Below are positions 1 to 46,839 of a DNA stretch of 46,839 nt, piece by piece; within the stretch, counting starts at the first letter, position 1, and every line of letters starts with the position of its first letter. The stretch comes from Oscillibacter sp. (lineage in GTDB: Bacteria > Bacillota > Clostridia > Oscillospirales > Oscillospiraceae), in NCBI GenBank assembly GCA_017547085.1, contig JAFYQM010000010.1, positions 1 through 46,839 on the forward strand, read 5' to 3'. Under the pieces are notes generated by a model. That model had not been told where the DNA came from and ran no database searches. It saw nothing but the letters and a program-made list of their open reading frames with translations. Position numbers and translations under genes: made by a program.

Positions 1-6
1 GCAAAC

Positions 7-82
7 GGGAGCATAGCTCAGCTGGGAGAGCATCTGCCTTACAAGCAGGAGGTCACAGGTTCGAGCCCTGTTGTTCCCACCA
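7..82 (+). tRNA. tRNA-Val (anticodon UAC)
   Basis: The 7-bp acceptor stem GGGAGCA pairs with TGTTCCC, followed by discriminator A and an encoded CCA. The D-loop reads AGCTCAGCTGGGAGAG and the T-arm contains GGTTCGAG. The anticodon loop CTTACAA gives UAC, which decodes Val GUA/GUG. It is the first of a closely spaced tRNA cluster. Confidence 0.97.
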
Positions 83-90
83 AAAGATTT

Positions 91-167
91 GGCCCTGTGG
101 TGCAGTCGGTTAGCACGCCAGCCTGTCACGCTGGAGGTCGACGGTTCGAGTCCGTTCGGGGTCGCCA
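91..167 (+). tRNA. tRNA-Asp (anticodon GUC)
   Basis: The acceptor stem GGCCCTG pairs with CGGGGTC allowing G-U pairs. It has discriminator G and an encoded CCA. The anticodon loop centred on GTC decodes Asp. It lies 8 nt after tRNA-Val, so the two are probably cut from one transcript. Confidence 0.97.
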
Positions 168-211
168 TAAAGTCGCAAATTTGCGCAATGAGGAAGAAAA
201 CTTCCTCATAT

Positions 212-287
<76 letters not shown>

Positions 288-292
288 AATTT

Positions 293-368
293 GCGGGTGT
301 AGCTCATCCGGTAGAGCGCCACCTTGCCAAGGTGGAGGTAGCGAGTTCGAGCCTCGTCACCCGCTCCA
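293..368 (+). tRNA. tRNA-Gly (anticodon GCC)
   Basis: The acceptor stem GCGGGTG pairs with CACCCGC. Discriminator T and an encoded CCA follow. The anticodon loop TTGCCAA reads GCC and decodes Gly GGC/GGU. It starts 5 nt after tRNA-Phe. Confidence 0.97.
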
Positions 369-371
369 GAG

Positions 372-397
372 GATGCCCACACGAAAGTGTGGGCATC
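372..397 (+). terminator. Perfect 11-bp GAAA-capped hairpin after tRNA-Gly
   Basis: An 11-bp perfect stem (372-382 with 387-397) is closed by a GAAA tetraloop just 3 nt after the tRNA-Gly CCA. It probably ends the four-tRNA transcript or acts as a 3' processing hairpin. The downstream sequence is A-rich rather than a clear T-run, so its terminator strength is uncertain. Confidence 0.45.
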
Positions 398-414
398 GAA
401 ATCTAAAATAAATG

Positions 415-443
415 TGGACTTTTTCTTACGGTTCGCATATAAT
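415..443 (+). promoter_or_regulatory. Sigma-A-type promoter of tRNA-Cys
   Basis: The -35 box TGGACT (415-420) and -10 box TATAAT (438-443) are separated by exactly 17 bp. The -10 ends 15 nt before the tRNA-Cys 5' end, leaving a leader of a few nucleotides. This indicates that tRNA-Cys is transcribed separately from the four tRNAs upstream. Confidence 0.75.
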
Positions 444-458
444 ATAAATGTGTCCCGT

Positions 459-533
459 GGTGACATAGCCAAGTGGTAAGGCAAGAGTCTGCAAAACTCT
501 CATTCCCCGGTTCAAATCCGGGTGTCACCTCCA
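459..533 (+). tRNA. tRNA-Cys (anticodon GCA)
   Basis: The acceptor stem GGTGACA pairs with TGTCACC. Discriminator T and an encoded CCA follow. The anticodon loop CTGCAAA reads GCA and decodes Cys. It has its own promoter and terminator. Confidence 0.97.
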
Positions 534-539
534 AATGTG

Positions 540-577
540 AAGGAATTCAAGCGATTTGCTTGGATTCCTTCTTTTTT
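540..577 (+). terminator. Intrinsic terminator of tRNA-Cys
   Basis: A 13-nt arm (540-552) pairs with 558-570 with one internal mismatch. It is followed by C and six T residues (572-577). It lies 6 nt after the CCA end of tRNA-Cys. Confidence 0.85.
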
Positions 578-599
578 ACATTTGGGAGTTGAAACTGAA

Positions 600-925
600 A
601 GTTTATTTCTGGGCTTGATAGAAAAACGTATACGGGGCTGAGAGATTACACGATCATCTGAATACCCGAATACGGACAAGAGAACTTCTGATCCTGCGGG
701 AGATATTATAAATAAAGAATTTATAAAGAAACGGCACGAAGCCTTTTCGCTGCTTTAGCCTTTAGAGGAGAAAAAGAGTACAGCAGGCCAACTCAAACAA
801 AAGACTCATATCATCGAGAATGTTGTTATATTTCGACGGTATGAGTCTTTACTTATGTGATAGAAGTGCCGCATACGGAGCCGTACGCACGGTGGGGTGA
901 GAGGTCGGGGCTATCCGGCCCATTT
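600..925 (+). mobile_element. Probable 3' remnant of an ORF-less group II intron
   Basis: This stretch has no protein gene but looks like structured RNA. An 11-bp perfect stem (800-810 with 840-850) extends into a longer imperfect hairpin. Near 864-892 is a domain-V-like hairpin: stem TACG/CGTA with the characteristic CG bulge on its 3' side, followed by CACGG. A domain-VI-like hairpin follows at about 903-919. The wording GTACGCACGGTGGGGTGAGAGG resembles, in two halves, the conserved D5-D6 junction of clostridial group II introns as I remember it. No reverse transcriptase gene and no GUGYG 5' boundary are visible, so I call it truncated. The left edge is approximate. It sits immediately after an intrinsic terminator, a known insertion preference of some bacterial group II introns. 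Confidence 0.5.
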
Positions 926-1084
926 AATTGAAAGCAAACATTTGTATGGCAAAATTGCACAATGTTTTGCTAAAAAACTGTGCGAAACGCACGCGGAAAA
1001 GAAGGGGTGTTAAAAAATCTTTGCTGAAATTGCTAATTTTTATCGACTTATTCACAAATTATACACAAATCTTAATATTGCCTC

Positions 1085-1113
1085 TTAACAAAAAGAAAGT
1101 GAAGATGTATAAT
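1085..1113 (+). promoter_or_regulatory. Sigma-A-type promoter of the unknown gene-cstA unit
   Basis: The -35 box TTAACA (1085-1090) and -10 box TATAAT (1108-1113) have a 17-bp spacer. Transcription would start near 1120, about 50 nt before the first start codon. A short A+T-rich tract precedes it. Confidence 0.75.
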
Positions 1114-1168
1114 GTCTGCTATAAGCGGACTTTTATACTTTATAGGAAAAGGATGTGGGAACGCACAC

Positions 1169-1687
1169 ATGGAAATGACCCTGCAGGAGCGGTTGGAGAA
1201 GCTTTTGAAAGCGTACTCCCATCACTACGATATCGATCGTGATGTGCATACGGAAGAAGGCGATTACCCCGCTGCGGCCACATTCTTCATGCGGGATGAG
1301 AACTATGCTTTCATCCGCGAAGCAGTAATCAGCGCATATGAGCAGTACGAATACGTTTACTTTTTCATGGCGGAGCATCTGGATGCCTCCGCGGCGAAAG
1401 AACTGCTTGACCGGACACTGAAGGCCGGTATGGCCCGCATCAAACCCCATAAGGAGCATAAGTGCTCCTATGTGACACTGGTGATCCTTGCGGACACCAT
1501 GGACGAGGAAGCGAAAAATTTGATTCAGAAGACCCGCTTCCAGAAAAACTATCGACTGGCACTCCATGGCTGGATGGAGTATCATATTGCTGCAATGGAA
1601 ACTTCCACGCACAGCTTCCTTTCTAATCCAGCCGGAAAGGAAGCAAGAAAAACGTTGGAACTGAACTTCAGTTCCGAGGTACATTAA
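1169..1687 (+). CDS. Conserved-looking protein of unknown function, upstream of cstA
   Basis: The 172-aa soluble protein has no signal peptide and no membrane segment. I do not recognise a domain with confidence. It is rich in charged and aromatic residues and begins with a helix-like MTLQERLEKLLKAYSHHYDI; the middle and C-terminus also look mostly alpha-helical. The frame is open further upstream, but an ATG at 1112 would lie inside the -10 box. I chose ATG 1169, which has a GGGA motif 8 nt upstream. It lies 17 nt before cstA and shares its promoter, so a role connected with that carrier, for example in regulation, is a reasonable guess but is not shown by the sequence. Confidence 0.8.
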   Translation: MEMTLQERLEKLLKAYSHHYDIDRDVHTEEGDYPAAATFFMRDENYAFIREAVISAYEQYEYVYFFMAEHLDASAAKELLDRTLKAGMARIKPHKEHKCSYVTLVILADTMDEEAKNLIQKTRFQKNYRLALHGWMEYHIAAMETSTHSFLSNPAGKEARKTLELNFSSEVH

Positions 1688-1704
1688 GAAGGGAGAGTAC
1701 AATT

Positions 1705-3414
1705 ATGTCTGGTTTGCTTCTTGTCATCATTGGCTCCGCTCTGCTTCTGCTCGGCTACATCTTCTATGGTCGCTGGCTGTGCAAGCAGTGGGGTGTCGGT
1801 GAAGGCGGCGAAACCCCCGCTCACACCATGGAAGATGGTGTTGACTATGTTCCCGCAAAGGCGGCCGTTCTGATGGGCCACCACTTCTCCTCCATCGCAG
1901 GTGCCGGCCCCATTACCGGTCCCATCAGCGCTGCAGGTTCCGGCTTCGGCTGGCTGGCTTGCTCCCTGTGGATCGTCATCGGCGGTATCTTCTTCGGCGG
2001 CGTGCATGACTTCGGCGCTCTGTTCGCATCCGTGCGTCACGGCGGCAAGTCCATCGGCGAGATCATCTCTGCCAACATGTCCGTTCGCGCAAAGCGTCTG
2101 TTCATCATCTTCTCCTACCTGACCCTGATCCTGGTCGTGGCTGCTTTCGCATCCATCGTTGCCGGTACTTTCGGTGCCACTTACACCGAGGCAGGCGTTC
2201 TGGATAAGGTTGCTTCCACCGCTAACGCTCAGGTCGCCATGGTTTCTCTGCTGTTCATCGTGATCGCAATCATCTTTGGTTTCTGCGTCTATCGTAAGAA
2301 TGCCCCCATCGGCATCGCTTCCGTCATCGGCGTGGTTGCCATCGCTGTGATCATCCTGATCGGCCTGAACTTCCATCCCATTTATCTGTCCACCAAGGCT
2401 TGGATGTGGATCTGCGGCGCCTACATTCTGGTTGCCTCTGTCACTCCCGTGTGGATCCTGCTGCAGCCCCGTGACTATCTGTCCTCCTTCCTGCTGTATG
2501 CAATGCTGGCTCTGGCCGTCATCGGCGTTGTGATGGGCAATCCTTCTCTGGACACTCTGCCCGTTCTGAACAAGGCTGGCAACACCATCCCCGTGTTCCC
2601 CGTTCTGTTCACCACCATCGCTTGCGGTGCTATCTCCGGCTTCCATTCTCTGGTTGGCTCCGGTACCACCTCCAAGCAGTTGGATAAGGAAACCGACGCA
2701 AAGCCCATCGCTTACGGCGGCATGCTGATCGAGTGCGTCCTGGCTCTGCTGACCCTGTGCGCCTGCGCTCATGCTTATTCCTATGCCGGTACCGATAAGG
2801 CTCTGACTGGTGCTACCGCTATCTTCGGCGGCGGTATCGCTGACATGATCGATCCTTCCCGCGGCACCGTGTACAGCGTTCTGTTCACCCTGCTGGTTCT
2901 GACCTACTCCACCTTCTGCCTGACCTCTCTGGACACCGCTACCCGTCTGGGTCGCTTCATGTTCCAGGAGTTCTGGATTGATGCTTCCAAGGGCGAGACC
3001 CCCGAGAACGTCACCGGCTACAAGAAGGTTCTGTCCAACCCCTATGTTGCTACCGTCATCACCGTCATCCTGGGCATCCTGCTGGGTCTGAACGGCTATG
3101 CCAAGATCTGGGCTCTGTTTGGCTCTGCCAACCAGCTGCTGGCTGCTCTGGCTCTGCTGGCTATCGCTGCATGGCTGGGCAACACCGGTAAGAAGAACGC
3201 CATGTGCTGGATCCCCATGTTCTTCATGCTGGCCGTTACCATCGCATCCCTGATCATCAACACCAAGACCCAGATCGGTCTGATCACCGCTGGCGGTGCT
3301 GACTGGGGTCCCTATGTTCAGGCTATCGTGGGCGTCGTGCTGGTTATCCTGGCTATCGTTCTGGCCGTCGAGGGTATCCAGACTATCTTCGGCAAGAAGA
3401 AGGCTGCGAAGTAA
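1705..3414 (+). CDS. cstA: CstA-family carrier (carbon starvation protein A)
   Basis: The 569-aa polytopic membrane protein has about 15-16 hydrophobic segments. The N-terminal CstA signatures include GVDYVPAK, HHFSSIAGAGPITGP and HDFGALFASVRHGGKSIGE. The later part carries the usual ISGFHSLVGSGTTSKQL and LTSLDTATRLGRFM segments, so both CstA halves are present. Family members import peptides or pyruvate during carbon limitation (E. coli CstA and BtsT), and substrate specificity cannot be read from sequence. The start ATG has GGGAG 9 nt upstream. The gene follows the unknown 172-aa protein by 17 nt and ends at a strong terminator. Codon use is strongly biased towards C-ending codons, suggesting high expression. 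A shorter paralogue lies at 25802-27310. Confidence 0.93.
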   Translation: MSGLLLVIIGSALLLLGYIFYGRWLCKQWGVGEGGETPAHTMEDGVDYVPAKAAVLMGHHFSSIAGAGPITGPISAAGSGFGWLACSLWIVIGGIFFGGVHDFGALFASVRHGGKSIGEIISANMSVRAKRLFIIFSYLTLILVVAAFASIVAGTFGATYTEAGVLDKVASTANAQVAMVSLLFIVIAIIFGFCVYRKNAPIGIASVIGVVAIAVIILIGLNFHPIYLSTKAWMWICGAYILVASVTPVWILLQPRDYLSSFLLYAMLALAVIGVVMGNPSLDTLPVLNKAGNTIPVFPVLFTTIACGAISGFHSLVGSGTTSKQLDKETDAKPIAYGGMLIECVLALLTLCACAHAYSYAGTDKALTGATAIFGGGIADMIDPSRGTVYSVLFTLLVLTYSTFCLTSLDTATRLGRFMFQEFWIDASKGETPENVTGYKKVLSNPYVATVITVILGILLGLNGYAKIWALFGSANQLLAALALLAIAAWLGNTGKKNAMCWIPMFFMLAVTIASLIINTKTQIGLITAGGADWGPYVQAIVGVVLVILAIVLAVEGIQTIFGKKKAAK

Positions 3415-3465
3415 TTTTGCCTTTCAAAATACGGCAGAGTTTTGCCAGTCTCTGTTGTAAACAAA

Positions 3466-3496
3466 AAAGAGCTGCCGCATTGCGGCAGCTCTTTTT
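3466..3496 (+). terminator. Terminator of cstA (hairpin usable from both strands)
   Basis: The stem AGAGCTGCCGC/GCGGCAGCTCT (within 3467-3493) has a short ATT loop. It ends in TTTTT on the plus strand and has a matching A-run on its left. It separates cstA from the convergent aro operon. Confidence 0.88.
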
Positions 3497-3501
3497 ATTA
3501 A

Positions 3502-3535
3502 AAAACACCGTCCTGAAAAAGCAGGACGGTGTTTT
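3502..3535 (-). terminator. Terminator of the aromatic amino acid operon
   Basis: The stem CACCGTCCTG (3506-3515) pairs with CAGGACGGTG (3522-3531), extended by A-T pairs. Read on the minus strand it is followed by a T-rich run. It lies 7 nt after the aroQ stop codon. Confidence 0.85.
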
Positions 3536-3542
3536 GCATTTG

Positions 3543-3971
3543 TTATTTGTCACACAGCAAATGCAGCGCTTCCAGGTAACCGGGCAGTCCATGGCCGCGA
3601 ATGGTGCCGATGCACGCTGCGCGGATATAGGACACATGGCGGAATTCCTCGCGGGTATCGGGATCAGACACATGTACTTCTACCGTTGGAATACCAACCG
3701 CTTTGACCGCGTCCAGCAGCGCCACGCTGGTGTGCGTGTAGGCCGCCGGATTGATGATGATGCCGTCCACTTTGTCGAAATAGGCCTGCTGAATGGCATC
3801 CACCAGAGCGCCTTCGTGGTTGGACTGGAAGAAGGTCACCTCTGCACCGAGCAGGTCCGCCTCGGCCTGAATCATGGCTTTCAGATCTTCGTAAGTCGCC
3901 TTGCCGTAAATCTCCGGCTGGCGAATGCCCAGCATGTTCATGTTGGGACCGTTAATCACCAGAATTTTCAC
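3543..3971 (-). CDS. aroQ: 3-dehydroquinate dehydratase, type II
   Basis: This gene encodes a 142-aa cytosolic enzyme, typical length for the type II dodecameric family, that dehydrates 3-dehydroquinate to 3-dehydroshikimate (shikimate step 3). Visible signatures are the N-terminal INGPNMNMLG, the tyrosine in QPEIYGKATYED, FFQSNHEGALVD, INPAAYTHTSVALLDA, VEVHVSDPDTREEFRHVS, and the C-terminal IRGHGLPGYLEAL. The start codon is GTG, chosen because GGAGGG lies 5-6 nt upstream. The first 20 nt overlap the end of the aroE-aroK gene, so translation is probably coupled. It is the last gene of the operon and is followed directly by a terminator. Confidence 0.96.
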   Translation of the reverse strand: MKILVINGPNMNMLGIRQPEIYGKATYEDLKAMIQAEADLLGAEVTFFQSNHEGALVDAIQQAYFDKVDGIIINPAAYTHTSVALLDAVKAVGIPTVEVHVSDPDTREEFRHVSYIRAACIGTIRGHGLPGYLEALHLLCDK

Positions 3972-5196
3972 AGAAATCCCTCCAAATCGCTTGCGCGGTT
4001 TCTTCGATGGAACCGCTGTTTTCCATCAGGACATCCCGGAACCGGGCGTACATCGGCTCCCGTTCTGTCCACATGGCGGCAAGATCAGCGCCCTGAGACA
4101 GGGGGCGGCCGTCGGTGGGCAGGACTGTCAGATCCCGCAGCAAATGATAGATGCGGCCGTTCTGATGCAGTGGAGCGTAGTTGCGCGGGTCCTTTACCAC
4201 ACCGCCGCCGGTCAAGATGATCTTGGCGGACAGCTTGCCGATTTCGGCTGTGACTTCCCGTTCTAATGCGCGGAAGGCCGCTTCGCCCTCTGCGGCGAAA
4301 ATCTCAGGAATGCTGCGTCCGGCCTTTTCCACAATGCGTTGATCAAGATCAATGGCTTCCCGTCCGGTCAGTTCGGCCAGCGCCTGTCCAACGGAGGTCT
4401 TGCCGCAGCCGGGCATACCAATGAGAACGATGTTGGTGGCGTCCCGCCGCAGCATGGCGAGAATCCGCTCGTTTTCGCTGTCAGGAATGGTTTTGTTGAA
4501 GAAGTGCTCCTCTGCCGCCTTGGCCTGTGCCACCAGCATGGGAAGACCATCGGAGCAGGGGATACCCAGTTCCTCCGCCTGCAGCAGCAGAGCGGTGCGG
4601 CGGGGATTGTAGATTACGTCCAGCACGCCGAGGCAGTTAGGGAAGTTGCGCAGGTCTGCGGGGGAGACTCCGTTGTGAGGATACATGCCAACAGGAGTGG
4701 TGTTGACGAGGATCTCCGCATCGGCGTGGTGGGAAAGATTTTCGTAGTTGTTTTCGCCGGAGCGGGAGATCACAACGATCTCTGCTGCACCCATGGTGCG
4801 GCAGACGGCCTGCGCCGTCAGGGAGGCGCCGCCGCTGCCTAAAATGACAACTTTTCTTCCGGAAAGAGAGATGCCTGCACGCTCCGCCATCCAGCGGAAA
4901 CCAACGGCGTCGGTGTTCCAGGCGTACAGCTTTCCGTCCGTGCGGCGGGCAAGGGTATTGACGCTGCCAATGGCCTGCGCTGCCGCATCGACCACGTCGC
5001 AATAGGGCATCACATCCCGCTTGTAGGGGATGGTGACGTTCAGACCGCCGATATCGGGCCGGGCCAGAAAAGAAGCCAATTCCTCCGGCTCCAGCTCGAT
5101 CAGCCGGTAATCTTCGCAGCCCAGCGCCTTATGGATGGGAGCGGACCAGCTGTGCCCAAGCGTTCGGCCCAGCAGGCCAAAAATGCGTTTCTCCAT
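3952..5196 (-). CDS. aroE-aroK: Bifunctional shikimate dehydrogenase / shikimate kinase fusion
   Basis: The 414-aa protein joins two consecutive shikimate enzymes. Residues 1 to about 250 form AroE, the NADPH-dependent reduction of 3-dehydroshikimate. It shows LGHSWSAP substrate-binding serines, NVTIPYK with the catalytic lysine, an NTDAVG aspartate and the nucleotide loop GSGGASLT. Residues about 250-414 form AroK, which phosphorylates shikimate at O3 with ATP. It shows the Walker A loop GMPGCGKTSVG, DLDQRIVEKAG, FRALEREV, the LTGGGVV loop and a GRPLS lid arginine. AroE is slightly short and has HKALG where HNAAF is usual. The frame is open further upstream, but the start at 5196, 4 nt after the pheA stop, gives the normal AroE N-terminus. 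No stop or indel separates the halves. Confidence 0.93.
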   Translation of the reverse strand: MEKRIFGLLGRTLGHSWSAPIHKALGCEDYRLIELEPEELASFLARPDIGGLNVTIPYKRDVMPYCDVVDAAAQAIGSVNTLARRTDGKLYAWNTDAVGFRWMAERAGISLSGRKVVILGSGGASLTAQAVCRTMGAAEIVVISRSGENNYENLSHHADAEILVNTTPVGMYPHNGVSPADLRNFPNCLGVLDVIYNPRRTALLLQAEELGIPCSDGLPMLVAQAKAAEEHFFNKTIPDSENERILAMLRRDATNIVLIGMPGCGKTSVGQALAELTGREAIDLDQRIVEKAGRSIPEIFAAEGEAAFRALEREVTAEIGKLSAKIILTGGGVVKDPRNYAPLHQNGRIYHLLRDLTVLPTDGRPLSQGADLAAMWTEREPMYARFRDVLMENSGSIEETAQAIWRDFCENSGD

Positions 5197-5200
5197 GGCT

Positions 5201-6337
5201 TCATACTTCCGCGTAGGAACCGAGGTACTGGAAGCCGCTGCAGTTGCGTTCCAGTTCCTGCAGCATGGCCAGCACGCTGGGGTCCTGTACGGAGGCTTCG
5301 ATCTCAAGGAAGAAGATGAACTCGAAGTTTCGGCCGGTCACAGGGCAGGACTCCAGCTTCGTCATGTTGATGTCCAGTGCGGCCAGCTTGGAGAGGATCT
5401 CATACAATGCGCCGGGGCGGTTGTCGGTGGAGACGATCAGGCTGATGCGGTTGGCACCGGCGTAGATGACAGGTGTTTTGGAAATGCAGATAAAGCGGGT
5501 GTAGTTGTTGTCGCTGTCCTGAATCTGGTCGTTGATACACTCCAGACCATACAGGGCGGTGCAGGGATGAGAAGAGATGGCGGCAGCGTGACGGTTGCCG
5601 CTTTCGGCTACCATCTGCGCGGCAACAGCCGTATTGTCGCAGGGAATGACGTGAACGCCGTTGAGACTGTTCAGGAATTTGCTGCACTGACCGATGGCCT
5701 GCTGGTGGGAATAAATTTCGGTAATATCCTCCATCTTCACGCCGGGCAGTGTCAACAGCTCGTGGCGGATGCACAGACGGGTGGAGCGGACAATGGACAG
5801 CTTGTGATCCTGCAGCAGCTCGTAAACCGCACGGACAGAGCCGTTGGAACTGTTTTCAATGGGAAGTACGCCGAACTTGCAGAAACCGGACTCCGCGGCA
5901 GCGACTACCGCGCTGAAGGTCTTGACGTAGACGATGTTGCCGCGAGGCAGAAGGCGGTCGCAGGCGACCTGAGAGTTGGCACCTTCCACGCCCTGACAGG
6001 CCACCAGACCCGTTTGGGGGAAGATATCGCTGCCGGCAGCCAGAGCGGATTGGATCTGGGCGGCCACGCGGGTGGGGGCGGAGATCAGCTCCGCCTGACG
6101 GGAACGGGCCAGTTCGAACAGGGTAGAGAAGAGGTGGTAGGCATAGCGCTCCTTGCCGCCGGAACGTTCCATGACCTTTGCCAGAACCTCCCGCTCCCGC
6201 TGTTTGTTTACGATGGGAAGTTTGTGCTCGTTTTTATAGGCGGCGACATCTTCTGCCAGTGCCATGCGTTCCAGAAACAGCTGCAGAAGCTGGTCGTCTA
6301 CGGTGTCGATTTTTGCTCGAATTTCAGATAGTTCCAT
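5201..6337 (-). CDS. pheA: Chorismate mutase / prephenate dehydratase (P-protein)
   Basis: The 378-aa enzyme converts chorismate to prephenate and then to phenylpyruvate, the committed branch to Phe. Residues 1-85 are an AroQ-class chorismate mutase (IRAKIDTVDDQLLQLFLERM). Residues about 105-285 are prephenate dehydratase, with GVEGANSQVA, LPIENSSNGSV and the catalytic NNYTRF motif. A C-terminal ACT domain (about 295-370) carries GALYEILSKLAALDINMTK, the allosteric Phe site region. The usual ESRP motif there reads ESCP, an Arg to Cys change that could alter feedback inhibition. ATG 6337 has GGAGGG 7 nt upstream. The start overlaps the end of aroC by 14 nt. Confidence 0.96.
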   Translation of the reverse strand: MELSEIRAKIDTVDDQLLQLFLERMALAEDVAAYKNEHKLPIVNKQREREVLAKVMERSGGKERYAYHLFSTLFELARSRQAELISAPTRVAAQIQSALAAGSDIFPQTGLVACQGVEGANSQVACDRLLPRGNIVYVKTFSAVVAAAESGFCKFGVLPIENSSNGSVRAVYELLQDHKLSIVRSTRLCIRHELLTLPGVKMEDITEIYSHQQAIGQCSKFLNSLNGVHVIPCDNTAVAAQMVAESGNRHAAAISSHPCTALYGLECINDQIQDSDNNYTRFICISKTPVIYAGANRISLIVSTDNRPGALYEILSKLAALDINMTKLESCPVTGRNFEFIFFLEIEASVQDPSVLAMLQELERNCSGFQYLGSYAEV

Positions 6338-7415
6338 GATTTCCCTCCATAATCAGATCCAACAGAACGGCGGCAGTGACAGCTTCTACCACCGGGACGG
6401 CCCGGTGGGCAATGCAGGGGTCGTGCCGTCCTTGGATCACCAGCTCTGACGGCGTGGTGCCGGACAGGCTGACGGTCCGCTGGGACAGGCTGATAGACGG
6501 CGTGGGTTTCACAGCTACCCGCAGCGTGACGGGCATGCCGTTGGTAATGCCGCCCAAAATGCCACCGGCGCGGTTGCTGGCGGTGACGATCTCACCGTTT
6601 TCCACGGTAAAGGGGTCGTTGTTTTCAGAGCCATACAAACGGGCAGAGCCGAACCCGAGACCAAACTCCACGCCTTTAATGCCGGGGATTCCAAACAGAG
6701 CGGCGGCCAGACGGTTTTCGATGCCATCAAACATGGGATCGCCCAAACCGGCAGGCAGGCCGATGGCGGCGCATTCGATGACTCCGCCCACGGAATCCAG
6801 CGATTCACGGGTGCGCAGGATCAGCTCCTGCATCCGTGTGCCGCGCTCGTCATCCACCACGGGGAAGGGCTTTCGGGCAATTGTGTCAAACAACTCCTGT
6901 GTGGGATGCAGCGGAAAAGCGACGTCCTGTTCTGTTCCAACCGAGGCCAGATGGGCTCCCACATGAATGCCGCGGCGGGCGAGGATCTGCTTGGCGATGC
7001 CGCCTGCAATGCACAGGGGGGCCGTCAGACGGCCGGAGAAATGGCCGCCGCCTCGCATGTCCGCGTGGCCGCCCCACTTGACCCATGCGGTATAGTCCGC
7101 GTGGGAGGGGCGGGGCTTGTCCAACAGGGCGTCATAATCGGGAGAGTGGGGGTCCTGATTTTCGATGATGGCGCACAGCGGTGTGCCGCAGGTGACGTTG
7201 TCCATCAGGCCGGAGAGGAAAATGGGCTGATCCTTTTCCTTGCGGGAGGTGGAGAGGGCACTGGTGCCCGGTCTGCGCCGTGCCAGAAAAGCGTTCAGTT
7301 CATCCATGTTGATGGTTTCACCGGCAGGCAGACCGTCGATGTTCACGCCGATGGCCTTTCCGTGAGATTGGCCGAAAACCGAAATGCGCAGCAGCTTACC
7401 GAATTCAGAGGACAT
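6324..7415 (-). CDS. aroC: Chorismate synthase
   Basis: The 363-aa enzyme uses reduced FMN to eliminate phosphate from EPSP, giving chorismate. Signatures include the N-terminal FGQSHGKAIGVNIDGLPAGE, RRRPGTS, HADYTAWVKWGGHADMRGGG and FSGRLTAPLCIAGGIA. The C-terminal NRAGGILGGITNGMP is the usual chorismate synthase arginine/glycine segment. The frame is open upstream, but ATG 7415 gives the canonical N-terminus and has GGGAGG about 8 nt before it. The gene overlaps the aroA 3' end by 11 nt and pheA by 14 nt, a sign of tight translational coupling in the operon. Confidence 0.96.
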   Translation of the reverse strand: MSSEFGKLLRISVFGQSHGKAIGVNIDGLPAGETINMDELNAFLARRRPGTSALSTSRKEKDQPIFLSGLMDNVTCGTPLCAIIENQDPHSPDYDALLDKPRPSHADYTAWVKWGGHADMRGGGHFSGRLTAPLCIAGGIAKQILARRGIHVGAHLASVGTEQDVAFPLHPTQELFDTIARKPFPVVDDERGTRMQELILRTRESLDSVGGVIECAAIGLPAGLGDPMFDGIENRLAAALFGIPGIKGVEFGLGFGSARLYGSENNDPFTVENGEIVTASNRAGGILGGITNGMPVTLRVAVKPTPSISLSQRTVSLSGTTPSELVIQGRHDPCIAHRAVPVVEAVTAAVLLDLIMEGNHGTI

Positions 7416-8640
7416 GAATGGCACCTCCCAGAGATTGATAGACTTCAAAGAAGTCGGGGTAGGATTTGCTGACAGCCTGCGCACCCAAAATGGTAATAGG
7501 TCCGCTGCAGGCTGTGGCGGCAATGGCAGCCGCCATCACGATGCGGTGGTCATTAGCTCCGTCCACTGTGCCGCCTGCAAGGGCAGGCGCACCATGAACG
7601 GTGAGAAAATCGGCGCCCTCCTCGGATCGTCCGCCGAGAGCTGTGAGCAGCTGATGCACCGTGGCGAGCCGATCGCTCTCTTTCATGCGCAGCCGGGCGG
7701 CGTTTACGAAGCGGGTGGTTCCGCTGCGAACGGCAGCCATGACGGCCAGCGGCGGCAGCAGATCGGGACAGCCGGAAACATCAATTTCCGTGTCGCCGGG
7801 ACGGGCCAACTTCCAGTACAGCTCGGAGATGACCATGTCTCCCTGCGCGGAGCGGGGATTGAGCCCGTTTAACTGCACCTGATTATCCAAAAAATTGGCG
7901 GCATACCAGAAACCGGCCTGAGACCAGTCGGCCTCCACGCTTGCCTCAAAGGCGGCGTAGGGAGAGGGCTTTACATGGAAACTGCGGCCATCTGCCGAAG
8001 TCGTGACCGAAATGCCGGCGGTTTTCATGGCATCGATGGTCATACGGATATAATCGGCAGATTCCAGCGCTGTGGTACTGATGATGGTACTGGGTTCATC
8101 CAGCAGCGACAGCGCAAACAGCAGGCCGGTGAAGAACTGGCTGGATACATTGCCGGGCAGGCGGTATTCGCCTGCGGTCAGCCGTCCCTGAACGGTCAGC
8201 GTGCCGTTTTCCAGATGGTAAGAGATACCATTTTCGCGGAAGAGGTCGAAATACGGCTGCTGGGGGCGTTCCATCAGGCGACCCTGTCCGGTGAAGACCC
8301 CGCCGCCTGCCACTGCCAGCGCAATGGGGATCAGAAAACGGAGGGTGGAGCCGGATTCGCCGCAATCAAAGTGGGGAAGCTGCGCGGCATCAAAACGCTG
8401 CGGAACGGAATGTCCCAGACCGTGGATGCGGAGGGCGCGGTGATCTGTCTGCTCCACGCCCGCACCCATGGCTGCCATACAGCGGAGCGTGGCCTCGATG
8501 TCTTTAGAGGTGGATACATTGTGAATGGTACTGACGCCGCCGCTGAGTGCTGCCGCGATGATCAGGCGGTGTGCCATGGATTTGCTGGCGGGCGGGGTCA
8601 CGGTGCCGGAGAGGCGGCAGGGATCGATCCGGATATCCAT
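7405..8640 (-). CDS. aroA: 3-phosphoshikimate 1-carboxyvinyltransferase (EPSP synthase)
   Basis: The 411-aa enzyme condenses shikimate-3-phosphate with PEP (shikimate step 6). Signatures are TPPASKSMAHR with the PEP-binding lysine, DCGESGSTLRFL, QGRLMERP, LPGNVSSQFFTGLL, RLRMKESDRL, GANDHRIVMAAA and SKSYPDFF. In the loop that contacts PEP and glyphosate, Gly of the E. coli NAGTAMR loop is kept, while neighbouring positions read ESGSTLRF, a variant I associate with clostridial enzymes. It is slightly shorter than the E. coli protein (427 aa). It starts 1 nt after the aroB stop and uses a GGGAGG inside the aroB end as its ribosome binding site. Confidence 0.96.
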   Translation of the reverse strand: MDIRIDPCRLSGTVTPPASKSMAHRLIIAAALSGGVSTIHNVSTSKDIEATLRCMAAMGAGVEQTDHRALRIHGLGHSVPQRFDAAQLPHFDCGESGSTLRFLIPIALAVAGGGVFTGQGRLMERPQQPYFDLFRENGISYHLENGTLTVQGRLTAGEYRLPGNVSSQFFTGLLFALSLLDEPSTIISTTALESADYIRMTIDAMKTAGISVTTSADGRSFHVKPSPYAAFEASVEADWSQAGFWYAANFLDNQVQLNGLNPRSAQGDMVISELYWKLARPGDTEIDVSGCPDLLPPLAVMAAVRSGTTRFVNAARLRMKESDRLATVHQLLTALGGRSEEGADFLTVHGAPALAGGTVDGANDHRIVMAAAIAATACSGPITILGAQAVSKSYPDFFEVYQSLGGAIHVL

Positions 8641-8641
8641 G

Positions 8642-9712
8642 TCAGACCTCCCATCCTGCCGCGATGACCTGTGTCAGGTCAGAAACAGGGATTCTCTTTA
8701 ATTCGCAAACGCCGATTTTGCGGGGGATAACGATGGTGATGTCATCACCCGTGCGTTTTTTGTCAGCAGAGGCTGCCCGTGCCAGTTCTGCCGCGGTGTA
8801 TTCTGTGGAGATGGGGAGACCATTCTTGACAAGGCACGCGCAAATGCGTGCGGCGATGGGTTCTTCCGTCCACTCCAGTCGCTCGGCAGAGCGTGCCATC
8901 ATGGCAAGGCCTACCGCCACGGCGTGGCCGTGGGGGATTGTGTAATTGCTGCATTTTTCAATGGCGTGGCCAATGGTATGGCCCAGATTCAGCAGGCGGC
9001 GTTCATTCTGCTCTTTTTCGTCCCGCTCCACCACACCGGCCTTGTAGGCTACGCAGCGGGCGATCACTTCTGCGGGATCGGCGGTCAGGGTGCCGTCCTT
9101 AAAGAGGGAAAACAGCGCTTCGTCGCAGAGAACGCCGGTTTTGATGGCCTCGGCTGCGCCGTCTGCAAAGACGGAAGCAGGCAGCGTGGTGAGACAGTCG
9201 GTGTCGCACAGTACGGCGCTGGGCTGCAGAAAGGCGCCTGCCAGATTTTTGCCTGCGTGCAGGTCAATGGCGGTTTTACCGCCCACGGAGGAATCCACGG
9301 CAGCCAGCAGCGTGGTGGGCAGCTGCACATAGCGGATGCCCCGCAGATACAGCGCGGCTGCCAGTCCTGCCATGTCGCCGGTCACGCCGCCGCCCAGCGC
9401 CACAAGGCAGTCTGTGCGGGTCAGCCGCTCCTCGGCCAGAAATTCCAGAATGGCGGCAAGGGTATCAAAATTCTTATGGGACTCGCCTGCGGGAAACACA
9501 TAGGAACTGACAGCAAACCCCGCATTCTGCAAACTGGCGGACACCGTGCCGAGATACAACGGCGCCACGGTGCTGTCCGTGATCACAGCGACATGGCAAG
9601 GGGCCATCAACTGGCGCAGCTGCGCGCCGCAGGTGCGGAGTAGACCGCTGCCGATGGAAACCGTGTAGGCAGGCGAGGTATGAACTTCTATGGTTTGAAT
9701 GGAGTTTGACAT
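8642..9712 (-). CDS. aroB: 3-dehydroquinate synthase
   Basis: The 356-aa NAD+- and metal-dependent enzyme cyclises DAHP to 3-dehydroquinate (shikimate step 2). Motifs are PAGESHKNFDTL, LVALGGGVTGDMAGLAAA, QLPTTLLAAVDSSVGGKT with the NAD/substrate region, EAIKTGVL, and the metal ligands in NLGHTIGHAIE and HGHAVAVGL. ATG 9712 has AAGGAG 7 nt upstream. The frame runs open for a further 109 codons into the repeat block, but that extension encodes only repeat-derived sequence and is not part of the gene. It is followed by aroA after 1 nt. Confidence 0.96.
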   Translation of the reverse strand: MSNSIQTIEVHTSPAYTVSIGSGLLRTCGAQLRQLMAPCHVAVITDSTVAPLYLGTVSASLQNAGFAVSSYVFPAGESHKNFDTLAAILEFLAEERLTRTDCLVALGGGVTGDMAGLAAALYLRGIRYVQLPTTLLAAVDSSVGGKTAIDLHAGKNLAGAFLQPSAVLCDTDCLTTLPASVFADGAAEAIKTGVLCDEALFSLFKDGTLTADPAEVIARCVAYKAGVVERDEKEQNERRLLNLGHTIGHAIEKCSNYTIPHGHAVAVGLAMMARSAERLEWTEEPIAARICACLVKNGLPISTEYTAAELARAASADKKRTGDDITIVIPRKIGVCELKRIPVSDLTQVIAAGWEV

Positions 9713-9745
9713 AGGAGAACTCCTTTTTGTGGTGTATGAAAAAAG

Positions 9746-10243
9746 GTAGCCGTTTTCAGTGAAGCTAAAAACAGAGGTGCGAGTTTGTTGACGCATTCCA
9801 AGATCCGACGCAAACCAGCGGAGCGTTTGCGGAGGAAAAGGAGAAACGAAGGAGCGGAGTGGCGTTTTCAGCGCAGCTGGAAACAGAACGGTGCGAGTTT
9901 GTTGACGTATTCCAAAATCCGACGCAAACCAACGAAGTGTTTGCGGAGGAAAAGGAGAAACGAAGGAGCGGAGTGGCGTTTTCCGCGCAGCTAAAAACAG
10001 AGGTGCGAGTTTGTTGACGCATTCCAAGATCCGACGCAAACCAGCGGAGCGTTTGCGGAGGAAAAGGAGAAACGAAGGAGCGGAGTGGCGTTTTCCGCGC
10101 AGCTAAAAACAGAACGGTGCGAGTTTGTTCACGTATTCCAAAATCCGACGCAAACCAACGAAGTGTTTGCGGAGGAAAAGGAGAAACGAAGGAGCGGAGT
10201 GGCGTTTTCAGCGCAGCTGGAAACAGAACGGTGCGAGTTTGTT
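9746..10243 (-). repeat. Four tandem 112-114-bp hairpin-forming repeats between tyrA and aroB
   Basis: Copies begin at 9777, 9891, 10003 and 10117 (keyed on GTGCGAGTTTGTT), with a truncated start at 10231 and a degenerate piece from 9746. Units alternate A-B-A-B, so the higher-order period is 226 bp. Each unit holds a hairpin with arms CGCAAAC/GTTTGCG (9809-9831, 9923-9945, 10035-10057, 10149-10171). Type A has an inner GC-GGA-GC stem-loop and type B has AC-GAA-GT, a compensatory G-C to A-T change. A second inverted repeat, GTTTTCAGC/GCTGGAAAC, closes some units. The block occupies the only long gap in the operon. Frames through it are open, but I see no gene. Confidence 0.92.
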
Positions 10244-10248
10244 TCGAC

Positions 10249-11085
10249 TTAGTTGCCGCCCGCAGCAGCCTTCTTTTCCCGCCCGTCCTTCAACAGTGCG
10301 CGGAGGGCATCCGCGTCCTGTGCCTTCAAGGCATCGGCGTATTCCGTCAGATGAGCGATGAGTACATCCAGTTCGCGGGTCAGGTAGTCCGCATCGGCAA
10401 GAAACAGTTCTGTCCACATGTCCTCGTCCAGCCGGGCCACGCGGGTCATGTCCCGAAAGCTGCCGGCGGAAAAACCACGGCGGCGCTGAGCCTCGGGGGA
10501 TTTCACATAGGCGCTGGAGGTGATGTGCGCCAGCTGTGAGGTAAAGGCGATGATGCGGTCATGTTCCTCCGGATCGGAGAAGGTGAGCCCCGCAAAGCCG
10601 ATGTCTAAGAAGAAGTGCTTCAGTGTATCCAGCAGCTGCATGTCCGTCCGCTTGTCCGGTGTCAGGATCATGGAGGCTCCTGCATACAGGTCATCTGTGG
10701 CGGAGGTAAATCCGCCGCGCTCTCGGCCGGCCATGGGATGGCCGCCGATGTAGGCAAAGCCGCAGCGTTCCGCAATGGGAGTGATCCCGTTGACGACCGT
10801 GCGTTTTACACCGCACAGGTCCACCACGATGGCGGAAGGGGAAATGCCGTCTGCGTGGGAAGCAACCCATGCAACCGCTGCGGCAGGCCGGATCGCGATC
10901 AGGATCAGATCGCACTGCGTGAGATTTTCATCTGTCAGCGGTGCGTCAATGGCACCGCACATGCGGGCCATCATCATGGTCTCCGCATCCAGATCGCTGC
11001 CCCAGACGGTGTGAGCGGTGCGGTGCTTGATGCTCTTGGCCATGGACCCGCCGATCAGGCCCAGCCCTACAATACCGACATTCAT
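10249..11085 (-). CDS. tyrA: Prephenate dehydrogenase
   Basis: The 278-aa NAD(P)-dependent enzyme oxidatively decarboxylates prephenate (or arogenate) towards tyrosine. The N-terminal Rossmann motif is VGIVGLGLIGGSMAKS. IGGHPMAGRERGGF and SQLAHITSSA match the catalytic and helical dimerisation parts of the TyrA family. No C-terminal ACT domain is present, so Tyr feedback through ACT is not expected, and control may fall to the attenuator upstream. Prephenate versus arogenate preference cannot be told. ATG 11085 has GGAGG 8 nt upstream and lies 3 nt after aroF. About 536 nt of repeats separate it from aroB. Confidence 0.94.
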   Translation of the reverse strand: MNVGIVGLGLIGGSMAKSIKHRTAHTVWGSDLDAETMMMARMCGAIDAPLTDENLTQCDLILIAIRPAAAVAWVASHADGISPSAIVVDLCGVKRTVVNGITPIAERCGFAYIGGHPMAGRERGGFTSATDDLYAGASMILTPDKRTDMQLLDTLKHFFLDIGFAGLTFSDPEEHDRIIAFTSQLAHITSSAYVKSPEAQRRRGFSAGSFRDMTRVARLDEDMWTELFLADADYLTRELDVLIAHLTEYADALKAQDADALRALLKDGREKKAAAGGN

Positions 11086-11088
11086 AAA

Positions 11089-12102
11089 TCAATCCTCCAG
11101 AGATTTGAGGCTTTGGTGAAGCGCCAGCAGCTTCTTGGCCAGCGGGTCAAAGACCTCAGGCTTCAAGGACTGAGAACCGTCACACAGAGCGTGGGCGGGA
11201 TCGTTGTGCACTTCGATCTGCAGGCCGTCGGCACCGATAGCCACTGCACCCATGGACAGGGGATCTACCATCCAGCTCTTGCCGGTGGCGTGGCTGGGGT
11301 CGATGATAATGGGCAGATGGGTCAGTTTCTTCATCATGGGAATGGCGGCCAGATCCAGCGTGTTGCGGGTCTGAGTCTCGAAGGTGCGGATGCCGCGTTC
11401 GCAGAGGATCACGTTCTCGTTGCCGCCGGCCATGACATACTCGGCGCTCATCAGCCATTCTTCGTAGGTGGCGGACATGCCGCGCTTGATCATCACAGGC
11501 TTGTCCTGATGACCTACCGCCTTCAGCAGATCAAAATTCTGCATGTTGCGGGCGCCGATCTGAATCACGTCCACATCCTTGAACAAGGGGAGCTGGCTCA
11601 GATCCATCAGTTCGGTAACGATGGGCAGGCCGGTTTCCTGTCGGGCGACCTTCAGGTATTCCAGACCCAGCTCGCCCAGACCCTGGAAGGAGTAGGGGGA
11701 GGTGCGGGGCTTGAAAGCGCCGCCGCGCAGCATGGTGGCGCCGCTGGCTTTCACGGCCTTGGCTATGGCCACGACCTGTTCCTCGGATTCCACGGAGCAG
11801 GGGCCTGCCATGATGGTCAGGTTGCCGCCGCCAATCTGGGTGTTGCCCACGGAAATGACGGTGTCCTCGGGGTGGAACTTGCGGTTGGCGTTTTTATAAG
11901 GCTCCTGTACCCGCTTGACATTTTCTACAATGTCCAATGCGGCGATCAGGTCCATGTCCAGTTTGGAGGTGTCGCCCACCAGACCGAGAATGGTGTGGGC
12001 CTCGCCGATGCTGGTATGGATGATGATGCCCTTTTCCTGCAGCCAGGAGATCAGGCTTTCCAGTTGGTCACGGTTGGGATTGTGTTTCAAGACGACGATC
12101 AT
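11089..12102 (-). CDS. aroF: 3-deoxy-7-phosphoheptulonate (DAHP) synthase, type I-beta with N-terminal regulatory domain
   Basis: The 337-aa first enzyme of the shikimate pathway condenses PEP and erythrose-4-phosphate. Residues 1-70 form the small ferredoxin-like domain found in Thermotoga/Bacillus-type enzymes (MIVVLKHNPNRDQLESLI). The barrel follows, with MAGPCSVES, RGGAFKPRTSPYSFQG, the QIGARNMQNFDLL segment, IKRGMSATYEEWL, ILCERGIRTFE and DPSHATGKS. ATG 12102 was chosen over a codon 30 nt upstream because GAGGAGG precedes it by about 9 nt. It is the first structural gene of the operon and sits directly behind the Tyr/Phe leader-peptide attenuator, so transcription is probably governed by charged tRNA-Tyr/Phe levels. 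Confidence 0.95.
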   Translation of the reverse strand: MIVVLKHNPNRDQLESLISWLQEKGIIIHTSIGEAHTILGLVGDTSKLDMDLIAALDIVENVKRVQEPYKNANRKFHPEDTVISVGNTQIGGGNLTIMAGPCSVESEEQVVAIAKAVKASGATMLRGGAFKPRTSPYSFQGLGELGLEYLKVARQETGLPIVTELMDLSQLPLFKDVDVIQIGARNMQNFDLLKAVGHQDKPVMIKRGMSATYEEWLMSAEYVMAGGNENVILCERGIRTFETQTRNTLDLAAIPMMKKLTHLPIIIDPSHATGKSWMVDPLSMGAVAIGADGLQIEVHNDPAHALCDGSQSLKPEVFDPLAKKLLALHQSLKSLED

Positions 12103-12134
12103 AATCAAATTCCTCCTCAATGTTCGGATCATAG

Positions 12135-12167
12135 AAAAAACCCGCAGCCGGTTTGGCTGCGGGTTTT
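12135..12167 (-). terminator. Attenuator terminator in front of aroF
   Basis: Read on the minus strand, a 13-bp perfect stem (12155-12167 with 12137-12149) has the loop AAACC and runs into six T residues (12140-12135). It lies between the leader-peptide stop (12208) and the aroF start (12102). Transcription would therefore end here unless antitermination occurs. Confidence 0.88.
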
Positions 12168-12221
12168 CATGTACAGACGGATGATAAACCGACCTTACAC
12201 GCCCTGATTACGCCAAACCAG
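12148..12221 (-). promoter_or_regulatory. Candidate antiterminator pairing overlapping the leader stop codon
   Basis: On the minus strand CTGGTTTGGC (12221-12212) can pair with GCCAAACCGG (12157-12148): nine Watson-Crick pairs and one U-G. The upstream partner covers the last leader codons and stop, and would be masked by a ribosome that finishes translation. The downstream partner is the top of the terminator stem and its loop. The lower 10 bp of the terminator are not invaded, so full mutual exclusion is not proven. A separate small inverted repeat, TTACCT/AGGTAA (12230-12248), lies within the leader coding region. Confidence 0.6.
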
Positions 12222-12291
12222 AATAAGCCTTACCTGCAAAGTAGGTAAAGCTAAAGTAACGGTATGCAGCGTAACGGACAGAATTGGTCAT
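12208..12291 (-). CDS. Tyr/Phe-rich leader peptide of the aromatic amino acid operon
   Basis: This is a 27-codon ORF with ATG at 12291, AAAGGGA about 7 nt upstream, and a TAA stop at 12208. It contains five Tyr and three Phe codons, most of them in the run RYFSFTYF. That is far above chance and is the hallmark of a ribosome-mediated attenuation leader. A ribosome stalling at Tyr or Phe codons would leave the stop-codon region free to form the antiterminator, while one reaching the stop would mask it and allow termination. The peptide itself probably has no other function. Upstream in-frame codons exist but lack a ribosome binding site. Confidence 0.85.
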   Translation of the reverse strand: MTNSVRYAAYRYFSFTYFAGKAYSGLA

Positions 12292-12325
12292 AAATAAGTC
12301 CCTTTCGGTCTCTTTGATTACCTTA

Positions 12326-12354
12326 AGAATAGCACTTTGCATTGAAAAAGAAAA
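12326..12354 (-). promoter_or_regulatory. Likely promoter of the aromatic operon (extended -10)
   Basis: On the minus strand an extended -10 reads TGCTATTCT (12334-12326). A weak TTTTCT lies at the -35 position (12354-12349) with a 17-bp spacer. Transcription would start near 12319, about 28 nt before the leader-peptide ATG. Confidence 0.5.
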
Positions 12355-12519
12355 CTGTGAGAAATGACAAATGAGACGTCTGAAAGTGGTGGGATTTATG
12401 CAGAAGTGCAAAATGAAGGGAGTTGTGATTTCGGAAGAAAGCTTCGTTAAAAAGGATGGTTTGACTATTTTGATAAAAGAAGTTAATTTTTTAAAAAGAA
12501 GCTAATTTGTGTGCGGAGA

Positions 12520-12548
12520 TTGACTTTGTGGCAACAAGATCCTACAAT
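12520..12548 (+). promoter_or_regulatory. Sigma-A-type promoter of lrgA-lrgB
   Basis: TTGACT (12520-12525) and TACAAT (12543-12548) are separated by 17 bp. The start site would be near 12555, 26 nt before the lrgA start. The rest of the gap back to 12355 is A+T-rich, and I see nothing else in it. Confidence 0.75.
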
Positions 12549-12580
12549 AAAACCACTTCTGTGATAAAGGCGGCGATTTT

Positions 12581-12946
12581 TTGAAGATTCTTGTCCAAAT
12601 CGGTATGGTGTTTGGGCTTTACTGGCTCAGTCAGTGCATTGAGCAGATCCTGCCGTTTCCCTTTCCGGCCAGTGTGATCAGTTTGCTGCTGTTACTGGTG
12701 CTGCTGGTGCTCCGTGTGATCAAGCTGGAACAGGTGCGGGAGAAGGCGGATTTTATGCTGGGCAATCTGGCATTCTTTTTTATTCCCGTTTCCGTCAGCA
12801 TTATGAATTACATTGATGTGATTCGCGAAAATGCGGTGGCATTTCTGGTCATCTGCGTCGTTTCCACGGTGCTGACCTTTGGCGCGACTGCCTGGGCAGT
12901 GCAGCTGACTTGCCGGTTTCTGAACAAGCGGAAGGAGGGAAAATGA
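12581..12946 (+). CDS. lrgA: LrgA/CidA-family holin-like membrane protein
   Basis: The 121-aa protein has four predicted membrane helices, and its length is normal for the LrgA/CidA family. It begins QIGMVFGLYWLSQCIEQ, followed by the family-typical PFPASVISLLLLLVLL. LFFIPVSVSIMNYIDVI-like wording (FFIPVSVSIMNYIDVI) marks the third segment. These proteins work with LrgB; reported roles include control of murein hydrolase activity and, in some Firmicutes, pyruvate uptake. The start codon is TTG with AAAGGCGG about 8 nt upstream. The stop overlaps the lrgB start (ATGA), so the pair is translationally coupled. Confidence 0.9.
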   Translation: MKILVQIGMVFGLYWLSQCIEQILPFPFPASVISLLLLLVLLVLRVIKLEQVREKADFMLGNLAFFFIPVSVSIMNYIDVIRENAVAFLVICVVSTVLTFGATAWAVQLTCRFLNKRKEGK

Positions 12947-13635
12947 TGAGTGCGCTGGTTTCCACTCCGTATTTCGGCATTTTTCTGACGGTGTTTGCCT
13001 ATTGGGCCGGTGTAAAGGTCCAGAAAAGGACAGGCCTTGTGGTGTGTAACAACATGTTGGTTTCGATCTGTCTTATCATTGTGGTTCTGACAGTTTTCCA
13101 CATCCCCTATGAGTCCTACTACGCGGGCGGCAGTGTGATCAACATGTTCCTCGGCCCTGCCACGACCTGCATGGCGGTTTCGATTTATTCCAAGCTGGAA
13201 CAGCTGAAGAAGAACTGGCTGCCCGTGCTGGTGGGCTGCCTGACCGGTGCGGTGACCTCCATCGGCAGCATCCTGATCATGTGCCGTCTGTTTGGTCTGG
13301 ACAAGGCGACTACGGTCTCTCTTCTGCCAAAATCGGTCACCACCCCGATCGCCACGGCTGTCTGCGAGGGACAGGGGGGCATTGTGCCGATTACGGTGGC
13401 GGCGGTCATTGTCACGGGCATCGGTGGCAATCTGTTAGGGCCGTATCTGATCAAGCTGTTCCGGATCAAGGATCCGGTGGCGGCAGGCCTTGGCCTTGGT
13501 TCCGCCAGCCACGCCATCGGCACGGCCAAGGCGCTGGAGATCGGCGAGACGGAAGGCGCCATGAGCAGTCTGGCCATTGGTGTCTGCGGCATCATCACCG
13601 CATTGCTGGCTCTGTTTTTTGATGTTTTGCTGTAA
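12943..13635 (+). CDS. lrgB: LrgB-family membrane protein
   Basis: The 230-aa integral membrane protein is of normal length for LrgB/YohK. Signatures are TPYFGIFLTVFAYWAG, FLGPATTCMAVSIYSKLEQLKKNW, LLPKSVTTPIATAVCE and a C-terminal LGSASHAIGTAKALEIGE. It acts with LrgA in the inner membrane. Known proposals for the pair are lysis control and small-organic-acid transport; the sequence does not decide between them. ATG 12943 overlaps lrgA by 4 nt and has GGAGGG just upstream. An alternative ATG lies 3 nt later. A strong terminator follows. Confidence 0.92.
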   Translation: MMSALVSTPYFGIFLTVFAYWAGVKVQKRTGLVVCNNMLVSICLIIVVLTVFHIPYESYYAGGSVINMFLGPATTCMAVSIYSKLEQLKKNWLPVLVGCLTGAVTSIGSILIMCRLFGLDKATTVSLLPKSVTTPIATAVCEGQGGIVPITVAAVIVTGIGGNLLGPYLIKLFRIKDPVAAGLGLGSASHAIGTAKALEIGETEGAMSSLAIGVCGIITALLALFFDVLL

Positions 13636-13637
13636 AA

Positions 13638-13670
13638 AAAGAACTGCCGTTTCAAACGGCAGTTCTTTTT
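13638..13670. terminator. Bidirectional terminator between lrgB and glutamine synthetase
   Basis: The perfect stem GAACTGCCGTT/AACGGCAGTTC (13641-13665) with loop TCA is flanked by an A-run on the left and a T-run on the right. It can therefore end lrgB on the plus strand and the convergent glutamine synthetase gene on the minus strand. Confidence 0.88.
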
Positions 13671-13676
13671 GTTTGC

Positions 13677-15764
13677 TTACACACTGAATAAAAGTTCGCT
13701 GTAGACAGGGAAGGGCCAGCAGTCGGCGGCAGTCAGAGTCTCCAGCTTATCGGCTAAAGTGCGGGCGGAATCCATGTGAGGGATCAGCACGTTGTGACAG
13801 TAGACCATGGCATCCAGAGAATCATGGGGGATCTGTTTCAAATCGGTCTCCAGCTGGCTGCAGACAGCCGTCAGCTCGTCTGTCAGCTGGGAAATGGTTT
13901 TGGCGGTCGTGGTTTCGTAGCCGCAGGCGACACCCATGGCATCCTTGTGGTATGCCCGCTGGCAAAGCTGGTCCGCAAAGCCGGACACAGCGGGCAGGAT
14001 CTCGTGGCGCAGCATGTCGATCATGGTTTTAGCCTCGATGATCGTGACCGTGGAGTAATTCTCAATATGGATCTCGGCGCGGGCCTCCAGCTCCTCGCGG
14101 GTGTAGATGCCGTGCTTGACAAACAGAGCCGCGTTTTTATCGGAATAGTACATGGGCAGGGCGTCAGCGGTGGAAACCAGATTGCTCAGGCCGCGGCGCT
14201 CTGCTTCGGCGATCCATGCGTCATCATAGCCGTTGCCGTTGAAGAGAATACGCTGATGTTCAGTAAAGACCCGCTTGATCAGGGCGTGAAGATCGGACTG
14301 GAAGTCGGAGGACTGCTCCAGTTCATCTGCGAACTGACCCAACTCCTCCGCCATGATGGTGTTCAGCGCCACGTTGGGGCCGGAGATGGACTGGGAGGAA
14401 CCCAGCATACGGAATTCAAATTTGTTGCCGGTAAAGGCCATGGGGGAGGTGCGGTTCCGGTCGGTGTTGTCCTGCGGAATGGCGGGCATGGCATCCACAC
14501 CGATAGCCAGCGTGCGCTTGCCGGCCTCCTGATATTCCGTGCCGTTGATGATGGAATCCACCACAGCATTCAGCTCGTCGCCGAGGAAGATGGACAGCAC
14601 AGCGGGAGGGGCCTCCTGCGCGCCCAGACGGTGGTCGTTGCCGGGGAAGGCGACCGTGGCCCGCAGGAAGTCCTGATACTCGTCCACGCCCTTGATGAAT
14701 GCGGCGAGGAACAGCAGGAAGCGGGCGTTCTGGCTGGGGGTGGAGCCGGGTTTGAACAGATTCTTGCCGGTGTCCGTTCCCAGAGACCAGTTGTCGTGTT
14801 TACCGGAACCATTGAAGCCGGCAAAGGGTTTTTCGTGAAGGAGGCAGACGAGATTGTGGCGGTCTGCCACCTTCTTCATCATCTCCATGGTTAGCTGGTT
14901 GTGGTCGCAGGCGGAATTAGCGTCAGAGAAAATAGGGGCCATTTCGTGTTGAGAGGGAGCCACCTCGTTGTGCTTGGTCTGGCTCAGCACGCCCAGATCC
15001 CACAGGGATTCGTCCAGGTCCTTCATGTAGGCGGCTACGCGGGGCTTGATGGCACCGTAGTAGTGATCTTCCAGCTCCTGTCCGCGCGGCGGCTTGGCGC
15101 CGAACAGGGTGCGGCCGGTCATGCGCAGGTCCTTGCGGCGGTTATACAGCGCCTTGTCGATCAGGAAGTATTCCTGCTCGGCACCTACCTGCGGGATGAC
15201 CCGCTTTGTCTCTGTGTCGCCAAAGAGGCGCAGGACGCGCAGCGCCTGCCGGTTCACTTCATCCATGGAACGCAGCAAGGGCGTCTTTGCGTCCAGTGCA
15301 TGGCCGGAATGGGAGCAGAACACGGTGGGAATGCACAGGGAGCCCTCCTTGATAAATGCGAAGGAACTGGGGTCCCATGCTGTGTAGCCGCGGGCCTCAA
15401 AGGTGGCCCGCAGACCGCCGGAGGGGAAGGAGGACGCATCCGATTCGCCGCGCACCAGATTCTTGCCGGAGAATTCCATGATGATTTTGCCGCCCTCTGC
15501 AGGCGTGATGAAGCTGTCGTGCTTTTCCGCAGTGACGCCGGTCATGGGCTGGAACCAGTGGGTGTAGTGGGTGCAGCCCCGCTCCACGGCCCACTGCTTC
15601 ATGGCCTCTGCAATTTCGTTTGCGGTGTCCAGATCCAGCTGTGTGCCGTCAGTGATGCACTTTTTCCACGTCCCGTAGGAATCGGGAGAGAGCCGCTCTT
15701 TCATAGCATCCTCGTTGAATACAAGGCGGCCAAAGCGCTCGGGCAGTTTCATGGATGTACTCAT
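13677..15764 (-). CDS. glnN: Glutamine synthetase, type III
   Basis: The 695-aa enzyme is much longer than type I GS (about 450 aa) and matches the type III class of Bacteroides and Clostridia. It condenses glutamate, ammonia and ATP to glutamine. Metal- and substrate-site motifs include GAEQEYF (about 194-200), KHNEVAPSQHEMAP, FAGFNGSGKHDNWSLGT, GNDHRLGAQEAPPA, DRNRTSPMAFTGNKFEFR and LGSSQS. ATG 15764 has AGGAGG 9 nt upstream; another ATG at 15773 is only 1 nt from it and is unlikely. It stands alone as a transcription unit. No convincing promoter or nitrogen-control box is visible in the 184-nt upstream gap. Confidence 0.94.
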   Translation of the reverse strand: MSTSMKLPERFGRLVFNEDAMKERLSPDSYGTWKKCITDGTQLDLDTANEIAEAMKQWAVERGCTHYTHWFQPMTGVTAEKHDSFITPAEGGKIIMEFSGKNLVRGESDASSFPSGGLRATFEARGYTAWDPSSFAFIKEGSLCIPTVFCSHSGHALDAKTPLLRSMDEVNRQALRVLRLFGDTETKRVIPQVGAEQEYFLIDKALYNRRKDLRMTGRTLFGAKPPRGQELEDHYYGAIKPRVAAYMKDLDESLWDLGVLSQTKHNEVAPSQHEMAPIFSDANSACDHNQLTMEMMKKVADRHNLVCLLHEKPFAGFNGSGKHDNWSLGTDTGKNLFKPGSTPSQNARFLLFLAAFIKGVDEYQDFLRATVAFPGNDHRLGAQEAPPAVLSIFLGDELNAVVDSIINGTEYQEAGKRTLAIGVDAMPAIPQDNTDRNRTSPMAFTGNKFEFRMLGSSQSISGPNVALNTIMAEELGQFADELEQSSDFQSDLHALIKRVFTEHQRILFNGNGYDDAWIAEAERRGLSNLVSTADALPMYYSDKNAALFVKHGIYTREELEARAEIHIENYSTVTIIEAKTMIDMLRHEILPAVSGFADQLCQRAYHKDAMGVACGYETTTAKTISQLTDELTAVCSQLETDLKQIPHDSLDAMVYCHNVLIPHMDSARTLADKLETLTAADCWPFPVYSELLFSV

Positions 15765-15915
15765 ACGTTTCATCCTCCTGTGTTTCTCAATTAGATAGTA
15801 ACATAAAAACGCAGGAACACAATAGGAAATCCAACCAGTTTTTGACATAAAAATACGTTTACCCCCACGCAGTTTTACAAAAAGCTGCATGAAACAGGAC
15901 CTTTGTTCCCTAAAA

Positions 15916-15949
15916 AAACAGGGACGCCCCGGTCGGGGCGTCCCTGTTT
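15916..15949 (-). terminator. Terminator of spoVT
   Basis: The very strong stem ACAGGGACGCCCC/GGGGCGTCCCTGT (about 15918-15947) has a GGTC loop. On the minus strand it is followed by seven T residues. It begins directly at the spoVT stop codon. Confidence 0.88.
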
Positions 15950-16491
15950 CAGCCTTCCATGTGTCGTCCGAGAAATGCGGCAACGGTCTGCGCCAGCTTG
16001 TACTCCGCGTCACCGGTGACCGGCGTGGCGGAGGTGCCCACAAACAGGACCAGACCCAGCAGGTCACCCTCTGCCAGAATCGGTGCTGCCACATGCACCA
16101 GCAGGTTATCAGAACTGTCAGACACGGGGATGGCCTCCGCGTCGCCGGTATACTGATAGATGCGGCGGCTTTCCATGATCTGTTCCAGTTCCGCGGTGAT
16201 GTGCTTGCCCATCAGCTCCCTCTTTCCGCCGCCGGCTACGGAGATGACGGCATCCCGGTCGGTTACAGCACAGATGCTGCCGGTGGAACGGCTCATGGTC
16301 TCACAAAGCTGCGCTGCAAAATCGTCCATGCCCCCCAGCAGGGAGTATTTCTTGAAGATCACCTCGCCGTCACGGCTGGTATAGATTTCCAGCGGATCGC
16401 CCTCGCGGATCCGCATGGTGCGGCGGATCTCCTTGGGGATGACCACCCGCCCCAAGTCATCAATGCGCCGGACAATACCTGTTGCTTTCAT
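15949..16491 (-). CDS. spoVT: Stage V sporulation protein T (AbrB-type DNA-binding regulator)
   Basis: The 180-aa transcription factor has normal SpoVT length. Residues 1-50 form the swapped-hairpin AbrB domain (ATGIVRRIDDLGRVVIPKE, RIREGDPLEIYT). Residues about 55-178 form the GAF-like C-terminal domain. In Bacillus, SpoVT acts in the forespore under sigma-G and tunes late sporulation genes, so its presence implies an endospore former. AAAGGAG lies 12 nt before ATG 16491. A TATAAT on the minus strand (16555-16550) could be a -10 element, but I see no clear partner and no good sigma-G pair. Neighbours are functionally unrelated. Confidence 0.93.
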   Translation of the reverse strand: MKATGIVRRIDDLGRVVIPKEIRRTMRIREGDPLEIYTSRDGEVIFKKYSLLGGMDDFAAQLCETMSRSTGSICAVTDRDAVISVAGGGKRELMGKHITAELEQIMESRRIYQYTGDAEAIPVSDSSDNLLVHVAAPILAEGDLLGLVLFVGTSATPVTGDAEYKLAQTVAAFLGRHMEG

Positions 16492-16566
16492 AATGCTTCA
16501 GATCTCCTTTAACTCAAATCGTACCGTTGTTATCTGTTAAAAGAAGAAAATTATACTTCCAGCGGC

Positions 16567-16601
16567 AAAAAAACCGTGCCTGCAGGCGCAGGCACGGTTT
16601 T
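16567..16601 (-). terminator. Terminator of the SDF symporter gene
   Basis: The stem AAACCGTGCCTGC/GCAGGCACGGTTT (about 16571-16600) has loop AGGC. On the minus strand it ends in a run of seven T residues (16573-16567). It lies 8 nt beyond the gene's stop. Confidence 0.87.
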
Positions 16602-16608
16602 GAAAAAA

Positions 16609-17826
16609 TTATTTCTGTTTTGTGCGTTCCCAACGGTTCACGCAAAGCGTGCAGGCAATATCGCCGGTGACGTTCAGACAGGTGCGGCCCATGTCGAACA
16701 GGCGGTCCACAGCGACGATCAGGCCGATATAGGAAACGGGGATGCCAACCGCCTCCAGTGTCATGGCCAGCATGATCATACCGGCACCGGAGACGCCCGC
16801 AGTGCCGACAGAGGCCAGTGTGGCAGTCAGCACCACCAGTACCATTTGGCCCAGCGTCAGCTCCATGCCGGCGCAGGAGGCCAGAAAGACCGTGGCAACA
16901 CACTGGTAGATGGCCGTGCCGTCCATGTTGATGGTGGTGCCGAGGGGCAGCACAAAGGAGGAAATGTCACTGTCTGCACCCATGCTGTCCGCGCATTTTT
17001 TGGAAACCGGCAGCGTGGCGGCGGAGGAAGCGGAGGTGAATGCAAAAATGATCGCGGCAGAGGTGCCTTTGAAAAATGCGGCGGGGCTGATGCCGGCAAA
17101 ACACTTTGCGGAAAAAGAGTAGACGGCCAGCGCATGAATGAAATAGCCGATATAGGCGCACAGCAGTACCAGTGCCAGATGGCCCAGGATCTCCGCGCCC
17201 TGCGTGGCCACGACCCAGGACATATAGGTGAACACGCCGATGGGAGCCAGCCGGATGATAAAGGACATCAACTGCTCAATGACCGCATAGAAGGAGGAGA
17301 CAATGTCGCGGCAGAGCCTGCCCTTTTCCCCAGCGGCCATGATGCTGCCGCCAAAGAACAGGGCGATCACGATCACCTGCAGCATGTTGGCCTCGGAGAA
17401 GGATTTCCACATGTTGGTGGGAAACATATCCACAAGGGTCGCCATGAAGCCGCCGAACTCTTTGGCTTCGTATGTGGCGCTGCCGATCTCGCCGGAAAGG
17501 TCGGGGAACAGGCCCAGTGAATTGAACGCAGTGGCAACGGAAAGTCCGATGACGCAGGCGATGGCTGTGGTGCACAGGAAAAAGACCAGCGTCTTCCAAC
17601 CCACGGCACCGACTTTCTTCATGTTGTCCATGGAGAGGATGCCGTCGATCATGGAGAACAGCACCACCGGCACTACAATGAATTTCAGGAGATTTACAAA
17701 GATATCGCCAAAGGGCTTCAGGTAGGCGGCGGTAAACGCCTCTGTGCCGGTCAGCGTACAGACCAGACCAACGGTAATGCCGGCCAGCAGCGCCAGCAGG
17801 ATCTGCTTTGGAAGACTCATTTTCAT
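16609..17826 (-). CDS. Dicarboxylate/amino acid:cation symporter (SDF/DAACS family)
   Basis: The 405-aa inner-membrane transporter is of typical size for GltP/DctA/SstT proteins, with eight helices and two re-entrant hairpins. Diagnostic segments are the serine-rich FTSASSAATLPVSKK hairpin (HP1), NMDGTAIYQ (sodium-site TM7), GTAGVSGAG (HP2), and VDRLFDMGRTCLNVTGD (TM8, with the substrate-contacting Asp/Arg region). It imports glutamate, aspartate, C4-dicarboxylates or serine/threonine with sodium or protons; the sequence alone does not give the substrate. ATG 17826 has AGAGGT about 8 nt upstream. It lies 86 nt after the TSUP gene with no terminator between them, so co-transcription is possible. 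Confidence 0.92.
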   Translation of the reverse strand: MKMSLPKQILLALLAGITVGLVCTLTGTEAFTAAYLKPFGDIFVNLLKFIVVPVVLFSMIDGILSMDNMKKVGAVGWKTLVFFLCTTAIACVIGLSVATAFNSLGLFPDLSGEIGSATYEAKEFGGFMATLVDMFPTNMWKSFSEANMLQVIVIALFFGGSIMAAGEKGRLCRDIVSSFYAVIEQLMSFIIRLAPIGVFTYMSWVVATQGAEILGHLALVLLCAYIGYFIHALAVYSFSAKCFAGISPAAFFKGTSAAIIFAFTSASSAATLPVSKKCADSMGADSDISSFVLPLGTTINMDGTAIYQCVATVFLASCAGMELTLGQMVLVVLTATLASVGTAGVSGAGMIMLAMTLEAVGIPVSYIGLIVAVDRLFDMGRTCLNVTGDIACTLCVNRWERTKQK

Positions 17827-17912
17827 CAGTAAGTACCTCTTGATCAGAATAGATTTGAAACTGAGTGGGTAAGAAAAGGGTGCCCTGCGATGGGGGGAAG
17901 TATCCGTGACGG

Positions 17913-18737
17913 TCAGTTCCAGAACTGGGGGAACAGCAGCTCACTGCCGATTTTCACCGTCAGCAGGAGCAGTACGAAGATCACAGCGGGACGCACGATC
18001 TTGCTGCCGTTTTTGATAGCGACTCCGGCGCCTAAATAGTGTCCGAGGATGGAGGCGCAGGCGGCGATCAGGCCCACTCCAAGGAAAGCGTAGCCCGCTG
18101 CCAGCGCGGAACAGATACCGCCGATGTTGGAGGCCAGATTGATCACCTTGGTGCATCCGGCGGCATGGCGGGTATCCATGCGGGCGAGGCGGACAAAGGT
18201 GATCATCAAAAAGGTGCCGGTGCCGGGGCCGTAATAGCCGTCATAGCAGCCGATCACCGCTGCTGCCGCGCAGACGATCAACAGACGGGTGCGGGACGGA
18301 AGGTCGCCCGGCTCGTCAGGCCATCTGCGGTCCCGCAGGGTAATGAGTGCGATGACCGGCAGGATGAGCAGCAGCAGGTATTTCAAAATGACATCCGGCG
18401 TATGGTGCTGCAGATAGGTGCCCGCGACACTGCCCAGCATGGAGATGGCCGCGGCAGGCAGACACAGCTTCCAGTCCACATATCCGCTTTTCACAAAACG
18501 AGCCGTGGAAAAGATCGTGCCGACGCCGGAGGAGATCTTGTTGGTGCCGAGAATGAAGTAGGTGGGGACGTCACCCAGCGCCATCAGGTAGACGGGAACG
18601 GAGATGATCCCGCCGCCGCCGGCGATGGCATCCATAAACGCCGCGGCAAAGACGCCGATACAGATCAGCAGAATGATCCAGAGGGGGAACCTGTCCACAG
18701 TGCAGTTTACGAATGGGGAAAGAAACGGTAGAGACAT
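17913..18737 (-). CDS. TSUP-family (TauE/SafE) membrane transporter
   Basis: The 274-aa protein has about eight membrane helices, the usual size for the sulfite/organosulfonate exporter-like family. The N-terminal GVFAAAFMDAIAGGGG and LGTNKISSGVGTIFS are the repeated family motifs. The second half repeats them as GCYDGYYGPGTGTF and CTKVINLASNIGG. Members move small anions such as sulfite, sulfolactate or sulfoacetate; the substrate is unknown here. ATG 18737 has AGGAG about 8 nt before it. The symporter gene follows 86 nt downstream on the same strand. Confidence 0.9.
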   Translation of the reverse strand: MSLPFLSPFVNCTVDRFPLWIILLICIGVFAAAFMDAIAGGGGIISVPVYLMALGDVPTYFILGTNKISSGVGTIFSTARFVKSGYVDWKLCLPAAAISMLGSVAGTYLQHHTPDVILKYLLLLILPVIALITLRDRRWPDEPGDLPSRTRLLIVCAAAAVIGCYDGYYGPGTGTFLMITFVRLARMDTRHAAGCTKVINLASNIGGICSALAAGYAFLGVGLIAACASILGHYLGAGVAIKNGSKIVRPAVIFVLLLLTVKIGSELLFPQFWN

Positions 18738-18942
18738 ATATGCATCTCCTGTCGAATAGTTGCAAAAGCCCGTTTATTCTATCAGACCGGGGGTGCAAAC
18801 GCAAGACGCAGAAAAGGAAAGATTTGTCCTTTTCTGAAAAAAATTGAAAGAACCCACAAAAGATTGGGAAAGAACTGGTTAAAAAAACGAAGGAACTGGA
18901 CAAAGAGACTAAAAGGTAGGACTTTTTTCGACAGGTCTATCC
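18738..18942. other. Upstream half of the divergent TSUP-glgC gap
   Basis: The full gap is 342 nt. The part outside the glgC promoter holds one inverted repeat, CAGAAAAGGA/TCCTTTTCTG (18809-18818 with 18827-18836). It could be an operator or part of a transcript end; no T-run follows it. I see no gene, and no clear promoter for the TSUP gene. Confidence 0.4.
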
Positions 18943-18971
18943 TTGACGCTATTTTCTAAAACAAGTATAAT
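18943..18971 (+). promoter_or_regulatory. Sigma-A-type promoter of the glycogen operon
   Basis: TTGACG (18943-18948) and TATAAT (18966-18971) have a 17-bp spacer, close to consensus. The start near 18978 leaves an untranslated leader of about 100 nt before glgC, with AGGAG close to the start codon. Confidence 0.82.
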
Positions 18972-19079
18972 GTATAAGAATATACCCCGTGAAAAAGGCC
19001 AAAGGCTGTGAAGAGGAATGCAGCCGGCGGAACGTGTTTTGGAGAAAGAAGAAAACAGGCAAAAGGAGCTGGAGCAAAC

Positions 19080-20285
19080 ATGAAAAAAGAATGTATCGCC
19101 ATGTTGTTGGCCGGCGGTCAGGGAAGCCGTCTGTATGTGCTGACAAGTGATGTGGCGAAGCCTGCCGTCCCCTTTGGCGGCAAGTACCGCATCATCGACT
19201 TTCCTCTGTCCAATTGCATCAATTCCGGCATCGATACCGTGGGCGTGCTGACCCAGTACCGCCCTTTGGAGCTGAACGGCTATATCGGCAGCGGCCAGCC
19301 TTGGGACCTGGACGGTAGTACCGGCGGCGTACATATTCTGCCTCCCTATCAGGGCGCCAAGGGTGGTTCCTGGTACAAAGGCACGGCCAACGCCATTTAT
19401 CAGAACATCGGCTTTATTGACATGTATGATCCTGAGTATGTGGTGATCCTCTCCGGTGACCACATCTATAAGATGGACTACTCTGACATGGTGGCCCGTC
19501 ACAAGGCTGCCAAGGCAGCCTGCACCATTTCCGTCATGGAAGTGCCCTGGGCGGAGGCATCCCGCTTTGGTATCATGGCGGTGGACGGCGACGATATGAT
19601 TACTGAGTTCGCCGAAAAACCCAAGGAGCCCAAGAGCAATCTGGCTTCTATGGGTATCTATGTCTTCTCCTGGCAGGCCCTGCGTAAGTACCTGACCGAG
19701 GATGAGGCGGACCCCAATTCTGAGAACGACTTCGGCAAGAATGTGATCCCTGCCATGCTGAACAACGGCGAGAAGATGGCGGCCTACCGTTTCCAGGGCT
19801 ACTGGAAAGACGTGGGTACGCTGGACTCTCTGTGGGATGCCAACATGGATATGCTCTCTGCCGACTCCGGTCTGGACCTGACCGATGACAGCTGGACCAT
19901 CTACGCCCGCAGCGTAAATGCGCCTCCTGCATTCCTTGGCGCGGAGGCAAAGGTGACCCACAGCGCCATCAACCGTGGCAGCGATCTGGAAGGCACTGTG
20001 GAAAACTCTGTGCTGTTCACCAATGTCACCGTGGGCAAGGGCGCAAAGGTCAGCTATTCCGTGCTGCTGCCCGGCACCGTGGTGGAAGAAGGCGCGGTTG
20101 TAGAGTACGCCATTCTGGGCGGCGACAGCTGCGTGGTCGGCAAGAATTGCCGCGTGGGCGGTGCGCCTGCAGAGGGCGAAGACAAGAAACTGGCGATTCT
20201 GGCTCCGGGCTGCTGCCTGGCAGAAGGAACAGAGGTTCTCCCCGGCATCATGTTGGGCAAGAACGGTGAGGAGGTGTCCAGATGA
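19080..20285 (+). CDS. glgC: Glucose-1-phosphate adenylyltransferase, catalytic subunit
   Basis: The 401-aa enzyme makes ADP-glucose from ATP and glucose-1-phosphate, the committed step of glycogen synthesis. N-terminal motifs are [59 protein letters not shown] and the glucose-1-P site FAEKPKEP. A left-handed beta-helix C-terminus follows (repeated V-x-x-SVLLPG-like rungs). ATG 19080 was chosen over an upstream in-frame codon because it gives the normal N-terminus and has AGGAG upstream. It overlaps glgD by 4 nt, matching the GlgC-GlgD heterotetramer known in Firmicutes. Confidence 0.96.
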
Positions 20286-21394
20286 ACGGACTGCATGGTA
20301 TCATTTTCTCTTACGAGCGTCGTAACGACCTCAGAGAACTGGGCGAGATCCGCTCTGCGGCATCCCTGCCCTTCGGCGGCCGCTATCGTGCGGTGGACTT
20401 CCCCCTGTCCAGTCTGGTCAACGCCGGCGTAACGGATGTGGGCGTTGTGCTGCACGGTCGTTATCAGAGTATGCTGGACCATCTGGGCACCGGTAAGGAC
20501 TGGGACCTGTCCCGCAAGCGCGGCGGTCTGAAGATCCTGCCTCCCTTCAACTATCAGAAGGAGTGGGGCGTCATGCCCTTCCGCGGCAAGATCGAGGCGT
20601 TGGCCGGTGTGCGCTCCTATCTGGAGAACATCCGTCAGGACTATGTGGTGCTGATGGACGGCGATCTGGTGGCCAACCTGCCGCTGGCAGACGTGCTGGA
20701 GCAGCACATTGCCACCAAGGCGGACATTACGGTGGTCTGCGCCAACGACAGCTTTACCATTGAAGACGGCACTTACTTTGAAAAGGATGAGACGGGCCGC
20801 GTCAAGGAGGTCCTGTATCACCTGCAGACGCCCCGCGGCCACCGCAGTCTGGAGACCTATGTGCTCTCCACGAAGCTGCTGAAGAAGCTGGTGGACGAGT
20901 GCTATGCCAAGGGCCAGTTCAGCTGGCGGCAGGATGTTCTGCTGGCCAAGAAGGATGAACTCCATGAGCAGTGCTATATCTGGAGCGGCTTCGCCACCCA
21001 GATGCGTACCGTGAAGGAGTACTATGACCGCAGCATGCAGCTGCTGGATCCCGCCATCCGCAAGGAACTGTTCACGCCGGAGCGTCCCATCCGTGCCAAG
21101 GGCGCGGATAAGGCGTCCACCTATGTGGGCCCCGAGGGCTGCTGCGTCAATTCTCTGGTGGCAGAGGGTTGCCGGATCGAGGGTAATGTTGTAAACTCTG
21201 TTCTGTTCCCCGGCGTCGTGGTAGAGGCCGGTGCGGAAGTGTGCAACTGCGTCCTCTTCAAGGAGACCACGGTGCGCAAGGGAGCCAAGCTGTCCTTCGT
21301 GGTGGCTGATAAGCACGTTGAGATCCTGGAGGACCGTACCCTGATGGGCCATACCAATTATCCCATCGTGCTGTCCAAGGGTACAAAGGTGTAA
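20282..21394 (+). CDS. glgD: GlgD, regulatory subunit of glucose-1-phosphate adenylyltransferase
   Basis: The 370-aa GlgC paralogue keeps the fold but not the catalytic loop. The N-terminus reads [26 protein letters not shown]-type sequence (segments [11 protein letters not shown] and [17 protein letters not shown]) instead of GlgC's AGGQGSRL. This is characteristic of GlgD, which is inactive or weak alone but increases activity in complex with GlgC in Bacillus and Ruminococcus. The C-terminal beta-helix rungs are present ([17 protein letters not shown]). The start overlaps the glgC stop (ATGA). A GC-rich hairpin separates it from glgA. Confidence 0.94.
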
Positions 21395-21406
21395 TTGCAA
21401 AACAAT

Positions 21407-21429
21407 AGGGGGGACGCTGTCCCCCCTTT
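21407..21429 (+). terminator. GC-rich hairpin between glgD and glgA
   Basis: The stem AGGGGGGAC/GTCCCCCCT (21407-21427) has a GCT loop and only three T residues after it. It may be a weak terminator that lowers glgA-glgP transcription relative to glgCD, or an RNA-stabilising end. Confidence 0.5.
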
Positions 21430-21487
21430 GTCCCGCGTTTCAGTAAACCGATTACGAACAACAAAACAAACCCAAAAGGAGACTTTT

Positions 21488-23254
21488 ATGAAGATTTTAT
21501 ATGCAACCAGTGAGGCTGTGCCGTTTTGCAAGACCGGCGGTCTGGCAGACGTGGCCGGCTCGCTGCCCGCGGCTCTGGCAGAACAGGGCGCGGAAGTGGC
21601 CGTGGTGCTGCCCCTGTACCAGAAGGTGCGGGAAAAATTCGGTGATCAGCTGCAGTTTATCTGCTATGACTATGTGGATTTGGCATGGCGCCACAGCTAT
21701 TGCGGCCTGTTTGCGCTGGAGCGCGATGGCGTGACCTGGTATTTCCTGGACAACGAGCAGTATTTCAACCGCCCCAACCTGTATGGCTACGGCGACGATA
21801 ACGAGCGCTTCGGCTTCTTCTCCCGCGCCGTGGTGAAGATGCTGGATCACATGAAGTTCTGGCCGGAAGTCATTCACTGCAACGACTGGCAGACGGCCCT
21901 GATCCCCATCTATCTCAGCGATGACGGCGTCCGTGAGGACCGCTATCGCTCCATCAAGACCGCGCTGACCATCCACAATATTGAGTATCAGGGCCGCTAC
22001 GGCCTGAACACCCTGGGTGACCTGTTCGGTCTGGATCAGGGCTGGGCCAATGACGGCACCATTATCATGGATGGCGATGTGAACCTGATCAAGGGCGCTA
22101 TTTTGTGCGCCGACGCAGTGAACGCCGTGTCTCCGACGTATGCCAACGAACTGAAAATGGCATACTTTGCCCATCGGCTGGAGGACATCATGCGTCAGTG
22201 CGAGTATAAGCTTTCCGGCGTGCTCAACGGCATCGATATGAAGCTGTACGATCCCGCTGCGGATACCCGTATCACGAAGAACTACTCCGCAGATGACGTC
22301 TCCGGCAAGGCTGAGAACAAGCTGGCTCTGCAGCGGATGGTGGGCCTGCGTGAGGAAGCTGACACCCCGATCCTCGCCATTGTCAGCCGGCTGGTTTCCC
22401 ATAAGGGTTTGGACTTGATTTGCGAAGTGCTTCATGATATTATGGAGCTTCCGGTGCAGTTGGTGATTCTTGGCAAGGGCGATCAGAAGTATGAGGAGTT
22501 CTTCCACTGGGCAGCACAGCAGTATCAGGGCCGTATGGCGGTGATGCTGGACTATAACGAGGCGCTGTCCATGGCGATCTACTCCGGTGCCGACCTGTTC
22601 CTGATGCCTTCCAAGAGCGAACCCTGCGGCCTCAGCCAGATGATTGCCATGCGCTACGGCACGGTGCCCATCGTCCGCGAGACCGGCGGCCTGCGTGACA
22701 GCGTGCAGCCCTATGAGGCATGGCGCGATGCCGGTACCGGCTTCACCTTTGCCAACTATGCCAGCGGCGATATGCTGTATGTGATCCGCGAGGCTGTGTA
22801 TCTGTATAAGGATTATCCCGAGGCATTTGCCCGCCTGCAGGGCCGCGCCATGAAGTGCGACTTCAGCTGGAACCGCAGCGCTAAGGAATACCTGCGCATC
22901 TACGATACCATCACCGGCCGTGCATGGGCCGTGGAGGAAGCGCCTGCGGAAGAGAAGCCTGTCAAGAAGACCAGAAAGACCGCGGCAAAAAAGACGGCGG
23001 AAAAGGCCGAGGAGAAGAAGCCTGCCGCCAAGAAGACAGCGGCGAAGAAGACCACCGAAAAGGCCGCAGAGAAAAAGAGCGCGGCAAAGAAAACCACGAA
23101 AAAAGCGGAAGTGGTCGAGAGTGCCCCTGCTGAAACGACAGAGGAGGCACCTGTCAAAAAGACCAGAAAAACCGCTGTAAAGAAAGAAACCACCAAGAAA
23201 GAGACCACAAAGAAAGGGCCCGCCAAATCGAAGAAGGACGATGCGGCGGAGTAA
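21488..23254 (+). CDS. glgA: Glycogen synthase (ADP-glucose, GT5) with a lysine/alanine-rich C-terminal tail
   Basis: The 588-aa protein elongates alpha-1,4-glucan from ADP-glucose. Residues 1 to about 477 are a complete GT5 synthase: MKILYATSEAVPFCKTGGLADV with the KTGGL substrate loop, HCNDWQTALIP, LTIHNIEYQGRYG, a LNGIDMKLYDP region, ISRLV-type VSRLVSHKGLDL, and the C-terminal SKSEPCGLSQMIAMRYGTVP and ETGGLRDSV. The rest, about 110 residues, is low-complexity and built of KKTRKTAAKK and AAKKTTEKA-like repeats, resembling histone H1 or HU-tail sequence, and is absent from ordinary GlgA. ATG 21488 has AAAAGGAG 6 nt upstream. glgP follows after 9 nt. Confidence 0.95.
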   Translation: MKILYATSEAVPFCKTGGLADVAGSLPAALAEQGAEVAVVLPLYQKVREKFGDQLQFICYDYVDLAWRHSYCGLFALERDGVTWYFLDNEQYFNRPNLYGYGDDNERFGFFSRAVVKMLDHMKFWPEVIHCNDWQTALIPIYLSDDGVREDRYRSIKTALTIHNIEYQGRYGLNTLGDLFGLDQGWANDGTIIMDGDVNLIKGAILCADAVNAVSPTYANELKMAYFAHRLEDIMRQCEYKLSGVLNGIDMKLYDPAADTRITKNYSADDVSGKAENKLALQRMVGLREEADTPILAIVSRLVSHKGLDLICEVLHDIMELPVQLVILGKGDQKYEEFFHWAAQQYQGRMAVMLDYNEALSMAIYSGADLFLMPSKSEPCGLSQMIAMRYGTVPIVRETGGLRDSVQPYEAWRDAGTGFTFANYASGDMLYVIREAVYLYKDYPEAFARLQGRAMKCDFSWNRSAKEYLRIYDTITGRAWAVEEAPAEEKPVKKTRKTAAKKTAEKAEEKKPAAKKTAAKKTTEKAAEKKSAAKKTTKKAEVVESAPAETTEEAPVKKTRKTAVKKETTKKETTKKGPAKSKKDDAAE

Positions 23255-23263
23255 GGAACATCC

Positions 23264-25693
23264 ATGACAACTCCGTTTACCACAAAAACACTGGAAGAAG
23301 CACTCACCGCGAAATTGATGCTGAACTTCGGCAAGGTGCCGGAGGAGGCCACGGATCAGGAGATGATGAAAGCCAGCGCTCTGGTGCTTAGAGACGTGAT
23401 GGCGATCCGCGGTGTGGAGGCCAACCGCAAAGCCCGTCGGGAGCAGAAGAAGCAGGTCCATTACCTGTCCCTCGAATTCCTGATGGGCCGCAGCCTGATG
23501 AAGAACGCCTATAACCTGAATGTGCTGCCTGAGCTGAAGGAAGCACTGGGCAATCTGGGCTTCAAGGCGGCTGACATCTTTGAACTGGAGCCGGATGCAG
23601 GTCTCGGCAACGGCGGTCTGGGCCGTCTCGCTGCCTGTTATCTGGACTCCATGACCTCTCTGGAGATCCCGGCCACCGGCTATTCCATTTGCTATGAGCT
23701 GGGCATCTTCAAGCAGAAGATCGTGGAGGGCCAGCAGGTGGAGATGCCTGACGACTGGAAAAATCTCGGTGCGGCATGGCTGCTGCCCAAGCCGGAAGAG
23801 GCACAGGAAGTGCTCTTCGGCGGTACGCTCCGCGAGTTCTGGAACAACGGTCACCTGCATATTGTCAATGAAAACGCCACCCGCGTGCAGGCTATTCCCT
23901 GCGACATGGTGGTGGCCGGTTATGATACCGACCATGTCAATACCCTGCGCCTGTGGGACGCCCGGGCTACCAAGCCGGTGGACATGGCACTGTTCTCCCG
24001 TGGTGAGTATCTGAAGGCCGCCGAGGAGACCGCTATGGCAGCCACCATTGCGAAGATCCTCTATCCCGAGGACAATCATTACGAGGGCAAGTCTCTGCGC
24101 CTGAAGCAGCAGTATTTCTTCGTTTCCGCCACGGTGCAGTCTATTGCGAAGAAGCATCTGGAGACCTACGGCACGCTGAAGAATTTCCATGAGAAGAATG
24201 TCATTCAGATCAACGACACCCACCCTGCGCTGGTGGTGCCCGAACTGATGCGTATTTTCATCGATGAGGCCGGTATGAAGTGGGATGAGGCCTGGGAGAT
24301 CACCACCCAGTCCGTGGCCTACACCAACCACACGGTTCTGGCTGAGGCGCTGGAGCGCTGGCCCCAGAGCCTGATGGAGACCCTGCTGCCCCGTATCTGG
24401 CAGATTATTCAGGAGATCTCCGACCGCTGGCAGAGAAAGGTAGAGGAGTTCTACCACGACGGCGAAAAGTTGCAGCGCATGGCCATCATCTGGGGCGGTG
24501 AAGTCCGCATGGCCAATTTGTGCATTGCCGGCGGCATGGCTGTCAACGGCGTCAGCGGCCTGCATTCCGACATTCTGAAGAAGGATGTCTTCAAGGATGC
24601 CTGCGGCATGGAGCCTCATAAGTTCCAGAATGTGACCAACGGCATCGACCATCGCCGCTGGCTCAGCGAGATCAACCCCGGCCTGGACAGCCTGATCCGC
24701 GATCTGACCGGCGGAGACGATTATCTGAAGAATCCCCCCGCCTTGCGCAAGCTGGAAGCCTATGCCGACGATAAGGCTGTGCAGGCACAGCTGGCTGCCA
24801 TCAAGCGGGAAAACAAGGAAAACTTTGCCCGTTATATCAAGCGCGCACAGGGTGTGGTGCTGAATCCCGACGCCATCTTTGATGTGCAGGTCAAGCGTCT
24901 GCATGAGTATAAGCGTCAGCTGTTGAATGCCCTGCATATCATCTCCCTGTATCAGAAGCTGCAGGATGACCCCAACGCCATTACTCAGCCCCACACCTTC
25001 CTGTTCGGCGCCAAGGCCGCACCCGGCTATGCCGTGGCCAAGCGCATCATCCGCCTGATCAACTCTCTGGCGGACGATATTGCCCACAACCCCATCTGCA
25101 AGGATAAGCTGCAGGTGGTGTTTCTGGAGAACTACCGCGTGTCTTTGGCGGAGAAGCTGATGCCCGCCAGTGAGGTGAGCCAGCAGATCTCCACTGCCGG
25201 TAAGGAAGCCAGCGGCACCGGCAACATGAAGTTCATGATGAACGGCGCCCTGACCGTCGGCACGCTGGACGGCGCCAACGTGGAAATGCACGAGGTGCTG
25301 GGCGACGAAAACATGTTCCTGTTCGGCCTTCATGCCGACGAGGTGCAGCAGCTGAAGCGCGAGGGCTATGTGCCTCAGCGCCTGTATAACCGCGATCCGG
25401 AGCTGCGCCGCTGCCTGGATGCACTGCGTACCGGCTTCCGTGACGGTGTGACCTACGAGGATCTGTACCAGCGGCTGCTGTTCGGCATGGGCGGAAGCGC
25501 TGCCGACGAATATCTGCTGCTGGCGGACTTCCAGTCCTATTGTCAGGCAGAGGAGCGCATGGTGAAGACCTATGCCGATTCCGAGCAGTGGAACCGTATG
25601 AGCCTGTGCAACATTGCCCGCAGCGATATCTTTGCCGCTGACCGCGCGGTTGCAGACTATGCCAACAACATCTGGCATGTGGAGCATCGATAA
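23264..25693 (+). CDS. glgP: Glycogen/alpha-glucan phosphorylase
   Basis: The 809-aa PLP-dependent GT35 enzyme is of normal length and releases glucose-1-phosphate from glycogen. Motifs are HYLSLEFLMGRSL, DAGLGNGGLGRLAACYLDS, NDTHPAL, the TNHTVL region, TNGIDHRRWL, VQVKRLHEYKRQLLN (as DVQVKRLHEYKRQLLN), and EASGTGNMKFMMNGALT, which carries the pyridoxal-phosphate lysine. There is no extended regulatory N-terminus. ATG 23264 has AAGGA 6 nt upstream. It is the last gene of the glg operon, so synthesis and breakdown genes are co-expressed. No glgB branching enzyme or debranching enzyme is present in the window. Confidence 0.96.
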   Translation: MTTPFTTKTLEEALTAKLMLNFGKVPEEATDQEMMKASALVLRDVMAIRGVEANRKARREQKKQVHYLSLEFLMGRSLMKNAYNLNVLPELKEALGNLGFKAADIFELEPDAGLGNGGLGRLAACYLDSMTSLEIPATGYSICYELGIFKQKIVEGQQVEMPDDWKNLGAAWLLPKPEEAQEVLFGGTLREFWNNGHLHIVNENATRVQAIPCDMVVAGYDTDHVNTLRLWDARATKPVDMALFSRGEYLKAAEETAMAATIAKILYPEDNHYEGKSLRLKQQYFFVSATVQSIAKKHLETYGTLKNFHEKNVIQINDTHPALVVPELMRIFIDEAGMKWDEAWEITTQSVAYTNHTVLAEALERWPQSLMETLLPRIWQIIQEISDRWQRKVEEFYHDGEKLQRMAIIWGGEVRMANLCIAGGMAVNGVSGLHSDILKKDVFKDACGMEPHKFQNVTNGIDHRRWLSEINPGLDSLIRDLTGGDDYLKNPPALRKLEAYADDKAVQAQLAAIKRENKENFARYIKRAQGVVLNPDAIFDVQVKRLHEYKRQLLNALHIISLYQKLQDDPNAITQPHTFLFGAKAAPGYAVAKRIIRLINSLADDIAHNPICKDKLQVVFLENYRVSLAEKLMPASEVSQQISTAGKEASGTGNMKFMMNGALTVGTLDGANVEMHEVLGDENMFLFGLHADEVQQLKREGYVPQRLYNRDPELRRCLDALRTGFRDGVTYEDLYQRLLFGMGGSAADEYLLLADFQSYCQAEERMVKTYADSEQWNRMSLCNIARSDIFAADRAVADYANNIWHVEHR

Positions 25694-25704
25694 ATAAAAA
25701 CAAG

Positions 25705-25739
25705 AAAACACCGGCAGGATTCTCCTGCCGGTGTTTTTT
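25705..25739 (+). terminator. Terminator of the glycogen operon
   Basis: The perfect stem ACACCGGCAGGA/TCCTGCCGGTGT (within 25708-25734) is followed by T residues. It lies 12 nt after the glgP stop. Confidence 0.9.
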
Positions 25740-25751
25740 CGCAAGAAAAAG

Positions 25752-25783
25752 AGGGCCGCCGCGGATAAACCGCGACGGCCCAA
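25752..25783 (-). terminator. Terminator of the second CstA-family gene
   Basis: The stem GGGCCG(C)CGCGG pairs with CCGCG(A)CGGCCC, with one bulge pair. On the minus strand it runs into a CTCTTTTTC tract. It is placed 20 nt beyond the stop codon at 25802. Confidence 0.78.
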
Positions 25784-25801
25784 AGGGAGAGTAGGGGAAA
25801 A

Positions 25802-27310
25802 TTACTTCAGAGTCTTGGCTGTACGCTTGTTGCCCCACCAGATGATGACGGCAATATAAGCCAGAGCAGCAACAACGCCCACCACATAGGCAGCGCCCCA
25901 AGGCAGGTTGAAACCGATCTTGGCGTTCATGATGTAAGTAATGGTGATGAAAGCATAGAAGCCGCCGGGGATCAGGGGGATCCAGACAAACTTCTTCTTG
26001 CCATTCTCGAACATCCAGATGGAGATAGCCAGGAAGGCGAACAGAGACAGGGTCTGGTTGGACCATGCGAAGTAACGCCAAAGGATGTTGAAGCCCTGAG
26101 AGTTCAGCTTAGCGAACACCAGAATGGCAGCAACCAGTGCGAAGATGATAGCGGACAGAGTCAGACGCTTGCTGTTGGTGCTCTGGTCAATGTGCAGAGA
26201 CTCAGCAACGGTCAGACGCAGGCCGCGCAGAGCGGTATCACCGGAGGTAATGGGCAGAACCACGATACCAGCCAGAGCGATGACGCCGCCGACAGGACCC
26301 AGAATGTCCTTGCAGACAGCGATGACAGTGCCGGTAGCGCCGGCGTTGGCAGCCTGCATACCCAGGTTGAAGATACCCATAGCGGCAGCAGCCCAAACCA
26401 TGGCGATGAAGCCTTCCAGAATCATCATGTTGTAGAAGGTCATGCGGCCCTGCTTTTCGCTCTTCATGGTACGAGAGATGATAGCAGTCTGAGTGGAATG
26501 GAAGCCGGACAGGATACCGCAGGCCACGGTGACGAAGAACACGGGCAGGAAGTGGCCGTTGGCGAAGTACTCACCATAGCTGAAGGGGGCGGTAGCGCCG
26601 TCAGCAGTGGTCTGGAAGGCTTGGAACATGACACCCTGCCAGTTGTCCCACACTTCGATCAGGGGATAACCCTTGGCGAACAGGCCGATGAACACGCCGA
26701 TGGCGGAGAACATCAGAATGGCGCCGAAGATGGGATAGATCTTACCGATGATGGCGTCGATGGGGAACACGGTGGCAACCAGATAGTAAACAAAGATGGC
26801 ACCGTAGATGACCCAGGTGGAAACAGAGGTGGGCTTGCCGTCGAAGCCCAGAATGCCGGTGGCCAAAATGTCGCCGGGGGTGTAGATGAACACAGCGCCG
26901 ACCAGCAGGAGCAGCAGGCAGACAAACACGTTATAAACACGATAAACGCCCTTGTTGCTGTACTTGCGGATCATGGAGCTCATCTGAGTGCCGCCGTCAC
27001 GCAGGCAGATCATGCCGGAGAAATAGTCGTGCATGGCGCCGCCGATGACATTGCCGATGGGGATGGTAATGAAAGCGATGGGTCCAAACAGGATGCCCTG
27101 AATGGGTCCAAAGATGGGGCCGGTACCTGCGATGTTCAGCAGGTTGATCAGGCTGTTCTTCCAGCCTCTCATGGGGACGAAGTCAACGCCGTCCTGCTTG
27201 GCGTAAGCGGGAGTGGCGCGATCGTCGGGACCAAAGACCTTTTCGCAGAACTTACCGTAAAGGGCAGCGCCTACGAACAGGATCACCAGGCCGATGATAA
27301 AAGTTACCAT
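25802..27310 (-). CDS. CstA-family carrier, second (shorter) paralogue
   Basis: The 502-aa polytopic membrane protein has about 13-15 helices. CstA signatures are present but diverged from the copy at 1705: DGVDFVPMRGWKNSLINLLNIAGTGPIFGP-type sequence (segments DGVDFVPMRGWKN and NIAGTGPIFGPIQG), HDYFSGMICLRDGGTQ, ILSGFHSTQTAI and TSGDTALRGLRL. Where the first copy reads HHFSSIAGAGPI this one has a different lead-in, so substrates may differ (peptides, pyruvate or amino acids in known relatives). ATG 27310 has AAGGAG 7 nt upstream. It is a single-gene unit with its own terminator. Confidence 0.9.
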   Translation of the reverse strand: MVTFIIGLVILFVGAALYGKFCEKVFGPDDRATPAYAKQDGVDFVPMRGWKNSLINLLNIAGTGPIFGPIQGILFGPIAFITIPIGNVIGGAMHDYFSGMICLRDGGTQMSSMIRKYSNKGVYRVYNVFVCLLLLLVGAVFIYTPGDILATGILGFDGKPTSVSTWVIYGAIFVYYLVATVFPIDAIIGKIYPIFGAILMFSAIGVFIGLFAKGYPLIEVWDNWQGVMFQAFQTTADGATAPFSYGEYFANGHFLPVFFVTVACGILSGFHSTQTAIISRTMKSEKQGRMTFYNMMILEGFIAMVWAAAAMGIFNLGMQAANAGATGTVIAVCKDILGPVGGVIALAGIVVLPITSGDTALRGLRLTVAESLHIDQSTNSKRLTLSAIIFALVAAILVFAKLNSQGFNILWRYFAWSNQTLSLFAFLAISIWMFENGKKKFVWIPLIPGGFYAFITITYIMNAKIGFNLPWGAAYVVGVVAALAYIAVIIWWGNKRTAKTLK

Positions 27311-27613
27311 AGATACACTCCTTCTCTACTTTCGCTTTTTGCAATCAAACGCCGATCCGCTTGTCTGCCGGCGCGAACCGGGGTTGCTCCCAAAAAGCGA
27401 CAAAATGTGGTGGATTCTGTAAGCGCAAAGGTTTGCCTTCGCATTTACAGATTCCAAAACCAATATATCAATCATTTCCGTAATTATGTGTCAGGGATGT
27501 AGCGAAAAACGCAAAGAAGTTGATAAAAAAATAGAGCTTTACGTTAAAGAACATAAACATCTCTGATTTTGGCCGTTGAAACCCGGGGCAGGCCTGAAAA
27601 AAGTGGGTGATTG
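27311..27613. other. Gap between the second CstA gene and the XRE terminators
   Basis: About 300 nt must contain the promoter of the CstA gene (minus strand). The region is A+T-rich, but I see no pair of boxes close enough to consensus to name. No gene and no clear RNA structure are recognised. Confidence 0.4.
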
Positions 27614-27653
27614 CAGAAAAAAGCACAGCTGCCCGAAAACGGAGCTGTGCTTT
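27614..27653 (-). terminator. Second terminator after the XRE regulator
   Basis: The stem AAAGCACAGCT (27620-27630) pairs with AGCTGTGCTTT (27643-27653). A small inner CCG/CGG hairpin closes the loop. On the minus strand it is followed by six T residues. Confidence 0.78.
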
Positions 27654-27667
27654 GCGTTCAAAAATGA

Positions 27668-27690
27668 AGGCAGGGCTTGCGCCCTGCCTC
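27668..27690 (-). terminator. First terminator after the XRE regulator
   Basis: On the minus strand the stem GGCAGGGC/GCCCTGCC with GCAA loop is followed by TCATTTTT. It sits a few nucleotides beyond the XRE stop codon. Two terminators in a row insulate this tiny gene from its downstream neighbour. Confidence 0.72.
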
Positions 27691-27692
27691 GT

Positions 27693-27908
27693 TTAACGTT
27701 CTTTGCTGAGTCCCAGCAGATAGTCTGTGCTGACGCCATAGTACTTGCTGAGAGTGATGAGATGATGGATGGGCAGCTCGTTGGCTCCGCGCTCATAACG
27801 GGCATACATCGTCTGGGATGTTCCCAACACCTCAGCGATCTGTGTCTGCGTTTTGTCGGCATCCTCCCGCAAATCACGCAAAATGCGCACATAGTCCATC
27901 GCATCCAT
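27693..27908 (-). CDS. Small XRE-family helix-turn-helix regulator
   Basis: The 71-aa protein consists of almost nothing but one Cro/CI-type HTH: LREDADKTQTQIAEVLGTSQ forms helices 1-2, then TMYARYERGANELP (recognition helix region) and ITLSKYYGVSTDYLLGL (helix 5). Such single-domain repressors often control their own or a neighbouring gene. The chosen start is ATG 27908 because GGAGG lies 8 nt upstream; the GTG three codons earlier lies inside that ribosome binding site. It is divergent from the DEAD-box helicase gene, so it may act in the shared 274-nt region. TACAAAAT occurs there twice, 13 nt apart (27983, 27996), which could be operator half-sites. The target is unknown. Confidence 0.88.
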   Translation of the reverse strand: MDAMDYVRILRDLREDADKTQTQIAEVLGTSQTMYARYERGANELPIHHLITLSKYYGVSTDYLLGLSKER

Positions 27909-28117
27909 GAGTGGCACCTCCGCTCAAATGATTCTTTGTGGCAATAATTTAGCATAAAAACGCAAAAAAGATGTGTAGACAATACAAAATTTTACTACAA
28001 AATGTATAAAAAAACAGATATTTTTTGTCGGATATCTTACTTTTTGTCTGAAAAGGTAGGGGGACAGGACAGATGTGTTTTATGCCGGCGAAGTCTCTGT
28101 TTCGCGAAGAAGGCGAC

Positions 28118-28146
28118 TTTACAAGTGGTGTCTTTCTTAGTATAAT
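28118..28146 (+). promoter_or_regulatory. Sigma-A-type promoter of the DEAD-box helicase gene
   Basis: TTTACA (28118-28123) and TATAAT (28141-28146) are separated by 17 bp. The start site would be near 28153, 30 nt before the ATG. The -10 context is very A+T-rich. Confidence 0.8.
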
Positions 28147-28182
28147 ATTATATCATGCTATGTCATAAGAGGAAAAATATTT

Positions 28183-29343
28183 ATGGAATTTACAGAAGGA
28201 GTCCGGTTTGATAGTTTAAATCTGTCGCCGGAAATCATGCGCGCCATTGCGCAGCGTAATATTGAAGTGTCCACCCCCGTCCAGGCCGGCTGCATCCCGC
28301 CCATGATGAATTGGCAGGATGTGATCGCCAAGGCTCCCACCGGAACGGGTAAAACCTTTGCTTACGGTATTCCCATTGTGGAACATATCGACCCTGCGAA
28401 TGAGAGTGTGCAGGCGGTGATCCTGGCTCCTACCCGCGAACTGGCGATCCAGATCACGGACGAGGTGCGGGATCTGGCTGCATTCAAGCCCGGTATCCGC
28501 TGTGTCTGCCTGTATGGTGGTCAGCCCATCGGCCGTCAGATCGATACACTGAAGAAACGCCCCCAGATCGTGGTGGCAACGCCCGGCCGTCTGGCCGACC
28601 ATATGAAGCGGCGTACCGTGCGGGTAGACGCAGTGCAGACAGTGGTCCTGGACGAGGCTGACCGGATGCTGGATATGGGCTTTGTCCGGGATGTGACCCA
28701 CCTGCTGGACCGGATGAACAAGCGGAAGAATCTGGGTCTGTTTTCCGCCACCATTTCCCGCGAGGTCATGGATATCGCATGGGTCTACCAGCGTGACGCC
28801 GCAGAGATCACCGTGCGGGAGGACGAGCAGAACAAGCCGGACATCAAGCAGTTCCGGATGGATGTATCCTACAACGGAAAGGCTGACGCCATTGAAAAGA
28901 TCCTGAAAGAAACGGGTTTTGACCGCTGCATGGTGTTCTGCAATACCAAAGGCAACACGGAACGGATCACCAAGTTCCTGCAGATGCGGGATATTGAGGC
29001 GGAGTGCATCCACGGCGATATTCCTCAGAGAAAGCGGGAGCAGGTCATGGACCGCTTCCGTCAGGGCAAGCTGCGGGTCTTCGTGTCCACTGATGTTGCC
29101 GCCCGCGGCATCGATGTGGATGATGTGGACATTGTGTTCAACTGTGATGTGCCGGATGAGAATCAGGACTATATCCACCGCATCGGCAGAACCGGCCGTG
29201 CCAAGCGGCAGGGCGTGGCAGTGACCCTGATCGCCGACTATCCCTCTAAAATGCGTATCGATGACATTGCCCAGAAGACCCGGAATGAGATCGTTCCGGT
29301 GACCTTTGATGATGAGGGCAGACTGACCCCGGTAACGGAATGA
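28183..29343 (+). CDS. DEAD-box ATP-dependent RNA helicase
   Basis: The 386-aa protein is the bare two-RecA-domain core without a long C-terminal RNA-binding extension. Motifs in order are a Q motif (FDSLNLSPEIM, VSTPVQAGCIP), motif I APTGTGKT, Ia PTRELAIQ, Ib TPGR, II DEAD, III SAT, IV MVFCNTKGN, V STDVAARGID and VI HRIGRTGR. All catalytic motifs are intact. It unwinds short RNA duplexes; ribosome assembly, mRNA decay or cold response are the usual roles in RhlE/CshA-type proteins, and I cannot assign one. ATG 28183 has AGAGGA upstream. It is a single-gene unit with a promoter and terminator of its own. Confidence 0.94.
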   Translation: MEFTEGVRFDSLNLSPEIMRAIAQRNIEVSTPVQAGCIPPMMNWQDVIAKAPTGTGKTFAYGIPIVEHIDPANESVQAVILAPTRELAIQITDEVRDLAAFKPGIRCVCLYGGQPIGRQIDTLKKRPQIVVATPGRLADHMKRRTVRVDAVQTVVLDEADRMLDMGFVRDVTHLLDRMNKRKNLGLFSATISREVMDIAWVYQRDAAEITVREDEQNKPDIKQFRMDVSYNGKADAIEKILKETGFDRCMVFCNTKGNTERITKFLQMRDIEAECIHGDIPQRKREQVMDRFRQGKLRVFVSTDVAARGIDVDDVDIVFNCDVPDENQDYIHRIGRTGRAKRQGVAVTLIADYPSKMRIDDIAQKTRNEIVPVTFDDEGRLTPVTE

Positions 29344-29348
29344 GAGCA

Positions 29349-29385
29349 GAGCCACGAGCGGAGCAAACCGCCCGTGGCTTTCTTT
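29349..29385 (+). terminator. Terminator of the DEAD-box helicase gene
   Basis: The stem AGCCACG-GCGG/CCGC-CGTGGCT (29350-29379, one unpaired base on each side) is followed by TTTCTTTA. It begins 6 nt after the stop codon. Confidence 0.75.
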
Positions 29386-29454
29386 ATGTAAGGCAAGGAC
29401 CGTTTCGTTCCATTTGTGATTTTGTAATTTTTTGTTACTTTTTTAATGGGTGAC

Positions 29455-29483
29455 TTTACAAAGTTGACGGAATTCTCTATAAT
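29455..29483 (+). promoter_or_regulatory. Sigma-A-type promoter of the OppA-like lipoprotein gene
   Basis: TTTACA (29455-29460) and TATAAT (29478-29483) have a 17-bp spacer, the same boxes and spacing as in the helicase promoter. A TTGACG at 29464 is too close to the -10 to serve as the -35. Confidence 0.75.
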
Positions 29484-29545
29484 ACTTTTAGTTATGCACG
29501 CGCCGCGAGGGACTGCGGCGTGTATTTTGCCCGAAAGGAGCAAGT

Positions 29546-31219
29546 ATGAACAGCTTCAAACGACTGGGGGCTTTGGCTCTTGTTATTATAATGTGTATGT
29601 CAATGCTGGCCGGCTGCGCGGAAGAGGAGGCAGAAGAAGCACTGGCGCTTTCTGTGTGTGTGGGTGACGCGCCGGTTTCGCTGGACCCCATTTATGCGGA
29701 AGAGGCCGCCGATCAGACGGTGCTGGCCCATTTGTATGAAAATCTGATGCGGGTTTCCGTGGATGAGAATGGCGCCGCCACTGTGGTCAACGGTATGGCA
29801 AAAAGCGTGGATCACGAGGAAAACCACGACGGAACGGTGACCTTTATCTTCCGCCTGCGCACAGCAGAGTGGTCGGATGGACGGGATGTGACCGCCACGG
29901 ATTTTGTCTATGCATGGCGGCGGCTGGCGAATCCTCTCAGTCAGTCTCCCTACGCAGAGCTGCTCAGCGTTGTAGCAGGTTACGAGGAGGCCCGTGCCTC
30001 CGGCGATATGAGCCTGCTGCAGGTCATGGCAAAGAATGATACGACGCTGGTGGTAAATCTTACCGGCCATTACGATTGGTTTTTGCGGGAAGTTTGTACC
30101 TCGCCCGCCACGATGCCGCTGCGGCAGGATGTGGTGCAGCAGCTGAAGGAGTCTGCGGCGGAAAAGGGAACGGCAGATGCATGGTGGAGCGACCCTGCGG
30201 CGCTGGTGACCAACGGCGCGTATCGGGCAACCTCGTACACGGAGGAAGCCATGGAACTGGTTCTCGGCTCCCATTATTATGACAGCCGGAAAACAGGACC
30301 ACAGCAGATCACATTCCACTTTGCCGGCCTTGATACGGAAGCATGGAACTTGTACGAAGAGGGGAAGGTAGACGTTGTATGGCCTGCATCCGAAACGTAT
30401 ATCGCAGAGCTTGCAGCCGAAGAAGGCTGGACGGCTGTGCCGGAACTGGGCGTCCATACTGCGCTGTTTAACTGCGCACATCCCCTGTTCGCGGATGCGC
30501 GGATCCGGCAGGCCATGAGCATGGTTATTGACCGCAATGCGCTGGCAGAACTGTGCGGAGTCACAGCCGCACCGGCAGAGGGACTGGTTCCCTACGGTGT
30601 GCCCGATAACGAAGAAGAGGACTTCCGCACGGCCGGCGGCGCCTTGCTGGATAACGATCCGGAGCTTTATACGGAGCAGTGTGCCGCGGCTAAAGCGTTG
30701 CTGGAAGAAGCCGGATACAATAGCGGCGGTGAATTGGGTGAACTGGAGTTCCTCTATGTAGAAAACGGAACCAGTGGAGCGGTTGCACAACTGCTGTGTG
30801 AGCAGTGGCGCGGGCAGTTAGGCGTGCGGGTTACTGCCATGAGTGTAACAGAGAGTGAACTGTGGACGGCTCTGCGCGGCGGAGAATATGCGCTGGCAGG
30901 CGTAGAACTGAATGCGGTAGGGAATGATGCGGAGTGCTTCCTGATGGAATGGGTCTCCGGCAGTGCGGATAATATCATCGCATACCAGAATACCGCCTAC
31001 GACACGCTGATGGCCATCATTGCCAGTGCCGCGGACGGTACGGCCCGTATGGGATGCCTGCACGATGCGGAAGAATTGCTTTTGGCAGACTATGCGTTGG
31101 CACCGCTGTATACCCATGGGGTGGTTTGGGAGGTGCGTCCGGAGCTGACTGGTGTGCTGCGAGATGCCCGCGGTTGGTTCAGTTTTGCAAATGTTCTGAG
31201 GATCCCCACAACGGCATAA
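29546..31219 (+). CDS. Oligopeptide-type ABC transporter substrate-binding lipoprotein
   Basis: The 557-aa secreted lipoprotein belongs to the SBP family 5 (OppA/DppA). A signal peptide ends in the lipobox MLAGC, with the lipid-modified Cys at residue 23. Family features are VSLDPIYAEEAADQTVLAHLYENL-type wording (segment AADQTVLAHLYENL), WSDGRDVTATDFVYAWRRL, and TNGAYRATSY. The RIRQAMSMVIDRNAL segment carries the classic SBP_bac_5 IRxAxxxAIDR signature. No ABC permease or ATPase gene is nearby, so it is an orphan that must share a transporter encoded elsewhere or act in sensing. The ATG has AAAGGAG 5-6 nt upstream. Confidence 0.92.
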   Translation: MNSFKRLGALALVIIMCMSMLAGCAEEEAEEALALSVCVGDAPVSLDPIYAEEAADQTVLAHLYENLMRVSVDENGAATVVNGMAKSVDHEENHDGTVTFIFRLRTAEWSDGRDVTATDFVYAWRRLANPLSQSPYAELLSVVAGYEEARASGDMSLLQVMAKNDTTLVVNLTGHYDWFLREVCTSPATMPLRQDVVQQLKESAAEKGTADAWWSDPAALVTNGAYRATSYTEEAMELVLGSHYYDSRKTGPQQITFHFAGLDTEAWNLYEEGKVDVVWPASETYIAELAAEEGWTAVPELGVHTALFNCAHPLFADARIRQAMSMVIDRNALAELCGVTAAPAEGLVPYGVPDNEEEDFRTAGGALLDNDPELYTEQCAAAKALLEEAGYNSGGELGELEFLYVENGTSGAVAQLLCEQWRGQLGVRVTAMSVTESELWTALRGGEYALAGVELNAVGNDAECFLMEWVSGSADNIIAYQNTAYDTLMAIIASAADGTARMGCLHDAEELLLADYALAPLYTHGVVWEVRPELTGVLRDARGWFSFANVLRIPTTA

Positions 31220-31223
31220 AGAT

Positions 31224-31264
31224 AAAAGGTTCCGCAGTCCGGCAGGTCTGCGGAACCTTTTTTG
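31224..31264 (+). terminator. Terminator of the OppA-like gene
   Basis: The stem AAAGGTTCCGCA/TGCGGAACCTTT (about 31225-31260) runs into a run of T residues. It begins 5 nt beyond the stop codon. Confidence 0.87.
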
Positions 31265-31269
31265 CAAAA

Positions 31270-31301
31270 AATAAAGAACGCTGCCAAAAACAGGCGGCGT
31301 T
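31270..31301 (-). terminator. Terminator downstream of the rpsI remnant
   Basis: The 13-bp stem AAAGAACGCTGCC/GGCGGCGTTCTTT has one T-G pair. On the minus strand it is followed by ATTTTTT. It lies 24 nt beyond the S9 stop codon and is best explained as the native end of the ribosomal protein operon, left behind on the chromosomal side of the junction. Confidence 0.8.
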
Positions 31302-31324
31302 CTTTGCAAGAGACACGGGAAAAA

Positions 31325-31384
31325 TCAGCGCTTGGAGAACTGAGGAACACGACGGGCGGTCTTCAGACCGTACTTTTTCTCGCG
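31325..31384 (-). pseudogene. rpsI: 3'-terminal fragment of ribosomal protein S9 gene (probable attachment-site scar)
   Basis: Nineteen codons plus a TGA stop read R-EKKYGLKTARRVPQFSKR, matching the highly conserved S9 C-terminus (E. coli ...GLRKARRRPQFSKR; Bacillus ...KKYGLKGARRAPQFSKR, from memory). Upstream of the first Arg the sequence stops resembling S9, and no rpsI or rplM body is present. A truncated 3' end with its own terminator is the expected product of an element integrating into the 3' end of rpsI, as known for some integrative conjugative elements of Firmicutes. Because the fragment's 5' side faces right, the element should lie to the right. Confidence 0.82.
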
Positions 31385-31590
31385 AACCCGAAAACCCTTG
31401 TGTATCAAGGGCCTTCGGCATCGCTCTCAGAATTTAACCCCTAATTTAACCCATTACAAACTCAGTCAAACTTGGTTAGGCTGGTTGACCGAACGCTGTG
31501 TTTACAACAGCCTAAAGCTGCTCGGGTTTCAATGCAAAATGTTGTACCCTATCAGAGTCCTTACAATCAGAAAATATGGAAAGCAACTCA
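31385..31590. other. Element-side junction with short repeats
   Basis: No gene is seen. The stretch holds an inverted repeat CCCTTG-tgtat-CAAGGG (31395-31411) and two direct copies of AATTTAACCC (31431-31440 and 31443-31452, 12-nt period). Such repeats next to an attachment site are reminiscent of integrase core- and arm-type binding sites, but no integrase gene is present on this side. Confidence 0.4.
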
Positions 31591-33462
31591 TTAGGCATTC
31601 TGCTTTCTCATATAAAACAGATCAGCTTCGTCTCTGGGAAGTACGCGTGAATAGTAAAAGCCTTGAATATAATCACACCCTGCTTCGCAGACACGCTGTT
31701 TCTCTGTTTCGCTTTCTACACCCTCGCACAGGACCTTTATATCCAGATCATGCCCTAATTTTGTTAACCCCTGCAGTAAGGCATTTCCTCTGGTAGTAGT
31801 AGACTTCAGCAAAATGTGTCGATCAATCTTGATTATATCAATCGGATAGTCGCACAGGTCTTGCAGAGACGAATAGCCGCTTCCCAAATCATCCAGAGCA
31901 ATCTTACAGCCCATTTTTTTACATTCGAGGATATTGCGGTAGGCAACTGTCGTGTTATCCATCAAAGAATCCTCTGTTAATTCGATGATCAAACAGTCGT
32001 GAGGAAACTGATATCGTTCCAACACATTCTGGAACCGCTCTGCAAAATCGTTTCGGGATACGGTTAGTCTTGTAAAATTGCAGGACATCCACAAATGCTC
32101 TTTGCCGGTCAGACTCCATTGCTCCAACTGCTTGCAAGTCTCTTCCAGAATGTAAAAATCCAATTTATCGATAAGTCCGGCTGATTTCAGCGGCTCAATG
32201 AACGCACCCGGAGATAGCAGTCCCTTTTCACGGCTTTGCCACCGGGTCAAGGCTTCCGCACCTATAATTCTTTCATTCCGATCCACGATCAGCTGCATAT
32301 AAAGCAGAAACTCATGATTCTCCAGTGCACCCAATAGCTTTCGCTGGAGTTCGATTTTGGTTGCCTCCCGGTTCAGTAATGCTTTGTCCGTAAAAATGTA
32401 GGAACAATGATTATGGGCAGCAGCATTGTAACCCTGTCGGGCGTTGAATACTGCGGTTTCCGCTGGCAGATTAGCTGTATCTATCCCAAAAACTCCAGCA
32501 CGGAACAAAATGCGGTGCTCTTCCAAAAATGTCCCTTCGTATCTATTCAATTGTTCCAGAATTTCAGACACTCGGATACTGGCAGCTTCCTCCGATGGTG
32601 CCTGAAGAGCCAGTAAGAACACACCATCACCGATTCGGGCAGTAAAATCTTCATCTGCAGCCGTCTGAGACAAAACATCAGCGGCGTATCGTTGAATTTC
32701 TTCGGCTTTGAGAATTCCTAAATACTGCTCGATCCGCTGTACATCCAAAGAGATATAACTTAAATAGTACAATGCATAGTTGGCCGGTGTGATACAATGC
32801 CGGAAGGTATTCTCAAAATATGATTGATTACCAATGCCTGTCAGTGGATCAATGAACCGAATTTTGTCGTTTTTCTTTCTGGCCTTTCTGTGCCAAAGCA
32901 AAACTGCCGCAAGCACCGCAATGATCAGAAGCAGGACACCTCCGATGATTCCGGCCCACCAGTACAGCTTCTGTTCTGGCTGCGGTTTCGGCACGCGCAA
33001 TGACAGTTCCAAAACCTGCTGCGCCGACAGATTCTCCAGGGATGACCGGATTGCTTCCTCGACCCACCCCGGGGTGATGGCTGTGAACGCAACGCAGATC
33101 TCGGTATTCCCGTCATATCGCAGCAGTATCAATTCACGCTCTGCCGCCTCGATTTCTCCCCGAACATAGGCCGATACCAGATCTACCTGCCCGTTTTTTG
33201 CAAGACGGTTCTGCTGATTGATCATTCCGGGATGAATATAGACAAATTCCAGTCCGGTGGTTTGGGAAATCTGTTTATACAACTCCGGCAGGATCCCTTG
33301 GTAACTACCCAACTGTGTGTCGTAATACTCAAAAGGGAATAGGTCTGGGTTTCCCGCCACATAGACAGTATCATTTTTCGCTGTTTCTGTAGCAGTTGCA
33401 TGATTTGGCAGCCCCAGAAGGAGTGCAACTATAAGGATTGGAACTACCATCCATTTTTTCAT
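31591..33462 (-). CDS. Membrane c-di-GMP phosphodiesterase: SBP-like sensor, degenerate GGDEF, EAL
   Basis: The 623-aa protein has a signal peptide (1-25) and an extracytoplasmic part (about 30-160) resembling half of a family-3 solute-binding domain (NPDLFPFEYYDTQLGSYQGI). One membrane helix follows (about 169-191), then a GGDEF domain (about 200-360) whose signature reads RIGDGVF and is therefore degenerate. The EAL domain (about 370-620) keeps its catalytic set: EALTRW (403-405), CNFTRL, ELTEDS, LDDLGSGYSSL, IKIDR, EGVESE and QGFYYSR. It should hydrolyse c-di-GMP, tuned by an extracellular ligand. It is the last gene of the polysaccharide operon and overlaps the coiled-coil gene by 4 nt (ATGA). 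Confidence 0.9.
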   Translation of the reverse strand: MKKWMVVPILIVALLLGLPNHATATETAKNDTVYVAGNPDLFPFEYYDTQLGSYQGILPELYKQISQTTGLEFVYIHPGMINQQNRLAKNGQVDLVSAYVRGEIEAAERELILLRYDGNTEICVAFTAITPGWVEEAIRSSLENLSAQQVLELSLRVPKPQPEQKLYWWAGIIGGVLLLIIAVLAAVLLWHRKARKKNDKIRFIDPLTGIGNQSYFENTFRHCITPANYALYYLSYISLDVQRIEQYLGILKAEEIQRYAADVLSQTAADEDFTARIGDGVFLLALQAPSEEAASIRVSEILEQLNRYEGTFLEEHRILFRAGVFGIDTANLPAETAVFNARQGYNAAAHNHCSYIFTDKALLNREATKIELQRKLLGALENHEFLLYMQLIVDRNERIIGAEALTRWQSREKGLLSPGAFIEPLKSAGLIDKLDFYILEETCKQLEQWSLTGKEHLWMSCNFTRLTVSRNDFAERFQNVLERYQFPHDCLIIELTEDSLMDNTTVAYRNILECKKMGCKIALDDLGSGYSSLQDLCDYPIDIIKIDRHILLKSTTTRGNALLQGLTKLGHDLDIKVLCEGVESETEKQRVCEAGCDYIQGFYYSRVLPRDEADLFYMRKQNA

Positions 33463-33983
33463 ATTTCACTATCCTCAAAATCTTGTCGCAAACTTAGAAA
33501 TTGCTCCGCAAATGTGTTCAAAGCATCATCCGTCCGGTTGGCCAGTATCGCCATATCTTCCCGAAGCTTAACAATAGCCCCGGTGTATAACTCGAGCTTT
33601 TGGGTCTGGGCTTGACCCTTTGTTTTAATTTCCAGAAGAAGCTGATCCGTTTCATTTTTGGCCTGGGAACGGAGCTGTTCGGCTTCCTCTTGGGCCTGCT
33701 GGAGAAGCTCTGCGGCTTCCTCCTGGGCTTGCTGGCGGAGTTGCTCAGCATACTGTCCAGCCTCCAGCAGCATGGTACCCACATCGCACGCGTTTTGCTT
33801 GAGGGCAGCCAGTTCTGCCTCCAGATCGTCTATCTTCTTCTGCAGCCTTGAACGTTCTTCGCGGAAAGAGTCTGCTTCTGCCATAAGCTTTGCATTGAAC
33901 TCTTCATTCATTGTGGCAATGTATTGGCAGACACTGATTTTGGAATAGCCAAACAGGGCACTTTTCAGAATTTCCTTGTCCAT
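33459..33983 (-). CDS. DivIVA-like coiled-coil protein
   Basis: The 174-aa soluble protein has an N-terminus (about 1-30, SALFGYSKISVCQYIATMNEEF) recalling the DivIVA/GpsB membrane-curvature domain, in which a GYxxxxVxxY pattern is common. A long coiled coil rich in Q, E and A follows (about 35-135), with the near-repeat QQAQEEAAELLQQAQEEAEQLR-like pattern (units QQAQEEAAEL and QQAQEEAEQL). The frame is open 13 codons upstream, but ATG 33983 has AGAGGT just before it. It sits 10 nt after the glycosyltransferase and overlaps the EAL gene. A scaffold placing the polysaccharide synthase at a pole or septum is my inference. Confidence 0.72.
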   Translation of the reverse strand: MDKEILKSALFGYSKISVCQYIATMNEEFNAKLMAEADSFREERSRLQKKIDDLEAELAALKQNACDVGTMLLEAGQYAEQLRQQAQEEAAELLQQAQEEAEQLRSQAKNETDQLLLEIKTKGQAQTQKLELYTGAIVKLREDMAILANRTDDALNTFAEQFLSLRQDFEDSEI

Positions 33984-33993
33984 AATACACCTC

Positions 33994-35421
33994 TCACTTG
34001 ATATTGATTTTTTGACGTTCAATACGTCCCCAATTCAGCTTTTTCTTTTTATAACCGATGAATGCTGTCGCGCGGACAAAGGCCATGAAAAAACGAAGAA
34101 TGCAAACTTCAAAGAAGCACAGCAGTACTGCTTTCACTACGTCCATGAAGGTGATTTTTAAATCTATGGTTTGGATTCTGGCAAAAAAGGCTGTTAGTGT
34201 CAGCACGCAATTGTACAATGCGTAAATTAAGAAGAACAGTACCATAAATGGCACATTGATCAGATCTACTGTAAAGGCTAAAATCATGGTGATTACGCCA
34301 AATATCTCAATAAAGGGGGATAGCAGCTCATAAATCAAAAAGTAAAAGTAGGAAATAAAGCTGACGGGGCCAAATTTGGGGTTAGCCAGCATCACCCTGT
34401 GCTTCCACATACTCTGAAACAAGCCAAGATGCCACCGTTTGCGCTGTTTACGCAAATCCCGAAACCGTTCCGGCACTTGGGTCCAGCAGATGGCATCGGT
34501 AGCATACTTAATTGCATAGGGCATGTCGTTTGTGACACAGTATTCGTGAAGCTTTACCACCAATTCCATATCCTCGCCCATGGTAGAGTGGTCGTATCCT
34601 CCGGCGGCGATGACCACATCTTTTTTAAATAGGCCAAAGGCACCGGATATGATCAGCGAACCGTTGAATTTATCAAACAGGATCCGGGACGCAAGGAAGG
34701 AACGATCATATTCCAGCACCTGCATACACGCCAGAATGTTATTAGGGAGATGATAGTCCACCACCCGTCCCCGTTCCAATGTTGCACCATTGCACGAACG
34801 GATCACGCCGCCGACCGCAACCACATTCTCCTGCTCAAGGATCGGACGGACGATTTTGCTTAAAGAGTCATACTGGAGCACCGAATCTGCGTCCATACAA
34901 ATGAAATAGGGATACCGGCAAGCATTGATGCCCATGTTCAAGGCATCTGCTTTTCCGCCGTTTTTTTTGCGGATCAGAGTCAAGGGGACCTTCTGTGCAG
35001 TCGTTTCGTAGATGAATTCCGCAGGTTGGCAGGGGATTTTTCGATGAATCGGGCGGCGGATCGGGTGCATATGGAAAGCTTCGATCAATTTTTGGGAAGT
35101 GGCATCCTTGGAGCCGTCATCCACCACAATGATTTCATACAGCTTATATTCCAGCGCCAATAGTGACCGGACGGTTTCCACCACCGTTACCTCTTCGTTG
35201 TAGCCCGGGACAACAATACTGATGGGTATGTAGTAATCCTGAAGCAGCGTATTTTTCAGTTTTTCTTGCTGCCGCTTCTTATACAGTTCAGACGAGCCAA
35301 TCACAACCGCCAGAAATAAAAAAGTGGAGTAGCCAATCATATAAAGTATGAAAAGAACATTTACCCAGTCCAACATGTTCTTGACCGCCATAAACAGCGT
35401 ATCATTTACTGACCAGCCCAA
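33994..35421 (-). CDS. Processive family 2 glycosyltransferase (polysaccharide synthase)
   Basis: The protein is about 475 aa, with one or two N-terminal membrane helices, a cytosolic GT-A domain (about 65-330) and several C-terminal helices. This is the architecture of hyaluronan, PgaC/IcaA and NodC synthases. Catalytic elements are intact: VVPGYNEE, VVDDGSKD, the DAD metal site in ICMDADS, GED before MELVVKLHEY, and QRKRW (the Q/RxxRW processivity motif). No PilZ domain is fused. The start is ambiguous. TTG 35421 has GGAGG 9 nt upstream and is preferred, while TTG 35427 is only 3 nt from it. The start overlaps the HEAT-like gene by 20 nt. A neighbouring NodB deacetylase suggests a GlcNAc-type polymer. 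Confidence 0.9.
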   Translation of the reverse strand: MGWSVNDTLFMAVKNMLDWVNVLFILYMIGYSTFLFLAVVIGSSELYKKRQQEKLKNTLLQDYYIPISIVVPGYNEEVTVVETVRSLLALEYKLYEIIVVDDGSKDATSQKLIEAFHMHPIRRPIHRKIPCQPAEFIYETTAQKVPLTLIRKKNGGKADALNMGINACRYPYFICMDADSVLQYDSLSKIVRPILEQENVVAVGGVIRSCNGATLERGRVVDYHLPNNILACMQVLEYDRSFLASRILFDKFNGSLIISGAFGLFKKDVVIAAGGYDHSTMGEDMELVVKLHEYCVTNDMPYAIKYATDAICWTQVPERFRDLRKQRKRWHLGLFQSMWKHRVMLANPKFGPVSFISYFYFLIYELLSPFIEIFGVITMILAFTVDLINVPFMVLFFLIYALYNCVLTLTAFFARIQTIDLKITFMDVVKAVLLCFFEVCILRFFMAFVRATAFIGYKKKKLNWGRIERQKINIK

Positions 35422-36514
35422 TGCCAACTGCCTCCTTCTCTTTCATGTTCTTTTGGTCAAACCGGTATCGCATGATTTCACTGGCATACCGGTCACGGCC
35501 TTCAAACACATCTATCATGTCTGTGTAATACAGTCCCAGAGCCATCAAACTCTGGGAAGCATTGAATCGCACATGCCAGTTTGGACTGTGGAGCAGCTCT
35601 TTCAAAATGGCCACAGTCCGGTCTCCTGGGTAGTTGGCCAGTGCGGAAGCGGTGATCGCGGTGTAGATCCACTGGTCGTGCTGATGTTTCTCGATAATAT
35701 CCGTTAATACTGGATAGGCGGGGGGATAGGTAAACTTGCCTAAATAACGGATGCAGCTATAAGCAATCTCATCATCAACGCATTGCGAGGTCAGCAACTC
35801 CAGAATCCGTTCCTGATGATCAGGGGATGAGAAACGGAAATAATCCACGATCACGCGCTGCATCCGATTGGAAAAACGCTCAAAATGATCCCACAACCAC
35901 TCTCCCAGTTGTTTGGTGTCCCCAGAGAAGTTCAGCAGACCGTCTGTGATCATTTTAGGATGGTGGTAGTAGCTGCTTTCATTTAAAATCCACAGGGCAT
36001 TCATCGTGCATTCCACACTGCCAATGGAATAAATTGCCTGCAGAGCGTTTTCCCGAACATACAGGGATGGGGAATAAACCAGTTCCAATATTGTATCCAT
36101 GACGATGCTGATCGGTTGACCTTGGAAGACCTTATACTTATGAATGATGTAGGGGAAGTAGGCTGCCTGAATCTCGCTTTTTTTCTTATATTCCAAGGTC
36201 AAGTAAGTAAATACAGATGAAAGTTGTCTTATATAGTCCTTAATCTGTTGGGGATTCTGAGCAAACAACTCCTCCAAAGTCTTATCAAAGGCCATAAGAT
36301 TCTTGATCTTTTTCAGCGTTTTGGACAGATATTTGCAGTGCGCCTCTGTTACAGTACCATCCTCAATGGTCTGGTGCACAATTCTAATAAAACGTTGGCT
36401 ATAGTGGTTCAATCGTTTGTCTTTTGCGCGAAAAATAAAGATACAGACAATGTTAAAACCAATCATAGCGGCGCATACTGCCAGATATGCATATATCAGT
36501 ATTTCCACTTTCAT
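35402..36514 (-). CDS. Membrane-anchored HEAT-repeat-like protein
   Basis: The 370-aa protein has one N-terminal membrane helix (about 5-28) and a basic stop-transfer (RAKDKR). The rest is helical, with HEAT-type pairs most visible at about 145-170 (SPSLYVRENALQAIYSIGS) and 320-345 (SPNWHVRFNASQSLMALG). It has no catalytic motif. HEAT arrays bind proteins, and its position directly upstream of and overlapping the glycosyltransferase suggests it is a partner or c-di-GMP-responsive adaptor for the synthase; that is inference. ATG 36514 shares one nucleotide with the stop of the preceding gene. Confidence 0.78.
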   Translation of the reverse strand: MKVEILIYAYLAVCAAMIGFNIVCIFIFRAKDKRLNHYSQRFIRIVHQTIEDGTVTEAHCKYLSKTLKKIKNLMAFDKTLEELFAQNPQQIKDYIRQLSSVFTYLTLEYKKKSEIQAAYFPYIIHKYKVFQGQPISIVMDTILELVYSPSLYVRENALQAIYSIGSVECTMNALWILNESSYYHHPKMITDGLLNFSGDTKQLGEWLWDHFERFSNRMQRVIVDYFRFSSPDHQERILELLTSQCVDDEIAYSCIRYLGKFTYPPAYPVLTDIIEKHQHDQWIYTAITASALANYPGDRTVAILKELLHSPNWHVRFNASQSLMALGLYYTDMIDVFEGRDRYASEIMRYRFDQKNMKEKEAVGIGLVSK

Positions 36515-38691
36515 TATGTATCGCTCCAGACGCTCTGCAGGATATAGTAGGAGGGCTTTAGCCGCTCGTGGTAAGTTACCTTGTTACCCCAGCCTTCCAG
36601 AGGGACCGGGCAAAGATTGATTCGGCGGTCCGCAGAAGCGGAGGACAGGCCAAAGTACATGGTATCAATGGTAATGTAGTTAATGCCGTAATGCCCGCTG
36701 TAATAGTCATCGTGAATGGCCATTTTGGACGGATCCGCAAAATTCAGCAGCTGCCAGGGAATCTTAATTTCAACATAGTCGCCGCTATGAATGAAATCTG
36801 CCAGAGAATCAAAGTCCTCATTTTCCGGGTTGGCATTTCCGTAGCGCAGTTCTCCGGTGGGGAAAGTCTCACCCAAGGCGGTTGGGTCATCCATGAGATG
36901 AAAATGCCCCATCTTCAGGATCATATCAATGCCGACAAATTCCGGCGAATCCACATCCGGGATGTTCTCTTTGTAGTAGGTGCCAAAACCGTAAACGTAG
37001 CGGCTGTAGGTGGAGCGCAGCGCTTCATACCGCTCCTGCACCAGTATTTCACTATCCTCTTTTCCGTGAATGCGAATTAAGAAGTCGGCATCGCGGTCAA
37101 AGAACAGATTTTCTCCGCTACAGAAATTACTTCCGCTTTTGGGTGTGGTATCAATGGGAATGAACAGAGTCTCTGCTTCAAAGTTCAGGTCTTTTTTGTA
37201 TACCAAAAGATAAATAAAGCGCTCGTCATACTTCATACTGAGGGAGGAATTGGCCCCCTGTACCACAATATCCTCCGCTGTCCACTCCGAAATATCGCCG
37301 TCCACATAGCTGATACAGCGATCCTTGCCGGGGTCAAAGGAAAGCAGACCGAAGTACTGTTCGTTGGTTTGATAATCCGACCAGTAGGGATTGCGGGTCA
37401 TGTCGATGGCATACATGGTATTCCAGGTGCGTTTGAACCATTCATCCTGCCAGGAGAATACACAGCATCCGGCGCATCCGGATGCAACAATGTCCTCATA
37501 GCATTCTACAATGGCATCGCCCTGCTCGGTTTCGGACATATGTCCCTGATTTCTGCCGGTGTTCGCATCCTTCTGCGCAAGTCCTCTGCCGGTGGAAACA
37601 CCGAATTCCGAGATGACTACCGGCATGGTGTGGTGATTCGTCAGTGCCGTCAGGTAAGCTCGATAGGTATTCAGCCTGCCGTCTTCATCCACAAAAGCAA
37701 GAGGATCATCGATGCCGTAGGGTGTCCAATCGGTGACATAACTTAGATAATCCGGGTAGTAAGGATAAACGTGGTAGGAAGCAAATTGACCGGAAAGAAA
37801 GCGCTCCGTGCAAAGGATCTTTTCTACATCGATCTCGGCACATTTCGTTAAATACTGGGATACTTTCTCGGGGTAAACGAAAGGGTCGGTGGTTGGCCAA
37901 CCGGACATTGCAACTAAACGTTGCTGTTTATAGCGTTCGGTTTCATACTCGATGATCTTGTCACCCACCCGGCAAAGCAGTGTCTCAAAAGCAGAGACCT
38001 CTCCATCCGTATACATATATTTTCCGGTGTAACTGGTATATTCCGGCTGGTCTTTGTAGTTTTGGTTGGTAAACTCCACAGTTTGACCTTCCCATTCCAC
38101 ACCTAGAATGTACCCGATCACCCACGGGGAAATATCGTGCTTATAGGTTCCGCTGCCTGCCGAAGCATAGCGTCCCAGTGAGATTTTTTTGTTTCCATGG
38201 AGTACATCCACCAGGGTACGGCAGTCTTCGATCAGGGTATCAAAGAAACGCGCGTCATAGGCATCCATGTGGGAGTTCTGTACATAGTCATTCACCCAGA
38301 CACCGTGGATCAGATACAGCGGTTCCTCCCGTCCCCGGTTGTACGCATAAAAAGCATTATAAAATTCATCCGCCTGGATGGTATAGACACGGATGGCGTT
38401 GGCACCCATTTCCTGAATGTAGCCAAACCAGCGATAATAGCTTTCCTCGTCAATGTGGAAATCCGTGGACCATTGTCCCGGCTCGCCGGAACCAATGTTG
38501 ACACCTTTGATTTCAAAGTTCTCCCACTGACCATCCTTTAAAATCCGGAACTCCATTCCCTCGGTTTTGACAAAGGTAGTTACCGGTTTGCCTGGATTCA
38601 TATCAATATACCAGCCAAGGTGATAATAGGCATAGTCTCCGAAAATATAAATTGCAACGAGAGAGGAAACAATGATGATAAACTTTTTCAC
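36514..38691 (-). CDS. Membrane-anchored glycoside-hydrolase-like protein (TIM-barrel plus C-terminal beta domain)
   Basis: The 725-aa protein has an N-terminal anchor helix (about 3-20). Residues about 40-470 look like a clan GH-A barrel. It opens FEIKGVNIGSGEPG and MGANAIRVYTIQ, has GVEWEG near 197-202 at the usual acid/base position, and VISEFGVSTG with Glu362 at the usual nucleophile position. Residues about 485-720 appear to be a separate beta-rich module. I cannot name the GH family. Exported hydrolases are common partners of secreted polysaccharide systems, where they trim or release polymer. The start is GTG 38691 with AGAGGTGG upstream. It follows the CotH-like gene by 11 nt and abuts the HEAT-like gene. 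Confidence 0.78.
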   Translation of the reverse strand: MKKFIIIVSSLVAIYIFGDYAYYHLGWYIDMNPGKPVTTFVKTEGMEFRILKDGQWENFEIKGVNIGSGEPGQWSTDFHIDEESYYRWFGYIQEMGANAIRVYTIQADEFYNAFYAYNRGREEPLYLIHGVWVNDYVQNSHMDAYDARFFDTLIEDCRTLVDVLHGNKKISLGRYASAGSGTYKHDISPWVIGYILGVEWEGQTVEFTNQNYKDQPEYTSYTGKYMYTDGEVSAFETLLCRVGDKIIEYETERYKQQRLVAMSGWPTTDPFVYPEKVSQYLTKCAEIDVEKILCTERFLSGQFASYHVYPYYPDYLSYVTDWTPYGIDDPLAFVDEDGRLNTYRAYLTALTNHHTMPVVISEFGVSTGRGLAQKDANTGRNQGHMSETEQGDAIVECYEDIVASGCAGCCVFSWQDEWFKRTWNTMYAIDMTRNPYWSDYQTNEQYFGLLSFDPGKDRCISYVDGDISEWTAEDIVVQGANSSLSMKYDERFIYLLVYKKDLNFEAETLFIPIDTTPKSGSNFCSGENLFFDRDADFLIRIHGKEDSEILVQERYEALRSTYSRYVYGFGTYYKENIPDVDSPEFVGIDMILKMGHFHLMDDPTALGETFPTGELRYGNANPENEDFDSLADFIHSGDYVEIKIPWQLLNFADPSKMAIHDDYYSGHYGINYITIDTMYFGLSSASADRRINLCPVPLEGWGNKVTYHERLKPSYYILQSVWSDT

Positions 38692-38702
38692 GGTTCCACC
38701 TC

Positions 38703-40187
38703 TCAGTCAGCATTTTCGTTGTATTTTTTCACTGCAGATTCCGCAGAGAATTCCCGTACCGCATCAATATTTTGATCCATCCAGTTTCCGCGCTCAATCA
38801 GGAATTCCTTGAGTTGACTGATTGCTTCATCATAGGAACAGATTTCACGGTCTTCACCTTTTAAAAGACTGTACTCCGCCTGAAAACTATAACCCCACTT
38901 ATCAAAATTTCGCTCAATAGCAGGGCCCAGATATGCAACGGTCTGGTCAATGTAATTCATCAGGTATTCTTCGCTCAGAACACTCTGACGCAGCTCTTTG
39001 TAGCGGGTAATAATGGCTTCTGTAAAATCCTCGTCACGGCAGAGCATATGGTAAAGCAGACGGTTCTGGGTATCAAAATCATGAAGATTGACGCGCAATT
39101 CCATATAGTTGTCGCAGGCATTGTTGAAATCCCAAACACAGATTTTGTATTTGCCGGAGGTATCCTTATAAACATATGTAGAAAGTCGACCTGCGTCTAT
39201 ATTGCAAACAAATTCATTCAGAATGTAGTAATCTACAAAAGAAGGAATGTCAATCCACTGGGTGTACCCATAATCCTCACTATCATAATCATAGGAATAA
39301 AGCGCTTTTTCAAAGGCGGAAAATTCCAGTTCAATTTTACGGCGCATTTCCGCGGTCTGATTGATCGTTCCGGGGTAGATAACTTCTACGGGAATCCGCG
39401 CAACATAGGCATAATTGCCGTAGTCAGAGATCACAGAAGTGGTCTCTTCAAAGGGATAGATATCATTGACGCGCAGGATATAGCCGCTGAAGGTATTGTC
39501 CTTCTTTTTTACCTCCATCGTCAGCCGGGAGCCGTCATAACCCTTGGTGATGCTCTCCGTCATCAAGTATAGCCCCTGATAACTGCCGTCAATGACCACT
39601 TCGCAGAAGCGGACATTGGGGGCATACTCCATGCACTCTCCCGCGAGGTTGTACATCATATAATTGCGGATTAAAGACTTATCCAGAAAGGGGCCGTGGA
39701 GCACCCACTCATGGTGGGCATCCATTCCCATAACGGATTGATTGTTGTTGGTGCCGTCATCATAGATCAGCGTAATGCGGTAAGACTTCTTGTCAAATTC
39801 ACGGGATGAACGTCCGCGAATGTTGATCAGGACCGAGGTGGCCAGCGAAGGCGCATCTGTTACATGATGATTGGTTTCGGCATTGTCCGTGATTTCCAGA
39901 GATGCCTTAAGACGGGGCTCATCCGCTTCAGTGACAGTATAATCCACAATAAAACCTTTATCATCAAGAACGGGAGCACCCGGTATAGGATGGCCGCCGG
40001 TTTCAATTTCCACCAAGGGCAGATGGGTACACAGGAGGTTAGCCTCATGGGAACAGGGGGCTTTTTCTCCGGCCTCCAAATGCTGGTGGATGCGGCTCTC
40101 TTTTCTCTCAAAGTCTACCACAGTCGCAGTTGCTGCCAATCCAACACACAGCGCGCAAACCAGCAGGCCGATCACGATCCGTTTCAT
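38703..40187 (-). CDS. CotH-family secreted protein kinase-like protein
   Basis: The 494-aa protein has an N-terminal signal or anchor segment (about 1-24). CotH-family features are SVLINIRGRSSREFDKKSYRI-type wording (segments IRGRSSREFDKKSY), EWVLHGPFLDKSLIRNYMMY, GLYLMTESI, and the metal-binding-like WDFNNACDNY. Bacillus CotH is an atypical kinase that phosphorylates spore coat proteins; relatives in Clostridia occur outside sporulation loci. Here its substrate could be a protein or the polymer. ATG 40187 is chosen because GGAGG lies about 8 nt upstream; the frame begins 5 codons earlier. Confidence 0.87.
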   Translation of the reverse strand: MKRIVIGLLVCALCVGLAATATVVDFERKESRIHQHLEAGEKAPCSHEANLLCTHLPLVEIETGGHPIPGAPVLDDKGFIVDYTVTEADEPRLKASLEITDNAETNHHVTDAPSLATSVLINIRGRSSREFDKKSYRITLIYDDGTNNNQSVMGMDAHHEWVLHGPFLDKSLIRNYMMYNLAGECMEYAPNVRFCEVVIDGSYQGLYLMTESITKGYDGSRLTMEVKKKDNTFSGYILRVNDIYPFEETTSVISDYGNYAYVARIPVEVIYPGTINQTAEMRRKIELEFSAFEKALYSYDYDSEDYGYTQWIDIPSFVDYYILNEFVCNIDAGRLSTYVYKDTSGKYKICVWDFNNACDNYMELRVNLHDFDTQNRLLYHMLCRDEDFTEAIITRYKELRQSVLSEEYLMNYIDQTVAYLGPAIERNFDKWGYSFQAEYSLLKGEDREICSYDEAISQLKEFLIERGNWMDQNIDAVREFSAESAVKKYNENAD

Positions 40188-40222
40188 GGGGGTCACCTCC
40201 AATCCATTAAGATGATTTCTGA

Positions 40223-41644
40223 TTATCCAATATAGTCCTCAATCGGAGTTCCGTGCATTCTGGCAATTCTGCGGAGCACGGAGGAATGGGCATTGAGTCC
40301 TGCCTCCTGAAGAAAAAAGTTGGTTCTGGAAGCCCGGACGGACTCCATATTACCGCCCAGCAGCATTTGATAACCGCACTGCAGCCAGACCTCGTCCGCC
40401 GGAACACTGCGTTCGGAATAGGGGTAGGCGAAGGTAACTGCTGCCGGAATATCATAATTTTTCAGGCAGGTTTGCAGCGTCCGGAAATCCTTGTAAGCAT
40501 CCATCCGGAAATCTGCCATGGTGTCCGGTTCCCCGCAGTCGGCACCAATGCGCCCATCATGCTGGTAAACGTGGAAACCATAAGAGTGACTTGCAATTTC
40601 CACATGACCGGAGGCGGACATTTCTGCCAGCTCCACCCATGTGCAGTAGGGTGCCGTATTTTCAGCGCGCAGCTCCGGTGCTTCCGATGCCGCATGGATC
40701 TCTGTCCCGATCACCGCGAGAACCGCTTTCATGTTGTATTTCTGCAGCAGCGGGAAGGCGTTTTTATACACGCCAAGCTTACCATCGTCGATGGTCAGGA
40801 TCACCGGCTTTTCCGGCATTTCACCCTGTCCGCTCAGATATTGGGCCAGCTCCCGGACGGTGATCGTGGTATATCCGTTTTCCTGAAGCCATTTCAGGTC
40901 ATGCTCAAACTCATGAGAATAGATCGCGTATTCGTCAAAGGCGATTCCGCTGTTCAGATCTTCCTGCGTAACGAACTCATGATACATCAACACCGGCACA
41001 CCAAAAACTGTTTTCGGATTTGTATTTTCTGCCGCGATCTCCGATTCCGCCGTCTCACCGTCTGTTCCTGCTGCCAGCACCTTATAATAGTAACTGCCAT
41101 TTTCAGAGGCCGCGATATCATAGTAAATATGATCTGCGGTCTTGCCGATAGTGATCCAGTTGCCGGATGCATCCTGCCGCAGGATTTCATATTCGCAGTC
41201 TGTATTCTCATCTGAGAAGAAAAGTACATTGGTAGCCATATCCAGCCGTGATACCGATGTGATCTTCGGTGGGGAAAGAGAAATAGACTCCGCTGGAACT
41301 GCTGCTGCAAGGAAAATTATGCCGGCAGATTCTCCGTGAGGCCCCAGAGCCGTAACCTGATAGTCGTAGCTGCCCGGTTCCGGCTGCGAATCGGTATAAT
41401 ACGCCGCCTCCGTATCGGTAACAAACTTAAAATCAGCACTGCCGCTGATCCTGCGGTATACACGGTAGCTGATTGCGTCATCTACCGGCTCCCAAGAAAG
41501 AAGTACACTGTTTTTGCCATTTACAACGACCTGGAGGGACTCTGGGCATTCCGTCACCTGAGCGCTGCAACCGGATAAAGTCAATCCTATCAAGAGGAGA
41601 CAGGCTGCTATAAAAACGCAGCGGTTAATTGGAAACTTCATCAT
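40223..41644 (-). CDS. Lipoprotein with FN3-like domains and a NodB-type polysaccharide deacetylase
   Basis: The 473-aa protein has a signal peptide with lipobox LSGC (Cys26). Two fibronectin-III-like modules follow (about 33-115 and 125-208), then a C-terminal CE4 domain (about 215-473). CE4 motifs are VPVLMYHEF, TIDDG (284-288, usual TFDDG), the zinc ligands in SHSYGFH (352-358) and FAYPYS. It should N-deacetylate a GlcNAc-containing polymer outside the membrane, as IcaB and PgaB do. Partial deacetylation makes such polymers cationic and adherent. It overlaps the DUF4956 gene by 20 nt and lacks a strong ribosome binding site, so translation is probably coupled. Confidence 0.9.
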   Translation of the reverse strand: MMKFPINRCVFIAACLLLIGLTLSGCSAQVTECPESLQVVVNGKNSVLLSWEPVDDAISYRVYRRISGSADFKFVTDTEAAYYTDSQPEPGSYDYQVTALGPHGESAGIIFLAAAVPAESISLSPPKITSVSRLDMATNVLFFSDENTDCEYEILRQDASGNWITIGKTADHIYYDIAASENGSYYYKVLAAGTDGETAESEIAAENTNPKTVFGVPVLMYHEFVTQEDLNSGIAFDEYAIYSHEFEHDLKWLQENGYTTITVRELAQYLSGQGEMPEKPVILTIDDGKLGVYKNAFPLLQKYNMKAVLAVIGTEIHAASEAPELRAENTAPYCTWVELAEMSASGHVEIASHSYGFHVYQHDGRIGADCGEPDTMADFRMDAYKDFRTLQTCLKNYDIPAAVTFAYPYSERSVPADEVWLQCGYQMLLGGNMESVRASRTNFFLQEAGLNAHSSVLRRIARMHGTPIEDYIG

Positions 41645-42302
41645 TTTGCATCACAATATTTACATATTCCACGCCGCCCAGAGCGTAGATGCCGTTGGTG
41701 ATTCCTGTGTTCTCATGTTCTACCTTGCTGAGCAGCTTGCTGCTGATCTCGTAAATAAACTCCACCGTAGTTTCGGTGGTGTTACGCACCCGCAGGACGG
41801 CCTTGCGGTGGAATGTTTTGAAGATGTAGGCCTGAATAACATCCTGCCGATTGTAAGCAGCCCTGATAATCAGCAACATTCGGTTGTCATTTTTAATCAT
41901 ACCAAGTATAAGAACCACCAAAAAGGTAACGGTGCTTCCTATTGCAGCTACCATATAGTCGCCAACACCGCAGCATATACCAACAATAATTGTCCAAAAA
42001 ATGTAAATGCTGTCGCGGCTGTCTTTGATGGCGGTACGGAATCGGACGATGGAAAGTGCGCCCACCATACCCAAAGACAGTGCGATGTTGTTGCCGATAA
42101 CAGTCATCACTGTTCCGGTCAGCACTGTCAGTACCACAAGAGATGCATTGAATTTCTTGCTGTAAATAGTGCCTCTGTGTGAAATGGCATAGGATAGGAA
42201 AATAAAAAATCCCAACACAGCAGACATAACAATATTAACGGTCACCTCTTGTAAGGGGAGCTGTCCGGATGTCTGAAACATATTCAGAATCTCGTTTTTC
42301 AT
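41625..42302 (-). CDS. DUF4956 family membrane protein
   Basis: The 225-aa protein has about four membrane helices (about 20-140) and a soluble alpha/beta C-terminus. The core signature is IGNNIALSLGMVGALSIVRFRT followed by AIKDSRDSIYIFWTI (shown as segments LGMVGALSIVRFRTAI and DSRDSIYIFW). This matches my memory of DUF4956, a family repeatedly found beside VTC-domain and CotH-like genes but with no assigned function. It may be a transporter or the membrane partner of the VTC protein. ATG 42302 has AGGAGG about 7 nt upstream and follows the VTC gene by 11 nt. Confidence 0.85.
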   Translation of the reverse strand: MKNEILNMFQTSGQLPLQEVTVNIVMSAVLGFFIFLSYAISHRGTIYSKKFNASLVVLTVLTGTVMTVIGNNIALSLGMVGALSIVRFRTAIKDSRDSIYIFWTIIVGICCGVGDYMVAAIGSTVTFLVVLILGMIKNDNRMLLIIRAAYNRQDVIQAYIFKTFHRKAVLRVRNTTETTVEFIYEISSKLLSKVEHENTGITNGIYALGGVEYVNIVMQNDEVSN

Positions 42303-42313
42303 GGTAATTCCTC

Positions 42314-43009
42314 CTAAATGTGGGTTTGATAGGCATTCTGTCTGGCCAGAACGTATTTGCTGACCGATAGTTCGCTTCTGTTGATACTGTTCATGAGCTC
42401 GCGGATGTAGCCAAGCAAAAAACCGTTGAACTTGACCTCCATCACCACATCATAGGGATCCAAAACTGGATTCATATTCAGATTGGGGTCGAACAGGTCA
42501 AATGAACTTTCCGTAGCCACAATCTGATTGTCAAAGGTGATACGGATTTTGTTTTCTTTCGCAATGAAAGCCTTACGACGATATTCCACGATGGTCACGG
42601 GACGATAGGCGTGGATTTGCATGAAAGCATATATCTCTGCCGCAAAGGGATCAGGGTGGGTCAGCAGGGGCAATAAATCCCCCTTGATGATACGAACAGC
42701 ATCCTCTCTGCTGATTTTCAGGGACCGCTTGAGCTGCTGCACACCTTGCTTCTGCTTCATTTCCAACATAGCAAACGTCTGCTCCGTGTCATAAATCCGC
42801 AGCCGTATCTTCCGCCGCAGTTCCGTACCTGCCTGCTTTTCAAAGAAGTCCCGGTCATAGGGTGTATCGAAATACAGCGAACGGATTCGGTATCCGTGTA
42901 TGCCGTTGTGTTCATCTTGGAGAAGCGTCTGCTCCAGCAGGTGACTTTTCTGCCGAAACTCGGCTATATTGATTAAGAATTTCTTTTCTTCTCGCAGCAC
43001 CTGATTCAT
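42314..43009 (-). CDS. VTC-domain (polyphosphate polymerase-type triphosphate tunnel) protein
   Basis: The 231-aa soluble protein is a stand-alone VTC catalytic domain. Beta-strand motifs lining the tunnel are REEKKFLI, IRSLYFDTP, RRKIRLRIYD, MLEMKQKQ, IVEYRRKAF, IRITFDN, VMEVKFNG and SVSKYVLAR, giving the pattern of paired Lys/Arg and Glu residues. The yeast Vtc4 domain makes polyphosphate from ATP. Bacterial stand-alone versions are poorly characterised. ATG 43009 was chosen because GGAGG lies upstream of it; a GTG at 43036 precedes that site. A 117-nt gap separates it from the cyclase gene, in which I see nothing. Confidence 0.86.
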   Translation of the reverse strand: MNQVLREEKKFLINIAEFRQKSHLLEQTLLQDEHNGIHGYRIRSLYFDTPYDRDFFEKQAGTELRRKIRLRIYDTEQTFAMLEMKQKQGVQQLKRSLKISREDAVRIIKGDLLPLLTHPDPFAAEIYAFMQIHAYRPVTIVEYRRKAFIAKENKIRITFDNQIVATESSFDLFDPNLNMNPVLDPYDVVMEVKFNGFLLGYIRELMNSINRSELSVSKYVLARQNAYQTHI

Positions 43010-43126
43010 GCGCGCAAACACCTCCAAAGGAAACACATCTGCATCAATAAATGACCGGCAGTTCTGCGGGAACGGTTGATTTGATGTCCGACGATGCTTC
43101 CCAATTACCGAATCATGTACGATAAA

Positions 43127-44770
43127 TCAGCTGCACCCGGTTTGCTGCTTTTTGCGTTGATACATCATATAATCTGCTGTTTTCAACAGTTCTTCAAAAT
43201 TTAAGCCGGGATGTTCATTTGCCGCAGCAATGCCGTAAGAAACGGTGAGACGATCCACGTATCTTCCGCTCCACCGGGAAACCAGTCGATTGAACAGTGC
43301 AATCCTTTCCTGAACAATATCTGTCTCTGCGGTCATTGCTACCAAAAACTCATCGCCGCCCATGCGGAAACACTCTGCTACATCACCAAAAGCATCTTTG
43401 ATGCACTTGCTGACAGCAATGATCATCTCATCACCGGCCACATGACCGAGTGTGTCATTGGCCTTTTTCAGCATATCAATGTCTAAAAATATCAGATGTA
43501 AATCATTGGACGGAGACCCCATTTTTTGCTGGGCTTCAAAAATGGTGTAGGCATAGCGACTTTTCAGACCGCTCATAATATCTGTCAAGGCATACTCTTT
43601 GTACTGCTTGGTTTGGGCAATATCTTTAATCGTCCGGTTGAGCTTCACGAAAGTACTGAGCATTACCGAAGCAAGGATAATGAGTGCTGCGCCCAATGCC
43701 CAAAGCAACCAGTTTCCGCCCCGGAAATAGGCAACAATTGTGATCACCAACATACCCAGCAATGCCCATGTGCCATACCGGATCACGTCTCCGACCAAAA
43801 AGAGCTCCCGTTTCCATACCAAAAATACGGCGAAGATACCTGCAGCAATGATGCATTCCGTATGCATCAGGATCAGCATTCCGGAAAAGTCCACAAGCCC
43901 GGTCAGGAACAAAATCCATTCTGCAATCAGGATGACTTTTGCGATGATCACGATCCACCGCAAGGAAGTCAGCTTCTCTGTGCAAATAGACTTGAGGATG
44001 CCAAGCAGAGAAAGCGGCATCAAGGACAGCGCAAGATAGCTTAATGTACCTGATGCTGCAAAGGATCCGGTGGAAATTGCCCAAACATATGCTTCTGTAA
44101 AGAACCATGTACCCACAGAGGCTGCGAACAGGCTGATCCAAAGAAGAGGATGATAACTTTCCTCCGGAATTACGCCGTTTCTCCCCCAAAGCACAAACCA
44201 TGTACTGAGCGAGGCGATAGCGCAAATCAGCATAACAAGTGAAAAGACCAAATGAAATGCATTTTCTTCGAGGATTTGGAATCCATATTGCGCGGCTGAT
44301 GTCAGACGAATATACCTGATCTCGGAACGATAACCGGATTCCCGTTCTGCGATATGTATTACGATTTCCTTGCCGCTGTACTCGGAGCTGAGAGGAATAA
44401 GCGCCACATAGTGACCCATATCGGTTTTCACCATGCCAAAGGTAGACGGCAGTGCGTGAAATATTTCCTCTCCCTCCACATGCGCTGTCATAGATTTATA
44501 ATTACACATGATTTGGAGAATCGCATGATCCGGCACCTGCGGCAGGGTGCGGATAATCTGAATATTGGGATTTTCATCCGGATAATGATAAGGGAATGTT
44601 ATTTCTGACCGGGTACCGTCCGGCTGAGATAACATCCAACCATTGGATAAATCCTCGTTGAAGACATCTTTTGTGTAGGTAGAATTTTCTTCAATGCCAA
44701 TTACTGTAATCAGCATTAAAATCAAAGTTAAAGCAAAGACCCAATTTAGTATTTTACGGAATCGCTTCAA
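43127..44770 (-). CDS. Membrane diguanylate cyclase with 7TM sensor
   Basis: The 547-aa protein has an N-terminal helix (about 8-26) and an extracytoplasmic beta-rich domain (about 30-165). About seven to eight helices (170-375) in the style of 7TM-DISM receptors follow, then a cytoplasmic GGDEF domain (about 390-545). The active site is intact: LTDIMSGLKSR, FLDIDMLKKANDTLGHVAGDEM and RMGGDEF (471-475). The RxxD inhibitory site is not present (AFGD instead), so product feedback may be weak. It should make c-di-GMP for the operon. The start is TTG 44770 with GGGAGGG 7 nt upstream, overlapping a 36-codon ORF by 17 nt. Confidence 0.93.
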   Translation of the reverse strand: MKRFRKILNWVFALTLILMLITVIGIEENSTYTKDVFNEDLSNGWMLSQPDGTRSEITFPYHYPDENPNIQIIRTLPQVPDHAILQIMCNYKSMTAHVEGEEIFHALPSTFGMVKTDMGHYVALIPLSSEYSGKEIVIHIAERESGYRSEIRYIRLTSAAQYGFQILEENAFHLVFSLVMLICAIASLSTWFVLWGRNGVIPEESYHPLLWISLFAASVGTWFFTEAYVWAISTGSFAASGTLSYLALSLMPLSLLGILKSICTEKLTSLRWIVIIAKVILIAEWILFLTGLVDFSGMLILMHTECIIAAGIFAVFLVWKRELFLVGDVIRYGTWALLGMLVITIVAYFRGGNWLLWALGAALIILASVMLSTFVKLNRTIKDIAQTKQYKEYALTDIMSGLKSRYAYTIFEAQQKMGSPSNDLHLIFLDIDMLKKANDTLGHVAGDEMIIAVSKCIKDAFGDVAECFRMGGDEFLVAMTAETDIVQERIALFNRLVSRWSGRYVDRLTVSYGIAAANEHPGLNFEELLKTADYMMYQRKKQQTGCS

Positions 44771-44864
44771 TGCGAATCCCTCCCTTCAAGCGAAACACGA
44801 GTATTTCTGGCAAAAGTACCGTCTCCCAAGAGTGGATCAGCCACTTGAATTCTTTGTCAGCCAT
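44754..44864 (-). CDS. 36-aa ORF translationally coupled to the diguanylate cyclase
   Basis: ATG 44864 has AAAGGAGGA about 8-9 nt upstream, a stronger site than many neighbours. The ORF ends at a TAA overlapping the cyclase start by 17 nt. It encodes a short peptide starting MADKEFKWLIHSW with a basic C-terminus and no obvious domain. It may be a leader that controls cyclase translation, a small functional peptide, or a remnant. I recognise no homologue. Confidence 0.5.
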   Translation of the reverse strand: MADKEFKWLIHSWETVLLPEILVFRLKGGIRIEAIP

Positions 44865-44900
44865 ATGGCCGCTCCTCCTTTGTCAATGTGGCGGTTTGAT

Positions 44901-45269
44901 TCATGCAACCGGATACCGCAGATTTCGCAGTTCTTCCAAAATCTGTGCGTTTGTTGCTTCCTTGGTTAAATATCCACTGGGCTTCAGCCGCATTACGGCC
45001 TTTGCGTGTTCGCTCTCCGAACAGACGGTAACAAAAATGATATTGACCTTTGGATTGATCTTTTTAACTTTTTCTGCGAGAAAAAGTCCCTCCAATCTCG
45101 GAGGATTGATCTCACAAAGGAGTATATCGCATCCGAACTTTTCCGCATAATCCAGTGCAGGCTCTGCAGAAAGAAATGTTTGCACATCAGCATAAGGGTA
45201 TGCTTTGTCCGCATTCTCTTTCAAAGACTGCAGCATAATCGGTGTATTATCGACACATACGATGGTCAT
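44901..45269 (-). CDS. Single-domain response-regulator receiver with Asp-to-Glu phosphosite
   Basis: The 122-aa protein is a lone CheY-like receiver domain without an output domain. The acidic pocket reads VDN (Asp7-Asn8 in place of DD). The phospho-acceptor position in DILLCEINPP is Glu53 instead of Asp. The switch Thr (Thr81 in FVTVC) and the conserved Lys96 (RLKPSGY) remain. Asp-to-Glu often mimics the phosphorylated state, so it may be locked on. ATG 45269 has GAGGAGG upstream; the frame is open 8 codons earlier. It is the first gene of the polysaccharide operon, which suggests it modulates the cyclase or synthase by protein contact. Confidence 0.88.
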   Translation of the reverse strand: MTIVCVDNTPIMLQSLKENADKAYPYADVQTFLSAEPALDYAEKFGCDILLCEINPPRLEGLFLAEKVKKINPKVNIIFVTVCSESEHAKAVMRLKPSGYLTKEATNAQILEELRNLRYPVA

Positions 45270-45309
45270 TTGTATCCCTCCTCGCCAGAACATACTGAAT
45301 CAATTATGT

Positions 45310-45344
45310 ATTTTATCAAAACGGGCGTTACAAAGGTGTTACAC
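45310..45344 (-). promoter_or_regulatory. Activator-type promoter of the polysaccharide operon
   Basis: On the plus strand GTTACA occurs twice, starting at 45327 and 45338 (11-nt period). Eleven nucleotides away on the minus strand is a TAAAAT -10 (45315-45310). No -35 box is visible; the repeats occupy its place, the arrangement used by PhoB/OmpR-type regulators. The motif CGTTACAAAG..GT.ACACAAAA is repeated before the neighbouring unit at 46402-46424. Confidence 0.62.
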
Positions 45345-45345
45345 A

Positions 45346-45383
45346 AAAAGCGAGAGACAGATTTTCTCTGCCTCTCGCTTCAT
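45346..45383 (-). terminator. Terminator after the DUF4358 gene
   Basis: The stem AGCGAGAG (45349-45356) pairs with CTCTCGCT (45372-45379), extended inside by CAG/CTG after one mismatch. On the minus strand CTTTTTGTGT follows. It separates the two divergent-in-function units of the right end. Confidence 0.72.
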
Positions 45384-45438
45384 CATTTATCTTGAGAATT
45401 ATAAGTTTTTCATTTCACTTGTTAAGATAGGAATTGCA

Positions 45439-45925
45439 TTATGCTTCAAACACATTTTCTGGAATAACATAACCTTCCGGCAGAACGATTATGCAAACAA
45501 AGTTTCCGCTCTTTTGTACTTGCGCATAAAGCTGCCAGCCTGCGGCACTTTCCGGATAGGTTGTGTTGTCAGCACCCATGTCAATACGTGCCTGGAAAAT
45601 ATCAGCTACGGTCTGCACATCAGCATCGTTCTTTACTTCAACCAAAACGATTTCACATGGATGTGTTGCGATAGGCGGCATATAGTATGCTTGCTGGTTA
45701 AGCTCAATGCCATCAAGTCCGGGGTAAAAGCTTGCGATCAATTCAGGGTTGGATTCTTCAAAGAGGATCAACTCTTCCGCATCCTCAGGCTGCGCATCCA
45801 TGATTGACTGATAGAATGTATTCAGTGCGGTTCCGGATGCGGGAGCATCCTTTTTTTTCGTTGCCACATCCACACAGGGACAGGAACATCAGAAACACCA
45901 ATAACAAGGATAATGTTTTTTTCAT
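45439..45925 (-). pseudogene. DUF4358-type lipoprotein, frame interrupted at an A8 tract
   Basis: ATG 45925 (AAGGAG 7 nt upstream) starts a lipoprotein signal peptide ending in LCGC (Cys20). Soon after it, eight A residues on the minus strand (45858-45851) shift the frame. The DUF4358-like domain (YPGLDGIELNQQAYY, EIVLVEVKNDADVQTVADIF, ARIDMGADNT, LPEGYVIPENVF) continues in another frame as a 144-codon ORF from 45873. Removing one A would restore a single protein of about 160 aa. It may be a true pseudogene, phase variation, transcriptional slippage, or a sequencing error. DUF4358 proteins are small uncharacterised Firmicutes lipoproteins. Confidence 0.75.
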
Positions 45926-45939
45926 AATAACACTCCTTT

Positions 45940-46326
45940 TTAATTGATGGGACGCAGAAGGTTTCCGTAAAACAGAAAAAACAGAATAACGGTAAGGCCG
46001 ATACCTCCGACACCTGCAAACTGCACGGCAAAACTCAGTTTGCTCTTTCCTTTTTTACGAAAAGCAACAGACAAGCCAAGACCAATACCGCAGAATAGAG
46101 CTGCAGAAGCCATGACAATGGATACGATCCATCCCAGGATTCCCACAAATCCATCATACCGTGGATTGGCAATTGCGCCCAGAAACAGATAGAAAAATGA
46201 AAAACCAACATAAAACAGGAGCAGAAGAATATTGGTGACCCGTCCGATCTTGTCCAGCTTGCTATAGGTCACGCCGTCAGCTCTTTTCGTACACAGTGCA
46301 ATCAGAATGCCTGCGACTACTGCCAC
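45940..46326 (-). CDS. Small integral membrane protein of unknown function, N-terminus possibly frameshifted
   Basis: The 128-aa protein has four hydrophobic segments (about 2-12, 32-52, 62-84, 100-122) and a basic loop FRKKGKSK. No family is recognised. The only in-frame start is GTG 46326 without a ribosome binding site. ATG 46355, which has GGGAGGGG just upstream, opens a 12-codon frame (MFLYTTIEQSWQ) ending across the GTG. A single indel near 46327 would join the two into one protein beginning MFLYTTIEQ followed by the first membrane helix. It is the first gene of a two-gene unit with the DUF4358 lipoprotein, 14 nt upstream of that gene's start. Confidence 0.65.
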   Translation of the reverse strand: MAVVAGILIALCTKRADGVTYSKLDKIGRVTNILLLLFYVGFSFFYLFLGAIANPRYDGFVGILGWIVSIVMASAALFCGIGLGLSVAFRKKGKSKLSFAVQFAGVGGIGLTVILFFLFYGNLLRPIN

Positions 46327-46385
46327 GATTGCTCAATGGTTGTGTATAAAAACATAATACCCCTCCCAGTTTTCATGTCACAACA

Positions 46386-46420
46386 ATTATAAACCACCCC
46401 ACGTTACAAAGCCGTGACAC
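46386..46420 (-). promoter_or_regulatory. Activator-type promoter of the membrane protein-DUF4358 unit
   Basis: On the plus strand GTTACA (46403-46408) and GTGACA (46414-46419) lie 11 nt apart start to start. A perfect TATAAT -10 lies on the minus strand (46391-46386), 11 nt away. The layout and 20 of 23 bases match the motif at 45326-45348, so both units probably answer to the same activator. Confidence 0.62.
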
Positions 46421-46425
46421 AAAAT

Positions 46426-46457
46426 AAGGACGGCAGAAAAAAAACTACCGTCCTTTT
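46426..46457. terminator. Hairpin between the DUF4358 unit and the IS110 gene
   Basis: The stem AAGGACGG (46426-46433) pairs with CCGTCCTT (46448-46455), with an A-rich loop of about 14 nt. It has TTTT on the right and a T-rich run on the minus-strand side. Probably a terminator; which transcript it ends is unclear. The 80 nt on to 46538 hold nothing else I can name. Confidence 0.5.
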
Positions 46458-46538
46458 GTCATTCCTTAAATTGCAGCATAGCGCAAGTTGCTTCTGCCCA
46501 GCTATATTGCGTCATGTATACAACAAAGGAGGTTACCA

Positions 46539-46839
46539 ATGATAAGTGTTGGTATCAATGTTTCAAAGGAAAAAAGTACAGTCTGTGCTTTGAAGCCCTA
46601 CGGAGAAATTATCATGAGCCCTCAAGATGTACAGCATACAGAATCGGAACTATCGAAACTGATAAGTATGCTGCGGGAGTTAAAAGAGGAAGTACGGGTT
46701 ATCATGGAGTCAACGGGGGCATATCACCTTCCGATACTCACATACTTAAAAGAAAAAGGATTTTTTGTAGCACTTATTAATCCGTTAGAAATGAAACGGT
46801 ACAGATGTCAAGGAATCAGGAATGCAAAGGCTGATAAGA
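46539..46839 (+). mobile_element. IS110-family transposase gene, 5' part (runs off the window)
   Basis: One hundred codons are open to the window end. The N-terminal RuvC-like DEDD domain of IS110-family recombinases is recognisable by SVGINVSKEKSTVCAL, the Glu motif in VIMESTGAYHLPIL, and FVALINPLEMKRYRC followed by IRNAKADK. The first catalytic Asp, normally GIDVSK, reads GINVSK, which may inactivate the enzyme. ATG 46539 has AAAGGAGG about 8 nt upstream. The C-terminal serine domain, the element's ends and any bridge RNA cannot be judged here. Confidence 0.86.

Follow-up and report, generated by a model that had tools for sequence, protein, structure and literature searches.

Poly-beta-1,6-GlcNAc (PNAG) is made by systems encoded by pgaABCD or icaADBC, which pair a GT2 synthase with a PgaB-type deacetylase, and in E. 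coli its synthesis (pga) is under c-di-GMP control, as appears to hold for the operon family described here. In Gram-positive Pel loci the synthase is PelF, with PelG, PelD and PelE, and the accessory genes encode a CotH protein, a polyphosphate polymerase and a DUF4956 protein (PMC7112168, PMC12345266, in the text available); bifidobacterial Pel loci also contain a cyclase/phosphodiesterase. A 2025 paper found this trio at Pel only. In S. intermedius, mutants in SIR_1594 (CotH) and SIR_1592 were altered in Pel amount and aggregation (PMC12345266, same portion); SIR_1592, an MgtC-ACT membrane protein, is taken here for the DUF4956 gene. Clostridial ccsZABHI combines a GT2 synthase, a GH and accessory enzymes, and has PilZ in CcsA, a CBM11-like CcsB and O-acetylation genes (PMC7710045, available part).

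A close known match in gene content is NELoc-2 of C. perfringens (CP4_0458-0468; PMC2879425, PMC5964661). In the available tables its order is VTC (232 aa), a 222/226-aa 'tubulin/FtsZ', CotH (497), a hypothetical protein (685), HEAT (377) and GT2 (466), with VTC and its partner duplicated around a resolvase.

The operon and its genes

The window analyzed is a 46,839-nt stretch of Oscillibacter sp. (GCA_017547085.1, contig JAFYQM010000010.1, positions 1 to 46,839, forward strand). It contains an operon of eleven ORFs, all on the minus strand, running from 45293 down to 31591 in the order receiver, GGDEF cyclase, VTC, DUF4956, PgaB-type NodB, CotH, 725-aa GH-A-type protein, HEAT, GT2, DivIVA-like and GGDEF-EAL (Table 1). 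Intergenic gaps from VTC through EAL are -29 to +20 nt, and two are longer, receiver to GGDEF (130 nt) and GGDEF to VTC (90 nt). Pfam cut-offs were passed by 10 of the 11 proteins (Response_reg, GGDEF, VTC, DUF4956, NodB as Polysacc_deac_1, CotH, HEAT, GT2, DivIVA, EAL), the exception being the 725-aa protein.

Table 1. Coordinates and assignments of the operon genes and the upstream hairpin
Feature	Position	Strand	Basis
Hairpin with T-run, strong	45348..45380	-	fold -25.2 kcal/mol, z -5.86, 0/200 shuffles as good; inverted repeat
Lone receiver, atypical	44901..45293	-	Pfam Response_reg 57.6 bits
Membrane diguanylate cyclase, intact GGDEF	43127..44770	-	Pfam GGDEF 82.8 bits; motif RMGGDEF
VTC-domain (polyphosphate-polymerase-type) protein, no TM segment	42314..43036	-	Pfam VTC 137.9 bits vs 23
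DUF4956 protein, MgtC-like, 4 TM-like segments	41625..42302	-	Pfam DUF4956 45.2 bits
PgaB/IcaB-type NodB deacetylase, lipoprotein-like signal, optional	40223..41644	-	Pfam 57.5 bits
CotH kinase-fold protein, N-terminal export/anchor segment	38703..40202	-	Pfam CotH 201.6 bits vs 23.8
GH-A-type glycoside-hydrolase-like protein, N-terminal membrane segment, 725 aa	36514..38691	-	PDB 9fz9/9g4n GH2-type
HEAT-repeat protein, N-terminal TM	35402..36514	-	Pfam HEAT_2 46.7 bits
Processive-type GT2 synthase, 5 TM-like segments, no PilZ	33994..35427	-	DD, DxD, ED, QxxRW
DivIVA-like coiled coil	33459..34022	-	Pfam DivIVA 38.2 bits vs 28
SBP_bac_3-like sensor, degenerate GGDEF, EAL phosphodiesterase	31591..33462	-	Pfam EAL 206.1 bits

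A first-pass annotation had described these genes as one co-oriented operon with a processive GT2 synthase and an intact cyclase and phosphodiesterase. The gene set is real and the reading as a single operon is supported, as is the processive signature, the GT2 active site being invariant in 73/73 alignment rows; the cyclase motif and the EAL catalytic set are intact, with the EAL columns conserved in at least 58/62 rows. Three labels stood in part. The ORF and family of the NodB protein hold, but the FN3 domains assigned to it are not a Pfam match (sole match in that region GH85_C, 26.1 bits, under the 27-bit cut-off). The phosphodiesterase lies in a composite GGDEF-EAL protein with sensor and degenerate GGDEF parts (SBP_bac_3 22.0 bits, under the 26.4 cut-off), and the receiver, although it has a Response_reg domain, carries Glu in place of the phospho-accepting Asp in an alignment with 8 other stand-alone receivers.

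Assignment of the 725-aa protein as a glycoside hydrolase is a prediction from its profile match: the family profile matched PDB 9fz9/9g4n with E 7.5e-5 / 4.9e-4, and the best Pfam match was GH72 (E 0.0023, under cut-off). E199 and E362 were invariant in 81/81 rows; E362 aligns with a Glu of 9fz9, and the same position is Ala in 9g4n. The NodB protein has LSGC after a hydrophobic stretch.

Conservation in relatives

The 725-aa marker protein is encoded at no fewer than 564 genome places. Relatives were counted in the best-matching 80 of these at least 564 loci, so that the counts favour close relatives; nearly all 80 came from Clostridia-type MAGs, many from animal guts, and one from Paenibacillus. 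Among evaluable loci in this set, VTC, DUF4956 and CotH were all present in 59/59, HEAT in 77/77 and GT2 in 74/74, in the constant core order VTC-DUF4956-CotH-GH-HEAT-GT2, with HEAT directly before GT2 in 50/50 gene orders listed. Chance is no reasonable account of such fixed-order co-occurrence, and the proposal that these genes belong together is strongly borne out across genomes. EAL was found in 57/60 evaluable relatives, the DivIVA-like gene in 27/60 and NodB in 16/80; since NodB is thus an optional member, amino sugars are not to be taken as proven family-wide. A complete annotated match to the core was found in Planococcus maritimus NZ_CP059541, and Paenibacillus agaridevorans also carries the core genes.

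A phylum sample matched 22 other genomes, and 20 loci from 18 of them were fetched: the full core was present only in L170, nine had GH, HEAT and GT2 with no VTC or DUF4956 match, and that threesome was missing in ten. The order sample and the 80-locus set overlap (L065=L088, L081=L152 and L074=L141 are suggested). The gene set is widespread but little studied, and the operon is the copy found in a gut-type bacterium; the set very likely serves to produce and modify a sugar polymer at the cell surface, with a bacterial signal molecule controlling it.

The synthase and its presumed HEAT partner

Kinship with Pga/Ica had been suggested from the synthase, deacetylase and hydrolase genes. A true clostridial Pga/Ica system with extra genes would agree with the best NCBIfam matches, PgaC/IcaA for GT2 (147.8 bits) and TIGR03938 PgaB for the deacetylase (122 bits), and with a NodB motif spacing that resembles what we take to be that of PgaB. 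Both scores are far under the curated cut-offs (422.3 and 321.9), however; the gene beside GT2 is HEAT, and by gene content no PgaD/IcaD-sized ORF adjoins GT2 in the window; and the deacetylase is optional. The GT2 tree was built with 15 cassette loci and only a handful of synthases whose product is known (PgaC and BcsA from E. coli, and two annotated IcaA/PgaC), and the program flagged long branches and compositional heterogeneity. Clades were recovered for the HEAT-GT2 family (99/97) and for the cassette (100/99), and the PgaC/IcaA rows lay outside the HEAT-GT2 clade. Membership in Pga/Ica was rejected on the GT2 score and clade, and this origin of the operon is considered unlikely. Membership in the cellulose (Bcs/Ccs) systems was likewise rejected (TIGR03030 34.6 bits, cut-off 699.1; no PilZ in the operon proteins by Pfam), and of the CcsA PilZ, CBM11-like and O-acetylation features of ccsZABHI, Pfam names none in the operon.

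The HEAT protein is presumed to be the synthase partner of GT2, and the pair recurs on plasmids. A GT2 match was present in 241 plasmid records, and 15 were opened among the 40 matches listed: HEAT adjoins GT2 in seven (H1, H4, H5, H6, H8, H12, H16), six annotated records have no HEAT beside GT2 (H2, H14, H17, H20, H24, H29), and two are unannotated (H3, H26). Six pairs, from Deinococcus, two haloarchaea, Mesorhizobium, Erythrobacter and Bacteroides, all fell in the window's GT2 clade. Four of the six carry a stand-alone receiver, whereas no VTC, DUF4956 or CotH is annotated in the fetched stretches, and the alphaproteobacterial loci carry TPR or beta-barrel genes. One haloarchaeal pair is adjoined by a sugar-phosphate nucleotidyltransferase and glmS. 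The product would be an amino-sugar polymer, most likely of GlcNAc, because the best curated families are PgaC/IcaA and PgaB, NodB occurs in some relatives, and glmS lies beside the haloarchaeal pair.

The VTC-DUF4956-CotH module

The VTC protein has a VTC domain in which R52, R78, R80, K94, K96, K103, R104, R154, K227 and E200 are invariant in 70/70 rows; the tunnel basic residues are presumed to have the catalytic roles of those in Vtc4, and the protein may make polyphosphate. Its match to the solved Vtc4 was weak (E 0.0094). In the DUF4956 protein the cluster R87/R89/K93/R96 was invariant in 50/50 rows, and an MgtC match scored 22.7 bits, under the 31.4 cut-off. The CotH protein matched the CotH structure PDB 5jd9 (E 3.8e-6) and has K138, D174, R179, N180 and D358 invariant in 74/74 rows; its kinase role is putative.

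The VTC-DUF4956-CotH set had been thought to belong to no described synthase machine. That claim does not stand, because the trio is published beside Gram-positive Pel (PMC7112168, PMC12345266, available portions) and NELoc-2 matches in name, length and order (PMC2879425, available part). All three Pel accessory genes are in the operon, the trio running CotH-VTC-DUF4956 in two Pel loci read here and VTC-DUF4956-CotH in the cassette. In a VTC-DUF4956 tree that included 14 cassette loci and the window (a further chosen locus, L044, was dropped for lack of an adjacent VTC), one lineage covers the window's cassette and the two Pel loci. What appears to be new is that Pel and a HEAT-linked GT2 machine draw on a single VTC-DUF4956 lineage; judged by sequence, the trio is a portable add-on that the Pel machine also carries. 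Searches on bacterial VTC with MgtC/CotH and on HEAT with GT2, which covered few subscription papers, brought up no account of the locus apart from the two Pel papers.

This shared lineage and the three common genes might suggest a variant Pel locus. Pel membership was rejected, since no PelG match was found in the window's genome (83% complete). The synthase is GT2 and not the GT4 PelF, with none of the ten operon proteins scanned against Pfam and NCBIfam named PelF-like, and genome G175 has a Pel locus and the cassette on separate contigs; a variant Pel locus is thus very improbable.

It is possible, though not favoured, that the trio leaves the polymer unmodified and is instead a regulatory accessory tied to phosphate or to a signal, with an MgtC-like DUF4956 protein and a CotH that phosphorylates a synthase-associated protein. 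The MgtC-like region under cut-off, the change in Pel amount in the S. intermedius mutants and the regulation by CotH protein phosphorylation proposed in PMC7112168 (available text) point this way. The export/anchor segment of CotH argues against it, since CotH would then act outside. CotH was also absent within 6 kb at 70/80 sampled DUF4956 loci (the first 79 best-scoring among the matches listed with start >8 kb, plus G194, hand-picked from the window's own family), so the VTC-DUF4956 pair alone would do something else.

A bacterial counterpart of the eukaryotic VTC complex is a doubtful reading of the whole module. Cytoplasmic VTC would make polyphosphate from ATP, the four-TM DUF4956 protein would pass it across the membrane and, there being no ATP outside, the exported CotH kinase would draw on this polyphosphate to add phosphate to the amino-sugar polymer as it emerges, or to the polymer's anchor.

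Probable control by c-di-GMP

Control of this operon family by c-di-GMP, which the opposed cyclase and phosphodiesterase had suggested, is well supported for the family by riboswitches in relatives and by catalytic residues that are intact in both the cyclase and the EAL domain. Of the 68 relatives with upstream DNA, 44 have a c-di-GMP riboswitch where the operon begins (type I in 41, with 25 of these calls from a purpose-built model trained on the other 16; type II in 3, from a search of the window and 42 loci given to Rfam), and 24/68 lack one. As a control among VTC-DUF4956 loci, type I was found at 3/5 that carry the cassette and at 0/75 that do not. In 39 of the 41 type I cases the aptamer 3' strand doubles as the terminator 5' arm, where single-base (not dinucleotide) shuffles expect 1.7, and with this arrangement the ligand should turn expression ON. 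No description of this operon's riboswitch was found in the available text of literature on CotH, riboswitch and di-GMP, in which few subscription papers were covered.

The window is without a c-di-GMP riboswitch: none came up at the gathering cut-off, with the E limit relaxed to 10, or with the unfiltered family model. An upstream cyclase gene as a stand-in for the missing riboswitch was not borne out, being present in 5/22 relatives without a riboswitch vs 14/31 with one. A promoter-like TTAACA-16-TATAAT (45425-45398) lies just upstream of the hairpin in Table 1, which is also just downstream of the preceding gene's stop; in the scan, promoter-like sites were no commoner than in shuffles and this hairpin was absent from the list. 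The hairpin is read as the preceding gene's terminator; alternatively, it is possibly a leader attenuator.

Discussion

The operon is probably a c-di-GMP-switched, synthase-dependent exopolysaccharide system with a HEAT-linked GT2 and a portable VTC-DUF4956-CotH module. High c-di-GMP would turn the operon on, in most close relatives through the ON riboswitch; the window's copy would be switched another way, perhaps by the cyclase and EAL enzyme that it encodes. GT2 and its HEAT partner would polymerise and extrude an amino-sugar polymer, which the anchored GH-A protein may trim and the NodB lipoprotein, where present, may deacetylate. VTC, DUF4956 and CotH would modify or regulate the product through phosphate chemistry, the DivIVA-like protein, where present, may position the machine, and the EAL enzyme would degrade c-di-GMP and so close a negative-feedback loop.

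By names, lengths and order in its available table, NELoc-2 matches this operon minus receiver, cyclase, NodB, DivIVA and EAL, none of which that table includes; its 'tubulin/FtsZ' has the position and size of DUF4956. A likely function is thereby offered for a locus whose genes were labelled 'chitin synthase' and 'tubulin' in 2010, and a common but unread gene set becomes a testable exopolysaccharide system. Because Pel is not the only system with VTC-DUF4956-CotH, there are two unrelated machines in which to look for what this set does. If the module were a VTC-complex counterpart, it would serve two synthases that are unrelated to each other (Pel and HEAT-GT2), and the result would be a phosphorylated matrix, zwitterionic with NodB, that is switched by c-di-GMP.

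Operon layout in the window

All eleven ORFs of the operon lie on the minus strand of the window, and 10 of the 11 encoded proteins pass Pfam cut-offs, the exception being the 725-aa protein; the co-oriented gene set described in the first-pass annotation therefore stands. From VTC through the EAL gene the intergenic gaps are −29 to +20 nt, and wider gaps of 130 nt and 90 nt flank the cyclase gene. Because the G+C content of the operon is 47% versus 56% at window positions 1–31000, and because the closest GT2 to the window's own in the tree is that of a Pseudobutyrivibrio MAG (78% identical), the sequence suggests that the operon was likely acquired recently. An IS110-family transposase gene upstream of the operon runs off the window end, and five tRNA genes are clustered at the opposite end.

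Coordinates of the operon and of other features
Feature	Source	Positions	Strand	Remarks
Operon	window	31591-45293	minus	eleven ORFs
Stand-alone receiver	window	44901-45293	minus	Glu at phospho-acceptor position
IS110-family transposase	window	46488-46838		Pfam, 79 bits
tRNA gene cluster	window	7-530		five genes
c-di-GMP-I-like aptamer	L175, remote locus	2720-2815		70 bits
qatC, Qat anti-phage gene	L191, Planococcus plasmid	15178-16605		near cassette
HEAT-GT2 and following genes	L194, Halosolutus plasmid	5235-10559		haloarchaeal

Spread and conservation of the cassette

At the level of the order, 195 of 295 genomes carry DUF4956; for the phylum sample the figure is 64 of 398. Of 80 fetched DUF4956 loci, 77 have VTC as a same-strand neighbour of DUF4956, and the two therefore constitute one unit; the complete cassette (VTC-DUF4956-CotH-GH-HEAT-GT2, GH being the 725-aa protein family) is rarer than DUF4956 alone, occurring in just five of these loci. 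Scanning of genome contigs placed the 725-aa protein at at least 564 places, among at least 591 candidate stretches, and cassette genes were counted in the best 80 of those places. In this set, the cassette order was kept in 59/59 loci evaluable upstream, and HEAT was present in 77/77, GT2 in 74/74, EAL in 57/60 and DivIVA in 27/60 evaluable loci. In 19/53 loci, VTC was preceded at no more than 1.5 kb by a GGDEF gene on its own strand. NodB was present in 16/80 loci overall and in 8 of the 50 whose two flanks were of sufficient length, and it occupied several alternative positions. The proposed co-occurrence of GT2, NodB, VTC, DUF4956 and CotH holds for the core order, with NodB an optional member. 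An annotated copy on a Planococcus maritimus plasmid, which also carries qatC, is without NodB, EAL and GGDEF.

Among 20 loci from remote relatives, the full core was present in L170 alone; nine contained GH, HEAT and GT2 with no match to VTC or DUF4956, and ten were without the GH-HEAT-GT2 threesome. Because the core loosens in this way, GH, HEAT and GT2 look like an older synthase part and VTC-DUF4956-CotH like an addition. A pair of receiver-containing proteins (~360–400 and 840–870 aa) recurs upstream or downstream of the cassette (L126, L127, L131, L139–L141, L154, L156, L158) and is a possible two-component input.

GT2 synthase, HEAT protein and 725-aa protein

The processive-type GT2 signature (DD, DxD, ED, QxxRW) was present in 73/73 rows. 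In a 44-row GT2 tree, which drew a software warning over long branches and unequal composition, the cassette enzymes formed a single 18-row clade (support 100/99). This was nested in a larger clade (35 rows, 99/97) whose enzymes are HEAT- or GH-linked and outside which E. coli PgaC, BcsA and two IcaA/PgaC were placed, which argues against the Pga/Ica likeness suggested earlier.

Adjoining HEAT-GT2 genes were also found on plasmids of Deinococcus, two haloarchaea, Mesorhizobium, Erythrobacter and Bacteroides, with a stand-alone receiver accompanying four of the six pairs. Since only the Mesorhizobium and Deinococcus proteins matched the family HMM among HEAT proteins outside Bacillota, and weakly, orthology there is based mainly on position and annotation. 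In Halosolutus, the pair is followed by genes for a sugar-phosphate nucleotidyltransferase and glmS, neighbours that would point to UDP-GlcNAc and hint at an archaeal GlcNAc polymer locus.

The family profile of the 725-aa protein matched the solved GH2-type hydrolase 9fz9 (E 7.5e-5). E362 aligns with the 9fz9 Glu that is Ala in 9g4n, and E199 and E362 are invariant in 81/81 rows.

The VTC-DUF4956-CotH module and Pel

The trio had been proposed to belong to no described synthase machine; it is in fact reported beside Pel. PMC7112168 names CotH, a polyP polymerase and DUF4956 as accessory to Pel loci in streptococci, clostridia and bifidobacteria. PMC12345266 reports that Pel and aggregation are altered when the CotH gene is mutated, and likewise for SIR_1592, which encodes an MgtC-ACT membrane protein and which we take for the DUF4956 gene. 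The analyses reported in the latter find no three-gene synteny outside Pel; here, such synteny was present in all 59 evaluable cassette loci, and another five of the 80 DUF4956 loci have CotH no more than 6 kb from DUF4956. Of the 80 genomes sampled, one (G175) had a PelG above the cut-off; the DUF4956 locus fetched from it (L005) contained no CotH match. DUF4956 lay within 10 kb of PelG at 2 of 74 places in the phylum sample. In G175, a Pel locus that includes CotH and a cassette occupy separate contigs (L163, L164), the cassette contig having a riboswitch and a NodB in two ORFs.

In a concatenated VTC-DUF4956 tree (41 rows), all 15 cassette rows grouped together (96.8/98), next to a clade (99.9/100) that contains the two Pel loci along with three further loci linked to CotH. 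Together these split from the loci holding only the VTC-DUF4956 pair (100/100); L010 and L020, although CotH-linked, fall on the side of the latter. A single lineage of the module is thus common to two unrelated synthases. A putative outward task fits the topology, since TM segments are absent from VTC and number four in DUF4956, and CotH has an N-terminal export segment.

c-di-GMP control

No riboswitch was found in the window by Rfam, by permissive search or by an unfiltered family model. Among relatives, Rfam identified c-di-GMP-I aptamers immediately 5′ of VTC in 16 loci and c-di-GMP-II aptamers in three. The family model, built from those 16 loci and run on 82 sources, gave 41 strong type-I matches, excluding a weak match in L138 (E 0.04). 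Aptamers of either type were present in 44 of the 68 loci with >250 bases before VTC, at a median of ~55 nt from the VTC core start; in the sole far case (L108) the aptamer precedes a NodB gene that itself precedes VTC. As a control, the model was run on the 80 DUF4956 loci and matched 3/5 cassette loci and 0/75 others; among the 32 loci of a third set, its matches were the L164 cassette contig and L175, a locus with GH and GT2 and without VTC, plus a weak one in L171.

In 39 of the 41 type-I cases the aptamer 3′ strand doubles as the 5′ arm of an intrinsic terminator, versus 1.7 expected from shuffled downstream sequence. Because aptamer and terminator are mutually exclusive, bound ligand would prevent termination, and we infer an ON switch.

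The window cyclase has an intact GGDEF motif. Substitution of an upstream cyclase for a missing riboswitch found no support, as this gene is not commoner in relatives without a riboswitch (5/22) than in those with one (14/31). In the EAL enzyme, a degenerate GGDEF precedes an EAL domain whose catalytic residues are intact, every one of them conserved in 58 or more of 62 rows. The acidic pair of the stand-alone receiver is one acid short. The proposed c-di-GMP control is thus well supported for the family and not for the window's own leader.

Relation to described loci

Judged by gene names, sizes and order in the table of PMC2879425, the set is C. perfringens NELoc-2, which comprises VTC, a 226-aa partner, CotH (497), a hypothetical protein (685), HEAT (377) and GT2 (466). 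Its genes are interpreted there as chitin synthase and tubulin, and PMC5964661 further links NELoc-2 with disease strains. No account of the set as a c-di-GMP-controlled polysaccharide operon was found in the largely open-access literature searched. We consider it probable that this is a c-di-GMP-switched, HEAT-linked GT2 exopolysaccharide operon with a VTC-DUF4956-CotH module common to Pel. The operon would belong among the synthase-dependent exopolysaccharide operons, as a widespread and little-studied member.
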